Shown piece by piece: positions 1 through 64,000 of a stretch of DNA of 64,000 nucleotides. Under the pieces are notes generated by a model, which was not told the DNA's origin, made no database searches, and saw nothing but the letters and a program-made list of their open reading frames with translations. The DNA is taken from NCBI GenBank assembly GCA_947305005.1, contig CAMZCM010000002.1, positions 124,001 to 188,000 on the forward strand, read 5' to 3'. A program made the translations under genes and the position numbers. Numbering within the stretch: the stretch's first letter is position 1; each line of letters begins with the position of its first letter. Origin of the DNA: an uncultured Prevotellaceae bacterium. Lineage in GTDB: Bacteria > Bacteroidota > Bacteroidia > Bacteroidales > Bacteroidaceae.

Positions 1-34
1 TGATAAACGATAAATAATAAGGGCTTTTTCATTT

Positions 35-1756
35 TCATTTCGGGGCTTTTGGTGAAGCTGCGGTGTGGCCGTCTATGGTTTTATCGGAGATGCGGAGTTG
101 GGCGGGAGTAGCGTCATTTTTGATGACGGTAGCAAACTCCTGCGGACGAATAGTAACGGGACCACTCAGGAATTCGGGAATATTGTAGCTACGCATCAGT
201 TGACGATGGTATTGCGGGTTTTCTTGCGGGAGCTCGAAAGGTTTCGAGAAATGACCGTTGCCATCGTGATGGGCGATGAAGGGACGGGTGAAGTTCCCGT
301 CGTCACGCCGGCTGGAAAGAATGACCCAACAGCCGTTGCTGGACCACCCATGCCAGCTCTCTACCTCCGGAGAGTTCAGTTCGGTAATGTTACGAATAGC
401 AACAGGAAGTGCATGAATGGCTCCGGCTGCTTCATTAAGACTGTCAACCATAGCATCACGCTCAACATTGTTGCTGATTCTTGAAAGCAACGCTTCGGGA
501 AGATTGTGTTCTGTGTAACGAATGACGGGGCTGGGCGCAATGGGTTCCGCCTGTGTAAGATCCAAGAGGTACAAATCCGCATCGTTATGCCAGATATGGA
601 AAACGCCGAACTTACCTTCCGTGAACATCAGCCAACGTCCGTCAGGAGAGACACGTGGCAGGGTGACACTGCGGTTGCGGAGGGCTGCATCATAGATGAG
701 TTCACGAGGACCAAAGGTGCATGTCTGTTCGTCAAATGGTTTGCGATAGAGATTGTATTGCACGTCTTTGTAGTTCTTGATGAACTCAAAGTCCAACTGG
801 ATAGAATCTCTGCGTTCCCAATGACAGCTGACATAATAGATGTACTTGCCGTCGGGACTCCAGAAGGGGAAGCAATCCAAGTTGGTCGTGTCACGTGTAA
901 TCGGTGTCACCTCGTTGGTTTCAAGGTTGTAGAAGATGAGGTTGCTCTTGGTATCCTGCACCTCTATCTTCTGGACATCGCGGGTATGGAAACTCTGTCC
1001 AGTGCTGTTGGTGGAATAGACAATCCAGGGTTTTGTGGGATGCCAAGTGGGATAGACACCTGCACTGAGGGTACTGTCAGTCTTGAGGTTGATCTTATGT
1101 ATCTTTCCGTCGTAGGCAATGACTGTTCCTCCGAGATATTGGCGGACGTGGAACTGCACACGGTTGGGGTTGTACCACTGTGCGTGGTGGCAATTGATAC
1201 ACTGCCCGTTCTCCTCATCGCTATTGATCATGTTACCATAGATGAGGCTCTCGTCAAAGTTCTCCAGACAACGTTGATTGATAGTCAAATCTTCGTAAGT
1301 CACATAGCTCGGAGAAATGAGACGATAGGAGATGTAGGGGTCGATGCTGTCCTTGGAAAGCGTGATGGTAAAAGGCTTCCAACGTTGCCACTGGCCGTTG
1401 CTTTGGACAAAGACCTCAACATGGATCAGACCGTCGGCAGCGAGAGCAGCGTCCTTCATCTGCTGCCATTTCTTCAAACCTGGACAAACATCTTCGCCGC
1501 ACAGTGTCCACTGTTCATCAGCAACCGTGATGCGGGTAACGAAGTCAGTGGCATCAGCGTCATGGTCGATATGGAAATGCAGGGGAGCGATGTTCGTGGG
1601 AACCGTCACGTCAATATAATCCGGATAGATCGCGGGATAGTCCTTATTGTCTGAATAGGTGGTGGGGACAGAAGGGGAGGAGCAAGCTACTATCAGTTGC
1701 GATATTGCCGCAACAAACATCACCTTATAAAGAGCTTTATATGATAGAAGGGTCAT
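35..1756 (-). CDS. TolB-like/PD40 beta-propeller lipoprotein with one CxxCH motif
   Basis: 573 aa ORF; lipoprotein-like signal (LIVACSS); WD40-like repeats (PFWSPDGKYIYYVS, RVSPDGRWLMFTE); CINCHH motif. Confidence 0.75.
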   Translation of the reverse strand: MTLLSYKALYKVMFVAAISQLIVACSSPSVPTTYSDNKDYPAIYPDYIDVTVPTNIAPLHFHIDHDADATDFVTRITVADEQWTLCGEDVCPGLKKWQQMKDAALAADGLIHVEVFVQSNGQWQRWKPFTITLSKDSIDPYISYRLISPSYVTYEDLTINQRCLENFDESLIYGNMINSDEENGQCINCHHAQWYNPNRVQFHVRQYLGGTVIAYDGKIHKINLKTDSTLSAGVYPTWHPTKPWIVYSTNSTGQSFHTRDVQKIEVQDTKSNLIFYNLETNEVTPITRDTTNLDCFPFWSPDGKYIYYVSCHWERRDSIQLDFEFIKNYKDVQYNLYRKPFDEQTCTFGPRELIYDAALRNRSVTLPRVSPDGRWLMFTEGKFGVFHIWHNDADLYLLDLTQAEPIAPSPVIRYTEHNLPEALLSRISNNVERDAMVDSLNEAAGAIHALPVAIRNITELNSPEVESWHGWSSNGCWVILSSRRDDGNFTRPFIAHHDGNGHFSKPFELPQENPQYHRQLMRSYNIPEFLSGPVTIRPQEFATVIKNDATPAQLRISDKTIDGHTAASPKAPK

Positions 1757-1767
1757 GGGGTGTGACT

Positions 1768-3825
1768 TTAGTTGGTCTTTTGATTACGAACGAGGAAGTA
1801 GAAATAGTAGAAGGTGTTACCGAATTGTGGATAGAAAGCAATGGCCTTTTGCTCCTCATTCATGGGACCGCATTGTTCGTTGAACTTCATGAAGCGATCG
1901 TAGGTATCACGAACGTTTTGGTCGAAAGGCATTTTTGAGATATCGACTTTGTTCTCCAGATGACCATACAGATAGGCAGCTTCCTGATAGTGAAGCGGCA
2001 TGTGAATGGTCGGGTGCATATTGGCATACTTCATGAAGCGTGGCCAGAATAAGTCGATGTCCTTCATGATGAGGGCGCAGAGGAGTGTCATCTCTTGGAA
2101 CAATGGATCATCGCCATTGCCTTTGGCAAATGTCTGGAGCAGATACATTTCTACGAGGGTGTTATCGCCGTCGAGACGATCCGGGTAGGTCATCATGTGG
2201 AGGATGGGCGCAAACTCTTTCATGCCTTCATCGTCCAAGAGCGGCTTTCCAGCCTTCGCTGAGGCTTCCAGCTTCTCAAGGTCAAAAGCATCAGGGGTGT
2301 TGAGGTATTTCTCGTAACGCTCTGCCCATGCACGATGGAAGGTCGTTTTCTTCAGTAAATCAAGATATTTGCGGGCTACCGTCCATTCGTGGTTCAGAAG
2401 GCTGGTGCGAGCCATGAACTTTAGCGTTTCGGCTTTCCAACCGAACTCAACACCATCTTCCATACACCAACGGTAGCAGAAGTTCTCCTTACCATAGTGA
2501 TAATAGATGAGCTTGCCGCCAATCTGAGTCATACGAGCTCGCCAAGGAGCATTCTGTTGTAGGGCGCCTTCTGGGTAGAAGAACATCTCGTCACCAGCTC
2601 GACCAAGGCGGAAGAGAGCGAGGTTTTTGTACATGACAATCTGGCGTGTAGGCTTAACGTTGCTACTACCGTCGCGGGCGAGAGTGAGCACGCGTTCCCA
2701 ATCCAGCTCTTCAATGGCTCTATTCATGGCGAGCTCCTTATGGAAGTTCGTGTCGTGGTACCAAGCCTTGCTGACACCAAAAGCTCCGACACCGAGAAGA
2801 AGGATAACGATAACAATACGCAGCCATTTCTTTAACTTTTGGGTGAAAGCAAGATTGTCACAGACACTCACGATAGCGATGATGGCCAAAGCTACGATGA
2901 TGGCGTAGTAGGGGAGGCGGTATTGTTCAAAGCTATCACTGCTATACCGGAACGAGGGAAATCCGGCAACATAGATGAATGAGCGCTCTGTCATCTCAAA
3001 GAGCTGTTGGTAATAGACCTGTGGAACAGCTGCAATGAGGAGGAGGGCAAAAACGGACTCTCCCCCCGCCCTCCCTATCAGGGAGGGGGTGAATACTTTG
3101 AAAGATTGTTGGTCTCTGTTTCCTATGGGTGATTGCTCCCTCCCTGATAGGGAGGGCGGGAGGAGAGTCCCCAACAGCCCCGTAGCTCCTAGTGCCCAGG
3201 CACCAAAGAAGGGATAGCCGACAATGCAAACAAGGGCCATCCATAGGAGGCTTGTCCAACGGGCGACTTTCAAGGGGAGATAACCATCTATGAGACGCTG
3301 AATCACGAGGCACAGCGTGGCAAAAAGGACACCAACGGTGGGCACGAAAAGATGGCCTGGCAGTTTTTGGTAATAGATCCAATAACCTGTCTGTACGAAG
3401 CAGGCCAGTAGCGCGAGAGGAACGAGCAGCGTCAGAGCGCGCCAGGGACCTCTTAACCGAAAGACCCACTGCAACAAAAGGCAGATGATCAACCAAAGGC
3501 CACAAAGGATACTTACTCCGAGCCAAGGATAGTAGAAATATTGTGTCAGGTAGGTGCTGATCCAGGAGACAGCAGCGCCCGGGTATTGCATCAAAGTCTT
3601 CCAGTACAGCCCCGTCGGCAGCCAGAGGTTCAGCTCTTGGGCACGAAGGAGAAACTCCTTTTCATTACTGACGAGTATGAAAGCGAAGATGACGAGGAGG
3701 ACAGGGAGAAGGAGGAACCAAAGAGCAGACTCTCCCCCCGCTCGAAAACGAGAGGGGGAAGACCCCTCCCTCTCCCTCCCTGTGAGGGAGGGAGTGGTTT
3801 CTTTTGATGTATGCTTTTGTTTCAT
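1768..3825 (-). CDS. DUF6057-like multi-pass membrane protein
   Basis: ORF track 1768..3855; the internal Met (MKQKHTSKE) at 3825 is the likelier start; several TM segments; interrupted by repeat-encoded peptides ([22 protein letters not shown]). Confidence 0.65.
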   Translation of the reverse strand: MKQKHTSKETTPSLTGREREGSSPSRFRAGGESALWFLLLPVLLVIFAFILVSNEKEFLLRAQELNLWLPTGLYWKTLMQYPGAAVSWISTYLTQYFYYPWLGVSILCGLWLIICLLLQWVFRLRGPWRALTLLVPLALLACFVQTGYWIYYQKLPGHLFVPTVGVLFATLCLVIQRLIDGYLPLKVARWTSLLWMALVCIVGYPFFGAWALGATGLLGTLLPPSLSGREQSPIGNRDQQSFKVFTPSLIGRAGGESVFALLLIAAVPQVYYQQLFEMTERSFIYVAGFPSFRYSSDSFEQYRLPYYAIIVALAIIAIVSVCDNLAFTQKLKKWLRIVIVILLLGVGAFGVSKAWYHDTNFHKELAMNRAIEELDWERVLTLARDGSSNVKPTRQIVMYKNLALFRLGRAGDEMFFYPEGALQQNAPWRARMTQIGGKLIYYHYGKENFCYRWCMEDGVEFGWKAETLKFMARTSLLNHEWTVARKYLDLLKKTTFHRAWAERYEKYLNTPDAFDLEKLEASAKAGKPLLDDEGMKEFAPILHMMTYPDRLDGDNTLVEMYLLQTFAKGNGDDPLFQEMTLLCALIMKDIDLFWPRFMKYANMHPTIHMPLHYQEAAYLYGHLENKVDISKMPFDQNVRDTYDRFMKFNEQCGPMNEEQKAIAFYPQFGNTFYYFYFLVRNQKTN
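3056..3169. repeat. Inverted pair of G/C-rich palindromic units inside the DUF6057 gene
   Basis: gactctccccccgccctccctatcagggaggg (3056) vs ccctccctgatagggagggcgggaggagagtc (to 3169). Confidence 0.93.
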
Positions 3826-3888
3826 GTTTAATGGTAAATCTTGATAGGTGACCACTCCCTCCCTGATAGGGAGGGCGGGGGGAGAGTC
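3727..3888. repeat. Palindromic element pair spanning the DUF6057 gene start
   Basis: Outer ends gactctccccccgc / gcggggggagagtc; inner actccctccctgtgagggagggagt and actccctccctgatagggaggg. Confidence 0.9.
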
Positions 3889-3903
3889 TTGGTCGGTGTG
3901 TCT

Positions 3904-7119
<3,216 letters not shown>

Positions 7120-7194
7120 TTAGTTACACGTTTTTATGGTGCGAAGATACGGAATAAAGCCTTTCGCACCAAACTTTAAATGCTAAAACATAAT

Positions 7195-7237
7195 AAAAAA
7201 CGAATCGACTGCCTGAACGAAGTCAAACAGTCGATTC
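7195..7237 (-). terminator. Rho-independent terminator after the SusC/D-fasciclin operon
   Basis: GAATCGACTG...CAGTCGATTC stem followed on minus strand by GTTTTTTATT. Confidence 0.88.
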
Positions 7238-7284
7238 TTAAAATGTTATACTTACGAAACCGTTAGGGTTTCAGGTACATCATT

Positions 7285-9699
7285 TTATGGAAGTTTGAAG
7301 TACCAGTTGTCAGTATTTAACAGACGTGAGTAGAGAGCATTGTCGCGTGTACCGCTACGTTCAGATATCCTCTTAGCGACCTGCTCAACGCCCTTAGAGC
7401 CTCCAATCAAACGGCTGAAGCAGAGAAGGTCGAAGAAGCGGTTGCCTTCGAAGGCTGTCTCCAATGCCAACTCGTCAAGAATCAGGTTGGCGATAGCTTC
7501 CTGTACCTGACGCAAATTGCTGGGGTCATAAATTTCATCATAGTACATTGGAGTTGTGGCTCCTTCGTAGTTTGCCCTCATCTTATTGATTTGGTCAATG
7601 TAATTGTAGGTGGAGGACGTCTCCCAAAGTGAGAGGAAACCGCATCCACGCTCATGAATACCCATTGCCGGATTGCCTCCTATGTTAGTGGACACTTCTG
7701 TTAAACTGACCCTGCTTTCTGTGACTCCATACCACACGGCACGTGTATAACTTTCATCACCTCTCAAGAAAGATGTGTTGAAATTCAAGAAAGGAGCGCT
7801 CTTAGCTGCTTTCATTTCCCGCTTACTGATATAGTCGCAGACAACATCTCCAGTACCTATGTATTCAGCATAAGATAAGACCTTTTGACCCAAATCGTCT
7901 CTAATCGTATTAAAATATGTAGCGATTTCATCTGTGAAGGCAGCTTGGGCAGCATAGGCTGGATCGTCATAGTAAAGGTTACCTTCACGATCTGCTATTA
8001 AGAAAAGGTCGAATGCATTTGCGTCGGTTGGATCAATGTTGACACTAAATGTTACTCCCTCGTTCAGAGCACGCTGATACACATGATACAGCAGTAGAGG
8101 ATAAGCTTCATAGAAGGTGGTATCGGTTCCAACAATTTCTGTATCGTCCCAGTATTTGCAGTCATTCCCATAGTAATTGATGATCTGCCCGTCAAAACAC
8201 GTGTGTGTGTAGGTCTTTGGAGCTGGCGCATACTGGTCTTCTCTACTTGGAAGCCAGCTGGTAGCTCCAACAAGTCCGTGACGGAGGATAGCGAAAGCAT
8301 AGCCTGGGAAACCGGCACCATTCAAAGCCTGAGCATAGTGCAACCAAATGTTAGCCTTACGATAGATAACAGGATAGGTCGTGGTGAAGGCACCAAGCGG
8401 GTTCTGCTTGGTGACGAAGAGTTCCTGATCGGCACTACCGGACTTCACATCATTGTAGGTATCCGTCGTAGAGTAGTAGCGGGCATCACCTGCATTCTTG
8501 AAGACGGTACATACTGAAGAACCATAATTGCTACCTATATAGACTTCATAATCCTGTGACTTGTTTAGATTGATGTATGCCTTGGATGCATCTAACTGGT
8601 GCTGGAAGTTAGGCTCCAGACTGACGCTACCTGTACTGGTACTGTCCGCAGATACGCTTTGTGTCACTTCGAAACCAAAGAGTTCGCTGATGTCGCGATA
8701 CACTTCACCATAGAGTTTGTTCTTGGAACAGGGGATAATAGTGACGACCTCTTCGGTTTGGCTAGTCTTATTGGTGTTGTCCCAAAACATACCTGCACAC
8801 CAGTTGAAGTCATTTCTATAGTATTGTTCAGAACTTTCCATCTTTCTCAAGGAAACATAGTTTGTTCTGGGGAGAAGGATACCACCCTTTTCTGAATTCA
8901 GGAAGTTGTAATAGTACTGTGCTGCCTGACGGTAATCAGCTTCAGAACCTGCGCCATTAGCTTTCAGCAACCAGATGTCACCCAATACGACATCCTGTGG
9001 GAAGATGCACTTGGAAGAATGGGCAATGACTTCCTTGTAACCGTATGTCCCATAGTTAGGATAGGCAATAACGCGAAGGGAGTCGCCGGCTAACACCGTG
9101 GGAACGTGTCTAACCTCGTCCACTTTCTTTGCAACACCGCTAGTAGCTAAAGTATTAGCATCAACATATGTGGTAGCTTTGCGGAAGTCTTCCATATCTG
9201 CGGTGGAGAGCATGGGGGTCTCAAAGTATGGTACACGACCATAGGCAAGAACCAACTGCAGATAAGCCCATGCACGAATCGTCACAACCTGCGAGTATTC
9301 ACTGAGCATCAAAGGACGGTTCAAACCAGAGAGTGCAGCCGTGTCGCAACGCTGAATGTAGGCGTTGCAGGAATTAATGACATGGTAGAAGTCTGCGGCC
9401 TTGAGGAATCTGTTAGAACCATCGGTTCCTGTGAACTCCAAGATGGAACTGATGGAGTCGCTGGTATATTGAGAACCATCCACCAAGTCGCCACGACATT
9501 CACCTAAAATCACATAGCGTTCAGCTATACGCTGTAGGCTCTTCTGAATGCCCCAATAGCTATAGAGCGTATCCGCAGCCACTTCTTCAATGCCTACATT
9601 ACGATCCATGTCGCCTGTAAGCATGTCCTCGCAGGAGGAAAAACCAAATGTAATAGTCAGTGCGAGGAGAATAATAGATAAGATATTCTTTTTCATCAT
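7285..9699 (-). CDS. RagB/SusD family outer-membrane lipoprotein
   Basis: 804 aa; lipobox FGFSSCEDML; C-terminal LILDELALETAFEGNRFFDLLCFSR; next to a SusC-like gene. Confidence 0.88.
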   Translation of the reverse strand: MMKKNILSIILLALTITFGFSSCEDMLTGDMDRNVGIEEVAADTLYSYWGIQKSLQRIAERYVILGECRGDLVDGSQYTSDSISSILEFTGTDGSNRFLKAADFYHVINSCNAYIQRCDTAALSGLNRPLMLSEYSQVVTIRAWAYLQLVLAYGRVPYFETPMLSTADMEDFRKATTYVDANTLATSGVAKKVDEVRHVPTVLAGDSLRVIAYPNYGTYGYKEVIAHSSKCIFPQDVVLGDIWLLKANGAGSEADYRQAAQYYYNFLNSEKGGILLPRTNYVSLRKMESSEQYYRNDFNWCAGMFWDNTNKTSQTEEVVTIIPCSKNKLYGEVYRDISELFGFEVTQSVSADSTSTGSVSLEPNFQHQLDASKAYINLNKSQDYEVYIGSNYGSSVCTVFKNAGDARYYSTTDTYNDVKSGSADQELFVTKQNPLGAFTTTYPVIYRKANIWLHYAQALNGAGFPGYAFAILRHGLVGATSWLPSREDQYAPAPKTYTHTCFDGQIINYYGNDCKYWDDTEIVGTDTTFYEAYPLLLYHVYQRALNEGVTFSVNIDPTDANAFDLFLIADREGNLYYDDPAYAAQAAFTDEIATYFNTIRDDLGQKVLSYAEYIGTGDVVCDYISKREMKAAKSAPFLNFNTSFLRGDESYTRAVWYGVTESRVSLTEVSTNIGGNPAMGIHERGCGFLSLWETSSTYNYIDQINKMRANYEGATTPMYYDEIYDPSNLRQVQEAIANLILDELALETAFEGNRFFDLLCFSRLIGGSKGVEQVAKRISERSGTRDNALYSRLLNTDNWYFKLP

Positions 9700-9708
9700 A
9701 ATGCCGTA

Positions 9709-12700
9709 TTAGAGGTTGATGGATAAGCCGATATTGAAGCTACGTCCCAATGATAACAAACCGGTATCGATACCTTGGTAAAGCACACTGTTTCTTGCGC
9801 TGGTCTCAGGATCAGTACCCCAGTACTTAGTAAATGTGAGAAGGTTGTTGCCTTCACCCCAAACTCGTAGTCCCTGAATGAACTCATTGCGTACGGGAAT
9901 AGTGTAGGTGAGGCGGACATTCTTGAGCTTCAAGTAGCTGCCGTCTTCAATCCAACGGTCAGACATACGCTCGTTGTTACGCCAGTCCTCACTATCGATG
10001 TAGCAGACCTTAGGCATGTCAGTTTTTTGGCCCTCATGCGTCCAGCGGTTCTGCATTGCTGTTGTCTGGTTGTACGTTGTGTTGCCACCTTCCAAAATGG
10101 AGCGCTGGTAGTTATAGACATCGTTACCCAAAGAGTACTTAAAGTTGACATCCAGTCGGAGATTCTTCCATGTCAAGTTGGTGAAGATGTTGCCATAGAT
10201 GTCCGGATTCGGGTTACCGATAGCCACCTTATCCTTGTCATCAATGACACCGTCGCCGTTCTGATCTACGAAACGTATGTCGCCTGCTTGGAAGTTGTCG
10301 TATGGACGGTTCTTGATACCAGTGGGGTATTTGAGATAACCCAGAGCACCGGCAGTGCTGGCTTCTGCATCATTGGCTAGAACACCGTCCGTCTGCCATC
10401 CAAAGAACGTACCGACAGCATAGTTCTCAGCGGTGAGAATGTTCTCAGTTCCATAGATGCTATTGGTGTAGCCATTGACCAGTTCCCCACCAACATAGAT
10501 TTTTTCATTGAGATCAGGCAACTTGGTGATGGTGTTGGTGTAGTGACCGACACTGGCGCCAATTTCCCATTTCAGGTTCTTGTTGTTCAGCAGGGCTGCA
10601 TTGGCACGGAATTCAAAACCACGGTTCTTCAATTGACCATCGTTGATCCAGTACTTGCCCAAACCGGAGATGTAATCAATATCTTTCATGGTGAGCAAGT
10701 TGTCGGTTGTATTCCAGAAGAGATCTACACCTGCATTCAAACGGTTGTTGATGAACGAACCTTCCAGTGCCAAGTTGATACGCGTTGTTGTTTCCCACTG
10801 GATGCTGGTATTCTCAATGTTCTTCAACACCAGACCTACGGTATTCTCTGTCACACGCTGGCTTTCCCAATAGGTACGTGCAGCGTAGTAGTCGATGCCG
10901 TCATTACCACTTTGATCAATACCTGCTGTTAATTTCAGGTAATTAACACCCTTGCCGGTCTTGAACCATTTCTCGTTGGAGATCAGCCAACCTACTTGTA
11001 CTCCAGGGAAGACACCCCAACTCACACCACCGATATGAAGACCATCCTTAGTTTCCTTACCGAAGCGGCTACTGGTTTGGGCTGCTACTGAGAACTCAGC
11101 GAAATACTTGTTCTGGTAGTTATAATCTGCATGGAGATAGTAAGTCATGTCAATCCAGTTATCCTTGGTTCCGCCATAGTTGACAAACGCCATGTTCTTC
11201 TTAATATCTGGCAGTTTATCGTTTTCGTTGTTGTAACCGCGAATGTAGGAATAACTATAATTGTAATTGTTGTAGCGGAAACCTCCAAAGGTTTTGATGG
11301 TATGAGCCCCGTAGTTGTTGCCCCATTCAATGCGGAAGTCGTTGTTGATGCTGGTTTCCTTCGTGAACTGTGACTTCAGGACGGATGAAATCTTACCCAT
11401 GTCCTTCAACATGTACAAAGTCGTACCGTTGATGGGGAGGAAGTATTTTTCATTATTACGGTTCAGCGTGTAGTTGAAACGGTCGCTGATGGCGAGCTGC
11501 TTGGTAATCTGATACTTCGGAGAGAAGTTGATATTAATCTGAGTCAGCTCGGCATAGTTCTTATTCACACCTTGTCCGTTCTCCAGAATCCAATACGGGT
11601 TACGTAGGCTCTCATTGATATCGGGATCCAATTCGTTGGCAAATTGGAAGGGATTCTGAATCCACTGTCCTAAACTGCTTGATGCAGCATATTTACCGGC
11701 ATAAGAATCAGATAGCTCCAGACGTCCTGTTGCTTCACTATGATAATAGGCATACGGAGAGAGGATAGGAGCCTGTAACAGACCTAAGACATTGGTAGAA
11801 CCGATATTCTGCATATCGTAATTCTCGCTCCAGCCGTTGTCCAGAACATCGTAGCTACAGCGGTTGTAGGCAATATCCAGACCGGACTTCACCTTTTCAA
11901 AGATCTGAATGTCGGTGTTGAAGCGGAGGTTCAGACGGTCGAAGTCATTTCCTTTCAGAGTTGATTGACCATTGGTATATCCGAGGGAAAGCGCATACAT
12001 ACCAATCTCATCACCACCTTCTACGCTCAACTTATAATTCTGGGTCAAAGCGGTTTGGTATAGGTCTTCCTGCCAGTCGGTATTGTTGTGGAAAACCTTA
12101 TAATAGTAGTTGCTGCTTTCCGGTGCATCGTTCAGGAATGCGTATTTGTTGAGGCTTGCAGAAGAAGACTCACGCACTTCCTTGATGGTACCAGACAGTT
12201 CACTGACGTAATTGCGATAAGCCTCACCATCCATCATTTGGATGCGTTTGGGCGCAAATTCCAGACCTGCATAAGCACGGGCGCTAATCTTGGTTGCCAT
12301 GCTGTGACCACGTTTTGTCGTGATGATGACCACGCCATTGGCACCCTTGGCACCGTAAAGCGCAGTACCGTTCTTCAAGACTTGTACGCTCTCTACGTTC
12401 TCGGGATCCAAACCAGCCAGAATGTTGTTATAGAAACCTTCGTGAAGACTGGTACGCTCTTCTTCTAAATCGACCATGTTGCCGTCAATGATGAATAACG
12501 GTTGAGTGGAGGCTTTCAAAGAGTTGATACCTCGGATGTTGAAGAAGGCTCCCTGACCGAGCAAGGCACTACGGTTAATAGAATGGATGTCACCAGCCAG
12601 CTGATTCTGCATATCGGTCTCGATACTGATGGAACTGGTTTCGTCAAGTTTCATCGTTCTTTCCGAAACGATGGTCGTTCCGTCGGTATAATAGCTGCGG

Positions 12701-13134
12701 AATTGATTACCGATTAAGCGAATCAGTTGTCCGTCTTTGTCTTTGAGCGCTACCTGCTGGAGATTGTAGTCCGGGGCATCAACAACGAGTGCATGGCAGA
12801 ATTCAGGCACGTCCAATTTGTAGGTACCGTCTTCTTCTGTCAAGGCTGAATATTGAGGTAGCTGTAAGGCCTGAATGCGTACACCGGCCATGGGCTCTCC
12901 TGTGGCGTCGTCAATGACTTGACCAAAGGTATGTTTCATGGGATATCGTTTCTGTGGCTTCTTGGCCTTGCGACGTTTAGCTAACGCAATGCTGTCAGCT
13001 TCTTCGCTTTTGTCCACGAAATTATCTTGGAACATATCCTGAGCCATCATGGATGTCCAGCTTCCGCCGACAACGAAGAGGAGGCATAATCCCCATCGGA
13101 TGGCTATATGGTTGAAATGATGATAGAATCTCAT
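9709..13134 (-). CDS. SusC/RagA family TonB-linked outer-membrane protein
   Basis: 1141 aa; CarboxypepD_reg-like N-term, plug (FNIRGINSLKASTQPLFIIDGNMV, ALYGAKGANGVVIITTKRG), C-terminal beta-barrel. Confidence 0.95.
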   Translation of the reverse strand: MRFYHHFNHIAIRWGLCLLFVVGGSWTSMMAQDMFQDNFVDKSEEADSIALAKRRKAKKPQKRYPMKHTFGQVIDDATGEPMAGVRIQALQLPQYSALTEEDGTYKLDVPEFCHALVVDAPDYNLQQVALKDKDGQLIRLIGNQFRSYYTDGTTIVSERTMKLDETSSISIETDMQNQLAGDIHSINRSALLGQGAFFNIRGINSLKASTQPLFIIDGNMVDLEEERTSLHEGFYNNILAGLDPENVESVQVLKNGTALYGAKGANGVVIITTKRGHSMATKISARAYAGLEFAPKRIQMMDGEAYRNYVSELSGTIKEVRESSSASLNKYAFLNDAPESSNYYYKVFHNNTDWQEDLYQTALTQNYKLSVEGGDEIGMYALSLGYTNGQSTLKGNDFDRLNLRFNTDIQIFEKVKSGLDIAYNRCSYDVLDNGWSENYDMQNIGSTNVLGLLQAPILSPYAYYHSEATGRLELSDSYAGKYAASSSLGQWIQNPFQFANELDPDINESLRNPYWILENGQGVNKNYAELTQININFSPKYQITKQLAISDRFNYTLNRNNEKYFLPINGTTLYMLKDMGKISSVLKSQFTKETSINNDFRIEWGNNYGAHTIKTFGGFRYNNYNYSYSYIRGYNNENDKLPDIKKNMAFVNYGGTKDNWIDMTYYLHADYNYQNKYFAEFSVAAQTSSRFGKETKDGLHIGGVSWGVFPGVQVGWLISNEKWFKTGKGVNYLKLTAGIDQSGNDGIDYYAARTYWESQRVTENTVGLVLKNIENTSIQWETTTRINLALEGSFINNRLNAGVDLFWNTTDNLLTMKDIDYISGLGKYWINDGQLKNRGFEFRANAALLNNKNLKWEIGASVGHYTNTITKLPDLNEKIYVGGELVNGYTNSIYGTENILTAENYAVGTFFGWQTDGVLANDAEASTAGALGYLKYPTGIKNRPYDNFQAGDIRFVDQNGDGVIDDKDKVAIGNPNPDIYGNIFTNLTWKNLRLDVNFKYSLGNDVYNYQRSILEGGNTTYNQTTAMQNRWTHEGQKTDMPKVCYIDSEDWRNNERMSDRWIEDGSYLKLKNVRLTYTIPVRNEFIQGLRVWGEGNNLLTFTKYWGTDPETSARNSVLYQGIDTGLLSLGRSFNIGLSINL

Positions 13135-13170
13135 ACTTGTAAATTCAGAATGTTAACAGATCCATATTGA

Positions 13171-15120
13171 TTACTCATTTGTCTTTTTCGGACGAAGAAT
13201 AATACGGTCTATCGAGAATGTCTTTTGATAGCCAGCCTCTTCATCTTTAGCCTTAATGTTCTGAGAAGTAATCGTTATGAGGGGATAGCACTTGGAGAGG
13301 TTCCTGTACGAATAGGGGAAGGTAATGGTGAAAGGTACTCCCTTATCATTAGCCCATATCGTATCCACTTTTTCTCCTTTGTATTCAAACTTATTATCAG
13401 ATGCCTTTGTAGAAGATTCTTTCTTGCTGTTGCTCAGGTAGGTGATACTCATGGTCAGCTTATTCTTCTTATAGACAAAAGTGGGATCCTCAGCGGGATC
13501 ATCCTCGTTATTGTTACGATAGAAATCGGGTACCATTACAATACCGACTTCATATTCCAAATTGCTGAGAATCTGTCTGTCTTCTTCGCTATCCGTCAGC
13601 TTAAAGGCAACCGTAGGCAAATCCGTGTCGGCCATGAATGTCAAGAACGAGTTCTTACTGACATTTCCATAGATGGGGGCCAAGGGATTGGTATTGCTGT
13701 TAAAGCTGTTTGCTTCGTAGTCAGACATATATTCATAACTATCACTTTTGCGCTCATTCTCTGTCAGGTTGTAACGGACTTCCTGGAAGATGGAGAAGCG
13801 CTCGGCTTTGACGATGACGTCTTTGGCGCCGTAAGCCTTCATGAGGTTCCAATTATCAACAGGGTAAACAACACCGTTGCTGAGACGAAGAGGCGCTTGT
13901 CCGTCAAACAACAGACTCTTGACATCTTGGGTAGCTTTTTCATCCACGGTAAAGGTATCAGCACGCGTGTTGAAGAGCTTGTTGATGTTGTTGTTGATGA
14001 AAGCGTCCAATGTCCAGAAGGCCATTCCTTCAGGCTTGTTCTTCTGTTGACGGACATTGAAAACGAGAGGAGCAACCAAATCCATGCTCATCGCGGCTTC
14101 TTTGATGGTGTCCGAAACCGTAATAGTCATACTGTTCTTGGCTGTCGAATTATCTTTCGTTAATGCGTCTTCTTCGTATTTGTCATAATACACGTCAGCA
14201 TAGTTATAATATGCGGACATCTCCTGAACAGCTTTTTCCCAAGCAGCGTCTGTCGGAACGATCATAGCCCAGATACTATCCTCCAGCTCCAGATTACATA
14301 TGCCAAAGCCTTTGTGAGGCATGGCCCATTCGATAGAGCGGGGCTCGTAATAGAAGGTGTAGTATAATGAGTTGTAACGTGTATAGACGCTATCGACATA
14401 AATGGGTTCACCTGTTTCTATGTCAGTGCCGGCGATGGCGCTACGATCAGCATCGAAATACAAGGTGTCGTGCTGGTTCAGCCAGTTTATCAAGTGCTGG
14501 TATTGGCTGTTGGCACGGATGTATTCATAGATGTTGTAGGCAAAAGGCACTTGTTGGTCCACGATGTGAAGCACACCATTGGTCGCGCTGAGATTCGGCG
14601 TTGCTAAAGAAACCTCCTTGATGGTTTTCTCAACACGGTCGAAATAGGCTTTCTTGTTATTCAGCAACACAATGCGTTCAGGTGTTTCCTGTGGATTGGT
14701 TCCGGTTGCCACGTAACGGTTACGGGCGATATGATTGCCAATGAGGCGGAGGAATACATCGTAGGGACTCGTCTGTAACAGCGCTTCGTATGCTTGGACA
14801 TCAGCAGCCGTGAGCGCATTGTTGTCAGGAGCAAAGACGGTCAGCACCACCTTGCCGTTGAGCACATCTTTGAAGGTGTAACCGTTCATCGGGTGTTTCT
14901 CATCCTTGAACACTGGTGTCTTCTCAGCAATCTGCTTGAAGTTAGACAGGTCTGGATTCGTGCTAATCAGTTCCCAAAGAGTCTGGGTCGCATTCCCGTC
15001 AGAATCACCTCCACCTTCCTGAACGACGAAGTGATCATCTGTACAGGCCGCAAAGGTCATGCCCAGCATGATGCTCATCACGCCTATGCGGAAACATTGA
15101 GAGAATTTTGATAGTATCAT
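13171..15120 (-). CDS. Fasciclin (FAS1) domain-containing lipoprotein
   Basis: 649 aa; lipobox TFAACTDD; FAS1-like text (VLTVFAPDNNALTAADV, NGVLHIVDQQVPF). Confidence 0.8.
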   Translation of the reverse strand: MILSKFSQCFRIGVMSIMLGMTFAACTDDHFVVQEGGGDSDGNATQTLWELISTNPDLSNFKQIAEKTPVFKDEKHPMNGYTFKDVLNGKVVLTVFAPDNNALTAADVQAYEALLQTSPYDVFLRLIGNHIARNRYVATGTNPQETPERIVLLNNKKAYFDRVEKTIKEVSLATPNLSATNGVLHIVDQQVPFAYNIYEYIRANSQYQHLINWLNQHDTLYFDADRSAIAGTDIETGEPIYVDSVYTRYNSLYYTFYYEPRSIEWAMPHKGFGICNLELEDSIWAMIVPTDAAWEKAVQEMSAYYNYADVYYDKYEEDALTKDNSTAKNSMTITVSDTIKEAAMSMDLVAPLVFNVRQQKNKPEGMAFWTLDAFINNNINKLFNTRADTFTVDEKATQDVKSLLFDGQAPLRLSNGVVYPVDNWNLMKAYGAKDVIVKAERFSIFQEVRYNLTENERKSDSYEYMSDYEANSFNSNTNPLAPIYGNVSKNSFLTFMADTDLPTVAFKLTDSEEDRQILSNLEYEVGIVMVPDFYRNNNEDDPAEDPTFVYKKNKLTMSITYLSNSKKESSTKASDNKFEYKGEKVDTIWANDKGVPFTITFPYSYRNLSKCYPLITITSQNIKAKDEEAGYQKTFSIDRIILRPKKTNE

Positions 15121-15143
15121 AATGTTTGCTTATTTTAAAAAGG

Positions 15144-17411
15144 TTACCAGATGTCTTCGGGTTCAACAGGATTGTCATAGACATCCTTGGAGACGAACTC
15201 AAAGTAATCCATGAAGAATTGAGATTTCTCGAATTCCAAGACATTCTTGAAGCGGATGTAATAAGTCTTTTCAGGATCCAAGTCAGTGCTGACCATGATT
15301 CTTCGTGTTACCCACTCGCATTTCTCTCCAAGGGCTGCGGTTGTACTATTTCCACAATGGAAATATCTCGGTCCCTTCATGAACCCCTTGGCACGTAATG
15401 TCTTGTTGATTTCATCCTTTTCATCCAAGCTCAGATCGAACTCGCCTTCGTAATCAGAACTCTTGGCATAGCCTAAGTTGGAGTTGATGGTTGTATTCGG
15501 GAAACGATGGTTCACAAAACCTTTACGGAGGTCCATAGGAATACCCATAGCCGGTAAGTAGTTGATGTTATCGCCGAAATAAACCTGACACATACTACGC
15601 ACGCTGGAACCGGAGCTAACTCCGAAACGAATTTCGTAATGTCCTTTCTTCGGCACAGGTGGTAATTTCATCGTGAATTCGTACTTACCAATGATATTGA
15701 ATTCATCCATCTGGTAATTACTCCAACTGCGTTCATATGCACCAAAATAGTAGAATTGCGTACCATCGCGCATTTCCAAATCTGCTAAATAGGGATAGTT
15801 GACAGGTATCGCCCTCGTGAAGGTCGCGCCATAGGAATAGAAGTCCATTGGACGACGGATGTCGTTATTAATGAACTCTGGGAACATGGCTGCCATGTCA
15901 ATGCGGATACGTTCACCGGCCAGACGATTCTGGGTATTCTCTGTATAGGCCAAGATGCGCTGCAGTGGATAGATACAACTGTTGATAAGCTTCTGGTGCT
16001 GAGCACCTCCAGGGGTTGACAGCATGATTTTTACACCTTCGTTCTCATCGCTGTAGAGATGTTGAGAAGAACCGACATCCTTAAACCGACCGCTTTCGTG
16101 GTAGTCGTTCTCTACGTCGCTGCATTCGCCACGCCCGTTTCGTAGAATGGGGAAACGGTTGAGATAGATACCCTTGTTACCGCCGATATCCTCGGGGTCA
16201 GCATCAGAGCTCTCCTTACTCTGGAAGATCTTCAGCAGACGACGCTTACCCATCGTCGTGAAGTATTCATAGACGGGTACCGTGTAATTCAACTTGGAAC
16301 TTTTGTAATTGTAGTTACATTCGTTGTAGTGAATGACTAATTTGTCCGGGGTTAATTTCTCCGGAAGAATGTGGTAGGTCGTGAACTGGTTAATGATATT
16401 GTTCTCATTGGAATAGTCCGTACCTGTGGTCGCATTCGGATAAAGTCCCTTAGTGATGAGATAACTCTTGATGTCATCTACGGTAATCTGGTCATAGGGC
16501 TTACCGATCTCTGTCTCCCATAACTCATCTGGTTCAGCAAAGATGGTAAAGCCATATTTACGATGCTCGGGCATGGTTCCTGGCTGATCGGGCTCTGTCG
16601 GGTGGTTAGGAAGATCTACGACCTGTTTGGTTAGATACATGTTTTCCCAGACATCATCCTGTGTCTTACTGAGGGTGTCTTCCAGACCGCAGGCCAGAAT
16701 CAGTTTCGCCATCACGATGAAGCCTTTTTTGTTCTCATCAATCATCTGGCGGAAGAGGTCGGACATGGTATCATTGCTCGGGGCGATGACACCATGAACT
16801 TCATGGACGCGTCCGTTGATAGTCAGAATGTCGCGGTGATCCAAGTCTATCAATGCTGTTCCGTTGATATAAATCGTATCCGTCTGACTGATGGATGTTT
16901 TGTATAACTTACGATCGTTGAGATTGGGTAGGGGGAACTCATCACCGTCGGTTTTGGAAATGATGTCACCCATCTCAAATATGCGGCCGGTGTTACTACC
17001 GTCAAGGATGCTGTTATAGACAATCACCTTGCGGATAGAGTCCAAGGTCTTTTCAGAGGTGAAACCATCCCATGAAGCCTCTGTGATGATTCCCTTTACT
17101 TTCAAGGAATCAAGGTAATCATAGATAGCTTTGTTGCTGGGTGCGAAACAGGTGAATGCACCGCGGGCAGATAGGAACTGTGCCACGGAAGAAGAAGACT
17201 GTGAACTCACAGGAACCTTCTTCAACAGTTCCACATATTCCGTATATTCGGCAGCATCATTGCCGCTTTCCAGGTAGGACATGATGGTATGCTCTGTTTG
17301 TGTGAATCGAGCCGAAGAATCAATCTCTTCAGTGCAGGAGGCCATGAAACAGGTGAGCACGACACCAGCTAATATCCACTGGACTTTCTGAATTTGTGCA
17401 ATATATTTCAT
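15144..17411 (-). CDS. Fasciclin (FAS1) domain-containing lipoprotein
   Basis: 755 aa; lipobox FMASCTEE; FAS1-like text (GAFTCFAPSNKAIYDYLDSL, INGRVHEVHGVIAP). Confidence 0.8.
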   Translation of the reverse strand: MKYIAQIQKVQWILAGVVLTCFMASCTEEIDSSARFTQTEHTIMSYLESGNDAAEYTEYVELLKKVPVSSQSSSSVAQFLSARGAFTCFAPSNKAIYDYLDSLKVKGIITEASWDGFTSEKTLDSIRKVIVYNSILDGSNTGRIFEMGDIISKTDGDEFPLPNLNDRKLYKTSISQTDTIYINGTALIDLDHRDILTINGRVHEVHGVIAPSNDTMSDLFRQMIDENKKGFIVMAKLILACGLEDTLSKTQDDVWENMYLTKQVVDLPNHPTEPDQPGTMPEHRKYGFTIFAEPDELWETEIGKPYDQITVDDIKSYLITKGLYPNATTGTDYSNENNIINQFTTYHILPEKLTPDKLVIHYNECNYNYKSSKLNYTVPVYEYFTTMGKRRLLKIFQSKESSDADPEDIGGNKGIYLNRFPILRNGRGECSDVENDYHESGRFKDVGSSQHLYSDENEGVKIMLSTPGGAQHQKLINSCIYPLQRILAYTENTQNRLAGERIRIDMAAMFPEFINNDIRRPMDFYSYGATFTRAIPVNYPYLADLEMRDGTQFYYFGAYERSWSNYQMDEFNIIGKYEFTMKLPPVPKKGHYEIRFGVSSGSSVRSMCQVYFGDNINYLPAMGIPMDLRKGFVNHRFPNTTINSNLGYAKSSDYEGEFDLSLDEKDEINKTLRAKGFMKGPRYFHCGNSTTAALGEKCEWVTRRIMVSTDLDPEKTYYIRFKNVLEFEKSQFFMDYFEFVSKDVYDNPVEPEDIW

Positions 17412-17452
17412 AATTGTTCAATTTTTCAGTTTAACAGTAGGCTCCGAAGAGG

Positions 17453-19273
17453 TTATTTAATACCTTTCTCGCGATCCCAGGAAGGATTCTGCGGTATGAG
17501 GTAATCGTTAGCACTTCGCTCGCGGTAGTATATAGGACTATACAACCCATAACGGTTCTTCATACGACTCTTCAGGTTGGGTGCAAGCTTCTGATAGGCT
17601 CCTTTGGCCAGATAGTTATCTACCATCTTGGTCAATCCTTCAGCTCCGTCCATGTATTCAGGCTCACGAGGATCTGGATTGGTACCTCCGCCGATACGTT
17701 CTGCATAGCGGACCAGATCGAACCAACGCTTGCCTTCACCCAAAAGTTCTACGAGTCGTTCCTTCATGACCAGATCAATGCATTTAGCTTGATCTGCTTC
17801 GTTGTTGGAAAGCCCCAAGGCTGAAGTCTGATCCAACATGGAACGTTTCTGGATGGCATCAACAATTTTTCTGCATTTTGCATAGTCGCCAGTGATGGCG
17901 TATGCTTCTGCCATCATGAGCATGACATCCGTCATACGATAGACAATCCAGTTTTTGTAGCATGTTGTGCTGATATAGCTCCTGAGGTCCGTATATAACC
18001 CTTTATCCGTATGGTTGAACTCACAATTCATCCATTTGGTCATGTAGGTCATTGCGGAAGTCTCGTCGGCTTTGCTGCTTGACGTGTACATATACTTCTC
18101 TTCCTGACAGCTATACCATTTGCGACAGTCTTTTTCCCAGAGTTTATTATCTCCCTTGGTCAAAGCGCTTTTAATGGCCTCCAAACTGACGGCAATGGGG
18201 AATTTCTTGTCGGTTTTGACACCCCAGAAATCTCTGAGGAAGTCGCTGTTGCGGTCATCCCCTCGTGAGAACTGAATCTCAAACATGCTCTCTTCGCTGT
18301 TCTGATTCAGGAAAATGCTCTCATAGCTGCTGACTTCGATGTTGGAACGTTGCGCATTGTAATCGCTAAGCATGTCTTTGTTCGCAATCAACATAGCATT
18401 GGACAGTGTACTGCCGAAGTCGTCTTTATCAACGGCGGTACGATCGTACTGGCTAAGCGTAAACTGTTGGTTTTGTTTGGCCAATGCATCCAAAGAGCGT
18501 TGCCCAAAGTAAATGACACTGTCTGCGTCAGTTTTCACGTCCGTGTCAGGGAAGTTGCGTCCATCACGTAATGCACTACGCCAGAGATACATGTCTGCCA
18601 AGATAGCATAGATGGCCGTATTCGTGATGAGACCTTTGGTATCTGATTCGGATGGGAAGCGGCTTTTGCCTTTTCCTGCCACACCTCGGAGATCTCCAAT
18701 CAATGTATTTAGGATCTGCATCTGGGGTGTATTGGTAAATTTCCGGACATCCTCATCAGAATTGATGACCTCATCGTAAGGGAAGGGAATATCCTTGAAA
18801 GCACGAATCAGGTAGAAGTAATTCAAGTCTCTCAAAGCCACCATTTCCGCTTTCATCTGTTCCCATTCTGTTCGGGTGAACTGCGGGTCTTTCTCTAAGA
18901 CTTCTTCTCCGTGAGCCAACACCTTGTTACAGTAGTTGACGGTGGTATAGACACTGCCCCAGTCATAGATACCCATGGTGGAGTCGGGGTTGGCATACAT
19001 GATTTCTTCGTAATCGCTGCTATTGGGATTGGAAGAATTGTACATGTAGGCATCGGAACGGACATCGCCCCACGCAATGAATTTTTCAATCGTGGAAGCC
19101 ATTTGTTTGTAAGCACCATAGCGAACACCTTCCAGGTCATTCTTGTCTTCCCAGAAGTTCTCTTCTACCACCTTATCTGTCGGATAGAGTGTCAGAAAGT
19201 CGTTGCACGAAATCATACTGAGTCCGGACAGTCCCAATATGGCGATGCTGAAATAATATGTGTATCGTTTCAT
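17453..19273 (-). CDS. RagB/SusD family outer-membrane lipoprotein
   Basis: 606 aa; SMISCNDFLTLYPTDKVVEENFW; C-terminal MKERLVELLGEGKRWFDLVRYAERIGG. Confidence 0.95.
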   Translation of the reverse strand: MKRYTYYFSIAILGLSGLSMISCNDFLTLYPTDKVVEENFWEDKNDLEGVRYGAYKQMASTIEKFIAWGDVRSDAYMYNSSNPNSSDYEEIMYANPDSTMGIYDWGSVYTTVNYCNKVLAHGEEVLEKDPQFTRTEWEQMKAEMVALRDLNYFYLIRAFKDIPFPYDEVINSDEDVRKFTNTPQMQILNTLIGDLRGVAGKGKSRFPSESDTKGLITNTAIYAILADMYLWRSALRDGRNFPDTDVKTDADSVIYFGQRSLDALAKQNQQFTLSQYDRTAVDKDDFGSTLSNAMLIANKDMLSDYNAQRSNIEVSSYESIFLNQNSEESMFEIQFSRGDDRNSDFLRDFWGVKTDKKFPIAVSLEAIKSALTKGDNKLWEKDCRKWYSCQEEKYMYTSSSKADETSAMTYMTKWMNCEFNHTDKGLYTDLRSYISTTCYKNWIVYRMTDVMLMMAEAYAITGDYAKCRKIVDAIQKRSMLDQTSALGLSNNEADQAKCIDLVMKERLVELLGEGKRWFDLVRYAERIGGGTNPDPREPEYMDGAEGLTKMVDNYLAKGAYQKLAPNLKSRMKNRYGLYSPIYYRERSANDYLIPQNPSWDREKGIK

Positions 19274-19285
19274 ATAGCTCTGTTT

Positions 19286-22200
19286 TTAGAATCCCAAATT
19301 GATACTGCCGGTGAAAGAAAGAGGACGAGGCGTTTTGCTGTAGTCCAGGGCAATCTTAGACCATCCATAAGGAGCGATTTCCGGATCTGTACCGGTGTAT
19401 TTGCTCCACACAAAGAGGTTGTTAGCCGAAGCATATAGTTTCAGTTGACGGATGCCCCATTTCTTGAGAATCTTCGGGTCAATGTCATAACTCAACTGAA
19501 CGTATTGCAAACGAAGGTAATCACCGTCTTCGACGAAACGGTCTGAAGGCAGTGCATTGTAGCTAGCATAATCAGCTGCACTCAAGGCGCGCGGAATCTC
19601 TGTGATGTCACCGTTCTTACGCCAACGCCATGTGGTAGCAAAGCTTTGGTTGTTGTTGTCACGCATCATTTCAGCACGTGCACGAGCTACGTTGACCACC
19701 TGGTTGCCGACACGGAAGGTGAAACCGGTGTTCAACTGCAGGCGGTCCCACTTCAGAGTGAAACCAAAACCACCGTTGAACTTGGGGTTGGAGTTGCCTA
19801 AATAGACAATGTCCAAACGGTCAATTTGTCCGTCGTTGTTGATATCCTCGTAGATGACATCACCACCCTGGAATTCCTTCTTGGTGGAGCGATTATAGCA
19901 GTAATACATGTGCAGGGGATCACCTTTCTGGTCTGTCAGCATATTGCCATCTGCATCATATGCAATCGGGCAAGTGCTGTTCTCGCCGCGTCGTGCAGCT
20001 GCGGATGCGGTGTTGACAGCATAGTCATGTACCCAGTTGCCGTTGGCATCCTGTTTCCAGTGATAACCGTCGCCGTATGCTTGAGCTTCTTCTTTGGAGG
20101 TGCTATTGCGGTAACCGCCATTTCCATCGGGTACACTTTCGGTGTAACCGTATTTGTACCATGAATTCTGTGTATAGCCGCAGTGCTCATAGTCATAACG
20201 ATAGACACCTTTGTATTTCAGACCGTAGATGGAACCGAATGGATTGTTCACCTGAATCCGACGGAGGTTGTCGTAAGCATTTAAGTTGCTGACACTGACA
20301 TTCTCTGGCTCATAGGTCTCGGAAGGATTGAGGCCTTCCAGTACCAAGGGATCCATTTCTTCAATCTCGTTGAAGTTCTGTGCGATATTGCCACGCAACT
20401 TCATCTGGAACTTGCCAATCTTGGCGAACCAGCCTGTGGAGGCGTTGAGCTCCCAACCTTTGTTACGCATCACGCCGGCATTGACTTTAGCCAGAGAGGA
20501 GTAACCGTTGGCTGAGGCGATACGCTGATTCTGCATAATCAGGTCAGTTACGCGGTGGTCGTATAGATCCAATTCAAAGTTGATGAGGTCATCAAAGAAA
20601 CCGATATTGAAACCGAGGTTGATCTTTCGGGTTGTCTCCCAACGAATGGAGCTAAGGGAAAGGTTTTCAGGAATAATAACGGTGTGACCATTATAAAGGC
20701 CCGACTGGGCATATCTGTTATACTGGCTGAAACCGCCGCCACCGGAACCACCGGTAAGACCCCAGGTAGGACGAATGGACAACATGCTGAGCCACTTGCG
20801 AGACCATTTCATGAAACCTTCATCAATGATGTTCCAGCGAAGACCAACAAACGGGAAAACACCGAACTTATTTCCGGTACCGAAAGCGGTAGAACCGTCC
20901 CAGCGCACACTGAAGTCGATATTATATTTACTCTTATAGGAACCGTGCGCACGCACGAAGAAACTGGTCTCGCGCCATTCGCCATTAGAGGCACCAGCTC
21001 CTTGCAGTAATGCTACCACGGTCGGGTCGGTGACACCATTGGGGACGTTCCACAAGTCGGTATTCAAAGAACTGGACTGACCGCTCTTTAAATCCCACTG
21101 TCCCAAGATGCTGGCACTCCAGTCTTCGTTGCTGAAATGCGGATAAAAAGCCAGACTGTGGCGGGTGGTGAATTCCAAACTTTTGTATTCTGAGTTACCT
21201 ACGTTGTTACGTTGGTTGTTGATATTTCCTTTGCCATGTTTATAGGGGTTGTCGCCGCCATAGCTCCAGTCCATGGTGCGTAACTCAGAAGGTAAATACT
21301 TGTCATTGGAGGTATTATAGATGTTCAACTGGACATCACCCATATAGTTGAGCTGTGTCTCATCGTTGGACTTTCCTAAGAGCTTGTACTCAATGGCAAA
21401 CTGCGGAGTCAGGTTGTACTGCTTTTCCTTGTTCCAACCGCCGTAAGCGTAAGCTACGGGGTTGCCGTTGATGAACATGTCATACAGGTTGTAACTGGTA
21501 TATGTTCTGTTCTCCGTGTCGTTCTTCGTATCATTAAGCGGAAGCATATTGAAGTAACGGCCGGTGGGGAGATAGGTGAGTGCACCATTGACATTCTGTG
21601 CCATCAGCTCATCGACACTCATGTTCGGCATCGCCTTATAAGCACGCTCCAGAATGTCATTGGGATTGTTCTTGTGGTTGTTCGTGAATGTCATGCTGAT
21701 ATTCGAAGTGAACTTGATACGGTCACTAACCCAGTAGTCCAAAGCGGTTTGAGTGGTGAAACGATCGAGCTCCTGACCGATAATTGAACCCGTAGATTTG
21801 TCATAACCGGCAGACACACGGAACGTGGCTTTGTCACCACCACCGGAGAGGGTGACGTACCACTTGTGTTCTTTACCAAACTGGCGTACTTGATCAACCC
21901 AGTCTGTATTGTTACTATAGTGACCATAGATGTTCGTCAGGTTCTGGTTGTAGTCCAACTCCGGCATGGAGGTAGCAATCTGCTGCGGGTTATAATAGGC
22001 TTCCTTCAGCATCATGGTATAACCGTCACCATTCAGCATCTTGTAACCATCTGGCTGCCATGTTCCGTTGAACTTGTAGGAGAAGGTGACATTGGTCGGA
22101 CCACGGTGACCACGGCGGAGCTTGATCTCAATGACACCATTAGCACCTTTGGAACCCCATTTTGCTGTCGAGGCGTCCTTGAGGACCTCAATGCTCTGGA

Positions 22201-22891
22201 TATCTTCTGGGTTCACATTCAAAAGGGTAGAGAACTGCTCCTCATTGTCGAGGTCACCGAAGTCGATGTCCTTGGTGGCATCTTCAGGCAGTTCGAAGAT
22301 GTGGTCGTTGACGACAATCAGCGGCTGCGCATCACCATTAATGGTAGTGGTACCGCGCAGGCGCATAGTAGTACCGGAACCGAGGTTACCGGAGTTCTGC
22401 ACAATGTCGAGACCGGCAATCTGACCTTGCAGGGCCTGATCGACTGATTCGAACGCCATACCTTCCATTTCGTCCATGTTGAAAGTCTGGGTGGCACCTG
22501 CCAACTCACGGACAGGAATACTCAAGCCACCACTTTGCTGCATTTTCTTACCCACCTTCACGACTTCCTTCATCTGCTTGGTGTTATCTTGCAATTTGAT
22601 ATTCCAAGTAGTTTGTTTACCAATCTTCTGGGCAAAAGGCTTCAGACCCATGAAGGTGACGGACAATGTATTGTTCGGGTCCTTAATATTCAAGGTGAAG
22701 TGACCGTTCATATCAGTGGCGGTGGCACTGACGATACGGTTGTTCTTATCACGCTCTACGACGTTAGCACCCGGCACCACATCAAAATCGTCTGATACGG
22801 TACCCGCGATGCGTCGCTGCTGGGCATTGACTTGGACGGTCATGAGGCACATCACCGTCAGCAGCATCAGTTTGATGATATTATTCTTCAT
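19286..22891 (-). CDS. SusC/RagA family TonB-linked outer-membrane protein
   Basis: 1201 aa; signal peptide; QGQIAGLDIVQNSG, STAKWGSKGANGVIEIKLRRG; C-terminal barrel. Confidence 0.95.
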   Translation of the reverse strand: MKNNIIKLMLLTVMCLMTVQVNAQQRRIAGTVSDDFDVVPGANVVERDKNNRIVSATATDMNGHFTLNIKDPNNTLSVTFMGLKPFAQKIGKQTTWNIKLQDNTKQMKEVVKVGKKMQQSGGLSIPVRELAGATQTFNMDEMEGMAFESVDQALQGQIAGLDIVQNSGNLGSGTTMRLRGTTTINGDAQPLIVVNDHIFELPEDATKDIDFGDLDNEEQFSTLLNVNPEDIQSIEVLKDASTAKWGSKGANGVIEIKLRRGHRGPTNVTFSYKFNGTWQPDGYKMLNGDGYTMMLKEAYYNPQQIATSMPELDYNQNLTNIYGHYSNNTDWVDQVRQFGKEHKWYVTLSGGGDKATFRVSAGYDKSTGSIIGQELDRFTTQTALDYWVSDRIKFTSNISMTFTNNHKNNPNDILERAYKAMPNMSVDELMAQNVNGALTYLPTGRYFNMLPLNDTKNDTENRTYTSYNLYDMFINGNPVAYAYGGWNKEKQYNLTPQFAIEYKLLGKSNDETQLNYMGDVQLNIYNTSNDKYLPSELRTMDWSYGGDNPYKHGKGNINNQRNNVGNSEYKSLEFTTRHSLAFYPHFSNEDWSASILGQWDLKSGQSSSLNTDLWNVPNGVTDPTVVALLQGAGASNGEWRETSFFVRAHGSYKSKYNIDFSVRWDGSTAFGTGNKFGVFPFVGLRWNIIDEGFMKWSRKWLSMLSIRPTWGLTGGSGGGGFSQYNRYAQSGLYNGHTVIIPENLSLSSIRWETTRKINLGFNIGFFDDLINFELDLYDHRVTDLIMQNQRIASANGYSSLAKVNAGVMRNKGWELNASTGWFAKIGKFQMKLRGNIAQNFNEIEEMDPLVLEGLNPSETYEPENVSVSNLNAYDNLRRIQVNNPFGSIYGLKYKGVYRYDYEHCGYTQNSWYKYGYTESVPDGNGGYRNSTSKEEAQAYGDGYHWKQDANGNWVHDYAVNTASAAARRGENSTCPIAYDADGNMLTDQKGDPLHMYYCYNRSTKKEFQGGDVIYEDINNDGQIDRLDIVYLGNSNPKFNGGFGFTLKWDRLQLNTGFTFRVGNQVVNVARARAEMMRDNNNQSFATTWRWRKNGDITEIPRALSAADYASYNALPSDRFVEDGDYLRLQYVQLSYDIDPKILKKWGIRQLKLYASANNLFVWSKYTGTDPEIAPYGWSKIALDYSKTPRPLSFTGSINLGF

Positions 22892-22903
22892 AGTGTCGCT
22901 TTT

Positions 22904-25900
22904 TTATCGAGTTGTCTTGTCGGTGATGGCATATCTCTCTAAATATCGCTTGCAGGCACTCGGCGTTGCCCAGTCGCTGTCATAACGGCCTCCTACCAGT
23001 GACTTATGGCAGAGGACACCATCAATTTGGTGTATGACAGCAAAGCTGGAATACTGCAAGATGATATTGTTCAATGTATTACGATTTGTGGGAGTGATGT
23101 CTTTTCCTACTCCAGTACCAAAACCTGTTTCTTTCGTTTCCAAAATACAATGCATGTCACGGGTCATAATATTGGTTAAGTCACCAGTGGTCATGAGCTT
23201 GTTACCGCCCTGATCATCTCTGACTGTTAAGCGGGTCATACCACCTACTTTCTCGCGCTGGACATGTACTTTGACAAACACCATGTTCTTCGAATCATAA
23301 CTGGAGGTCTGACATTCTTTGACATCTGTCGTACTCTTATCTTCGAAGATGCTGCCATCAACAAAATGACAGCGGAGGAAATTATTGAGATAAGTAATCT
23401 TCGCTTGAAGACGCAAGGAGTCAGCACCATTTAATATATGCTTGTCGGAATCTTCGGGATCCTCGGGTAGGGAATAATAGTCCGCCTTGATGTCGTTCCA
23501 TGTGGGGAGGCCTAAAGCCTCTGCTGCTGCGATAGCTCCATCCGTTGGCACAAAGACAGTGTAGTTATAGCTGCTGAGGAACTTAACATTCTTGTCAACG
23601 GCTCCCGCTTCTGACCAGACACTGTATTTTGCCAAACCAGTCTTATCATTCTTGCTTTTAACAAGTCCGCAGGCAATAAGAATGGAATCGTTGTCCCTGA
23701 AATTTGTCAGTTCCTGAAATGCCGTACATTTCGGAGCAAAAGTCGGATCTTGATGGGTAATATAATAGATACTCTTGCTAGCAGGAATGATGGGAGCTTC
23801 ATCTAAAATCATGGTATGACCATTTGCCATCTCATTGTAGTTGTCCAACGGAACATTTAACTCCGTAGTACCAGGAGAACCTGCAGTGATACCGGCACGT
23901 TCATTCTCCAACTGGAAACCGCCTTGTACCTTGACAACACGATATTTTCCTGTAGCAGGATCCAAAGTCTTCTCCACTTTGATGGCAGAGCCGTTCTTGG
24001 CCACATAATATTCATCATCATTTTCATCCATGTGTACACCATCCGTGTGCACGATAGTATGACTTTCCAGGACATCTCTCAGACGATTCAGCAACTCATA
24101 CTCAGTAAAAGTAGCGGACTTATACTGCTTGTCCCAATTGATTAAACCCGTTTTGGGGTCGTATTCATACAACACCTTACCTGTATTAAGTGGCATATCT
24201 GATGATTCATCCAGTATTTCCATCTTAATGATACGCGGTTGTTTGCTGGTGAAACTGACGGGGTCATAGTAACGTGTCAACGCCATATCATTGGGGAGGA
24301 AGAAGGTGAACCATGAACGCATAGCCATCAGGTAGGCGAAATAGTTCATGTGCATTTTGTCATGATTGTAGTCGCTACCATTGTTAATAGCCCACTGCAT
24401 AATCTTACGTGAACCTTGTTCCAACGTATCCTTGCAGATGTTGGCAGGACCGGCTACGGATGTAAACGAAGCAGGACCATAGACCTTGTTCATCACATAG
24501 ACGACGCCGTTGTTGGCAATCAGACAGGTGTCAATCATGTCCGCATCTGCTGGCGTAAACATCTCTTCTTGAGAAGTGTAGTCACGCAATGTCTGAATCT
24601 TGCTGGGGACAGAGCCTGTAAAAGAATTGAACATGATAACGTTCAACAATTGACCCAGTGTAGTCAGGGGGATGTAGTCAATTTTTTTGTACAAAGCATC
24701 CCAGTCTCCCTCTGTGACAGGCGCATCAGGGTAGGGGGCATACGTATCTACCAACTGCCAACCAGCACCACCCTTGGAGAAGTACTGGAACAAGGCTTTA
24801 TCGTTTGGAACGAACATGGTACCCATGTCTTCGCGCGCATCTGTCGTCTCAGCGCTGAATTCGTTCCATCCTGGATCGTATTTCAAAGCCGTTCCAGGAA
24901 ATGGCAGCTTACTATCAGGAATGTTCGTCTGGGACTCTCCTCCTGCGCCACGTTGAGCGAAGTATTTCTTTGTGTAAACCATACCGTTGAATTCGGGATG
25001 CAGGTTTTTGTAGGCTTCCGTAAGTTCGGTGTTGGGCATGGGATAAGAGAAACGCTCCAGCATGTGGCTGAAAATGTTCGTCGAACCGTTAGTGCGGATG
25101 ATTTCAGCCATGTTGTTCAGTGGAACAACAACTCTTTCCACAACATTCAGGTATCCATTTTCTGCGACACCATCCTTTTCGAGAAGACGTGCGTCATACA
25201 CATGGACGTCGTCTGTCTTACGTGTCTCACCCATGACCTTTTCGAAGTCATCGTCTGTTACCATGATGTCAGAACGACCCATGTGCTCACGGGTGAAATG
25301 AACCATCATGTTGCGAGTGGCATCGGTGACAAGATAGATACCTCTTCCATTGCCGCCATCTGCTACGGGGCGATAAGGCTTCCAATAATTGGAGTCCTTA
25401 GGATTGTAGGTGTAAGGGACCTCTTCCGATGGGAGGAAGGTGACAGAGTCAATAACGTCCACATCCGTGTATCGACGCATGTATTGTCCGGGTGTCGGCG
25501 GATTCGATCCGGAACCGTCCGAAGCGGACAGATTTTCCATTACGATGGCATTGTTCAGCATGCTGGAGTGGATGAGCAGTCTTTTCTGTGCTGTTGACAG
25601 CCTGTCGTAACTGGTTGCATTGTGCCAAGGATTGCTGGCGGGCAATTTGGCGTTTCGCTGGTAGAATTGATTCCAGCTCTCATCGGATGCTGCGAAGACG
25701 GTTTTTGAACCTGTCTTGCTGAGGACTTCTTTGAGAGTACGTGCTCCTTCCGTGTTGACAGCCTTGTCTTCCAAAAGGTTGAGGTAATTGGTAAAATTAC
25801 CCCGGTTCTCCAACAACGAATAGAGATTTTCGGAAAGCCATTCCGGTTTCTCGTCATCGAGCGTGTACTCGTCTTTACAAGCCCACACAAGTCCGCAAAA

Positions 25901-25966
25901 TGCCATCACGTAAAAAATACGCGTGGCATACCTGCCGAATGTGCAAAATTGGTTTTTCATACACAT
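22904..25966 (-). CDS. Fasciclin (FAS1) domain-containing protein, multi-domain
   Basis: 1020 aa; several FAS1-like blocks (KTVFAASDESWNQFY, TMFVPNDKALFQYF, YNYTVFVPTDGAIAAAEALGLPTW). Confidence 0.82.
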   Translation of the reverse strand: MCMKNQFCTFGRYATRIFYVMAFCGLVWACKDEYTLDDEKPEWLSENLYSLLENRGNFTNYLNLLEDKAVNTEGARTLKEVLSKTGSKTVFAASDESWNQFYQRNAKLPASNPWHNATSYDRLSTAQKRLLIHSSMLNNAIVMENLSASDGSGSNPPTPGQYMRRYTDVDVIDSVTFLPSEEVPYTYNPKDSNYWKPYRPVADGGNGRGIYLVTDATRNMMVHFTREHMGRSDIMVTDDDFEKVMGETRKTDDVHVYDARLLEKDGVAENGYLNVVERVVVPLNNMAEIIRTNGSTNIFSHMLERFSYPMPNTELTEAYKNLHPEFNGMVYTKKYFAQRGAGGESQTNIPDSKLPFPGTALKYDPGWNEFSAETTDAREDMGTMFVPNDKALFQYFSKGGAGWQLVDTYAPYPDAPVTEGDWDALYKKIDYIPLTTLGQLLNVIMFNSFTGSVPSKIQTLRDYTSQEEMFTPADADMIDTCLIANNGVVYVMNKVYGPASFTSVAGPANICKDTLEQGSRKIMQWAINNGSDYNHDKMHMNYFAYLMAMRSWFTFFLPNDMALTRYYDPVSFTSKQPRIIKMEILDESSDMPLNTGKVLYEYDPKTGLINWDKQYKSATFTEYELLNRLRDVLESHTIVHTDGVHMDENDDEYYVAKNGSAIKVEKTLDPATGKYRVVKVQGGFQLENERAGITAGSPGTTELNVPLDNYNEMANGHTMILDEAPIIPASKSIYYITHQDPTFAPKCTAFQELTNFRDNDSILIACGLVKSKNDKTGLAKYSVWSEAGAVDKNVKFLSSYNYTVFVPTDGAIAAAEALGLPTWNDIKADYYSLPEDPEDSDKHILNGADSLRLQAKITYLNNFLRCHFVDGSIFEDKSTTDVKECQTSSYDSKNMVFVKVHVQREKVGGMTRLTVRDDQGGNKLMTTGDLTNIMTRDMHCILETKETGFGTGVGKDITPTNRNTLNNIILQYSSFAVIHQIDGVLCHKSLVGGRYDSDWATPSACKRYLERYAITDKTTR

Positions 25967-26066
25967 TGAATTTGAGTTTATTAATGATTTTTTCAGATTA
26001 TCGATTCGTTAGTGTTCACTGCCCCTAAAAGGGGCTCTGGCAAGTGATTTTATCACTACAAGCGTC

Positions 26067-26074
26067 CAAAATTA
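26067..26074 (-). promoter_or_regulatory. Putative -7 box TAATTTTG for the fasciclin/SusCD operon
   Basis: Matches TAnnTTTG about 100 bp upstream of the first gene. Confidence 0.45.
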
Positions 26075-26164
26075 AAGCTTTTTTTGTTCATGTGTACTTA
26101 ATTAAGGACTGAAATTTTTCAAATTAAGATTTTTTAAACTTTTGGTCATATATGAACGTTAACA

Positions 26165-26196
26165 ATAGAGGGCTGCCTGGCAGGGCAACCCTCTAT
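26165..26196. terminator. Hairpin between the GH43-like gene and the fasciclin/SusCD operon
   Basis: atagagggctgcc tggca gggcaaccctctat near-perfect stem; weak T-run. Confidence 0.65.
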
Positions 26197-26225
26197 GAAA
26201 AAGATGTCAAAAAAGACGTGGATGA

Positions 26226-27206
26226 TCAGTCGTTGGGGAAGGCTTTTTTCAATCGCTTCAGTTCTTTTGCGGTGATGGCGATGACGGTTCCGTGACGTGG
26301 CGTGAAAGCACCTTCAGTCTTGGTATCCTGTACTTGTTTGAAGGTCCTCAAATCTGTACTCTTACAGAATTGATAATGGCCGCTGGTATAACAGTCGTAC
26401 ATGAGCACCCATGTGCCATCATGGAGACGGAAGACGCCAGATCCTTCCACCTGCTTATTGGTGTCTTGGCACCATCCAGGTTGTAACTCCCAAGTGTTTC
26501 CGTTGTAAAAATCTTTCGCAATAAATTGTTTGATGCCTTTTTGCTGTCCTCCCTCTGTCTTGAAGAAGATGTGGAGGAGTCCTTCATCATCTCGTACGAT
26601 GTCTGTGTCGATGCTGGCGGAACGCATGTCGAAGAGCAGCTGAGGCTCACCTTCCAGGTCGCTGAAGTCTTTGTTGGCATACGCCCAATAGACACGGTCG
26701 TAAGGGCAGGAACCGTCATCCGTGAGGATGGAGAAATAGACGATATATTTCCCCGTACGCTCGTCATAAATAGTCTGAGGAGCCCATACGCGAGTGACAT
26801 GCTCGAACATGGTACCTTTGTAACGCTCAGGGAAATGTACTGTGTGGTGCTGCCAGTGGACAAGGTCTTTGGAGCGCATCAATACCATGCCTCGGTTGCT
26901 GCTCCAACCGAGGCTGGATTTCATATCCGTTACGACCATATAGAACCAGCCGCATTTACCGCGCAGGATGTGTGGGTCGCGGACACAGCCGGTACGGGCG
27001 ATGTCCTTAGATTCAATGATGGGATCGCCGTTGTTCAATGGCGTGTAATTCCATCCGTCTTCGGAGATGGCATAGCATATCTGCTCTTTCTCTGGGGCAT
27101 TACCTGTGAAATAGGTGAAGAGATACGCAGTGGTTTTGATTTTGGCATTGAGGGGTGTAAGGGTCGCAAATGCCAATGCGAACCAGAGGCTTTTTGGGAA
27201 GTTCAT
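26226..27206 (-). CDS. Glycoside hydrolase family 43-like secreted protein
   Basis: 326 aa; signal peptide; VRDPHILRGKCGWFYMVVTD, RVWAPQTIYDERTGKYIVYFS five-bladed propeller signatures. Confidence 0.8.
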   Translation of the reverse strand: MNFPKSLWFALAFATLTPLNAKIKTTAYLFTYFTGNAPEKEQICYAISEDGWNYTPLNNGDPIIESKDIARTGCVRDPHILRGKCGWFYMVVTDMKSSLGWSSNRGMVLMRSKDLVHWQHHTVHFPERYKGTMFEHVTRVWAPQTIYDERTGKYIVYFSILTDDGSCPYDRVYWAYANKDFSDLEGEPQLLFDMRSASIDTDIVRDDEGLLHIFFKTEGGQQKGIKQFIAKDFYNGNTWELQPGWCQDTNKQVEGSGVFRLHDGTWVLMYDCYTSGHYQFCKSTDLRTFKQVQDTKTEGAFTPRHGTVIAITAKELKRLKKAFPND

Positions 27207-27217
27207 TGTTCGGAGAT

Positions 27218-28117
27218 TTAGTTGTATTGTAAAATTGTTTCAATGATTTTGTCGGTGGATTTCGGTAGGTCAATCCAATGGATGTCAGGATCGTGTGAGA
27301 ACCATGTCATCTGCTTCTTGGCATAGACTCGTGTATTCTTTTTCAAACGCTCAAGGGCGAACGGAAGAGTCCAGTTACCGTCTATGACTTGGAACATTTC
27401 TTTGTAACCGACGGTGTTGAGCGCATTCTCGTGTCGGTAGGGAAGAAGGGCTCGGGCCTCATTGAGGAGTCCGTCATGTATCATCTGATCCACACGCTGA
27501 TTGATGCGATTGAAGAGATCTGTCCGCTCACGACGTAGGCCGAATTTACAAATACGGAAAGGCCTTTCCTTTTTTGTGGCTGTTCGGAAACTGGTGAAGG
27601 TGCGTCCGGTTTGGTAACAGATCTCCAGGGCATGGAGGATGCGTTGTGTATTCTTAAGATCAGCCTGCGCGTAGTATTCGGGGTCCAGGAGGCGTAGTTC
27701 GGCTTTCAGGGGATCGAGTCCTTCCGTTGCTAATCGTTGACGCAGATGATCACGCGTCTCAGGTTCGATGGTAGGGATATCGTCGATGCCTTTGCAGACG
27801 GCATCAATATACATCATGGAGCCGCCGCTCATGAGGAGGGTATCGTGGGTCTTGAAGAGTTGCTCAGTGAGCTGCAGGACATCAGCCTCATAACGGGCGG
27901 CGCTGTAGTAATCCGTCACAGACAAGGAACCGACGAAATAATGCTGGACACGTGCGAGTTGGTCGGGCGTTGGCGCAGCCGTTCCGATGGGTAGTTCGCG
28001 GTATAGTTGTCGGCTGTCGGCGTTGATGATAGGGGTGCCAAGCTGTTCGGCGAGTTGGAGGGCCAACTCTGTCTTGCCTACGGCAGTGGGGCCTATAAGG
28101 ACGAGAAGCGTCTTCAT
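27218..28117 (-). CDS. miaA: tRNA dimethylallyltransferase
   Basis: 299 aa; [52 protein letters not shown]. Confidence 0.96.
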
Positions 28118-28737
28118 CCTTCCGTGAAGTCGAACCCTTCGAGGTCGATTTCCTCGATGTCAAAGAGGTCGTCGTCAGTGGGCTCAAGGTAGTCATCGTC
28201 GTCACCCTCGGGAGAACCCTCGGGAACCGTAACAAAAGAACCCTCGGGAACCGTAACAAAAGAACCCTCGGGGGACGTAACAGGAGAGCCGCCGGGAACG
28301 GGACGGTTGCCCTTTTGGAGAAGGGTAGCGGAATCAATGGAGGGTGAAACGGGATTCAGGGAGGGGGCAACACCATGGCTGCGGCGACAGATGGGGGTGT
28401 CGATGTGCTTGCCGTATGAGATGCTTGACACTTCAAGAAGGAGGCCACGGTCTTCATCAGGGTCGAAGATGTATTGTAGTCGCTGGCCCTCATCTTCAAG
28501 GAAATCCCCAAGCTCAACCTCGTCCATCGTGTCGTCTTCATATCCGCTTTCCGGAATCGTACGGTCGCGATGCCATCGGTCATCGCAGACATAGAATGTC
28601 GCAGGCTTGAACGAGCCCCAACCACAAGTCTGACGGATGAGGTCGTGGAGGTCGGCAAAAGTAGAATCGGACTCAATCTGGAGCTCGATAGCGAAGTCTT
28701 CTACCTCGGGGCTGACAGCGGTGATGGTGTATAGCAT
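28114..28737 (-). CDS. Plasmid pRiA4b ORF-3-like protein with repeat-encoded C-terminal insert
   Basis: 207 aa; ORF-3-like N-term ([29 protein letters not shown]); VPEGSFVT repeats; acidic C-term; overlaps the miaA start by 4 nt. Confidence 0.75.
28205..28310. repeat. 24-bp minisatellite, copy in the pRiA4b ORF-3-like gene
   Basis: gaaccctcgggaaccgtaacaaaa units plus degenerate units; encodes VPEGSFVT on minus strand. Confidence 0.93.
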
Positions 28738-28738
28738 A

Positions 28739-29515
28739 TCAATGAATGAATCCGCGTTGTTTGGTGTCCTCTATGAAATCGAGGATATACTGGATTTCAG
28801 GAGTAGCGGGGAGCTCTTGACGGATGGTCTCCAATGCCTCTGCCTGAGTCATGCCGCCTTGGTAGATGATGCGGTATGCCTCATGGATGGTGTTAATGAC
28901 TTCACGATCAAAGCCACGACGTCGTAGTCCAACAATATTCAATCCGTAGTAAGAAGCAGGGTGGCGGGCGCAGATAGTGTACGGAAGGACACTCTGTGGA
29001 ACCCCTGTACCTCCGCTAATCATGGTGTAGCCGCCAATGCGGCAGAATTGGTGCACCAGAACGCAAGCAGAGAGAATCGCATGGTCGTCAACCGTTACCT
29101 CTCCCGCGAGCTTGGAACAGTTGCCAATGATGATGTCGTTGCCGATAATGTCATCGTGGGCGATGTGACAACCTTCCATCAGGAGGTTCCCGTTTCCAAC
29201 GACTGTCTTACCCTTGGCTGCAGTGCCTCGGTTGATGGTGACGTTCTCGCGGATCTTATTATTGTCACCGATAATAGCCAGCGTCTCTTCTCCCTTGAAT
29301 TTCAAATCTTGGGGGATGGCGCCAATAACAGCACCTGGAAAAAAGATATTGCCGTTGCCAATGCGTGAACCATACAGGATGGTGACATTGTTCATTAGCG
29401 TGTTATTATCGCCAATCTCAACGTTCTTGTCAATGTAACAGAACGGACCAATTTCCACGTTGTTGCCAATCTTGGCTTCGGGGTCAATATATGCTAAAGG
29501 ACTGATTTTACTCAT
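28739..29515 (-). CDS. lpxA: UDP-N-acetylglucosamine acyltransferase
   Basis: 258 aa left-handed beta-helix hexapeptide repeats; LpxA-like C-term; next to lpxC/fabZ and lpxD. Confidence 0.95.
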   Translation of the reverse strand: MSKISPLAYIDPEAKIGNNVEIGPFCYIDKNVEIGDNNTLMNNVTILYGSRIGNGNIFFPGAVIGAIPQDLKFKGEETLAIIGDNNKIRENVTINRGTAAKGKTVVGNGNLLMEGCHIAHDDIIGNDIIIGNCSKLAGEVTVDDHAILSACVLVHQFCRIGGYTMISGGTGVPQSVLPYTICARHPASYYGLNIVGLRRRGFDREVINTIHEAYRIIYQGGMTQAEALETIRQELPATPEIQYILDFIEDTKQRGFIH

Positions 29516-29527
29516 TGTAAAAAACTT

Positions 29528-30928
29528 TCAACTCTCAATTTCAACTTTATTGTCAATCACCTGTGCAGTGAGGCTGGCTTCTGCGACGACGTTTTCGCCG
29601 ACGAAGGCATAGCCGTGCATCTGCGCGATACTATGTCGGAAGGGGGCGGTAAAGGTGGCCTTGAAAAGCAAGGTATCACCTGGAACTACTTTTTGCGTGA
29701 ACTTGACATTGTCAATGCGCAGGAAATAGGTGCTGTAGTCCTCGGGGTGTTCCAGGTTGTTGAGAACCAAAAGACCACCGGTCTGGGCGAGGGCTTCAAT
29801 GAGCAAAACACCGGGCATGACGGGCTCGCTGGGGAAATGGCCTTGGAAGAAGGGCTCGTTGCCAGACACGTTCTTGACGGCAACAATACTATTAGCATCC
29901 ATCTCGATGGCCTTATCGACTAAAAGCATCGGGTAGCGGTGGGGGAGAAGCTGTCTGATGCGTTTGATATCCATTAGCGGCGCTTTGTTGGGGTCGTAGA
30001 AAGGAGCCTGTATCTTATGTGTACGAATCTCCTTGCGCATCAATCGCGCGAATTTATTATTAATGGTGTGGCCTGGACGTGTAGCAATGATACGTCCCTT
30101 GATGGGCTTGCCGATGAGTGCCATGTCACCAATAATATCAAGGAGTTTGTGACGGGCTGGTTCGTTTTCCCATTGTAGAGGCTTTGTTTGTAGGAATCCC
30201 AGTTCGGTTGCATCATGGTAAGCAGCGCCGATACGATCAGCCAATTCGTTGAGCTCTTCTTGCGTCTTCTGGTTCTCGTAAATCACAATGGCATTGTCCA
30301 AGTCTCCGCCTTTGATAAGACCAGCTTCAAGCATCATCTCAACTTCCCTCACAAAACAGAACGTGCGTGCGGGTGCGATTTCCTTTTCAAAATTGGCCAT
30401 GTCATCCAATGTGGCAAACTGACTGCTGAGCACCTTACTTTGGAAGGCAATCATAGCCGTGATGCTAAACTGCTCATCGGGTAGGATGGTGATAATGCTG
30501 CCCGTCTTGTCATCGCGCACTTCAATCTTCTTGTGGACAACATAATAATCCTTGGGAGCATTCTGCTCAACAACACCGACGTGGCGGATGTTCTCCACAT
30601 AGATTTCAGCGGAACCGTCCAAAATGGGAACTTCAGGACCGTTAACCTGCAGCAGGCAGTTGTCAACGCCTAAGGCATAGAGTGCTGCTAACGCATGTTC
30701 TACGGTACTGCAACGGACATCGCCTTTGGCAAGAACGGTGCCTCGAGTCGTTTCAATGACATTCTCAGCTACCGCATCAATAATGGGCTCGCCGGGAAGG
30801 TCTATACGCTGAATCTTATAACCGTAATTCTCAGGGGCTGGGTTGAAGGTCACAATCAAGTTCAGACCTGTGTGTAGCCCTTTTCCATGCAGTGTAAAAC
30901 TGCCACCTAAAGTGTTTTGTTTTAACAC
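29528..30928 (-). CDS. lpxC/fabZ: Bifunctional UDP-3-O-acyl-N-acetylglucosamine deacetylase / 3-hydroxyacyl-ACP dehydratase
   Basis: 466 aa; LpxC N-term (STVEHALAALYALGVDNCLLQVNGPEVPILDGSA) fused to FabZ (LLPHRYPMLLVDKAIEMD, GHFPSEPVMPGVLLIEALAQ). Confidence 0.97.
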   Translation of the reverse strand: MLKQNTLGGSFTLHGKGLHTGLNLIVTFNPAPENYGYKIQRIDLPGEPIIDAVAENVIETTRGTVLAKGDVRCSTVEHALAALYALGVDNCLLQVNGPEVPILDGSAEIYVENIRHVGVVEQNAPKDYYVVHKKIEVRDDKTGSIITILPDEQFSITAMIAFQSKVLSSQFATLDDMANFEKEIAPARTFCFVREVEMMLEAGLIKGGDLDNAIVIYENQKTQEELNELADRIGAAYHDATELGFLQTKPLQWENEPARHKLLDIIGDMALIGKPIKGRIIATRPGHTINNKFARLMRKEIRTHKIQAPFYDPNKAPLMDIKRIRQLLPHRYPMLLVDKAIEMDANSIVAVKNVSGNEPFFQGHFPSEPVMPGVLLIEALAQTGGLLVLNNLEHPEDYSTYFLRIDNVKFTQKVVPGDTLLFKATFTAPFRHSIAQMHGYAFVGENVVAEASLTAQVIDNKVEIES

Positions 30929-30954
30929 GATATATTTTTTTACAGATTTATCTA

Positions 30955-31998
30955 TTAACTCTCAACTTTCAACTTCAAGCTCTCCATTTCTTTCTGAAGC
31001 TGGCGGAGCTGGACGGCCATGTCGGGAAGGCTCTTGAGGGCAATGTATGAGCGAGAGCAGGCCTTGGCATCGTATGCGGGATAACCCATGATGGTCTGTC
31101 CGGGTTTGCGGATGGAGCCGGTGATGCCTGCCTGCGCAGCGGCAATGGTGTGGTCGGGAATGGTGAGGTGCCCGGCGACACCCACTTGTCCTGTCATGAT
31201 GCACCACTCGCCGAGGGTGGAGGAACCTGCGATGCCCACTTGCCCGCAAAGTATGGTGTGGGCTCCGATTTCGGAGTTGTGACCAATCTGTACGAGGTTG
31301 TCAATCTTCACGTCCTGGTGGATGGTAGTGGCTCCCATGACGGCGCGATCAATACAACTGTTGGCGCCAATCTCTACGTCGTCCTCAATCACAACGATGC
31401 CAATCTGAGGAATCTTTTCGTTTTTACCGTCGCTGGGCTGGAAGCCGAAGCCATCGGCGCCGATTACCGCGCCAGCATGGAGGATACAGCGGTTGCCAAT
31501 GACGCAGTCGTGATAGATGGTCACATTGGGGTAGAAGATGCAATCGTTGCCGACAGACGCGCCTGCACTTACTGTTGAATGGGCATGGATCTGGGTCTTG
31601 TCGCCGATAATGACATTGTCTTCAATAATGACGTAGGGACCGATATAAACATCCTTGCCAACCTTTGCTGTTTTAGCCACAATGGCTGTCGGATCAATGC
31701 CCATGCGCTTGGGTTTCATACTCTCAACAAGCGCCATTAGGCGAGCTACAGCCAGACGCGGGTCTTCAACACGTACTAAAGTCGCCTTGACAGGCTGTGC
31801 AGGTTGAAAAGAATTGGGAACCAAGACCACGGAAGAGTTGGTCTGATATACGTATGGCTCGAATTTCGGATCGTAGTAGAAGGAGAGGGCTCCTTCCATG
31901 CCTTCTTCAATTTTGGCAAAGGTGCTGACTTTCGTTGTCGCGTTGCCTTCTACCGTTCCATGAAGGTATTCAGCGATTTGTAATGCAGTGAATTCCAT
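30955..31998 (-). CDS. lpxD: UDP-3-O-(3-hydroxymyristoyl)glucosamine N-acyltransferase
   Basis: 347 aa; LpxD N-term domain and hexapeptide repeats (GADGFGFQPSDGKNEKIPQIG). Confidence 0.96.
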   Translation of the reverse strand: MEFTALQIAEYLHGTVEGNATTKVSTFAKIEEGMEGALSFYYDPKFEPYVYQTNSSVVLVPNSFQPAQPVKATLVRVEDPRLAVARLMALVESMKPKRMGIDPTAIVAKTAKVGKDVYIGPYVIIEDNVIIGDKTQIHAHSTVSAGASVGNDCIFYPNVTIYHDCVIGNRCILHAGAVIGADGFGFQPSDGKNEKIPQIGIVVIEDDVEIGANSCIDRAVMGATTIHQDVKIDNLVQIGHNSEIGAHTILCGQVGIAGSSTLGEWCIMTGQVGVAGHLTIPDHTIAAAQAGITGSIRKPGQTIMGYPAYDAKACSRSYIALKSLPDMAVQLRQLQKEMESLKLKVES

Positions 31999-32031
31999 TC
32001 AAATTGTTAATATTGTATATTTTTTCGGTGC

Positions 32032-32039
32032 AAAGATAT
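32032..32039 (-). promoter_or_regulatory. -7 box TATCTTTG upstream of lpxD
   Basis: caaagata on plus strand; Bacteroidetes consensus. Confidence 0.65.
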
Positions 32040-32139
32040 AAATAATATAGTATAAACGCTAATATTTGTGAAGATATTTTGTTAAATCTTGTCGTTTTTT
32101 CTGTTTTTCCTCCTTTTAAATAGAGAAAAAGGCCACTTT

Positions 32140-34302
32140 TTATACTTTTTCTTTTCGTTGACGTACCGAATAGACCGCAAAACCATGACGTATTTTCTTT
32201 GAGAGTCTCATGGAACGGGACTCTGATGTCAGCCAGCGGCCTAAGTAGTTGACACTCTTGTTGCTATACTCGAATCGTGTCTGACGGCGTATTTCTGCTG
32301 CCAACTCGCTGACACTCATCCATTGCGTTTTTTCGTTCTCGGCTGTCATGAGGTCGAAAACTTCGAGAAAACGGCTTATTTCTGGACGCAGATTCGTGTA
32401 GCGGGCGTTGTGTGCTTCAATTTGCTGCACCTCTTCGGGGGTGAAATAGCAGCGACGGTGTTGTTGGTAGAGTTCCTGTAGCGCTTGGCTGTAGATGAAG
32501 GTATAAGGAATCCCGCCAGACGTGTCAATGGAGAGCCCTTCACTGATTTCAGCAACGATAAAACGTCGGCTGCCGCTGGGGTCGTTGAGGACATCGCTCA
32601 TATTGGAGGTGGCGATGAACGAGGCCATGCGAGGCATTTCAATCGTAACGGGACTGTAGGGACGACGTCCTTTCACACTGCTTTTCTGGAGTAGGTTCTT
32701 GAGGAAACCTTGTTGGACTTTTTCAGGAATCTGGTTGAACTCGTCCAGGTTAATGAGCAGGGAGGTGGTGAGCATTCGTTCGGCTTCCTGCTTACTGGAG
32801 AAATCCACCAATTCTCGATAGCCTGTCTGGCGTAGTTCAGGCGGAAGGATGAGCTGGCCGAAAGTGCTCTTCCCGCAACCTTGTTGGCCGATGAGTAAGG
32901 GGACGACAGCGTTGCCGTGACCAGGGTTGAAGCCTTCCCATTGTGCGACCATCCCCAGGAACCAAGTGTGGAACCATTCGCGCCAATGCGGGTTGCGGTT
33001 AGGAACTCGGTCGGCCAGTTCACCGATGTAGTCGGTCTTGCCGTCCCATCGGTGCTCAATATCACGAAGATAAGCATGGGCGATGTTGTATGAACGGACA
33101 CGTGTAGAACCGAGGAAACGACGCATGTCGCGGTCGAAAACTTCGATGCCATACTCTTGCGCTTCTTGAATCATCGTGTTCATGACGCGGGTGTCCAAGG
33201 GCTGAAATACATAGGATGCTGAGTTGTTAAAACGATATTCAACGCCATTGGTGAGCTCATTGAAACGCAAGTCATATCGTTCGTTCATGAAAGCTTGTAA
33301 TTCCATGGTGATTTCTTGCATCCCATGTTCTTTGATGCCTTTGCGTGGCAAGGATAGATAAGCGCTTTCAACGAGTGCCCTTGCACGTTCGCGGCTCTCT
33401 ATATGACGCATGGACCAGAAGTAACTTTGTTCGATTGTTTCCTCAATGGGGAGGCCCATTTTGGCGCAGTTTTGTGCGATGAGTGTTAGCTGCTGTTCAT
33501 AAGAGAGAGTTGCTTCGTTGTCGCTTAACGTTTCGCGATGTTGTCCACTGTCCACATCCTTTTCGATTTGCTCCTTCATCTGACGCACAGCTAAAGCAAA
33601 ACGCTTGGCAAAGCGTTGCCTGTTCTCCGAACTCGGATAGATCGAGGAACTGCCGTATTCCTGCTGACTTTCATCTCGGTTGGTCAATCCTGTGTACAAG
33701 TCCTTGCCGCTGATGCGGATGGGGGCTGCTTCGGCTGCATAATAGGCATCAGGGTCGCATGTCCATCGAAAGGTGTCTGTGGGACGTGCTACTTTGCTGT
33801 GTAGCGGACGTCCGATAACGGTGGCATATACTTTGGCGCAGAGGTCGTAGAGTAGGGTGTGGAAACGTTCAATGAGTGCGCTGTCGTCGGGTAATGTCCC
33901 GTCTTCCATGGTGCCACGTACGAAGACCTTCACGCTACGTCCGCTGGATCCCGTCATGGCGGCCAATGTAGTGGGCCATCCAGCAACGCGACGTTTGATG
34001 TCGAGCGCCTCTTGGATGCTATTGAGGTCGTTGATCTCCAATAGCACAATTCCGTTGTACGTTGAAATGAGCTGGCCATTCCGTCGCTGATGGGTCTCCA
34101 TGCCGGGACATATACGGGGTAGGCGTTCCATGTAGCGTTGACGTAAGGATGGTGAAAGCGCAGGCGCTTGTGCCCTTAACGCTTCCACCATCACTCTCTT
34201 TTGTGCATCATTCCCGATGCGAGCCATCAATGGCTCCAGACCCAATGAGCTGACACGCTCTCTCTTACTCCTTATCGTCTTATGGTAAAGGGTGACTTTC
34301 AT
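32140..34302 (-). CDS. VirE/VapE-like primase-helicase family protein with BT4734-like N-terminus
   Basis: ORF track starts at 34326; Met at 34302 (MKVTLYHKT) lies just after a -7-like box; Walker A GQQGCGKSTF; LLINLDEFNQIP; FIATSNMSDVLNDPSGSRRF. Confidence 0.82.
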   Translation of the reverse strand: MKVTLYHKTIRSKRERVSSLGLEPLMARIGNDAQKRVMVEALRAQAPALSPSLRQRYMERLPRICPGMETHQRRNGQLISTYNGIVLLEINDLNSIQEALDIKRRVAGWPTTLAAMTGSSGRSVKVFVRGTMEDGTLPDDSALIERFHTLLYDLCAKVYATVIGRPLHSKVARPTDTFRWTCDPDAYYAAEAAPIRISGKDLYTGLTNRDESQQEYGSSSIYPSSENRQRFAKRFALAVRQMKEQIEKDVDSGQHRETLSDNEATLSYEQQLTLIAQNCAKMGLPIEETIEQSYFWSMRHIESRERARALVESAYLSLPRKGIKEHGMQEITMELQAFMNERYDLRFNELTNGVEYRFNNSASYVFQPLDTRVMNTMIQEAQEYGIEVFDRDMRRFLGSTRVRSYNIAHAYLRDIEHRWDGKTDYIGELADRVPNRNPHWREWFHTWFLGMVAQWEGFNPGHGNAVVPLLIGQQGCGKSTFGQLILPPELRQTGYRELVDFSSKQEAERMLTTSLLINLDEFNQIPEKVQQGFLKNLLQKSSVKGRRPYSPVTIEMPRMASFIATSNMSDVLNDPSGSRRFIVAEISEGLSIDTSGGIPYTFIYSQALQELYQQHRRCYFTPEEVQQIEAHNARYTNLRPEISRFLEVFDLMTAENEKTQWMSVSELAAEIRRQTRFEYSNKSVNYLGRWLTSESRSMRLSKKIRHGFAVYSVRQRKEKV

Positions 34303-34323
34303 AACCCTGTCTCTTTTCTGATG

Positions 34324-34331
34324 CAAAGGTA
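34324..34331 (-). promoter_or_regulatory. -7 box TACCTTTG upstream of the VirE-like gene
   Basis: caaaggta on plus strand, 22 bp from the preferred ATG. Confidence 0.6.
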
Positions 34332-34410
34332 TATATAGTTTTTGATTCCTGCAAATATTTTTAGATAAAAATGATAGAATATGTCAATTATTTGCATATT
34401 TAATGATATA

Positions 34411-34488
34411 ATCTCCACCTATTTTTATAATATCTCCACCTTGTTAATTCACATAAAATCAATTATTTATTATATATTAGGTGGAGAG
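34411..34488. repeat. Iteron-like ATCTCCACCT repeats upstream of the VirE-like gene
   Basis: atctccacct at 34411-34420 and 34432-34441 (21-bp period); inverted aggtggaga at 34479. Confidence 0.85.
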
Positions 34489-34548
34489 GTGATGAAATTC
34501 TGAAATTTCATATTATAATTTAATAGTAAGTAATATTATCAGAAAACG

Positions 34549-34588
34549 ATTACGTCCTGAAGCATTTTTATTTGCTTCAGGACGTAAT
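34549..34588. terminator. Perfect 16-bp hairpin downstream of pyrF
   Basis: attacgtcctgaagca-ttttattt-tgcttcaggacgtaat. Confidence 0.75.
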
Positions 34589-34630
34589 GGCTAATACCTA
34601 TATACTTATAAGCCTAAAGGTCTATACCTT

Positions 34631-35485
34631 TCAGATGCCCTTTGCTTTCAATACAGCGGCCATTTGTTGTTGAACCTCCTGGGCCTTCTCGCCGGCAACC
34701 TCAGCAAAGCGTTCGGTCGCGTCAGCATAGATGATGGCGCGGCTGCTGTTGACGATGAGGCCGCAGTGGTCATTCCAACCGTATTGGCATACTTCCTCAA
34801 GGCTACCACCTTGAGCACCGATGCCGGGAACGAGGAGGAAGTGGTTGGGGACCAGACGACGAATGTCGGCGAAAGCACTTCCTTGTGTAGCACCCACCAC
34901 ATACATCATTTGATCAGCGTCGGCCCACTGCTGACTGCGTTGCAGTACCTTCTCAAATAAACGTTCCCCTTGAGCATCCTGGGTCAGCTGGAAGTCGGCG
35001 CTACCCTTGTTGCTCGTCAAAGCCAACAGGATGACCCATTTATTGGGGTAGCCGAGGAATGGCGTGACACTGTCTTCGCCCATGTAGGGGGCAACAGTGA
35101 CAGCATCTACATTCATCTCTTCAAAGAAGGTTCGTGCGTAAAGCTTCGATGTATTACCGATGTCACCGCGTTTGGCATCAGCGATGATGAACTGGTCGGG
35201 GTAGTTGTCATTCAGATATTTGACTGTCTTTTCAAAGGCAATCCATCCTTTTACACCGTGTGCCTCATAAAAAGCCAGATTGGGTTTGTAGGCAATGCAA
35301 TAGGGAGCTGTTGCATCGATGATGGCCTTGTTGAACTCAAAGATAGGGTCAAACCCCTCTTCCTTTTCGGCTTTCTCAATGAGGAACTGAGGCACTTTCT
35401 TCAGATCAGTGTCCAGTCCTACGCACAGGAAGCTCTGCTTCCTCTTGATATTCTCAAATAGTTGTTCGCGTGTCATAACTTTCAA
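34631..35485 (-). CDS. pyrF: Orotidine 5'-phosphate decarboxylase
   Basis: 284 aa; [37 protein letters not shown]. Confidence 0.96.
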
Positions 35486-35501
35486 TTTTTAATTTTCAAC
35501 T

Positions 35502-36617
35502 TTATAGTGCGGCTTCTTTGAGTCGTTCCGCGTTTTCGGCCACAATGAGGCGATCAATACATTCTTGGATATCTCCGTCCATGAAGGCTGCAAGGTTGTA
35601 GATGGTGTAGCCGATGCGGTGGTCGGTAATGCGTCCCTGCGGATAGTTGTATGTGCGAATCTTGGCAGAGCGATCACCCGTGCTGACCATCGTCTTACGT
35701 CGGGCTGCGATGTCATCGATGTACTTCTGGTGCTCCTTATCATATATAAAGGTACGCAGGCGCGCGAGCGCACGTTCCTTATTTTTAGGTTGGTCTCGTG
35801 TCTCCGTACATTCGATGAGGATTTCCTCTGTCTCGCCCGTGTTCGGATTCGTCCACATATAACGTGCGCGAACACCCGATTCCACTTTGTTCACATTCTG
35901 TCCTCCGGCACCTTGGCTGCGGAAGGTGTCCCATTTGATGGCACCTTCGTTGATTTCCACGTCGAACTCTTCAGCCTCGGGCAATACGGCAACGGTAGCG
36001 GCAGAGGTATGTACGCGTCCCTGTGTCTCTGTGACGGGTACGCGCTGTACGCGGTGCACGCCGCTCTCATATTTCAAGGTGCCATAGACCTTTTCGCCTG
36101 TCACCGAGAAGATGATCTCCTTGTAACCGCCGGCGGCGCCTTCGGTGAAACTCGAGATGGCTATCTTCCAACCCTTTGTTTCACAATATTTTGAATACAT
36201 GCGGAAGAGGTCGCCAGCAAAGAGGGCTGCCTCGTCACCGCCTGTGCCGCCTCGGATTTCCATGATGACATTCTTATCGTCCTCAGGATCAGCTGGAATG
36301 AGCAGTAACTTGATCTCCTCTTCCAGCTGTGGGATGCGTTCGTTGGCGGCGTTGAGTTCCTCGCGTGCCATCTCCTTGATCTCGGGGTCGTCTTCACTGG
36401 CCATCATCTCCTTAGCATCTTCGATGGTCGTGAGAGCCTGTACATATTCGGCCCTTTTTTTGATGATGGCTCCCAGGTCTTTGTATTCTTTTGTCAGCTT
36501 CACGTATCGCTTCTGATCGGCGATGACAGCGGGATCGGTGATCAGCGTTCCCACTTCCTCGTATCGGGATACGAGGCCTTCCAGCCGGTCTAACAATTCA
36601 TTGTTTTCTATAGCCAT
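35502..36617 (-). CDS. prfA: Peptide chain release factor 1
   Basis: 371 aa; GGQNVNKVESGVR (GGQ motif), IRTYNYPQGRITDHRIGYT. Confidence 0.97.
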   Translation of the reverse strand: MAIENNELLDRLEGLVSRYEEVGTLITDPAVIADQKRYVKLTKEYKDLGAIIKKRAEYVQALTTIEDAKEMMASEDDPEIKEMAREELNAANERIPQLEEEIKLLLIPADPEDDKNVIMEIRGGTGGDEAALFAGDLFRMYSKYCETKGWKIAISSFTEGAAGGYKEIIFSVTGEKVYGTLKYESGVHRVQRVPVTETQGRVHTSAATVAVLPEAEEFDVEINEGAIKWDTFRSQGAGGQNVNKVESGVRARYMWTNPNTGETEEILIECTETRDQPKNKERALARLRTFIYDKEHQKYIDDIAARRKTMVSTGDRSAKIRTYNYPQGRITDHRIGYTIYNLAAFMDGDIQECIDRLIVAENAERLKEAAL

Positions 36618-36649
36618 AGCCTATATTTGATGCATGGTGATTGAATGAA

Positions 36650-36684
36650 AAAGGCGTGCCTGCCGTGGTGGCAAGCCCGCCTTT
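36650..36684 (-). terminator. Probable terminator after tRNA-Val
   Basis: Minus strand AAAGGCGGGCTTGCCACCACGGCAGGCACGCCTTTTTC. Confidence 0.72.
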
Positions 36685-36686
36685 GG

Positions 36687-36764
36687 TGGTAGGAACGATC
36701 GGGCTCGAACCGATGACCTCTTCAATGTGACTGAAGCGCTCTGAACCAACTGAGCTACGCTCCT
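36687..36764 (-). tRNA. tRNA-Val(CAC)
   Basis: Cloverleaf on minus strand: AGGAGCG/CGTTCCT acceptor, CTTCA-GTCACAT-TGAAG anticodon arm, ATCGG-TTCGAGC-CCGAT T-arm, encoded CCA. Confidence 0.93.
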
Positions 36765-36781
36765 ATCCTCGTTTGCGGCTG

Positions 36782-36789
36782 CAAAGGTA
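36782..36789 (-). promoter_or_regulatory. -7 box TACCTTTG upstream of tRNA-Val
   Basis: caaaggta 17 bp upstream of the tRNA 5' end. Confidence 0.65.
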
Positions 36790-36875
36790 CAAAAAAGATT
36801 AGAGATTAAAGAATATAGATTAAAGTTTTTTTCTTTTCTCCATTATTTTTCTTTTTCGCACGAGCGTAGCAAGAT

Positions 36876-37736
36876 TTACTTGCCGAAGGCGCGGGAGACG
36901 AAGGGGAGGCAGAGGCGCAGTGCGTTGTGCCAGTATTCCCAGTTGTGTGAACCGTCGCGTACGCGCAGTTGGGCTTTGAAGTGCTTCTGACGCATCACCT
37001 TGTAGAGGTCGATATTGCGGTCGAAGAGGAAATCATCATCACCACAGTCAATGTACCATTTCACGCTACGGAGTGCATCGAGCTTAGCTTCGTCGGCCTG
37101 CTCGATGATCGTAACGGGGTCATGGTCATGAACGGCATTCGAGAGCATCGCCATCTTGTCCTTGACGTCGGCATTCTCGCGCTTCTCGGCGGTAAGCCAG
37201 GCGCTCATAGCGTAACAGGCGACAAACATGTCGGAGTGTGCAATAGCGTAGCCCACGCTGCCACCACCACCCATTGACAATCCTGCAATGGCGCGTTGTT
37301 CCTTGCTACCGCCAGCACGGTATTTGGCTTCAACTGTAGGCAACAGTTCCTGGAAGAAGAAGTCTTCGTAGCTCCATCCTGGCATGTTGAAGTAGCCATT
37401 CCAGATACGGCGCGTGTCGGAGTCGCCTGCATTGGGCATGATGACTACCATTGGTGGAATCTCACCGCAGTTGATGAGCTCGTCCATCACGCGATCCATC
37501 TGACCTTTCTCTAACCAAGCGCGATGGTTGTCTGTGAGACCGTGCAGGAGATAGAGAATGGGGTAGTGGGCCTGTGTATCATTCTTGTACGAAGAAGGGA
37601 GATAGACGTTGTAGTATTTGGTGACGCCTAAGACATTGCTCTTCAGAGAGTCGGTGATAACGCCAGCGCGAGAAGGGAGGGCTGTCGTCAGTGCTAAGAG
37701 GAGCACGAAAAGAGTGTTGAATGAATAGTGTCTCAT
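36876..37736 (-). CDS. Esterase family alpha/beta hydrolase (esterase D-like)
   Basis: 286 aa; signal peptide; YPILYLLHGLTDNHRAW, GLSMGGGGSVGYA (GxSxG), DGSHNWEYW. Confidence 0.88.
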   Translation of the reverse strand: MRHYSFNTLFVLLLALTTALPSRAGVITDSLKSNVLGVTKYYNVYLPSSYKNDTQAHYPILYLLHGLTDNHRAWLEKGQMDRVMDELINCGEIPPMVVIMPNAGDSDTRRIWNGYFNMPGWSYEDFFFQELLPTVEAKYRAGGSKEQRAIAGLSMGGGGSVGYAIAHSDMFVACYAMSAWLTAEKRENADVKDKMAMLSNAVHDHDPVTIIEQADEAKLDALRSVKWYIDCGDDDFLFDRNIDLYKVMRQKHFKAQLRVRDGSHNWEYWHNALRLCLPFVSRAFGK

Positions 37737-37742
37737 ATTCCT

Positions 37743-38909
37743 TTAGTAATTAAATTCTCCAAATTCGCTACGGATGGTGAGTGAACGAGGACCTTCCTCG
37801 ATGCGGCCAACAATCTGAGCATCGATGTTGAAGCTCTTACTGATGGCAATCACCTGTTCGGCCTCCTCGGGTTTGACATAGACTTCCAGACGGTGACCGC
37901 AGTTGAAGACCTTGTACATCTCGCTCCAATCGGCACCGCTCTCCTCGGCGATGATGCGGAAGAGTGGCGGCACGGGGAACATGTTGTCCTTGATGACACG
38001 ACAGTTATCGCCCACGAAGTGAAGCACTTTGGTTTGTGAACCGCCTGTGCAGTGGACCATACCGTGTATGCGAGGACGCATCGCATCGAGAAGCTTCTTC
38101 ACGACGGGGGCATAGGTGCGGGTGGGGGAGAGTACGAGCTTTCCAACAGTGCTTCCCTCGGGAGCTTTGTCGGTCAACTTGTATTTGCCGCTATACACCA
38201 GTTCCTCAGGTACAGCCTTGTCATAAGTCTCAGGATATTTCTCCGCGAGGTATTTGGCAAAAACATCGTGGCGGGCAGAGGTGAGACCATTTGAGCCCAT
38301 GCCTCCGTTGTATTCCTTTTCGTAAGTAGCCTGACCGAAGCTGGCGAGGCCCACGATGACATCGCCCGGACGGATATTTGCATTGTTGATAACATCGGCG
38401 CGCTTCATACGGCAGGTGACGGTGCTATCGACGATGATGGTGCGAACAAGGTCGCCCACATCGGCTGTCTCGCCACCCGTGGCGTAGATGCCGATGCCCA
38501 TTTCGCGCAACTCAGCAAGGAGTTCGTCGGTGCCATTGATGATGGCCGAGATCACCTCACCAGGAACGAGCATCTTGTTGCGACCGATGGTGCTGCTGAC
38601 AAGGATATTATCCACGGCACCTACGCAGAGCAGGTCGTCGGTATTCATGATGATAGCGTCCTGTGCAATGCCCTTCCAGACGGAGAGGTCGCCCGTTTCC
38701 TTCCAATAGGCATAGGCGAGGCTGCTCTTCGTGCCGGCACCGTCGGCATGCATGATATTGCAGTACTCGGGGTCACCACCGAGGATGTCAGGGATAATTT
38801 TGCAGAAGGCCTGTGGAAAAATGCCCTTATCGATGTTTTTGATGGCTGCATGAACGTCTTCCTTTGCGGCAGAGACACCACGAGCCATGTAACGTTGTTT
38901 ACTATCCAT
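37743..38909 (-). CDS. purM: AIR synthase (phosphoribosylformylglycinamidine cyclo-ligase)
   Basis: 388 aa; HADGAGTKSSLAYAYW, MNTDDLLCVGA, GLASFGQATYEKEYNGGMGSNGLTSARHD. Confidence 0.88.
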   Translation of the reverse strand: MDSKQRYMARGVSAAKEDVHAAIKNIDKGIFPQAFCKIIPDILGGDPEYCNIMHADGAGTKSSLAYAYWKETGDLSVWKGIAQDAIIMNTDDLLCVGAVDNILVSSTIGRNKMLVPGEVISAIINGTDELLAELREMGIGIYATGGETADVGDLVRTIIVDSTVTCRMKRADVINNANIRPGDVIVGLASFGQATYEKEYNGGMGSNGLTSARHDVFAKYLAEKYPETYDKAVPEELVYSGKYKLTDKAPEGSTVGKLVLSPTRTYAPVVKKLLDAMRPRIHGMVHCTGGSQTKVLHFVGDNCRVIKDNMFPVPPLFRIIAEESGADWSEMYKVFNCGHRLEVYVKPEEAEQVIAISKSFNIDAQIVGRIEEGPRSLTIRSEFGEFNY

Positions 38910-39535
38910 TAGAACTGTACCTCAGGTGCCTTCTCAGCTCCAGCCTCAGCTGCAAACATGGTTTTCTTCTCAAAACCGAAAATCATTGCCCAGATATTGT
39001 TTGGGAAGCGGCGAACAGATACGTTGTATGTCTGCACAGCCTCGTTGTAGATACGGCGTGACTCGGCGATGCGGTTCTCGGTACCTTCGAGCTGTGCCTG
39101 CAGTTCGCTGAACTGCTCATTGGCTTTCAGATCGGGATAGTTCTCTGTGATGGCGAGCAGCTTACCGAGAGCCTGAGAGACCTCGCCCTGTGCGGCTTGG
39201 TATTCTGCCAACTTCTCAGGTGTGAGGTCATCGGCATTGACGGTAATCTGTGTTGCCTTGCTGCGAGCGGCGATGACAGCTTCCAGCGTCTCGCTTTCAT
39301 GGGCAGCGTAGCCCTTGACGGTGTTCACGAGGTTGGGAATCAGGTCAGCACGACGCTGATATTGCGTCTGCACGTCTGCCCATTTCTGATCCACGGTTTC
39401 CTCTTGTTCCACGAGCTTGTTGTAGGTGCAACTGGTGAATAGGAATGGTAAGATACCGAGAAGCAGAATAAAAGACCCACCCCTCACCCTCCCTGTGAGG
39501 GAGGGAGTTAATACTTTTCCGAATAGAGTTTTCAT
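38909..39535 (-). CDS. LemA family protein with repeat-encoded N-terminal insert
   Basis: 208 aa; YNKLVEQEETVDQKWADVQTQYQRRADLIPNLVNTVKGYA; N-term MKTLFGKVLTPSLTGRVRGGSFILLLG. Confidence 0.92.
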   Translation of the reverse strand: MKTLFGKVLTPSLTGRVRGGSFILLLGILPFLFTSCTYNKLVEQEETVDQKWADVQTQYQRRADLIPNLVNTVKGYAAHESETLEAVIAARSKATQITVNADDLTPEKLAEYQAAQGEVSQALGKLLAITENYPDLKANEQFSELQAQLEGTENRIAESRRIYNEAVQTYNVSVRRFPNNIWAMIFGFEKKTMFAAEAGAEKAPEVQF

Positions 39536-39633
39536 AGTTGTCTCTGTTAGAATTGATAACTTGTATTTATTATTTATTTGCTTATCTTGAAAGTGACCAC
39601 TCCCTCCCTCACAGGGAGGGTGAGGGGTGGGTC
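39474..39633. repeat. Palindromic element with perfect 35-bp terminal inverted repeats, TPM-lemA junction
   Basis: 39474-39508 is the exact reverse complement of 39599-39633. Confidence 0.96.
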
Positions 39634-39634
39634 T

Positions 39635-40552
39635 TCAGAATCTTCCGCTGGCACCACCGCCGCCAAACGAGCCTCCACCGAAGTGACCGCCGAAGCTGCC
39701 TCCACGAAAACCTCCCCCTCCACGGAACAGGCTGCTGCCGAGAGCGCCGCCAGCGGCGGCACCCATGCCACCGCTATTGATATGTTCGTCCCAATGGAGT
39801 TCCTTGGTGAAGTGACAGTGGGTGCAGCGGTAGGTGTCGTGGTGCGTACGGATGCCGAGGATTCTGTTTGTTGTGACGCGGCTGCTGATGCGTTTCATCT
39901 TATATTGATGGCAGCTGGGGCAGTAGCTTTTCTTACGACGGTCTTTCCAAACGGCGAAGATGATAAGCCCGATGGCCAGCAGTAATAACATGCCAAAGGT
40001 CGTAAAGCCATCTTCAACGTTATGCTCAAAATCTGAACCGCCCACTAATGACGGGTCTCCATCGACATATTTCGTGATAGCCCGCACCGTTGCCAACATT
40101 GCCTCGTCCCAGTCGCCTTCGCGTAAGGCAGGCAGCATCTGGCGGTTCTCAATGCGCTTACAGATGGCATCGGGGAGTTTCCCTTCTAAGCCGCGACCCG
40201 TTAGAATCGTATAAGCGCGATCGCCTGTGGAGAGCAGGATGATGAGTCCGGTGTTCTGCTCCTTGGAGCCAATGCCGTATTTGCGACCCAACGCCATACA
40301 GAATTCATAGGTATCACCGCCCTCTATGCGTTCCACGACAGCCAGTACCGTTTGTACCCCATGCTCTGTCTCCATTTGTCCGAGCCACAGGTTCAGTGAA
40401 TCGACTGCCGTCTGCGAGAGGATGTCGTCGGGGTTGCTGACATATTGCGTCTTATCCTGCAGATAAGGGATGGGCAGGTTGTCAACGGAATAGGTGGCAG
40501 CCGTTGCAACGGTTGCTATACATAGAAAGATATAGAGCAATAGCTTTCGCAT
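39635..40552 (-). CDS. TPM domain-containing protein
   Basis: ORF 39635..40585, Met at 40552 (MRKLLLYIFL) gives a signal peptide; QTAVDSLNLWLGQMETEHGVQTVLAVVE; Gly-rich C-term; next to lemA. Confidence 0.88.
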   Translation of the reverse strand: MRKLLLYIFLCIATVATAATYSVDNLPIPYLQDKTQYVSNPDDILSQTAVDSLNLWLGQMETEHGVQTVLAVVERIEGGDTYEFCMALGRKYGIGSKEQNTGLIILLSTGDRAYTILTGRGLEGKLPDAICKRIENRQMLPALREGDWDEAMLATVRAITKYVDGDPSLVGGSDFEHNVEDGFTTFGMLLLLAIGLIIFAVWKDRRKKSYCPSCHQYKMKRISSRVTTNRILGIRTHHDTYRCTHCHFTKELHWDEHINSGGMGAAAGGALGSSLFRGGGGFRGGSFGGHFGGGSFGGGGASGRF

Positions 40553-40557
40553 GATGA

Positions 40558-41469
40558 TTATTCTTTTCCATTCCAGAATTCCCAACTTGCGATGGCTTGC
40601 CGGTGTAGCATTTCCAAACCGTTCTTGACTACGGCGCCGTAGCGACGTCCTTGTCGCATGAACAGCGTGATGTCAGGATTATAAACCAAGTCGTAAAGGA
40701 GATGGCGCGGGGTAAGCGCATTATAGGGGATATCGGGACAACTATCTACGCGTGGGTACATTCCCAGTGGCGTGCAGTTGACGATGACGGTGTATTCTGC
40801 TAACAATTCGGGAGTGATGTCAGAGTAGGTGAAGGGACCCTCGGGAGAACCCTCGGGAACGGTAACAGGAGAACCCTCGGGGACGGTAACAGGAGAACCC
40901 TCGGGAACAGTAACAGGAGAACCCTCGGGAACGGAAACGGGTCGGTTGCGACTGACATAGCGCCATTCGATGCCGAGCTTTTCTAGCCCATGACAGATGG
41001 CTTTGGAGGCGCCGCCTGTGCCGAGAACTAATGCCTTTTTATGGTGCGGTTGCAAGAGCGGACGGATGCTGTCCATGAAACCGATGATGTCGGAGTTAAA
41101 GCCCTTAAGCGTCCATTGCCCATCGTTCTTCGTACATTTTATGACATTGACAGCCCCGATAGCGCGTGCTTCGTCAGAGAGGTCGTCAAGATAAGGGATG
41201 ACGGCCTGCTTATAAGGGATGGTGACGTTCAGACCGCACAGATCAGGATGCTCGTTCAATAGCTGTGGCAACTGTTCGATGGATGGCAGCTCAAAGTTGA
41301 GATAATCCGCATTGATGCCCTCACGTGCAAACTTCTCTTGAAAGAAAGCACGTGAGAAACTATGCCCGAGGGGATAGCCTAAGAGGCCATATAGGATAGA
41401 AGACTCTCCCCCCGCCCCCCCTATCAGGGAGGGAGCAGATGCTATTTGAGATGATGTTTTTTTTGCCAT
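40558..41469 (-). CDS. aroE: Shikimate dehydrogenase carrying two different repeat-derived inserts
   Basis: 303 aa; LLGYPLGHSFSRAFF, GLNVTIPYKQAVIPYLD, LGTGGASKAICHGLEKLG, VNCTPLGMYP; inserts APSLIGGAGGES and (VPEGSPVT)n. Confidence 0.94.
   Translation of the reverse strand: MAKKTSSQIASAPSLIGGAGGESSILYGLLGYPLGHSFSRAFFQEKFAREGINADYLNFELPSIEQLPQLLNEHPDLCGLNVTIPYKQAVIPYLDDLSDEARAIGAVNVIKCTKNDGQWTLKGFNSDIIGFMDSIRPLLQPHHKKALVLGTGGASKAICHGLEKLGIEWRYVSRNRPVSVPEGSPVTVPEGSPVTVPEGSPVTVPEGSPEGPFTYSDITPELLAEYTVIVNCTPLGMYPRVDSCPDIPYNALTPRHLLYDLVYNPDITLFMRQGRRYGAVVKNGLEMLHRQAIASWEFWNGKE
40838..40949. repeat. 24-bp minisatellite, copy in aroE
   Basis: gaaccctcgggaacggtaacagga units; encodes VPEGSPVT on minus strand. 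Confidence 0.95.
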
Positions 41470-41545
41470 TCTATAAAAGGGAAAAATGTCTGCTATTCTT
41501 GAAAGGTATTAACTCCCTCCTTGATAGGGAGGGGTGGGGGGAGTC
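41402..41545. repeat. Palindromic element pair, menG-aroE junction
   Basis: gactctccccccgccccccctatcagggaggg and ctccctccttgatagggaggggtggggggagtc. Confidence 0.93.
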
Positions 41546-41547
41546 TC

Positions 41548-42297
41548 TTACTTGGTTGCTAAATACATCGTTGATAATCCGAAGGTGAAACGCTTGAACT
41601 GCACTTCGCTGAAACCGCAACGACGAAGCATCGGAGCGAGGATTTCGGCCTGTGGAAATGCCTCCATTGTGCGGGGCAGGTAGGTGTAGGCGCTGTCGTC
41701 GTGGCTAATGAGACGACCGATAAAAGGCATCACCGTGTGGGCGTAGATATTGAACAGCTGCTTCATGGGGAAGCGAGGTGGGGTGGTGAGCTCTACCAAC
41801 ATCAGGTGTCCTCCGGGCTTCAGTACGCGGCACATCTCACGCAGTCCGGCTTCGAGGTCCTCGAAGTTACGGGCACCATATGAGACGGTAACGGCATCGA
41901 AGCTATTGTCATCGAAGGAGAGGTCGGTGCAGTCATCTTTCGAGAAATAGATGACGTTGTCAAGGCCTGCAGCCTTCACCTTTTCGCGTCCCACTTCCAT
42001 CATCCCCTCGCTGATATCCACGCCGATGATACGATCAGGGTCGAGGCGTCGGGCGGCAAGAAGAGCGAAGTCACCTGTGCCTGTGGCGATGTCCAGTATC
42101 ACCTGTGGCGCAAAGGGCTTCAACGCGTCAATAGCCTTACGGCGCCAGCGTCTGTCTATGCCGAGAGAGAGCGTGTGGTTGAGGCGGTCATAGGTAGGGG
42201 CGATGTGGTTGAACATCGCTGCGATAGCGGACTCTCCCCCCGCCCTCCCTATCAGGGAGGGAGCATAATGTGTTGGAGAATATGTGTTCCTATTCAT
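41548..42297 (-). CDS. menG: Demethylmenaquinone methyltransferase
   Basis: 249 aa; [68 protein letters not shown]-term [12 protein letters not shown] insert. Confidence 0.95.
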
Positions 42298-42357
42298 GTC
42301 CGCTATTCTTGGAAGGTATATACTCCCCTCCTTTAGGGAGGGGATGGGGGGTGAGTC
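42230..42357. repeat. Palindromic element pair, purC-menG junction
   Basis: gactctccccccgccctccctatcagggagggag and actcccctcctttagggaggggatggggggtgagtc. Confidence 0.93.
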
Positions 42358-43302
42358 TTATTTCTGAAGCCAAGCTTCTACGTTCTTCTCAATGCGCTCA
42401 GCGACATCTGCTTCGGTGGCAGCTTTCTCAAACTTCTCGCCTACGATGTGCTCGTAGAGCTCGATATAGCGGTCGCTGATGCTGTTGACGAATTCGTCAG
42501 TCAGTTCCGGCATCACATCGCCCGGACGGTTCATGAAGTTGTGGTCAATGAGCCACTGACGCACAAACTCCTTGGAGAGTTGGCGCTGAGGCTCACCTTT
42601 CTCGAACTTCTCCTCATAGCCATCGGCGTAGAAGTAGCGGCTGCTGTCAGGTGTGTGAATCTCGTCGATGAGGATCACCTTGCCGTCGCGCTTGCCGAAT
42701 TCATACTTAGTATCCACGAGGATGAGGCCTTTCTTGGCGGCAATCTCAGTCCCGCGCTGGAAGAGGGCACGTGTGTAGCGCTCCATGACCTCATAGTCCT
42801 CAGCGCTCACGATACCCTGTGCGATAATCTCCTCCTTGGAGATGTTCTCGTCGTGACCCTCGTCGGCCTTAGTGGTCGGAGTGATGATGGGCTCGGGGAA
42901 ACGCTCGTTCTCACGCATACCCTCAGGCAGCTTCACGCCACAGAGCTCACGGCAGCCGTTCTTATACTCGCGCCAAGCGGAGCCTGTGAGGTAGCCACGG
43001 ATAATCATCTCTACGCGGAAGCCCTCAGCCTTCAGACCTACGGTGACCATGGGGTCGGGTGTAGCAAGCTTCCAGTTGGGGACGATGTCTGCGGTGGCAT
43101 CGAGGAAGCTGGCTGCAATCTGGTTCAGCACCTGTCCCTTGAAGGGAATACCTTTCGGCAGCACTACGTCGAAGGCCGAGATGCGGTCGGTGGCGACCAT
43201 CACCATGATGTCGTCATTGATGTTATACACGTCGCGTACTTTACCATGATATACGCTTTTCTGTCCGGGAAAACGGAACTCAGTTTTTGTTAATGCTTTC
43301 AT
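42358..43302 (-). CDS. purC: Phosphoribosylaminoimidazole-succinocarboxamide synthase
   Basis: ORF 42358..43341, likely start MKALTKTEF at 43302; [52 protein letters not shown]. Confidence 0.95.
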
Positions 43303-44266
43303 TGTCGTTATGGTTATCTTTGTTATCTTGCTCTTTCTCATAATGATCGTACGCCTCCACGATGCGTGTCACCAGTTTGTGGCGTACGATATCTTTCTGG
43401 TTGAGTCGAATGACGGCGATGCCCTCCACATCCTGAAGAATCTTGAGTGCCTCCACGAGTCCGCTCTTCTGGGTTCGGGGAAGGTCAATCTGTGTCATGT
43501 CGCCTGTTACAATCATCTTCGTATTCATGCCCATGCGGGTGAGGAACATCTTGATTTGGGCAGGCGTGGTGTTCTGTGCCTCGTCGAGAATTACGACAGC
43601 ATCGTTCAGCGTTCGGCCACGCATGAAGGCGAGCGGGGCAATCTGAATGACGTTCTGCTCCATCATCTCATTCAGCTTCTGTCGTGGAATCATATCTTCC
43701 AGTGCATCGTAGAGCGGCTGCAGATACGGATCTATCTTATCCTTCATGTCACCAGGCAGGAAACCGAGTTTCTCACCCGCTTCCACGGCAGGGCGGGAGA
43801 GGATGATGCGTCGCACTTCTTTGTTCTTCAGCGAACGAACGGCGAGCGCGATACTCGTGTAGGTCTTACCCGAGCCGGCCGGACCGATGGCAAACACCAT
43901 ATCGTGCTTGTCGAAAGCGTGAACCAGTCGTTGCTGATTCTCGCTGCGGGCCGTGATGGGCTTGCCCGTCACGCTGAAGACGATGGCGCCACTGATGCCG
44001 TCGCGCCGTGTGTGTTCACCTTTAATAATATGCAGGATGTCTTCTTCGCTCAGACTATTGTACTTATTACAATGTGTCTGCAGCCGTTCTATGCTTTCCT
44101 CAAAAGAGCACAATTCCTCTTCATCGCCCATGACTTTGATGACATTGCCTCGGGCTACGATGCGCATTTTCGGGTAAAGTGCCTTGAGCATTTGCATGTT
44201 GGTGTTGTTGACACCATAAAAGATGACGGGGTCAGCTTCCTCAAGGATGAAGTGTTTTTCTGTCAT
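43280..44266 (-). CDS. PhoH family ATPase
   Basis: 328 aa; [72 protein letters not shown]. Confidence 0.96.
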
Positions 44267-44286
44267 TCGTTATTCTTTTTCGGGTG

Positions 44287-44294
44287 CAAAGATA
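44287..44294 (-). promoter_or_regulatory. -7 box TATCTTTG upstream of the PhoH gene
   Basis: caaagata on plus strand. Confidence 0.62.
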
Positions 44295-44358
44295 CGATTT
44301 TTCGTCTGCAAAGTAGCAAAGAGCTTGAGAAAAATGTGTGTAGTTCATCTATTTTATG

Positions 44359-44366
44359 TAACTTTG
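44359..44366 (+). promoter_or_regulatory. -7 box TAACTTTG upstream of the DUF5715 gene
   Basis: taactttg. Confidence 0.62.
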
Positions 44367-44391
44367 TGCCCGAATTCATAAAAAGTAAGTT

Positions 44392-45198
44392 TTGTTTAGA
44401 CTCAAGAAGAAACATTTTCTGCAGGGAGTATGCGCCATTGTACTGGTGCTTTTTGTTATCCGACTCTTTGTTCCCGATGTGACCGCATCGCAAGGGGAAC
44501 CCGTTGCTGAAGCTGATTCTACGATTGTTGAGACCAACGATACGGTGGCTCCAGTAGAGATTGTGAAGTTGGAAAAGTCAGGTGTGCTTAGTACCAATCC
44601 GCTTCCCCGTCTGGATTTCAGTCATCGTCATTCGATCCGTAGTGTACCTTCCTATCGCAACAGCTTCCCTGATTTGCAGGAAGTGCAATATCCCGCAGCT
44701 ATCGCAAGTGGCGTGCCGCCAGTCCAGAACCGCGAGGAGGCTGAGCGACGTAAGAAAGACCTACTCTTTATAGGCGCGAATCCATATTATCAGATGGACC
44801 CGGCTATGAGTCGCAGTATTCCTTATTTGGTTCCTAAAGCCAGTCACTTGTTGCAACACATTGGGCGTCGTTTCCTGGATTCTTTAGCCGTTAAGGGCAT
44901 TCCTTTACACACCATTATTGTTACCAGTGTGTTGCGTACTGAGGACGATGTTCGTCGCTTGCGCCGTATCAACGGTAATGCTTCCGAACAGAGTTGTCAT
45001 CGCTTCGGAACGACCTTTGATATCTCTTATAATCGTTATCACACCGTTGCGCCGCCTGAAGACCCCGACCGTCGTGCCGTCCGTAACGACTCCCTCAAGT
45101 TTATCCTCTCTGAAGTGCTTCGCGACATCCGCGAAGAGGGGCTTTGTTATGTGAAGTACGAAGTGAAGCAAGGCTGTTTTCATGTAACGGTGCGGTGA
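44392..45198 (+). CDS. DUF5715 family protein, apparent TTG start
   Basis: 268 aa; N-term TM; KASHLLQHIGRRFLDSLAVKGIPLHTIIVTSVLRTEDDVRRLRRINGNASEQSCHRFGTTFDISY; codon at 44392 is ttg. Confidence 0.75.
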   Translation: MFRLKKKHFLQGVCAIVLVLFVIRLFVPDVTASQGEPVAEADSTIVETNDTVAPVEIVKLEKSGVLSTNPLPRLDFSHRHSIRSVPSYRNSFPDLQEVQYPAAIASGVPPVQNREEAERRKKDLLFIGANPYYQMDPAMSRSIPYLVPKASHLLQHIGRRFLDSLAVKGIPLHTIIVTSVLRTEDDVRRLRRINGNASEQSCHRFGTTFDISYNRYHTVAPPEDPDRRAVRNDSLKFILSEVLRDIREEGLCYVKYEVKQGCFHVTVR

Positions 45199-45238
45199 CA
45201 GATTAACAGATTAACACATTAACAGATTAACAGGTTAA
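45199..45238. repeat. 8-bp tandem repeat (CAGATTAA x5)
   Basis: cagattaa cagattaa cacattaa cagattaa caggttaa directly after the DUF5715 stop. Confidence 0.95.
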
Positions 45239-45249
45239 TGCATCTTAAA

Positions 45250-45281
45250 AACCGCAAGAGGCCGTAAACCCTTTTGCGGTT
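45250..45281 (+). terminator. Hairpin after the DUF5715 gene
   Basis: aaccgcaa...ttgcggtt. Confidence 0.55.
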
Positions 45282-45345
45282 GTTTGGTCGTAAAAGTGTA
45301 ATTCAATCAACAATAAACTTTTACACTTTAATCATTTCACTCATT

Positions 45346-45891
45346 ATGAAGAAGACAATTATCTATTTGATGACCATCGCTGCCATGACTTTCGGCAGCA
45401 TTGACAAAGCATGTGCTCAGGATAACGATCGCGAGAGCCGTCGCGCAGAATTCCAAGCCCGTCAGACTGAGCGCCTGATCAAGGACCTGAAGCTCACAGA
45501 CGAACAGAAAGCGAAGTTTGAACCCATCTATCAGAACTATCAGAAAGAGCTGGCCTCTTTGTTCCAGCAGCGCCAAGAGACCAATAACGAGAATGAAAAG
45601 GAGCTGACAGATGCTGCAGCTACTGCACGCCTGCAGGAAATCTTTAACCGTCAGGCCGAACAGATTCAGCAATCCCAGCAGCGTCTGGATATCCAGAAGA
45701 AGTATTGCGCTGAACTGTCTTCCATCCTCACTCCCCAGCAGCTTCTGCGCGTGTTCCAGCCCCAGCAGAACCGTAATCGCAACAACCAGCAAGGCAATCG
45801 TGGCGGACGTGGACAAGGTGGTCCTCGTGGCGGCTTTGGCGGCGGCTTCGGTGGCCCAGAAGGAGGCTTTGGTGGCCCCGGTGGCTTCTAA
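45346..45891 (+). CDS. Secreted Spy/CpxP-like or DUF4890-like protein with Gly-rich tail
   Basis: Met at 45346 (MKKTIIYLMTIAAM) gives a signal peptide; RLIKDLKLTDEQKAKFEPIYQNYQKEL; GGFGGGFGGPEGGFGGPGGF tail. Confidence 0.65.
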   Translation: MKKTIIYLMTIAAMTFGSIDKACAQDNDRESRRAEFQARQTERLIKDLKLTDEQKAKFEPIYQNYQKELASLFQQRQETNNENEKELTDAAATARLQEIFNRQAEQIQQSQQRLDIQKKYCAELSSILTPQQLLRVFQPQQNRNRNNQQGNRGGRGQGGPRGGFGGGFGGPEGGFGGPGGF

Positions 45892-45910
45892 ATTCCATTC
45901 CTCTATATTT

Positions 45911-45994
45911 TATGTTCCCAATTTGTGAACGTATGTTCTGAATTTATGAATATATGTTCTCAAATTGGGAATATACGTTTCCAAATTATAAACA
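45911..45994. repeat. 21-bp tandem repeat x4 (TATGTTCNNAATTTNTGAANA)
   Basis: Four contiguous 21-bp units aligned by eye. Confidence 0.92.
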
Positions 45995-46159
45995 TAAAAC
46001 CACCTGTATTCTAAAATCATTTTTTTTACTATGTTCGGTTTGATGAAAGAAGAAGCTTTTAAGATTTTTCTTTTCTTAGAAAAAGTGTGACGTTTTTTTT
46101 GTTGTTCAAACAATTTACTGTAACTTCGCGGCGTATTCACTTTATTAAACCTAATTAAT

Positions 46160-48538
46160 ATGAAAAAATTCTACGCTTTTCTTGTTGCCTTGTTCGCCTT
46201 ATTCGGTGTGGCACAGGCACAAACAATTACATTTGATGCGACCACAGACGTGTACGGGACTGATAAGTCCAAGACAGGTGCTATGTCCATTGAAAAAGAT
46301 GGAATTACGATAGCTATCACGGGTGGTACTTTGGCTAATACCACTGATTATCGTATTTACAAGAACCAGACAATCACGATTTCGTCAACTAGTGCCATTG
46401 AAAGCATTGTGTTTACTTGTACGGCAAGCGGTACTTCCCAGTATGGTCCTGGCTGTTTCGAGGCGCAGGTTGGTTATTCCTATGATGGTACTACGGGAAC
46501 TTGGTCAGGCTCTGCAGTTTCTGTAACATTTAAGGCTTCTACCAATCAGGTTCGTGCTAAGTCCATTGAGGTGACGTTAAAGAACTCTGACCCAAACTAT
46601 GTTAAAACTCCGAAGATTACACCTGCAACGGGCACCTATTATGAAGCTCAGGAGGTGACGATTGAGAAGGAGGATGGTACGAGGGTCTTCTATACTCTTG
46701 ACGGTACAGAACCTACAGCATCGAGCACAGCCTATACAGAACCCTTCACTGTGGAGGCTACCACGACCGTAAAAGCAATCGCTTTCAAAGGTGAGAATAA
46801 GAGCGAGATAGCTGAGAGCATCATCACCATTGCTGAGTTGTCGGCCAAGACCATTGCTGAAGTGTTAGCTGCTGGCGCTGGTGAAGCAAAAACTTCTGCT
46901 ACGGTGGTGGCAGTCGCTAGTACAGGTGTGTTGTTGCAGGATGCAACAGGCTTCATCTTTAAATATACTGGCGGAGTTCCTGAGGTGGAGATAGGTGACG
47001 TGGTAACTGTGTCAGGTCCTACCTCTGAATATGGCGGACGTATCCAGTTCACCGAAAATGGAACGATGACGAAGACGGGTACGGCAGACGTTACCTATCC
47101 TGATCCCACTGTTCTTGACGCTACCGCCTTTGATGCCCTTGTTGGCAATATTGAAGTGAAGTATGTGGAAGTCAGTGGTGCCATTTCAAGCGTCGGCAAT
47201 TATAATAATTTCAAAATAACAGGTGCAAAGAATACGGGTTCGGTCATCGCTACAGCTGATAAGCTCGGTCTATTGGAAAAGGATGCACCTGTAACGATTA
47301 CGGGTTACTTCATCTATGTAACGGGAACTAGTACGAAGTATGGCACGATTATTGCCACTAAGATAGAACTTCCAGAAGTCGTTTACACGGAATACAATAC
47401 CCTTGCTGACGTAAAGGCAGCTGCTCCTGCCGATGAGGCCTCTGCTATTTATGCTCAGTTGAATATCACCGACATGCTGGTCAGCTACGTGAATGGTCAG
47501 AGTGTCTATCTCTTCGATGGCACCGACGGTATGCTCGTATTTGGTACCAATAGCAAGAATTTGAAGACTGGTGATAAGATTAGCGGCGCTATCAAAGGTA
47601 AACTCTACAAGCGCTATGGCAATACACAGCTGGCAGTGACCGCCTATGATGTGACGGTTAGTTCTTCTGGAAATACTGTTGAGCCACAGGTTGTTAACCC
47701 TGTAGCTTTCAATGCGAATGGTGCCGCATACGAGAATGAGCTGATTACGCTTCAGGGGCTTGTTCCCAATGCTGAGGCGCTGGCAGATAAACTCATTACC
47801 TTTAGCTATGAGGATGATGACGAGGGTGAGAAATACACCTTCACCGTTCGTGATAACTTCGGTGTTGCAGCAAGTATTGCATTCAATAAGACTGCAGCAT
47901 ATAATGTTACCGGTTTCGTCGCTATCTATACGAAAGATGGTGCGACTACCATTCAAATCTATCCTCGTGAGAAAGCTGATATTGATGATGGCGTCGTTTA
48001 TCAGTTCACAGGCGATGGTTCACTCGAGAAGCCCTATACTATTAAGGATGTTCAGAATATGAATTCCGAACATGCATCTGAGGGCGTTTGGGTGAAGGCT
48101 TACATTGTGGGCTACATCAACGGTCAAAGTTTGAATGCTACGACAGCAACCTTCAGTGCTGAGGCTCCAGAAGGCGGTGAAGTGCTGGCAAGCAACCTCC
48201 TTGTTGCCGATGATGCCGGAGCCAACACCTTGGCTGCCATCATTCCTGTAGCTCTTCCGAATAATGCCGATGCCCGTAAAGATCTCAACCTGAAAGACAA
48301 TGCTGGCAAGTTGAGTACTCAGGTTTGGCTCAAAGGTAATATTACGACTTACATGGGCGTTATGGGCTTGAAAGAGGTGAAGGTCTATAGCTTAGATGGC
48401 GTCAACATTGTGGATGGTGTCGCAGGCGTTGAAGCAGCTCCTGTAAATCAGGCTGTTTACACCCTCGATGGCATTCAGGTGAAGGCTCCTAACAAGCCGG
48501 GTCTGTACATTATCGGCGGCAAGCCCTTTATCAAATAA
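46160..48538 (+). CDS. Large secreted protein with chitobiase-like and OB-fold (DUF6359/DUF5689-like) domains
   Basis: 792 aa; signal peptide; VFYTLDGTEPTASSTAYTEPF; TGVLLQDATGFIFKYTGGVPEVEIGDVVTVSG; C-term VYTLDGIQVKAPNKPGLYIIGGKPFIK. Confidence 0.7.
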   Translation: MKKFYAFLVALFALFGVAQAQTITFDATTDVYGTDKSKTGAMSIEKDGITIAITGGTLANTTDYRIYKNQTITISSTSAIESIVFTCTASGTSQYGPGCFEAQVGYSYDGTTGTWSGSAVSVTFKASTNQVRAKSIEVTLKNSDPNYVKTPKITPATGTYYEAQEVTIEKEDGTRVFYTLDGTEPTASSTAYTEPFTVEATTTVKAIAFKGENKSEIAESIITIAELSAKTIAEVLAAGAGEAKTSATVVAVASTGVLLQDATGFIFKYTGGVPEVEIGDVVTVSGPTSEYGGRIQFTENGTMTKTGTADVTYPDPTVLDATAFDALVGNIEVKYVEVSGAISSVGNYNNFKITGAKNTGSVIATADKLGLLEKDAPVTITGYFIYVTGTSTKYGTIIATKIELPEVVYTEYNTLADVKAAAPADEASAIYAQLNITDMLVSYVNGQSVYLFDGTDGMLVFGTNSKNLKTGDKISGAIKGKLYKRYGNTQLAVTAYDVTVSSSGNTVEPQVVNPVAFNANGAAYENELITLQGLVPNAEALADKLITFSYEDDDEGEKYTFTVRDNFGVAASIAFNKTAAYNVTGFVAIYTKDGATTIQIYPREKADIDDGVVYQFTGDGSLEKPYTIKDVQNMNSEHASEGVWVKAYIVGYINGQSLNATTATFSAEAPEGGEVLASNLLVADDAGANTLAAIIPVALPNNADARKDLNLKDNAGKLSTQVWLKGNITTYMGVMGLKEVKVYSLDGVNIVDGVAGVEAAPVNQAVYTLDGIQVKAPNKPGLYIIGGKPFIK

Positions 48539-48566
48539 GTGTAGAATCTTTTTTTTCATAGGAAAG

Positions 48567-48594
48567 GAGCCGGGACTTAGGTCTTGGCTCTTTT
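48567..48594 (+). terminator. Hairpin terminator after the OB-fold protein gene
   Basis: gagcc...ggctc followed by tttt. Confidence 0.65.
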
Positions 48595-48630
48595 CTTGTT
48601 GATAATTTTTGTTGTTCAAGCTTTTTCAAT

Positions 48631-48638
48631 TATCTTTG
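48631..48638 (+). promoter_or_regulatory. -7 box TATCTTTG upstream of the double endonuclease I gene
   Basis: tatctttg. Confidence 0.62.
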
Positions 48639-48689
48639 CCACAGATTTATAGAAAAATCGGGTGATTCATTCAAGTATAAGATGGTGAT

Positions 48690-51600
48690 ATGAAACAGTT
48701 TGTAAGATATATACTTCTTGCCTGCGCATTCTTGATAGCGTGTGCCATGAGTGCGCAAAGTGTTGATCTCGTTTCCTACTATGCTGCAGCCAACGGCAAG
48801 AAGAAAGCAGAGCTGAAGACAGCCATGTATCACATTATTGGTAATCCGGAGACCCAAAGTTATGGCTCACTTTGGTTCTATTATTACCAAACTGACCGTT
48901 TGCCCGATAATCAGGTGATTGACCGCTATAGCAACGTGAAACGTTATTTCAGTGAGAATGACGGAATTGCTGTCAGTGGAATGAACAAAGAACATGGCAT
49001 AGCACAGTCTTGGTGGGGTGGAGGTACTGATACCAAGCAAGGCTGTGACCTGCATCATGTGATGCCCAGTGATATTGAAGCTAATGGTAAGAAGAGCAAC
49101 TATGGAATGGGCGTGGTCACAAGCGTTGATTGGGATAATGGCTCCATCAAGGTCGGAAGCGGTAAAGCTGGTAATAATGGGATTGTTCCGTTGTGGGAGC
49201 CTGCTGATGAGTGGAAGGGCGATTTTGCACGAGCCTATTTCTATATTGTCACTTGCTACGAGGGTGTGTCACTCATTCAGAAACAGGGAGCTAACTCCAT
49301 GCAGGATAATACCTATCCCAAACTGCAGCCTTGGGCCTACCAGCTTTATCTGAAATGGGCAAAAGAAGATCCCGTCAGCGATTTGGAACGAGCACGCAAT
49401 GAGGCTGTCTATCAAATCCAAGGCAATCGCAACCCTTTCATCGATTATCAGACGTTGGCCGAATATATCTGGGGAGATAGCATCGACTATGCTTTCGATG
49501 TAAGCGGAGGACATGGCATCGATCCTATTCCAGGTCCTCAACCTGTGATTCCTGACAGCCTCAGCATGATTCTTGCTGATTTCACAGAACAACCTGCAAC
49601 GGATTATGATTTCACAATCGTCAATGCTCAGGGCGATATTTCCAACGTTTGGGCCAATAGCAAGAATTATGGCATGGTGGCTAATGCTTACAACTTGGGG
49701 AAAACAGGTGATGAATGGCTGATATCGCCCGCTATAGACCTTGCAGAGATGCAGGGTGCTACGTTGGAATTTACTCATGCCACTGGCTACAATGCCACGA
49801 ATGATCCTGCACAGATGTTTGAGGTGCTGGTATCAGCTGATTTTGAGTCTGCCTCAGCTCCCTCGGCTGCTACATGGACAGCACTTCATCCCAATTGGCC
49901 GGAGTCTGTCAGCAGTGGTTATACAAAATTTGTCTCTTCTGGTAAAATCAGTCTTGACGGTTTCGCCGGACAGTGCATCAATGTCGCTTTCCGCTATCAG
50001 GCAGATGCGTCACGCTGTTGGGCATGGGAGGTGAAGGATGTCACTCTCAAAGCAAAACGGAAGACAAAGACCGATAGTATTGCCGACTATTATTCCTCTG
50101 CACAAGGTTTACGAAAGGCGGAGCTGAAAACGGCTCTCCACCATCTTATCCAACCAGCTATGGTGTTGACCTATGGTGGCAAGGGTGAAGGCTATACATG
50201 GTCAGGCTTTGCTAAGACTGATGTACTGCCTGATGGCTATGTACGAGACCGCTACAGCAACATCCAACGCTCGTTCAATGGCTTGCAAGCTGTTGATGGA
50301 ATGAATATTGAGCATATTTGGGCTAACTCTTGGTGGGGACATGTGAAGAACAACGCTTATTGTGATTTGTTCAACCTCTATCCCTCAGATGCCAGTGCTA
50401 ACCAACGCAAGAGCAATAATCCTATTGGCATCGTAGATGGTAGTATCTCCTTTGATAATGGTGTCACGAAAGTAGGAAAGAGTAGCAGCTATCGTACTGA
50501 TAGCCTGATTACGGCATGGGAGCCGGCTGACGAATGGAAAGGCGACTTTGCACGTACCTATTTTTATATGGCTACCGCTTATGAACATATGATCGACTTG
50601 TGGCAGACAACTGAAGGATTGCTAACCGTGGACCCCTCTGCTTCATGGCCGTTAATGCGTCCCTGGGTCTATCAACTGATGCTCGAGTGGGCTAATGCCG
50701 ACCCTGTGGATGATATTGAACGTGAACGTAATGCTGCTATTTATGCTATTCAAGGCAACCGCAACCCATACGTAGATATGCCGCAGTTGGCACAGTATGT
50801 ATGGGGTGACAGCACTGAATACGCCTTTTATATCAATCCATCTGCTACTACGCCTGAATTGTTTGTTCCTCGTCATGGCACCGTGTTAGACTTGGGGCTC
50901 CAGTCTTTGCAGACGGAGATGAATCATAAGATAGCTGTTCGTGGCCGCAACCTCAAAGGTGGTTTGACCGTTCGCGGAGAAGGTGATGGCTTTGAGGTGT
51001 TGCCCACGACGTTCTCTGCCGATGAGATCCAAGCGGGAGCCGCTATTACCGTTCGCCGTACTGCAACCGAAGTGGGCACCTATACTGCCACTCTCACATT
51101 GAGTGATGGGAACGGCCTTACTCATTCTGTGACATTACAGATGGAGGTTATGGATGGTATTCCGGCATACGAGCCTTCCAATATCGTCTGTAGTATTAAT
51201 GAACAGAGCTTCACCGCCCGATGGAAGGATATGGCATTGACGGACGGTGCGACTTATTCTCTTGATGTTTATACGAAAGATGAAGGAGGTACGCGTACGT
51301 CGGTTAGCGGTTTTCCTGTTACCACTACTGACACCGCCTATGTCGTTTCAGGTCTGAAAGCATCTACGACTTACTATTATCAAGTTTCTAATTCATCATT
51401 CAACAGCAATGAAGTGCGAGTAGATATGCCTGCCGTGAAGCCTGTTTTCTCTGTGTCAAAATCTTCTGTCGCACTGACAGCTCTCCCAGAAGAACCTTCA
51501 CGTGAGATGAAACTCTCCGTCACCACACTTGCCTTCTTAAAATATGAGGTCAGTGTCTCCTGTCCTTCTCCTTTTGAAGTGAGTGCTGATGGTGAGAATT

Positions 51601-52352
51601 GGACGAATGAACTCCTTCTAACTACTTACAATCCCTCGTTCTATGTACGTCTTGGAGCTGTAGCAACAGCGGGCATTTATGAGAACGAAATGATTCTGAC
51701 GGCTCCTGATGTGGATGAACTCGTCGTCAGTCTCTCGGCTGTGGTTGATGAGAACAAGGCTTTCTTTGAAAACTTTGAAAGTGGCACGAAGACGGGTTAT
51801 GCCGAAGGAGTTGTTACCTGTAATGCAGCTGCCTGGACGCTGGCTAACGCGCTGATAGCAGCTGACGGTAACGCCAGAGACGGGCACTGCGTAAGAATGA
51901 AGATTGGTGGTCGTTTGGAGATGAACGAGGACAAGCCTCAGGGTTGCGACTCCCTCTCTTTCTATGCAGGCCTTTATAATAAGGACACAAAAGCCAAACT
52001 TACGGTCTCTTATTCCCTTAACGGCGGCTTGACTTGGACGCCCGTTGTTGAGGCGCTTGCCTTCAAAAGTGGTGAATTTAACCGCTACGTTTATCCCATC
52101 CAGCAGGACGGCCTTATCCGCTTGCGCTTTTCTACTCAGGAAGGTAATGAGAGCCAGCGTCTGAACATAGATGATATCCAGATGAGTAACTATGTCGCTG
52201 GTAATGCACTACGTCTGGTGGAACAGGATTGTAATGTTGACACTGTCGTCTATACCTTAGATGGTCGTCCTATGGGAGATCGCCTACAGACACAACGCGG
52301 TTTCTACCTTATTCGTCAAGGTGGTAGTGTCCGTAAGATTATTATCAAGTAA
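48690..52352 (+). CDS. Secreted protein with two endonuclease I-like domains, anchor-J-like module and C-terminal Ig/FN3-like modules
   Basis: 1220 aa; EHGIAQSWWG...CDLHHVMPSDIEANGKKSN and EHIWANSWWG...CDLFNLYPSDASANQRKSN. Confidence 0.85.
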   Translation: MKQFVRYILLACAFLIACAMSAQSVDLVSYYAAANGKKKAELKTAMYHIIGNPETQSYGSLWFYYYQTDRLPDNQVIDRYSNVKRYFSENDGIAVSGMNKEHGIAQSWWGGGTDTKQGCDLHHVMPSDIEANGKKSNYGMGVVTSVDWDNGSIKVGSGKAGNNGIVPLWEPADEWKGDFARAYFYIVTCYEGVSLIQKQGANSMQDNTYPKLQPWAYQLYLKWAKEDPVSDLERARNEAVYQIQGNRNPFIDYQTLAEYIWGDSIDYAFDVSGGHGIDPIPGPQPVIPDSLSMILADFTEQPATDYDFTIVNAQGDISNVWANSKNYGMVANAYNLGKTGDEWLISPAIDLAEMQGATLEFTHATGYNATNDPAQMFEVLVSADFESASAPSAATWTALHPNWPESVSSGYTKFVSSGKISLDGFAGQCINVAFRYQADASRCWAWEVKDVTLKAKRKTKTDSIADYYSSAQGLRKAELKTALHHLIQPAMVLTYGGKGEGYTWSGFAKTDVLPDGYVRDRYSNIQRSFNGLQAVDGMNIEHIWANSWWGHVKNNAYCDLFNLYPSDASANQRKSNNPIGIVDGSISFDNGVTKVGKSSSYRTDSLITAWEPADEWKGDFARTYFYMATAYEHMIDLWQTTEGLLTVDPSASWPLMRPWVYQLMLEWANADPVDDIERERNAAIYAIQGNRNPYVDMPQLAQYVWGDSTEYAFYINPSATTPELFVPRHGTVLDLGLQSLQTEMNHKIAVRGRNLKGGLTVRGEGDGFEVLPTTFSADEIQAGAAITVRRTATEVGTYTATLTLSDGNGLTHSVTLQMEVMDGIPAYEPSNIVCSINEQSFTARWKDMALTDGATYSLDVYTKDEGGTRTSVSGFPVTTTDTAYVVSGLKASTTYYYQVSNSSFNSNEVRVDMPAVKPVFSVSKSSVALTALPEEPSREMKLSVTTLAFLKYEVSVSCPSPFEVSADGENWTNELLLTTYNPSFYVRLGAVATAGIYENEMILTAPDVDELVVSLSAVVDENKAFFENFESGTKTGYAEGVVTCNAAAWTLANALIAADGNARDGHCVRMKIGGRLEMNEDKPQGCDSLSFYAGLYNKDTKAKLTVSYSLNGGLTWTPVVEALAFKSGEFNRYVYPIQQDGLIRLRFSTQEGNESQRLNIDDIQMSNYVAGNALRLVEQDCNVDTVVYTLDGRPMGDRLQTQRGFYLIRQGGSVRKIIIK

Positions 52353-53119
52353 TGCGTTATTTCATAGAACTTTCCTACGACGGTACCGCCTATTGCGGCT
52401 GGCAGATTCAGCCCAATGGCGAGAGTGTGCAAGGCGTGCTGCAGAGGGCGCTTGCGACCATCTTGCGTATGGAAGTGCCTGTCACGGGAGCAGGGCGTAC
52501 TGATGCCGGCGTGCATGCTGCCAAGATGGTGGCGCATATGGATTTCGAAGGTGCACTCCCGACTCCACCCATTGTTGAAGGGAGAGAGGAGCAGACGCCC
52601 TTGGATTACCTCACCTATCGGCTAAATGGCGTTTTGCCTCATGACATCGCTATCTACAAGATTTATCCCGTAGCTGATGATATGCATGCCCGTTTCTCGG
52701 CTCTCGCGCGTACCTATTATTTTTATGTCCACACCCGCAAGTCGCCCTTCCTGCGCGATCGCTCTTGGCGCTTGGTTCAGACACCCGACTTCGAGGCCAT
52801 GAACCGTGCGGCAGCCGTGTTGCCTGAGTATGAGGACTTCACCAGTTTCTCCAAGGTGAACACCGACACGAAGACCAATATCTGCCATATCCGCACTGCC
52901 CGTTGGGTGCAACTCTCTGATGATGAGTGGCGCTTCGAGATTACTGCCGACCGCTTCCTGCGCAATATGGTGCGAGCCATCGTGGGAACGCTCATGGAAG
53001 TGGGACGCGGACAACTCACCCTCGAAGGCTTCCGCGAAGTGATAGAGAAGAAAGACCGTTCCGCTGCTGGCGACAGTGTGCCTGCAAGAGGACTATTCCT
53101 GCAAGAAATTGAATATTGA
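52352..53119 (+). CDS. truA: tRNA pseudouridine(38-40) synthase
   Basis: 255 aa; ELSYDGTAYCGWQIQPNGESVQGVLQRAL, GAGRTDAGVHA; stop/start overlap with the upstream gene. Confidence 0.96.
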   Translation: MRYFIELSYDGTAYCGWQIQPNGESVQGVLQRALATILRMEVPVTGAGRTDAGVHAAKMVAHMDFEGALPTPPIVEGREEQTPLDYLTYRLNGVLPHDIAIYKIYPVADDMHARFSALARTYYFYVHTRKSPFLRDRSWRLVQTPDFEAMNRAAAVLPEYEDFTSFSKVNTDTKTNICHIRTARWVQLSDDEWRFEITADRFLRNMVRAIVGTLMEVGRGQLTLEGFREVIEKKDRSAAGDSVPARGLFLQEIEY

Positions 53120-53121
53120 TT

Positions 53122-54039
53122 ATGTGGTTATTACTTGCATTTACTTCTGCTGCGCTCCTCGGCTTCTATGATGTGTTCAAGAAGCAGGCTCTGAAGGGAA
53201 ATGTCGTGGTGACGGTGCTCACGTTGAACACACTCTTTTGTTCGCTGATATTCCTGCCTTTTGTGTTGCTCTCGGCTGCGGGGCTGATTGCGGAAACCTC
53301 CATCTTCTATGTTCCTGTCTGCGGTTGGGCTGTGCATAAGTACATCGTGCTGAAAGCGGTCATCGTGCTATCTTCTTGGCTCTGTGGCTATTTCGCCATC
53401 CAGAATCTGCCGCTGACCATCGTGGGGCCCATCAATGCTACGCGCCCCGTGATGGTTCTGTTGGGAGCTATCTTCGTCTTTGGCGAACGCCTGAACCTCT
53501 ATCAGTGGATAGGTGTGTTATTGGCCATCTTCAGTTTCTTCCTCCTGAGTCGCAGCGGCAAGAAGGAGGGCATCGACTTCCGCCATAACCGCTGGATTGC
53601 GTTGGCTGTGCTCGCGTCTGCTCTTGGCGCTGTTAGTGGCCTCTATGATAAGTTCTTGTTAGCGCCCGTGGAAGCGGGTGGGGTAGGCCTGAATCGCATG
53701 GTCGTGCAGAGCTACTTCACTTTCTATCAATTCTTGATGATGGGCGCCGTTTTGTTGCTCTTCAAGAGAGAGAAACCCTCCATGCTTTCCAATTTCCATT
53801 TCTCGCTCTCGATTCCCCTCATCTCCCTCTTTCTCTCTGTCGCCGACTTCGCCTATTTCTACGCGCTCAGCATCCCTGGCGCCCTCATCTCCGTGGTGTC
53901 AATGATTCGTCGCGGTAGCGTCCTCGTCAGTTTCTTCGTTGGCGCAATGGCTTTTCACGAGAAAAACCTACGCTCAAAAGCCATCGACCTCGCCCTCGTC
54001 CTCCTCTCCATGGTCTTCCTCTGGCTGGGAAGCAAGTAA
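53122..54039 (+). CDS. EamA/DMT family transporter
   Basis: About 10 TM segments; PLTIVGPINATRPVMVLLGAIFVFGERLNLYQWIGVLLA; ATG at 53122 preferred to TTG at 53116. Confidence 0.85.
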   Translation: MWLLLAFTSAALLGFYDVFKKQALKGNVVVTVLTLNTLFCSLIFLPFVLLSAAGLIAETSIFYVPVCGWAVHKYIVLKAVIVLSSWLCGYFAIQNLPLTIVGPINATRPVMVLLGAIFVFGERLNLYQWIGVLLAIFSFFLLSRSGKKEGIDFRHNRWIALAVLASALGAVSGLYDKFLLAPVEAGGVGLNRMVVQSYFTFYQFLMMGAVLLLFKREKPSMLSNFHFSLSIPLISLFLSVADFAYFYALSIPGALISVVSMIRRGSVLVSFFVGAMAFHEKNLRSKAIDLALVLLSMVFLWLGSK

Positions 54040-54045
54040 TTCACA

Positions 54046-54097
54046 ATGCACAATTCATAATTCATAATTCACAATGAATAATGAATAATGAACAATG
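54046..54097. repeat. Imperfect inverted/tandem ATTCATAATTCACAATG repeat between convergent genes
   Basis: cacaattcataattcataattcacaatgaataatgaataatgaacaatg. Confidence 0.8.
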
Positions 54098-54103
54098 CAG
54101 GGG

Positions 54104-55129
54104 TTAGAATCGGAAGCCGTAGCTGAGGCGAAGCCGCCATTTCGTATGCGAAAGCCGCAAGTCCTGCGAGGAGCCGCGGACAGTATGATAGACCACATAG
54201 GTCAGGTTGGCGAAATGCCGGTCATTGAAGTAGTGCAGAAAGGCTACGCGTCCAGTCAGAATTAGTTCTGGGAACACATGAGAGAGTTTCAGTTCTTCTG
54301 ATTCTGTCTCCAAACGATTAGCGGAGGCCACCACTACAGTCGGGAGCGCTGAGGCATGAATGAGCCAACTGTGCGGAAGCACCCAGTTGTAACCATAGCC
54401 GCCACCAATGCCCAAGTCGGCCAAGTGCATCGTAAATGCTGGATTGCCCAAGTCGGTCGAAGACTGCGCTTTCAGTTGGCCGCCCATGAGCGACAATGCC
54501 AGCATCCAGCAACCGGCGCTCCTGCGTTGGATATAGCTCTGCGTCAAAGCTGCAGGATATGAAAAACGACGATAGTTGAAGGCATAGTAAGCACTGACGT
54601 TCAGTAAACGTGTCTGCACAATGTCCGATGGAAATTCATGTTGTGTGCCGCCAATGTCTGTCCAGCCAGAATACTCTTTGCTGTCCATATATGCGACCTC
54701 CACGCCATAGCGATTCGTATATGCAGTTACATTCAGTTCTGTGTTGTGATTCTTTCCGGAAAGCTTATCGGGGTTCACGCCGATTGATGCAGACAAGCCA
54801 CGGTACGAGATTCCAAAGCTGGTGGAGATGCTGTTGGGCGTCCGCAGATGGTTATTGAATGGTTTGCCGTCTCGTTGTCCTTTTGTGTCTATAGTATTGC
54901 CAGAAACATTCATTCTGGCTTTCACCGTAAATGAATATTGGGGACGCGTCAGATACATTGTATCATAGCTTCCTGTCTGCTGATAGCGGTCGGCCAACGC
55001 TTTGTCTATCGCCAGAATACGTTCTGCACGAGTACTATCTAACGGCAGCCGTTCCACAACGCGCTCGATTTGCGCTTGTGCCACGACCGCCGATACAAAG
55101 TACGACAAAGTCAATATACGACGAAGCAT
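54104..55129 (-). CDS. DUF4421-like outer-membrane protein
   Basis: Met at 55129 (MLRRILTLSYFVSAVVAQ) gives a signal peptide; beta-barrel text ending LRLSYGFRF. Confidence 0.65.
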   Translation of the reverse strand: MLRRILTLSYFVSAVVAQAQIERVVERLPLDSTRAERILAIDKALADRYQQTGSYDTMYLTRPQYSFTVKARMNVSGNTIDTKGQRDGKPFNNHLRTPNSISTSFGISYRGLSASIGVNPDKLSGKNHNTELNVTAYTNRYGVEVAYMDSKEYSGWTDIGGTQHEFPSDIVQTRLLNVSAYYAFNYRRFSYPAALTQSYIQRRSAGCWMLALSLMGGQLKAQSSTDLGNPAFTMHLADLGIGGGYGYNWVLPHSWLIHASALPTVVVASANRLETESEELKLSHVFPELILTGRVAFLHYFNDRHFANLTYVVYHTVRGSSQDLRLSHTKWRLRLSYGFRF

Positions 55130-55139
55130 CCGTTTGTGA

Positions 55140-55820
55140 CTATTGAAGAACAAACATCTGGCCATTCCAGTGCATAGTGATGGGATGCAGGATGTCTTTC
55201 AGCGCTTTCTTCTCTTCGGTATCGAGATAACCAGTCTGCAGGGAGAGGGTCAGGGTGGCGTCCTGCGGAGAGAGTTGCAGGCAGACAGGACGGAAAGATT
55301 TCAGGGAAGCCTGTGCCAGTTCCACCGCAGTGCGTATGCTGTCAGCTATCTCTTTTACATAGAACTCATCGCCTTCGCGCACTTGCTTGACAGATGCCAC
55401 AGAAAAGGGGCTGTCTGCAGGCAGTGACGACCAGTCGGCATTGAGCAAGCGGATATTCGAATCCTTTACATGGCGCGATGTATCCTTCTCACCTGCTTCG
55501 GCTGTTGTTACCATACATAAAACGGCGGTGCTATCGCTTGTTGGCAAAAGCTTCAGTTCCATCACAGCGACAGTGCTGGTGCGGAAACGGGCATAGTCAG
55601 AGGTCAGTGCCTCCAACGTGACATGCTCATTTGCTTTGTTGCGCACTCGCGCCTCCATGTTATTCTCAATGTAGTCAATGCAATCCAGACGATTGTTCTT
55701 CGTTACCAACGGCAGCACGGTATCGGGCATCGCTGCAAAAACATCACGCATCAGCGGTTGTGCTGTGCTGTCGAGAACAACAAATGATATGTAGCAAATA
55801 GTCAATAACAGACGTTTCAT
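55140..55820 (-). CDS. DUF3256-like secreted protein
   Basis: 226 aa; signal peptide; VFAAMPDTVLPLVTKNNRLDCIDYIENNMEA. Confidence 0.75.
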   Translation of the reverse strand: MKRLLLTICYISFVVLDSTAQPLMRDVFAAMPDTVLPLVTKNNRLDCIDYIENNMEARVRNKANEHVTLEALTSDYARFRTSTVAVMELKLLPTSDSTAVLCMVTTAEAGEKDTSRHVKDSNIRLLNADWSSLPADSPFSVASVKQVREGDEFYVKEIADSIRTAVELAQASLKSFRPVCLQLSPQDATLTLSLQTGYLDTEEKKALKDILHPITMHWNGQMFVLQ

Positions 55821-55878
55821 GGGCTCTTGTCAATAATTTGCGGCAAAAGTACACATAAAACATCGAACACCCAAAACT

Positions 55879-56073
55879 TTTGGACGTCAATCCTACTGAA
55901 TTGTTATAATGACGTCAATCTCCGTCAATCTTGAACGTCAATCGGCTTTAATGCATATATGATATCTGCCGTATGTATAATAGGATTTATAAAGATTGAC
56001 GATAAGATTTCCGAAGATTGACGTCCAAACTAACATGTTTAGACGTTAACAATCGACAATCTTATCGTCAATT
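55879..56073. repeat. Cluster of CGTCAATC octamers in both orientations
   Basis: Forward at 55885, 55913, 55923, 55936; reverse (GATTGACG) at 55994, 56016; near-match at 56066. Confidence 0.93.
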
Positions 56074-56099
56074 TTCTTTTTTTTGTTCGTCTGTTTCGC

Positions 56100-56939
56100 T
56101 TAGAGGATGCGGCCGACGAGACGGACGGTCATGACGGGATAGACGGTGATCTTACTCATGATGTCGAAAATCTGGTTGCCTTCGCCATTCAAGTCTTCCT
56201 TGGTGAGTTCATGATCCTGTACGTAGATGGCAGGAGAACCCCAGAACTTCACACCGAGGTCGAACTGGCAGCTGACGCGGGACTTGAGAGGTACAGCGCG
56301 ACCGAAACCGATGCCCAGATAAGGCTGGAAACCGTTCACACGGATGCTAGCTTTGAGGTCACCCTTCTCGTCGGGCTGCAGGAAGTAGTCACCCATTTGC
56401 ATACCGATACGGGGGGCGTCGGTAACGGTTGACCAGTTGGCGTACTTGCCTGTGCGGTCGTTGAAAGTGCGTACGTCATTGAAAGCGCCGTCTTCTTTGT
56501 TATAGACGCTGATGATATCAGAGTTGCCGAAATAGGCACCAGCTGTGATGTGGAAACTGCTACTCTTGATGGGATAGGCATCGAAGAGTACGTGACCTGT
56601 GGTCAGCGCCAGCTTGCCTTCAATCTTGAGTTTCTCAGGCACATCAGGAAGTTGATAAGGTGAACCAGGTACGGAATTGTTTAAGTCTTTGGCCTGCTTG
56701 GTAGCTTCGCTCAAACCTGACATGTCAATGTCTGTGCCGTAAGATAGGCCAGGGAAGATGTCAATGCCGGCGCGTACGCCTACATAATCCGTAATCATGG
56801 TGGAAGCATCAATGGTGATGCCAGTCAAGCCGACGCCTACACCCACTCCAAAATGCTTGAAGATGTTATCGTCCTGAGCTTGTGCCTGAGGCGCACAGAA
56901 GAGGGCAATGCCTGCGATGAGTAAAGAGATTTTTTTCAT
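56100..56939 (-). CDS. Outer-membrane beta-barrel protein
   Basis: Met at 56939 (MKKISLLIAGIALFCAPQAQAQ) gives a signal peptide; GVGVGVGLTGITIDASTMITDYVGVRAGIDI. Confidence 0.75.
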   Translation of the reverse strand: MKKISLLIAGIALFCAPQAQAQDDNIFKHFGVGVGVGLTGITIDASTMITDYVGVRAGIDIFPGLSYGTDIDMSGLSEATKQAKDLNNSVPGSPYQLPDVPEKLKIEGKLALTTGHVLFDAYPIKSSSFHITAGAYFGNSDIISVYNKEDGAFNDVRTFNDRTGKYANWSTVTDAPRIGMQMGDYFLQPDEKGDLKASIRVNGFQPYLGIGFGRAVPLKSRVSCQFDLGVKFWGSPAIYVQDHELTKEDLNGEGNQIFDIMSKITVYPVMTVRLVGRIL

Positions 56940-56984
56940 AATCGTGTTGATTAAAAAGTAAATAATGGTTAATTGATTTCTGCG

Positions 56985-56992
56985 CAAAGATA
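56985..56992 (-). promoter_or_regulatory. -7 box TATCTTTG upstream of the beta-barrel gene
   Basis: caaagata on plus strand. Confidence 0.6.
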
Positions 56993-57043
56993 GAGATTCT
57001 ATTTGAAACGAACACAAAAATCATTAAAAAAACAAAGAAAAAA

Positions 57044-57072
57044 CAAAAAAGAGTGAAGCAAACGCTTCACTC
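57044..57072 (-). terminator. rpmE terminator
   Basis: Minus strand GAGTGAAGC-GTTT-GCTTCACTC then TTTTTTG. Confidence 0.85.
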
Positions 57073-57098
57073 TTATGTTCAACAGCAGAAATATGGAC

Positions 57099-57350
57099 TT
57101 ATTTGCGGCTGCGGGCGTAGCGGCTCATGAACTTATCGACACGACCAGCGGTGTCAACGAGCTTGCTCTTACCAGTGTAGAAGGGGTGTGAGCTGCTGGA
57201 GATTTCGAGCTTGACTACGGGATAGGTTTCGCCTTCAAATTCCACAGTGTCAGTGGTCTTGGCTGTGGAGCGGCTCAGGAACATGTCACCATTACTCATG
57301 TCCTTGAACACGACGGGGCGATAATTGTCGGGATGAATACCTTGTTTCAT
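57099..57350 (-). CDS. rpmE: 50S ribosomal protein L31, type B
   Basis: Starts [61 protein letters not shown]; the upstream ORF extension is leader. Confidence 0.95.
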
Positions 57351-57367
57351 TGTTTGAAAATATTGTT

Positions 57368-57416
57368 GCCGGGCTTGTGTACCGGCGGTGAGTACTTGTC
57401 GGGCTTGTGTACCGAC
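57368..57416 (-). ncRNA. rpmE leader with two tandem hairpins sharing one loop sequence
   Basis: Minus strand GTCGG-TACACAAGC-CCGAC (57416-57398) and GCCGG-TACACAAGC-CCGGC (57386-57368). Confidence 0.7.
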
Positions 57417-57432
57417 GTTAATTTTTGCGGCG

Positions 57433-57440
57433 CAAAAGTA
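57433..57440 (-). promoter_or_regulatory. -7 box TACTTTTG upstream of rpmE
   Basis: caaaagta on plus strand; implies a leader of about 75 nt. Confidence 0.55.
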
Positions 57441-57554
57441 GTGCTTTTCTGCGAAGTAACCAAACATTCTGACCTTTTTTTGTGCCTAGCCATTTATTTT
57501 GACACGAATGTAACAAAAATATGGCCATTGTTTGGGCTGTTCTCCACTTTTTAA

Positions 57555-57562
57555 TAACTTTG
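57555..57562 (+). promoter_or_regulatory. -7 box TAACTTTG upstream of the TonB receptor/nuclease cluster
   Basis: taactttg. Confidence 0.62.
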
Positions 57563-57615
57563 TGGCGTCAGTAGGACATATTCAATCACTTTACTAAATA
57601 AAAACCTTTAAATTC

Positions 57616-60336
57616 ATGACGAACAGGGTAAAGCTCGCTGTAGTGTTTGGGTGCTTTGCATCGGCCGTGCTAGCGCAGCAGCCGCAGATTCCGACGTCGC
57701 TGAAAGCAGAGACCAACGATGACAACGCGGATTTCACCTTCACAGAGTCGCAGCTTGATGAAGACAACGATGCCGCGCAAACGGTGTCGGCATTGGTCAC
57801 GACAAAGACTGACCCTTATCTGTCTAAGGTCGGTTATCTGTTCAGCCCGGTGCGCTTCCGCATTCGCGGTTTGGATAATCAGTACAATCAGACTTATCTC
57901 AACGGTATCATGTTCAATGATGCGGAGCGCGGACAGTTCAGCTATGCGATGATTGGCGGTTTGAACAATGTGGTGAATCCTAACCGTGAGGGCGCATCGG
58001 CATTTGAGACCAACACCTTTGGACTGGCATCCATCGGCGGAGCTACGAGTATCAATATGCGACCAGGTTCGCAGCGACAGGGCAATCAGATTACCCTCTC
58101 TGGATGTAACCGTAACTACGTGGCACGTGCTGCCTACAGCTACTCTTCTGGCTTCAATGCCGACGGCTGGGCGTTTTCTGGTGCACTCGGTTATCGTTGG
58201 GCCAAGGAGGGCTTTATAGAAGGTACTTTCTATAACTCACTCAGTTATTATCTCGGTGTAGAAAAGAAGTTAGGTGACCGTCATTCACTCTCTCTTATCA
58301 CCTTTGGTGCACCCACCGAGCGCGGCCAGCAAGGTGCATCCACGGAAGAGGCTTATTGGTTAGCTAATTCTCACTACTACAACCCGAACTGGGGTTATCA
58401 GGATGGGAAGAAGCGCAATAGCCGAGTTGTGCTTGACTATGAGCCGGTGACCATCCTCACTTGGGATTTCGATATCGATGAGAAAACCAAGTTGACGACC
58501 TCTGCGGGTGTCCGCTATTCCAATTATAGCAGTACGTCACTCGGCTGGAACGGCAATGCTTATGACCCTCGTCCGGATTACTACAAGAAACTGCCATCGA
58601 GCATCTTCAATGTCTATGACGATGATCAGAACAATGGCACGTATCTGGGACAGAACAAGTTCTTCTTAGAGCAGTGGCAAACGCTATACGATTACTGGAC
58701 GGCAGATAAGGCCAATCGTCAGGTGCAGTGGGATCAGATGTACTATATCAACCGCACGGAGGCGGCGAAAGGTGGTGAGGCTCTCTACTATCAGGAGCGT
58801 CGTCACAACGACCAACTGGTGATGGCACTGAACTCCACCCTGAACGGCTCGATCAACAAGGATAACAAATATACTGTCGGCTTCCAGTGGAACTCCACCA
58901 AAGGTATGCACTATAAGACGATGGCAGACCTTTTGGGCGCCGAGAACTATTATGACTATGACAAATTCGCTGCCAATGACTACGGTCGTAGCAGCACAGA
59001 GGCACAGAACGACCTGCGCAACCCGAACCGCAAGATTGGCGTAGGAGACAGATTCGGCTACGATTATAATATATATGTACATAAGGCGAAGGTTTGGGGC
59101 CAGTACGTCAGCCAGTGGAATCAGCTGAATTTCTCGTTCGGCGCCCATGTTGACGGTACGGTTTTCGAGCGTGACGGTTTGATGCAGAATGGTCGTGCAC
59201 CCGAGAACTCCTATGGCACCAGCGGTTGGGCTAAGTTCCTGCATGGTGGCGGTAAGTTCCGTTTTGCCTATGACATCACGCCTAACCATCGTGTCTCCCT
59301 TGCCGGCGGCGTGGAGAATGAGGCGCCGTTACCTGCCAATAGCTTCGTGGCACCTCGCATCCAAAATAACTACATCGACAATTTGGGTTTGGAGCACATC
59401 CTGAACGGAGAGGTGGCTTATGACTTCCGCTTCGGCCCGCTCACTGGTCGTGTGGCAGGATATATCACCAGTTTCCAGAACGGAGTGGAGCAGACGGCAT
59501 TCTATAACGACGACCAGTCGCGTTTCACCTATCTGACGATGAATGGTATCGAGCGTTTGCACTATGGTCTGGAGGCTGCCCTGAATCTGCAGATTACTCC
59601 TCAGCTGAGCATTCATGCCCTCGGTACCATCAGCGAGGCCAAATACACGAACAACCCGTTGGCGCAATTGAGTTATGAAGGAATGGACGCTGCTACCATC
59701 GCCAAAGTGAATACTTGGACACACAAGATGCCGGATGGAACACAGGTCACCGTCGATCAGCCATTGTGTGTCTATGCAAAGGATATGCACATGAGCGGTA
59801 CACCGCTGACAGCTCTCAATGTGGGAGTGAACTATAACGTCAATGGCTGGTACCTCGGCTTGGACCTTAACTATTACGACCGCGTGTATGTAGGCTTCTC
59901 GCAATATCGTCGTCTGTCCAATGTCTTGAATGAGTACAACGAGACGAGTGTCAGGGCTGACGGCACGCATGTCTTCGATAATGTGGATGCGGAGATGCTG
60001 AAATCCGATGGCGGTCTGCTCTATGACAGCGACGGCAATCTCCTTTATGCCTATGCTCCCGAACAGGAACGGTTCAAAGGTGGTTTCATGCTTGATGCTT
60101 CTATCGGCCGCAGTATTTACTTACGTCGTGGTAGCCTGAACATCAACCTCACATTGAGCAATATCCTGAATAATACGAATCTGCGTACCGGTGGTTATGA
60201 GCAGAACCGCGACGACCGCTACTACAATCTTGATGGTTCAGCAGGTGAAGCCAAAGCGTACAAGTTCTCCAAGAATGCCAAGTACTACTACGCGAATCCC
60301 TTTAACTTCTTCCTCAACATCGGTTATCGTTTCTAA
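57616..60336 (+). CDS. TonB-dependent receptor
   Basis: 906 aa; signal peptide; plug-like FRIRGLDNQYNQTYLNGIMFNDAERG; C-terminal FFLNIGYRF. Confidence 0.88.
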   Translation: MTNRVKLAVVFGCFASAVLAQQPQIPTSLKAETNDDNADFTFTESQLDEDNDAAQTVSALVTTKTDPYLSKVGYLFSPVRFRIRGLDNQYNQTYLNGIMFNDAERGQFSYAMIGGLNNVVNPNREGASAFETNTFGLASIGGATSINMRPGSQRQGNQITLSGCNRNYVARAAYSYSSGFNADGWAFSGALGYRWAKEGFIEGTFYNSLSYYLGVEKKLGDRHSLSLITFGAPTERGQQGASTEEAYWLANSHYYNPNWGYQDGKKRNSRVVLDYEPVTILTWDFDIDEKTKLTTSAGVRYSNYSSTSLGWNGNAYDPRPDYYKKLPSSIFNVYDDDQNNGTYLGQNKFFLEQWQTLYDYWTADKANRQVQWDQMYYINRTEAAKGGEALYYQERRHNDQLVMALNSTLNGSINKDNKYTVGFQWNSTKGMHYKTMADLLGAENYYDYDKFAANDYGRSSTEAQNDLRNPNRKIGVGDRFGYDYNIYVHKAKVWGQYVSQWNQLNFSFGAHVDGTVFERDGLMQNGRAPENSYGTSGWAKFLHGGGKFRFAYDITPNHRVSLAGGVENEAPLPANSFVAPRIQNNYIDNLGLEHILNGEVAYDFRFGPLTGRVAGYITSFQNGVEQTAFYNDDQSRFTYLTMNGIERLHYGLEAALNLQITPQLSIHALGTISEAKYTNNPLAQLSYEGMDAATIAKVNTWTHKMPDGTQVTVDQPLCVYAKDMHMSGTPLTALNVGVNYNVNGWYLGLDLNYYDRVYVGFSQYRRLSNVLNEYNETSVRADGTHVFDNVDAEMLKSDGGLLYDSDGNLLYAYAPEQERFKGGFMLDASIGRSIYLRRGSLNINLTLSNILNNTNLRTGGYEQNRDDRYYNLDGSAGEAKAYKFSKNAKYYYANPFNFFLNIGYRF

Positions 60337-61260
60337 ATGGTTAAGAGTATGAAAAACAAGAATATGATCTGGGCGATACTGCTCGCCATTTGTACCTTTA
60401 CCGCTTGCATGGATGAACACGATGCTCCCCCGACCGATGTTGATCCCGGTGCAACCAGCCCCACTTCGGTTGGCGAGGTGAATATGACCATCGATGACCT
60501 GAAGACCAAGTTCGTGGGGTATATGACGAAGAGTAATCTCTATGTACAGGTGGATGAAGACCTGATCTTTGAGGGTGTTGTCGTAGCCAACGACAAATCC
60601 GGCAATGTCTATCAGAAGATTGTCCTCAGCGAACTGACAACCGCTGGAACTATAGAGAGCATCAATCTCAATATCAAGAATACCAATCTCTTTGCTTATT
60701 TTCCTCTTGGGCAGGCTGTCCGTGTGAATCTGAAAGGATTGTGGATTGGTAACTACAGTCAGGTACCGACCATCGGTACACCTTATAAGACGAGTGCCGG
60801 CAACCTTCGCTTAGGCCCTATCCTTATGCAGGATTGCAGAACGCATGTGCAGTTGGTGGAAGGGCCTGATGAGGCTACCAAGCAAAAGCTGTTGACACCA
60901 CTGGTGGTGGATGACACGTGGCTCGGTACTTCTTCCAATTTCAGTATTCATAACTCGCCCATCCTTGTGACGATGGAAGGCCAGTTCCCGGAGGCTGATG
61001 GCAAGCGTATCTTCACGCCCAATGTCTCTTCTGCCGAAGACCCCGATAATGGTTACGATGCCGGTTATGCCCGTAACCGTACGCTGCAGGTGGGTTCTGT
61101 CAAGGTGCTTTCGCGTAATTCCACATGCAATGAAATCTCCCTTACCGTTATTCCTTCAGGGAAGGTTCGTGTCACAGGTGTCTTGACTTATTATGGCAAG
61201 GAATGGCAGCTGCAGATGCGTGACCTCAATGATCTGGAGATTCTTGAACCGCAGCAATAG
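60337..61260 (+). CDS. DUF5689-like (OB-fold) lipoprotein
   Basis: 307 aa; lipobox FTACMDEH; DLIFEGVVVANDKSGNVYQKIVLSE. Confidence 0.8.
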   Translation: MVKSMKNKNMIWAILLAICTFTACMDEHDAPPTDVDPGATSPTSVGEVNMTIDDLKTKFVGYMTKSNLYVQVDEDLIFEGVVVANDKSGNVYQKIVLSELTTAGTIESINLNIKNTNLFAYFPLGQAVRVNLKGLWIGNYSQVPTIGTPYKTSAGNLRLGPILMQDCRTHVQLVEGPDEATKQKLLTPLVVDDTWLGTSSNFSIHNSPILVTMEGQFPEADGKRIFTPNVSSAEDPDNGYDAGYARNRTLQVGSVKVLSRNSTCNEISLTVIPSGKVRVTGVLTYYGKEWQLQMRDLNDLEILEPQQ

Positions 61261-61301
61261 TCAACCTCATATTCATTCGTAAAATAGTAAATATCAGCTA
61301 T

Positions 61302-62915
61302 ATGAAAAAGTATTTTTCCTTCTTGTTGCTCCTGCTTTCAGGCTTTGCCTTTGTTGCCTGTGAGGATGTCCCGGAACCCTATGGCATTAACCTTGAGGCG
61401 GCAAAGAACGGTTCACTCGCTGAAGGACAACTGATCTATGAAACTTTTACTTCGGGGCTCGGCACTTTCCAAGTGAAGTCGCTCGTTGGCATGTATGCTT
61501 GGGCTTATGAGGGACACGGTTGCGTGCAAATCTCTTCATTTGAAAATAACACCAACAACGATGCGGATTCATATCTGATCTCTCCTGCTGTGACGTTGGA
61601 GGATAAGGCTTATCACCTGTCGTTCGAATATATTTTGCGTTATGCCGTAGAGAGCACGATGAAGAAGAATCACACGGTGCTCATCTCTGATAACTTTGAC
61701 AAAGATCCTGCCGCTGCTACTTGGACGGAATTGGAGTTTGAGCTTGAACAGGGATCCGATTGGGACAATTGGTTCAAGGCCGATATCAATATCCCCGACG
61801 CTTATCGTGGTAAGAAGGTGAATATTGCCTTCCGCTATATAGGTGACACCACGAAAGCGGCTACATGGGAGGTGCGCAAAGTGATGCTCGCTGAAGGTTC
61901 CGCCGCTGCGAAAGCCGATGACGTAGTAGGCGATGTCACCTTTTTCTCCGAGAGCTTCGCTTCGGGAGCCGGAGAGTGCACGACGCAAGATGTGGTTGTT
62001 CCTTCCGGTACAACGGGCATCTGGAAGTACGACTCTTCATATAAATGCATGAAAGCTACGGGTTTCATCAATAACACAGCTTTGGAAACAGAAGGTTGGC
62101 TCTATACTTCGCTGATTGATTTGCGTAAATCAACAGGTGCTTACCTCTCCTTCGAACATGCCTGCAATAAGTTTACCAACCCAATGTCTGAACAGGCTAC
62201 GGTTTGGGCGAAGGCCACGAGCGATGCCGAATGGACAAAGCTGACGGTGGAGAACTATCCCTCCAGCTGGACGTTCATCAAGTCGGGTAACATCAATCTC
62301 GAAGCCTTTGTAGGTAAGAAGATTCAGATTGCATTCAAATACACTAGCACCACAGCCTCGGCTGGTACCTGGGAAGTGAAGAACGTGAAGGTGACGGGCT
62401 TCGGCGAGGTTGGCTCCAATGGTTTCTCATGGGAAGACTTCACCAACGGCGACTTCGAGAGTTGGACATCAGATATTAAGCCTGCGGGCTGGCAAGATGA
62501 TACAGCTCTTGGTGATGCTGACTTGCAACGTAGCGAGGACGCTCATTCGGGCTCTTATTCGTGTCTTGTTGAAGGCTGGACAGGTGTCAGTCGTTACCTT
62601 GCTTACCAGCCGATGCAGCTCTCCGCTGGTACTTATACTGTTTCTTGCTTTGCCAAGTCTGCTACAGCTGATGTTGCCAAGCTGCGTCTGGGTTGTAAGG
62701 TGACGGGTGAGGAGAAGGAACGTGTGGAACGCGATGCTGCTGACAAGGCCGTATCTCATGAACTTGGCGCAACTTGGGAACAGTTCTCATTTACCTTTAC
62801 TCTTGCTCCCTCTGCCGACGGATCAGATTACTCAGTGGCGTTATTCTTCCGTAACATGAAGGATGCAGGTAAGGACTTGTTGATTGATGACGTAACGATT
62901 ACAAAGGCTCAATAA
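61302..62915 (+). CDS. Choice-of-anchor J domain-containing lipoprotein, two modules
   Basis: 537 aa; lipobox FVACEDVP; repeated SYLISPAVTLEDKAYHLSFEY / GWLYTSLIDLRKSTGAYLSFEHA blocks. Confidence 0.78.
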   Translation: MKKYFSFLLLLLSGFAFVACEDVPEPYGINLEAAKNGSLAEGQLIYETFTSGLGTFQVKSLVGMYAWAYEGHGCVQISSFENNTNNDADSYLISPAVTLEDKAYHLSFEYILRYAVESTMKKNHTVLISDNFDKDPAAATWTELEFELEQGSDWDNWFKADINIPDAYRGKKVNIAFRYIGDTTKAATWEVRKVMLAEGSAAAKADDVVGDVTFFSESFASGAGECTTQDVVVPSGTTGIWKYDSSYKCMKATGFINNTALETEGWLYTSLIDLRKSTGAYLSFEHACNKFTNPMSEQATVWAKATSDAEWTKLTVENYPSSWTFIKSGNINLEAFVGKKIQIAFKYTSTTASAGTWEVKNVKVTGFGEVGSNGFSWEDFTNGDFESWTSDIKPAGWQDDTALGDADLQRSEDAHSGSYSCLVEGWTGVSRYLAYQPMQLSAGTYTVSCFAKSATADVAKLRLGCKVTGEEKERVERDAADKAVSHELGATWEQFSFTFTLAPSADGSDYSVALFFRNMKDAGKDLLIDDVTITKAQ

Positions 62916-62919
62916 TCTT

Positions 62920-63849
62920 ATGAATAAGGTCCGTTTCTATATTCAAATCGTAGCGCTTGTTGTAGTCTCTCTTCCGCTGGTGTTCACAGCTTGCGGTGGC
63001 GATGACTACTATGACATGCCCAGTGATGTATCTTGGCGTGGTGCCGAGTCGGCAGAGGGTACGATTGTAACTACACCATACGAAGAGCGCATAGAAGTGC
63101 CTGCTCGTAAGGAAGGTAATACCTTTGTGGCCCATACGGTACAGTATGACGGCCATGAGGTATTGAACTACTGCGTAGAGTATGATCCCGTGAAGATGCA
63201 CTCCCGTTGGGTGGCCTTCCGCTTTGACGGCGACACACGTCCTCGCAATGTCTCGCGTAGCGATGAGCCGTTTGACGATGACCCGAAATTACCGGAATCC
63301 ATGCATATCGGTGCTCAGGGTTTCGGCTCCCCATACAATCGTGGTCATCTCGTAGCTTCCTATGACCGTCTCTTCTGCCAGGAAGCCAATGAGCAGACTT
63401 TCTATATGTCTAACATGTCTCCGCAGATTGCAAAGTTCAATTCTCCTTATTGGGCTAAACTGGAACGTATCGTTCAGAACCATGGGCGTAACACTTCTTT
63501 TGCTGACACGCTTTATGTGGTGAAGGGCGGTGCAATTGACAATGCTGAGGACTTGCTGGAGTATATCAGTCGTAGCAATGGCAAGCGAGTAGCAGTTCCC
63601 GGGCATTATTTCATGGCCCTGTTACGTGTCAAAGGTACGACCTATAATAGTATCGCTTTTTGGGTGGAACATGATAACTATGGTTATGCCGACGTGAACG
63701 ATGTCCCCAATTCCACGTTTGAACAACGTGGTCAGGTCAAGACCATCGATCAGCTGGAACAGCTCACCGGCATCGATTTCTTCCACAACCTTCCCGATGA
63801 CATCGAGAAGGAGGTTGAATCGACCTATTCCATCTCCCTATGGCTTTAA
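62920..63849 (+). CDS. DNA/RNA non-specific endonuclease, lipoprotein
   Basis: 309 aa; lipobox FTACGGDD; YNRGHLVASYDRLF, FYMSNMSPQIAKFNSPYWAKLE. Confidence 0.92.
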   Translation: MNKVRFYIQIVALVVVSLPLVFTACGGDDYYDMPSDVSWRGAESAEGTIVTTPYEERIEVPARKEGNTFVAHTVQYDGHEVLNYCVEYDPVKMHSRWVAFRFDGDTRPRNVSRSDEPFDDDPKLPESMHIGAQGFGSPYNRGHLVASYDRLFCQEANEQTFYMSNMSPQIAKFNSPYWAKLERIVQNHGRNTSFADTLYVVKGGAIDNAEDLLEYISRSNGKRVAVPGHYFMALLRVKGTTYNSIAFWVEHDNYGYADVNDVPNSTFEQRGQVKTIDQLEQLTGIDFFHNLPDDIEKEVESTYSISLWL

Positions 63850-63863
63850 ATGAACGTATCACT

Positions 63864-64000
63864 ATGAAAAAACATCTTTTCCTTAGCCTTCTCTTTTTCT
63901 GCACACTGACCGCAGTGGCGCAAAATGGACGTATAGGTATGTATGCCATCGGTTTTTACAATCTGGAGAATCTATTCGATACGGAACACGATGTGTTTGA
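63864..64000 (+). CDS. Endonuclease/exonuclease/phosphatase family protein, truncated by window end
   Basis: MKKHLFLSLLFFCTLTAVAQNGRIGMYAIGFYNLENLFDTEHDVF; FYNLENLFDT is typical of the N-term of secreted EEP-type proteins. Confidence 0.72.
   Translation, partial: MKKHLFLSLLFFCTLTAVAQNGRIGMYAIGFYNLENLFDTEHDVF

Follow-up and report, generated by a model that had tools for sequence, protein, structure and literature searches.

The 64-kb stretch of DNA analyzed here (the window) raises the question of why all of its exact copies of one octamer, CGTCAATC, lie together in a single non-coding gap. This gap (55821–56099, 279 bp) extends from the start of a DUF3256 gene (minus strand) to the end of an outer-membrane-like gene (minus strand). 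It holds all six exact octamers, on the plus strand at 55885, 55913, 55923 and 55936 and on the minus strand at 55994 and 56016, together with a near match, CGTCAATT, at 56066; the remainder of the window has none. These are the four forward and two reverse octamers and the single near match that an earlier note had described, and the inverted repeats that it superimposed on them are also present: the 14-bp repeat 55879–55892/56016–56029 is perfect, and the 55994/56058 pair belongs to a longer inverted repeat (55992–56030/56037–56075, 39 nt, 79% complementary). The array lies upstream of a DUF3256/DUF4421 gene pair, as the note had it, and Pfam matches confirm both genes. The DUF4421-DUF3256 pair (54104–55820) has the opposite orientation to that in relatives, where the order is truA-EamA-DUF3256-DUF4421, and the octamer array is at one of the two breakpoints of the inversion.

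Chance clustering or local low-complexity sequence would be compatible with the number of octamers, which is ordinary (shuffled sequences have about 3 per 64 kb), but not with their clustering; the likelihood of six random points falling inside 139 bp is extremely small (p about 3e-13). Related pieces of the gap were found by BLAST at about ten other places in the same genome (2.45 Mb, 40 contigs), and the pattern CGTCAATC-N(0–40)-CGTCAATC occurs 24 times genome-wide, at about 10 separate places, vs. 0 for a reversed-pattern control. Given these pairs, the observation withstands the test that the earlier note had named as fatal to it, equal density of the octamer in random intergenic DNA of this genome. 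Paired-unit matches number 28 in this genome and 19–53 in each of five relatives (control, 0). These genome-wide and cross-species copies refute chance or low complexity, the probability of which we take to be negligible.

Read side by side, the loci of this genome and its relatives have a single shared architecture. The consensus (about 95 bp) is GATTGACG-N4-GATTGACG-N2-GATTGACGTC, followed by an interior of about 35 bp and then the inverted arm; each arm thus has three GATTGACG units, spaced 12 and then 10 bp toward the interior, with the innermost ending in GATTGACGTC. Among 46 tabulated copies, the spacing of the innermost unit is 10 bp in 85 of 92 arms and that of the second unit 12 bp in 69 of 79, in a table that accepted any spacing of 9–14 bp and only near-exact units, so that unit conservation is partly built in; interiors are mostly 33–38 bp. 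Octamers and spacing are constant and linkers variable, with GTAG or GGAG seen in just some of the latter. A degenerate fourth unit is found outside the arms at -10 to -3, making each arm approximate two 22-bp direct repeats. While the arms are inverted, the outer ends of the element are not sharp, fading through this degenerate unit into AT-rich sequence. At loci in genomes G042 and G048 (e.g., L083, L084, L256, L265), arms have expanded, the longest having about ten units, and elements are arrayed in tandem with a period of roughly 121 or 164 bp; several of these expansions are near contig ends, and copy numbers from draft genomes may therefore be underestimated.

The feature in the window is one complete and one truncated copy of this dispersed palindromic repeat. 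The complete copy (55994–56073, 3+3 units) scores 57.0 bits (E 5e-11) on the plus strand and 55.9 bits on the minus strand with the covariance model (R1). Its left arm (55994–56023, plus strand) has GATTGACG at 55994, the decayed unit GATTTCCG at 56006 and GATTGACG at 56016, with spacings of 12 and 10 bp and thus the geometry of the tabulated copies. The 20-bp interior, TCCAAACTAACATGTTTAGA (56024–56043), is short for the family. The right arm (56044–56073, minus strand), recognized from the sequence and the covariance model, is decayed and reads on the plus strand as CGTTAACA at 56044, CGACAATC at 56054 and CGTCAATT at 56066 (spacing 10 and 12). The neighboring copy (55879–55943), delimited by octamer positions and inverted repeats, is truncated or rearranged, with a lone unit at 55885–55892 and a right arm of CGTCAATC at 55913, 55923 and 55936 (spacing 10 and 13); it has no intact left arm, and the covariance model did not score a complete element there.

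Across 73 genomes of one rumen Bacteroidales genus, the covariance model has matches in 10, in a search that counted most copies on both strands: there are about 7 copies in this genome, 13 in G003, 23 in G048, 8 each in G042 and G055, 6 in G016, single copies in three further genomes and one weak match in G038, with none in the other genomes of the 73. When about 85,000 species genomes were scanned for the core pattern, it was recovered from rumen or gut Bacteroidales assemblies of the same kind, plus about eleven single matches elsewhere that look like chance. No copies were found in viral, phage and plasmid collections (including IMG/VR), and copies showed no association with tRNAs. On a DUF3256 protein tree, from which G042 is absent (no DUF3256 match), all placed carriers fall within one 13-row subclade, intermixed with non-carriers, and clustering of the carrier label on the tree is not significant (107 of 500 shuffles gave a value as low). 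The family is restricted to one genus and mostly to one subclade, with a patchy distribution, as seen in genomes that are nearly all incomplete metagenome assemblies, with several copies near contig ends and gene contexts taken from mechanical ORF calls. As far as we found in a full-text search of the open literature, which returned only analogues (REPINs, CGTC REPs and BrickBuilt), the family is undescribed.

Comparisons between species, with no within-species insertion observed, indicate that the family inserts, since copies reside on both sides of luxS and in the altronate operon at points where the gaps are short in relatives of identical gene order. Most relatives compared retain the order MTAN-luxS-symporter and lack an element there, and only in this genome is luxS flanked by an element at both ends. 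Between uxaB and uxaA (the altronate operon), where the gap in G055 is 3 bp, a copy is present in this genome, its first unit overlapping the stop codon of uxaB; G055 itself reads GATTGACG at the junction, and this first unit may thus be derived from the host. No target-site duplication was detected, the flanks of 44 copies being no more alike than shuffled flanks (p = 0.46 within 12 bp). Tandem arrays of copies occur in several species, and decay is apparent from covariance-model scores that range from 106 to 30 bits. Some sites are common to several species (GH2-GH20 and OGL in G003 and G042; prfA and pyrF in three or more), indicating that part of the family, comprising many copies, is old; some of these old shared copies could be kept for a function. 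Two genes, A and B, are duplicated in tandem at locus L047 (1736–6877), giving A-B-A-B; elements or arms follow both B1 and B2 and also separate A2 from B2. Roughly the first 120 residues of the two B genes are almost identical, suggesting recent gene conversion.

We read the feature, with good though not full confidence, as a full and a partial copy of a dispersed intergenic palindrome that is a small, non-autonomous, REPIN/MITE-like mobile element. Three readings had been offered in the earlier note, and the mobile palindromic repeat among them is borne out by dispersed copies of one architecture, relatives with short gaps at the same sites, decay and tandem amplification. The multi-site regulator array survives in part. 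It would have a transcription factor or nucleoid protein bind phased octamers upstream of genes, with the copies forming a regulon, and the units and their helical spacing, the most constant part of the element, do resemble phased protein-binding sites; moreover, many copies are 14–65 bp upstream of a start codon, and the prfA, pyrF and OGL sites recur between species. However, the flanking genes look unrelated (DUF3256, luxS, altronate dehydratase, prfA, pyrF, GH20), with no common function evident among those identified, and the copies are lineage-specific and decayed, including those in the window. Copies between co-oriented genes (33/40) also equal the window background (37/40), and the bias of copy position with respect to gene direction is no greater than background. 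A regulon of this type seems unlikely to us, and a local regulator array is less likely than a mobile REPIN/MITE-like element.

The remaining reading of the note, a structured RNA or transcript element (terminator, attenuator or stability hairpin) selected for its fold, fared poorly, and we consider it very unlikely. Folds predicted for the two strands are very stable as RNA (z -4.8 and -6.8) and as DNA (z -6.8 to -9.0), and copies amid closely spaced, co-oriented genes, such as luxS, would be transcribed. Yet the inverted octamers alone suffice for palindromy, no Rfam family matches above its gathering score (sub-threshold matches are to unrelated families), and the sole terminator-like site of the region falls outside the full element. 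Long linkers match between arms in 5 of 7 copies of this genome (p 0.005) but in just 2 of 22 copies of other species (p 0.43); an initial covariation test was limited to 13 copies in which the spacing is exactly 10/12, and it was the wider test that set this genome apart from the rest. Pairing between the arms is thus not preserved from one species to another, a point against a conserved structured RNA, and the linker match in this genome can be a consequence of descent from a few symmetric sources.

No transposase or other mobilizer was found for the family. An all-against-all comparison of ORFs neighboring the copies revealed no recurrent transposase, and an autonomous parent element with a transposase and the same ends was not seen among ORFs around fetched loci and unpaired arms, in a search that covered individual regions around copies. 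That the copies are REPINs mobilized by a RAYT (Y1/HUH) transposase is suggested by their overall layout, two inverted short repeats with a spacer in intergenic DNA (PMC3116915), but is highly improbable: Y1_Tnp is convincing in just 2 of the 17 genomes searched (the drafts leave some doubt), none was found in G016, which is 92% complete and has about 6 copies, and the sole convincing Y1_Tnp among carriers searched, in G055, has no flanking octamers. A RAYT/Y1 partner was rejected for most carriers, in which Y1_Tnp is absent or unlinked, as was the PF01797 match in this genome, which is weak and has no convincing ORF. At L220, the G055 Y1 transposase is flanked on both sides by GCCAGCCAATTCATTGGCTGG-type palindromes, possibly its own repeat family.

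GxxExxY (PF13366) was also rejected as a partner: the carrier G003 lacks it, it is common among non-carriers, and only in RGIG10016 do copies flank it. The two GxxExxY genes of RGIG10016 (L116, 6780–7720; L128, 1430–2260) each lie exactly between two copies, beside DUF4153 and pyrF, and in the related G048 a single element, with no GxxExxY gene, accompanies DUF4153 and pyrF. A second hairpin family, CTTGAAGNGTCAAGCG...CCGAGCG, mostly 32–38 bp (up to 70), sits precisely at the GATT/GACG center of single octamers in 14 of 15 sampled cases, for which the search demanded GACG and not GATT (L087, L088, L092, L104, L105, L114, L130, L136, L260, L261, L266 and other loci). It also occurs inside other repeats (e.g., GAAAGTT tandems) and in 18 of the 73 genomes of the genus, with no target duplication apparent by eye at its insertions. 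Based on the RGIG10016 genes between copies and the hairpins at octamer centers, the phased arrays might serve as recognition platforms where a recombinase inserts genes or elements, much as in an integron or at a landing pad but with no known enzyme; we regard this as speculative and quite improbable.

For the REPIN/MITE-like mobile element, the constancy of units and spacing, with linkers that are unmatched outside this genome, leads us to read the octamers as putative protein-binding sites and not as a stem kept by pairing. A protein supplied in trans would most likely recognize the octamers, phased over two helical turns (10 + 12 = 22 bp), and move or copy the element into intergenic DNA, where inserted copies would later decay or expand in tandem. 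Insertion is presumably enzymatic, and individual copies probably have no fixed regulatory role. If this reading holds, small intergenic mobile palindromes gain a family that is made of phased direct octamers and apparently lacks the transposase by which comparable REPIN elements are moved, and the question of what moves palindromic repeats that have no transposase would become testable in a defined rumen clade that includes both carriers and non-carriers.

REPINs are REP doublets that form hairpins and are found with RAYTs (Bertels and Rainey 2011, PMC3116915). The family resembles them in having a short inverted pair with a spacer and in being intergenic and dispersed with a genome-specific copy number. 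In contrast, REPIN arms are imperfect palindromes with GTAG, whereas the arms here are direct repeats of GATTGACG at 10/12 bp and not short imperfect palindromes tagged GTAG or GGAG; REPINs also reach hundreds of copies vs. up to tens here, and no RAYT gene flanked by the repeat was found in carriers (with some doubt, as the genomes are drafts). CGTC-tagged REPs, single 8–9 bp stem-loops with one terminal CGTC tag and a CCA-like tail (Di Nocera et al. 2013, PMC3733652), share with the family the CGTC, the intergenic location, the inverted pairs, reports of a lack of a dedicated transposase and reported occurrence in Bacteroidetes; here, however, CGTC is within every octamer, three times per arm, and a single arm does not fold into a stem. 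BrickBuilt, a MITE of Porphyromonas gingivalis, has 12-bp terminal repeats like IS5-family ends and some target duplications (PMC4596501), neither of which was found in the family (44 copies for target-site duplication). The family thus lacks, as far as testable, defining features of REPINs, CGTC REPs and classical MITEs. BrickBuilt is nevertheless similar in being intergenic, with about 19 copies per genome, sites conserved between strains, number-variable internal tandem repeats and long predicted stem-loops, and by analogy the family would work most like a REPIN or MITE.

Follow-up and report, generated by a model that had tools for sequence, protein, structure and literature searches.

Five co-directional genes at the end (57616-64000) of a 64,000-nucleotide stretch of DNA from an uncultured Prevotellaceae bacterium, hereafter the window, probably encode a TonB-powered outer-membrane import unit for nucleic acid or DNA, and would represent the Bacteroidales variant of genes involved in natural transformation of Riemerella anatipestifer. 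The link between a Bacteroidales locus and the Riemerella transformation genes is new. It bears on the passage of DNA through the Bacteroidota outer membrane: the receptor, whose homologues had been reported for Flavobacteriaceae only, can now be followed through the Bacteroidales, and an EEP-type nuclease appears as a previously unrecognized third member of the unit. An unexplained mutant phenotype would thus become a phylum-wide, testable mechanism by which rumen, gut and oral bacteria take up genes or feed on DNA.

Organization of the operon

The five genes all lie on the + strand. The first three junctions are 0, 41 and 4 nt wide, and at the last one the genes overlap slightly. They follow a putative promoter with a -33 box, TTTG, at 57531-57534 and a -7 box, TAACTTTG, at 57555-57562. 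The window contains 7 matches to the full promoter pattern, where 1.25 would be expected, and none of 100 shuffled sequences had as many. These data bear out the first-pass annotation, which had described tightly spaced genes behind a single -7-like box. The same annotation had reported an EEP-type secreted protein cut by the window edge and proposed examining the sequence beyond 64 kb. There, the gene is intact and ends 910 bases further, at C2:188910, before a fructose-bisphosphate aldolase-like gene. All five genes are confirmed as real, and their order, given its conservation across the phylum, is not due to chance.

Features of the locus and of the tentatively associated genes upstream
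Feature	Position	Strand	Evidence
DUF6359-containing secreted protein, tentatively associated	46160..48538	+	PF19886 6.3e-27
Secreted protein carrying Endonuclease I (two domains) and anchor-J (one domain), tentatively associated	48690..52352	+	PF04231 8.6e-85, two stretches; NF038128
Bacteroidetes-type promoter of the operon	57531..57562	+	TTTG, 20-nt spacer, TAACTTTG; sequence
TonB-dependent receptor (906 aa), proposed channel for DNA import	57616..60336	+	AF2 fold, PDB fold matches, conserved neighbours
DUF5689 lipoprotein with lipobox TAC and acidic residues behind its Cys; proposed surface DNA-binding partner	60337..61260	+	PF18942 2e-38; NF052645 4.3e-23
Choice-of-anchor J lipoprotein, two anchor-J stretches; proposed surface accessory	61302..62915	+	NF038128 7.5e-29; NF052645 1.7e-17
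DNA/RNA non-specific endonuclease lipoprotein (NucA/EndoG/EXOG family)	62920..63849	+	PF01223 2.9e-39
EEP nuclease gene, start (356 aa; runs to C2:188910)	63840..64000	+	PF19580 (Exo_endo_phos_3) 1.2e-90

The architecture recalls SusCD polysaccharide utilization loci, in which a TonB-dependent transporter, surface lipoproteins and degradative enzymes are likewise combined in one operon. Unlike those loci, this one has nucleases in place of glycan enzymes, and its receptor carries no SusC Pfam signature. A search for SusD families across the five operon proteins gave no match (0/5), in keeping with the earlier claim that a SusD is missing. The operon also contains no pilin, PilQ secretin or pilus ATPase gene. 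The Flavobacterium PusCD system (PMC8115612) is similarly an outer-membrane import unit tied to phosphodiesterases, but it works with partners resembling SusD and with sigma/FecR regulators for low phosphate, and the present locus has neither. We found no evidence for phosphate control of the unit. The low-phosphate-induced TonB-dependent transporter Fjoh_3841 of F. johnsoniae, which has PF13620 only, as does the Riemerella receptor, was considered as a module receptor. This assignment remained unproven: in other Flavobacterium genomes, no PUSIII genes were seen among the module neighbours, although they would be expected some ten genes away.

Predicted properties of the encoded proteins

The receptor matched no family in Pfam or NCBIfam, the SusC-type signature included. 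Its AlphaFold (AF2) model (pLDDT 87.5), obtained with 66 sequences from the window and named genomes as input, adopts the plug-and-barrel fold of TonB-dependent transporters. All PDB matches listed for this model are TonB-dependent transporters (best E 1.6e-27), with SusC-type structures ranking lower. Judging from the model, the protein is a TonB-dependent transporter of a subfamily beyond the usual Pfam signatures, and the earlier call was right in spite of the missing Pfam signature.

The next two genes also proved to be what the first reading had proposed, an OB-fold DUF5689-like lipoprotein and a two-module choice-of-anchor J lipoprotein. The former, the only DUF5689 gene of the host genome, models as a tandem OB fold (pLDDT 90.5). 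Its PDB fold matches comprise Teb1, HIN-200 domains, SSB, RPA, BRCA2 and telomere end-binding proteins, i.e., mostly tandem-OB nucleic-acid binders, at TM-scores that are low, mostly 0.2-0.3 by query length. Net charge was considered as a sign of DNA binding. The protein is acidic instead (pI 4.75; family median 4.99), which is unusual for a DNA binder and was counted against the import reading. The two halves of NF052645 match the DUF5689 and anchor-J proteins (4.3e-23 and 1.7e-17), far under the subfamily cut-off of 475 bits. In 25 named loci, the third gene falls into one lipoprotein cluster, the sampled member of which carries the OB-fold nucleic-acid-binding domain PF01336 (3.1e-06).

In Bacteroidetes, acidic residues directly after the lipobox cysteine suggest export to the cell surface. 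A lipobox followed by such residues was found in 91/131 DUF5689, 41/47 anchor-J and 46/56 Endonuclease_NS family members. The EEP protein has a signal peptide without a lipobox. It is predicted to be periplasmic because a signal peptide is present but a lipobox occurs in only 8 of 119 family members. Its catalytic motifs are present, and the host genome encodes two EEP proteins of the PF19580-type family.

The fourth gene matches the DNA/RNA non-specific endonuclease family, as had been proposed, and its nearest solved relatives in the PDB are NucA, EXOG and EndoG. The catalytic His, the metal-binding Asn and a conserved Glu are invariant in 56 homologues; the first residue of the motif is N here and D in 36 homologues. 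Sequence searches for solved relatives of the receptor, DUF5689, anchor-J and EEP proteins returned nothing useful.

A DUF6359 protein and a protein with Endonuclease I domains are encoded by a gene pair 5 kb upstream of the operon. Relatives of the former adjoin the import module in L205, L232, L176, L195, L196, L209 and L212, and those of the latter do so in L205, L232, L038-L040, L064 and L069. Because relatives of both adjoin the module in L205 and L232, the pair may be part of the same import system.

Conservation of the unit in Bacteroidota

The first-pass annotation had called for a conserved-neighbourhood analysis, and this revealed an association kept across the phylum. Of 148 genomes sampled from the order, 77 had a receptor match, and about 65 of these were strong orthologues. 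The 80 named loci include those of Prevotella denticola, Segatella hominis, Hoylesella timonensis, Paraprevotella clara and Dysgonomonas capnocytophagoides. Using a simple ORF caller, so that neighbourhood counts are approximate, we found a DUF5689, anchor-J or related OB-type gene directly downstream of the receptor in 73/79 named loci and an EEP gene at most three genes upstream in 63/74, divergent in 62. Endonuclease_NS genes lie downstream in 48/70. Among 40 more distant Bacteroidales loci, the downstream lipoprotein was present in 37 and the upstream EEP gene in 31, and nucleases were found in 10 of 36. The gene order of the window recurs in its closest relative, L163 (74% identical), where a co-directional EEP gene again comes last. 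As the host genome has a single DUF5689 gene and two such EEP genes, their repeated adjacency to the receptor is not a matter of chance. L244 and L246 contain a second kind of receptor-DUF5689 pair, in which the receptor is paralogous, the DUF5689 protein is larger and an EEP gene is missing; the existence of such pairs weakens the import reading.

The search was extended to the phylum with NF052645, a family named after M949_1556, a Riemerella-type locus tag. In 19 of 20 sampled Flavobacteriales loci, members of this family directly follow a receptor that matches a profile built exclusively from Bacteroidales sequences, with an EEP gene beside most. Receptor orthologues are thus found in both orders, and the unit is near-universal in Flavobacterium (112/121). 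Surface nucleases are missing from the Riemerella locus and from most sampled Flavobacteriales loci. This distribution indicates that the unit is ancient, with a conserved core formed by the receptor, the DUF5689/anchor-J proteins and the EEP nuclease, and that the surface nucleases are its least conserved part, being lineage-specific additions.

Co-occurrence with com genes was uninformative. The host genome has both ComEC and DprA, but ComEC is present in 139/148 genomes of the order and, with HhH proteins, is near-universal whether or not the module is present; the receptor occurs in 6 of 9 genomes without ComEC.

Relationship to the Riemerella transformation genes

A transposon screen for natural transformation of the duck bacterium R. 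anatipestifer named a DUF5689 protein (PMC8459023, PMC8383284). There, RA0C_RS04915 is an outer-membrane barrel with PF13620 and RA0C_RS04920 a DUF5689 plus DUF5017 protein, and markerless deletion of either gene gave zero transformants, with a limit of ~4e-10 against 5.4e-5 for the wild type (PMC8459023, PMC8383284). These genes had no known competence proteins as relatives, and the authors reported neither DNA binding nor uptake for the barrel and DUF5689 proteins. Transformation efficiency was also reduced in tonBA and tonBB mutants (PMC8459023, PMC8383284). The authors attributed the tonBB effect to iron, and their explanation for tonBA was speculative. The tonB effects may be indirect; a TonB-dependent DNA receptor would explain them.

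With the Bacteroidales-only receptor profile, the receptor of Riemerella scored 761 bits (E 1e-230); scores of paralogues within the same order were 332-427 bits. The matching locus (L152, genome G397) contains comEC, two genes, an EEP gene, a divergent receptor gene and then a DUF5689 gene, the module (4436-10131) lying three genes from comEC. The step from comEC (RA0C_RS04895) to the receptor (RS04915) and the DUF5689 gene (RS04920) fits the published tags. The domains also agree with the published genes, i.e., PF13620 in the receptor, PF18942 plus DUF5017 in its neighbour and ComEC at 2.6e-57, and a Cas9-like gene is found nearby. This constitutes strong but indirect evidence that G397 is R. 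anatipestifer and that its receptor and DUF5689 proteins correspond to RA0C_RS04915 and RA0C_RS04920.

The window and Riemerella receptors share about 25% identity. In a tree, module receptors group by lineage, and a long paralogue branch lies near the Flavobacteriales clade with weak support, such that an interleaved paralogous clade cannot be fully excluded. Since this branch is weakly placed, orthology of the receptors is argued from profile scores and gene order.

Both units combine homologous receptors with DUF5689 and anchor-J sequences directly downstream and an adjacent EEP nuclease gene. However, DUF5689 and anchor-J/DUF5017 form one protein in Riemerella and are split into two genes here, and the Riemerella receptor has an additional N-terminal carboxypeptidase-like domain. 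The Riemerella locus has comEC three genes from its EEP gene and lacks a surface nuclease, whereas an Endonuclease_NS gene has been added here and the EEP gene is co-directional rather than divergent. In the available portions of the reports, the divergent Riemerella EEP gene, RA0C_RS04910 if the tags run in order, is outside the set of genes tested for transformation.

A model for import and alternative explanations

We propose that the DUF5689 and anchor-J lipoproteins would capture nucleic acid at the cell surface and pass it to the receptor, that pulling by TonB would open the plug and let DNA pass into the periplasm, and that the EEP nuclease would process the incoming DNA there. In this lineage, the surface DNA/RNA endonuclease of the operon would cut the substrate beforehand. 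That DNA is bound directly and moves through the barrel is inferred, as are the role of EEP and the use of the unit in this organism. The first-pass annotation had suggested that surface nucleases generate fragments that the receptor imports, in a PUL-like system for DNA/RNA or phosphate. The import part of this proposal is supported by conservation, by folds and by homology to the Riemerella genes; feeding as its purpose is conjectural. The surface nucleases are not part of the core, and all genetics available for the core concern natural transformation.

Import may serve nutrition, transformation or both in this organism. The Riemerella genetics point to DNA entry as such, and so does the conserved core. 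Nutrition in this lineage is favoured by the surface endonuclease, by the relatives of Endonuclease I and by a neighbour from the uridine kinase family. With a surface nuclease encoded in the operon, DNA destined for recombination would be degraded, which counts against the import model. In pneumococci, the EndA-type competence nuclease, a non-specific His-metal nuclease, works together with DNA uptake; this is a resemblance only, as EndA sits in the membrane and belongs to a Gram-positive system. Feeding and gene uptake can both be served by one gate. It is conceivable, as a tentative extension, that a TonB receptor, a tandem-OB lipoprotein and a periplasmic EEP nuclease form a general outer-membrane DNA route of Bacteroidota that replaces the type IV pilus, and that Bacteroidales of the gut and rumen also use it for transformation.

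A strictly nutritional role is unlikely, although several observations speak for it. Surface nucleases would cut DNA or RNA, the receptor would import oligonucleotides and periplasmic EEP would complete their conversion to a source of nucleosides or phosphate, with no gene uptake in the lineage. The frequency of Endonuclease_NS genes downstream of the receptor, the Endonuclease I and OB-fold lipoproteins at other loci and the uridine-kinase-family gene near EEP in 29 loci are consistent with feeding. So is the prevalence of the unit in Flavobacterium, a genus with a species reported as non-transformable in the condition tested; F. johnsoniae reportedly has all the homologues but could not be transformed in the condition tried, which also counts against the import model. 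Yet the surface nucleases are the variable part of the unit, and the phosphate-starvation data for F. johnsoniae list no DUF5689 lipoprotein.

We consider it quite improbable that the receptor imports another cargo, such as a metal, a phosphate ester or a cofactor, and that loss of transformation in Riemerella is an indirect consequence of nutrient or envelope state. Riemerella transformation does depend on iron, phosphate and peptone, the tonBB effect was ascribed to iron, and the acidity of DUF5689 would suit such a cargo. However, iron limitation causes a roughly 100-fold drop, and the two deletions brought transformation below detection; furthermore, the constant partners of the receptor are a nuclease and an OB-fold protein. 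Several secreted nucleases are encoded here and 5 kb upstream, as might be expected of a DNase locus that serves escape from biofilms or from DNA traps of the host and shares its operon with an unrelated receptor. This reading is hardly credible: conservation of the unit weakens it, since receptor, DUF5689 and EEP remain linked where a surface nuclease is missing, and EEP is predicted to be periplasmic. Import of nucleic acid through the receptor remains the preferred reading.

Repeats elsewhere in the window

A repeat of 30-33 bp that includes a short palindrome (CTCCCTGATAGGGAG...) is present in 41 genomic copies when up to 2 mismatches are allowed, as compared with 0 for the reversed control. 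Window copies lie at 3055-3087 (-), 3138-3170 (+), 3857-3889 (+), 41401-41433 (-) and 42229-42261 (-), with variants at 39473 (-) and 39602 (+). The repeats often form inverted pairs about 80-150 bp apart, and they are read in frame close to the N-terminus in two ORFs, 41548-42297 and 40558-41469. The latter, a shikimate-dehydrogenase-like ORF, also contains four copies of a 24-bp unit (40844-40938) that give rise to VPEGSPVT repeats in the protein.
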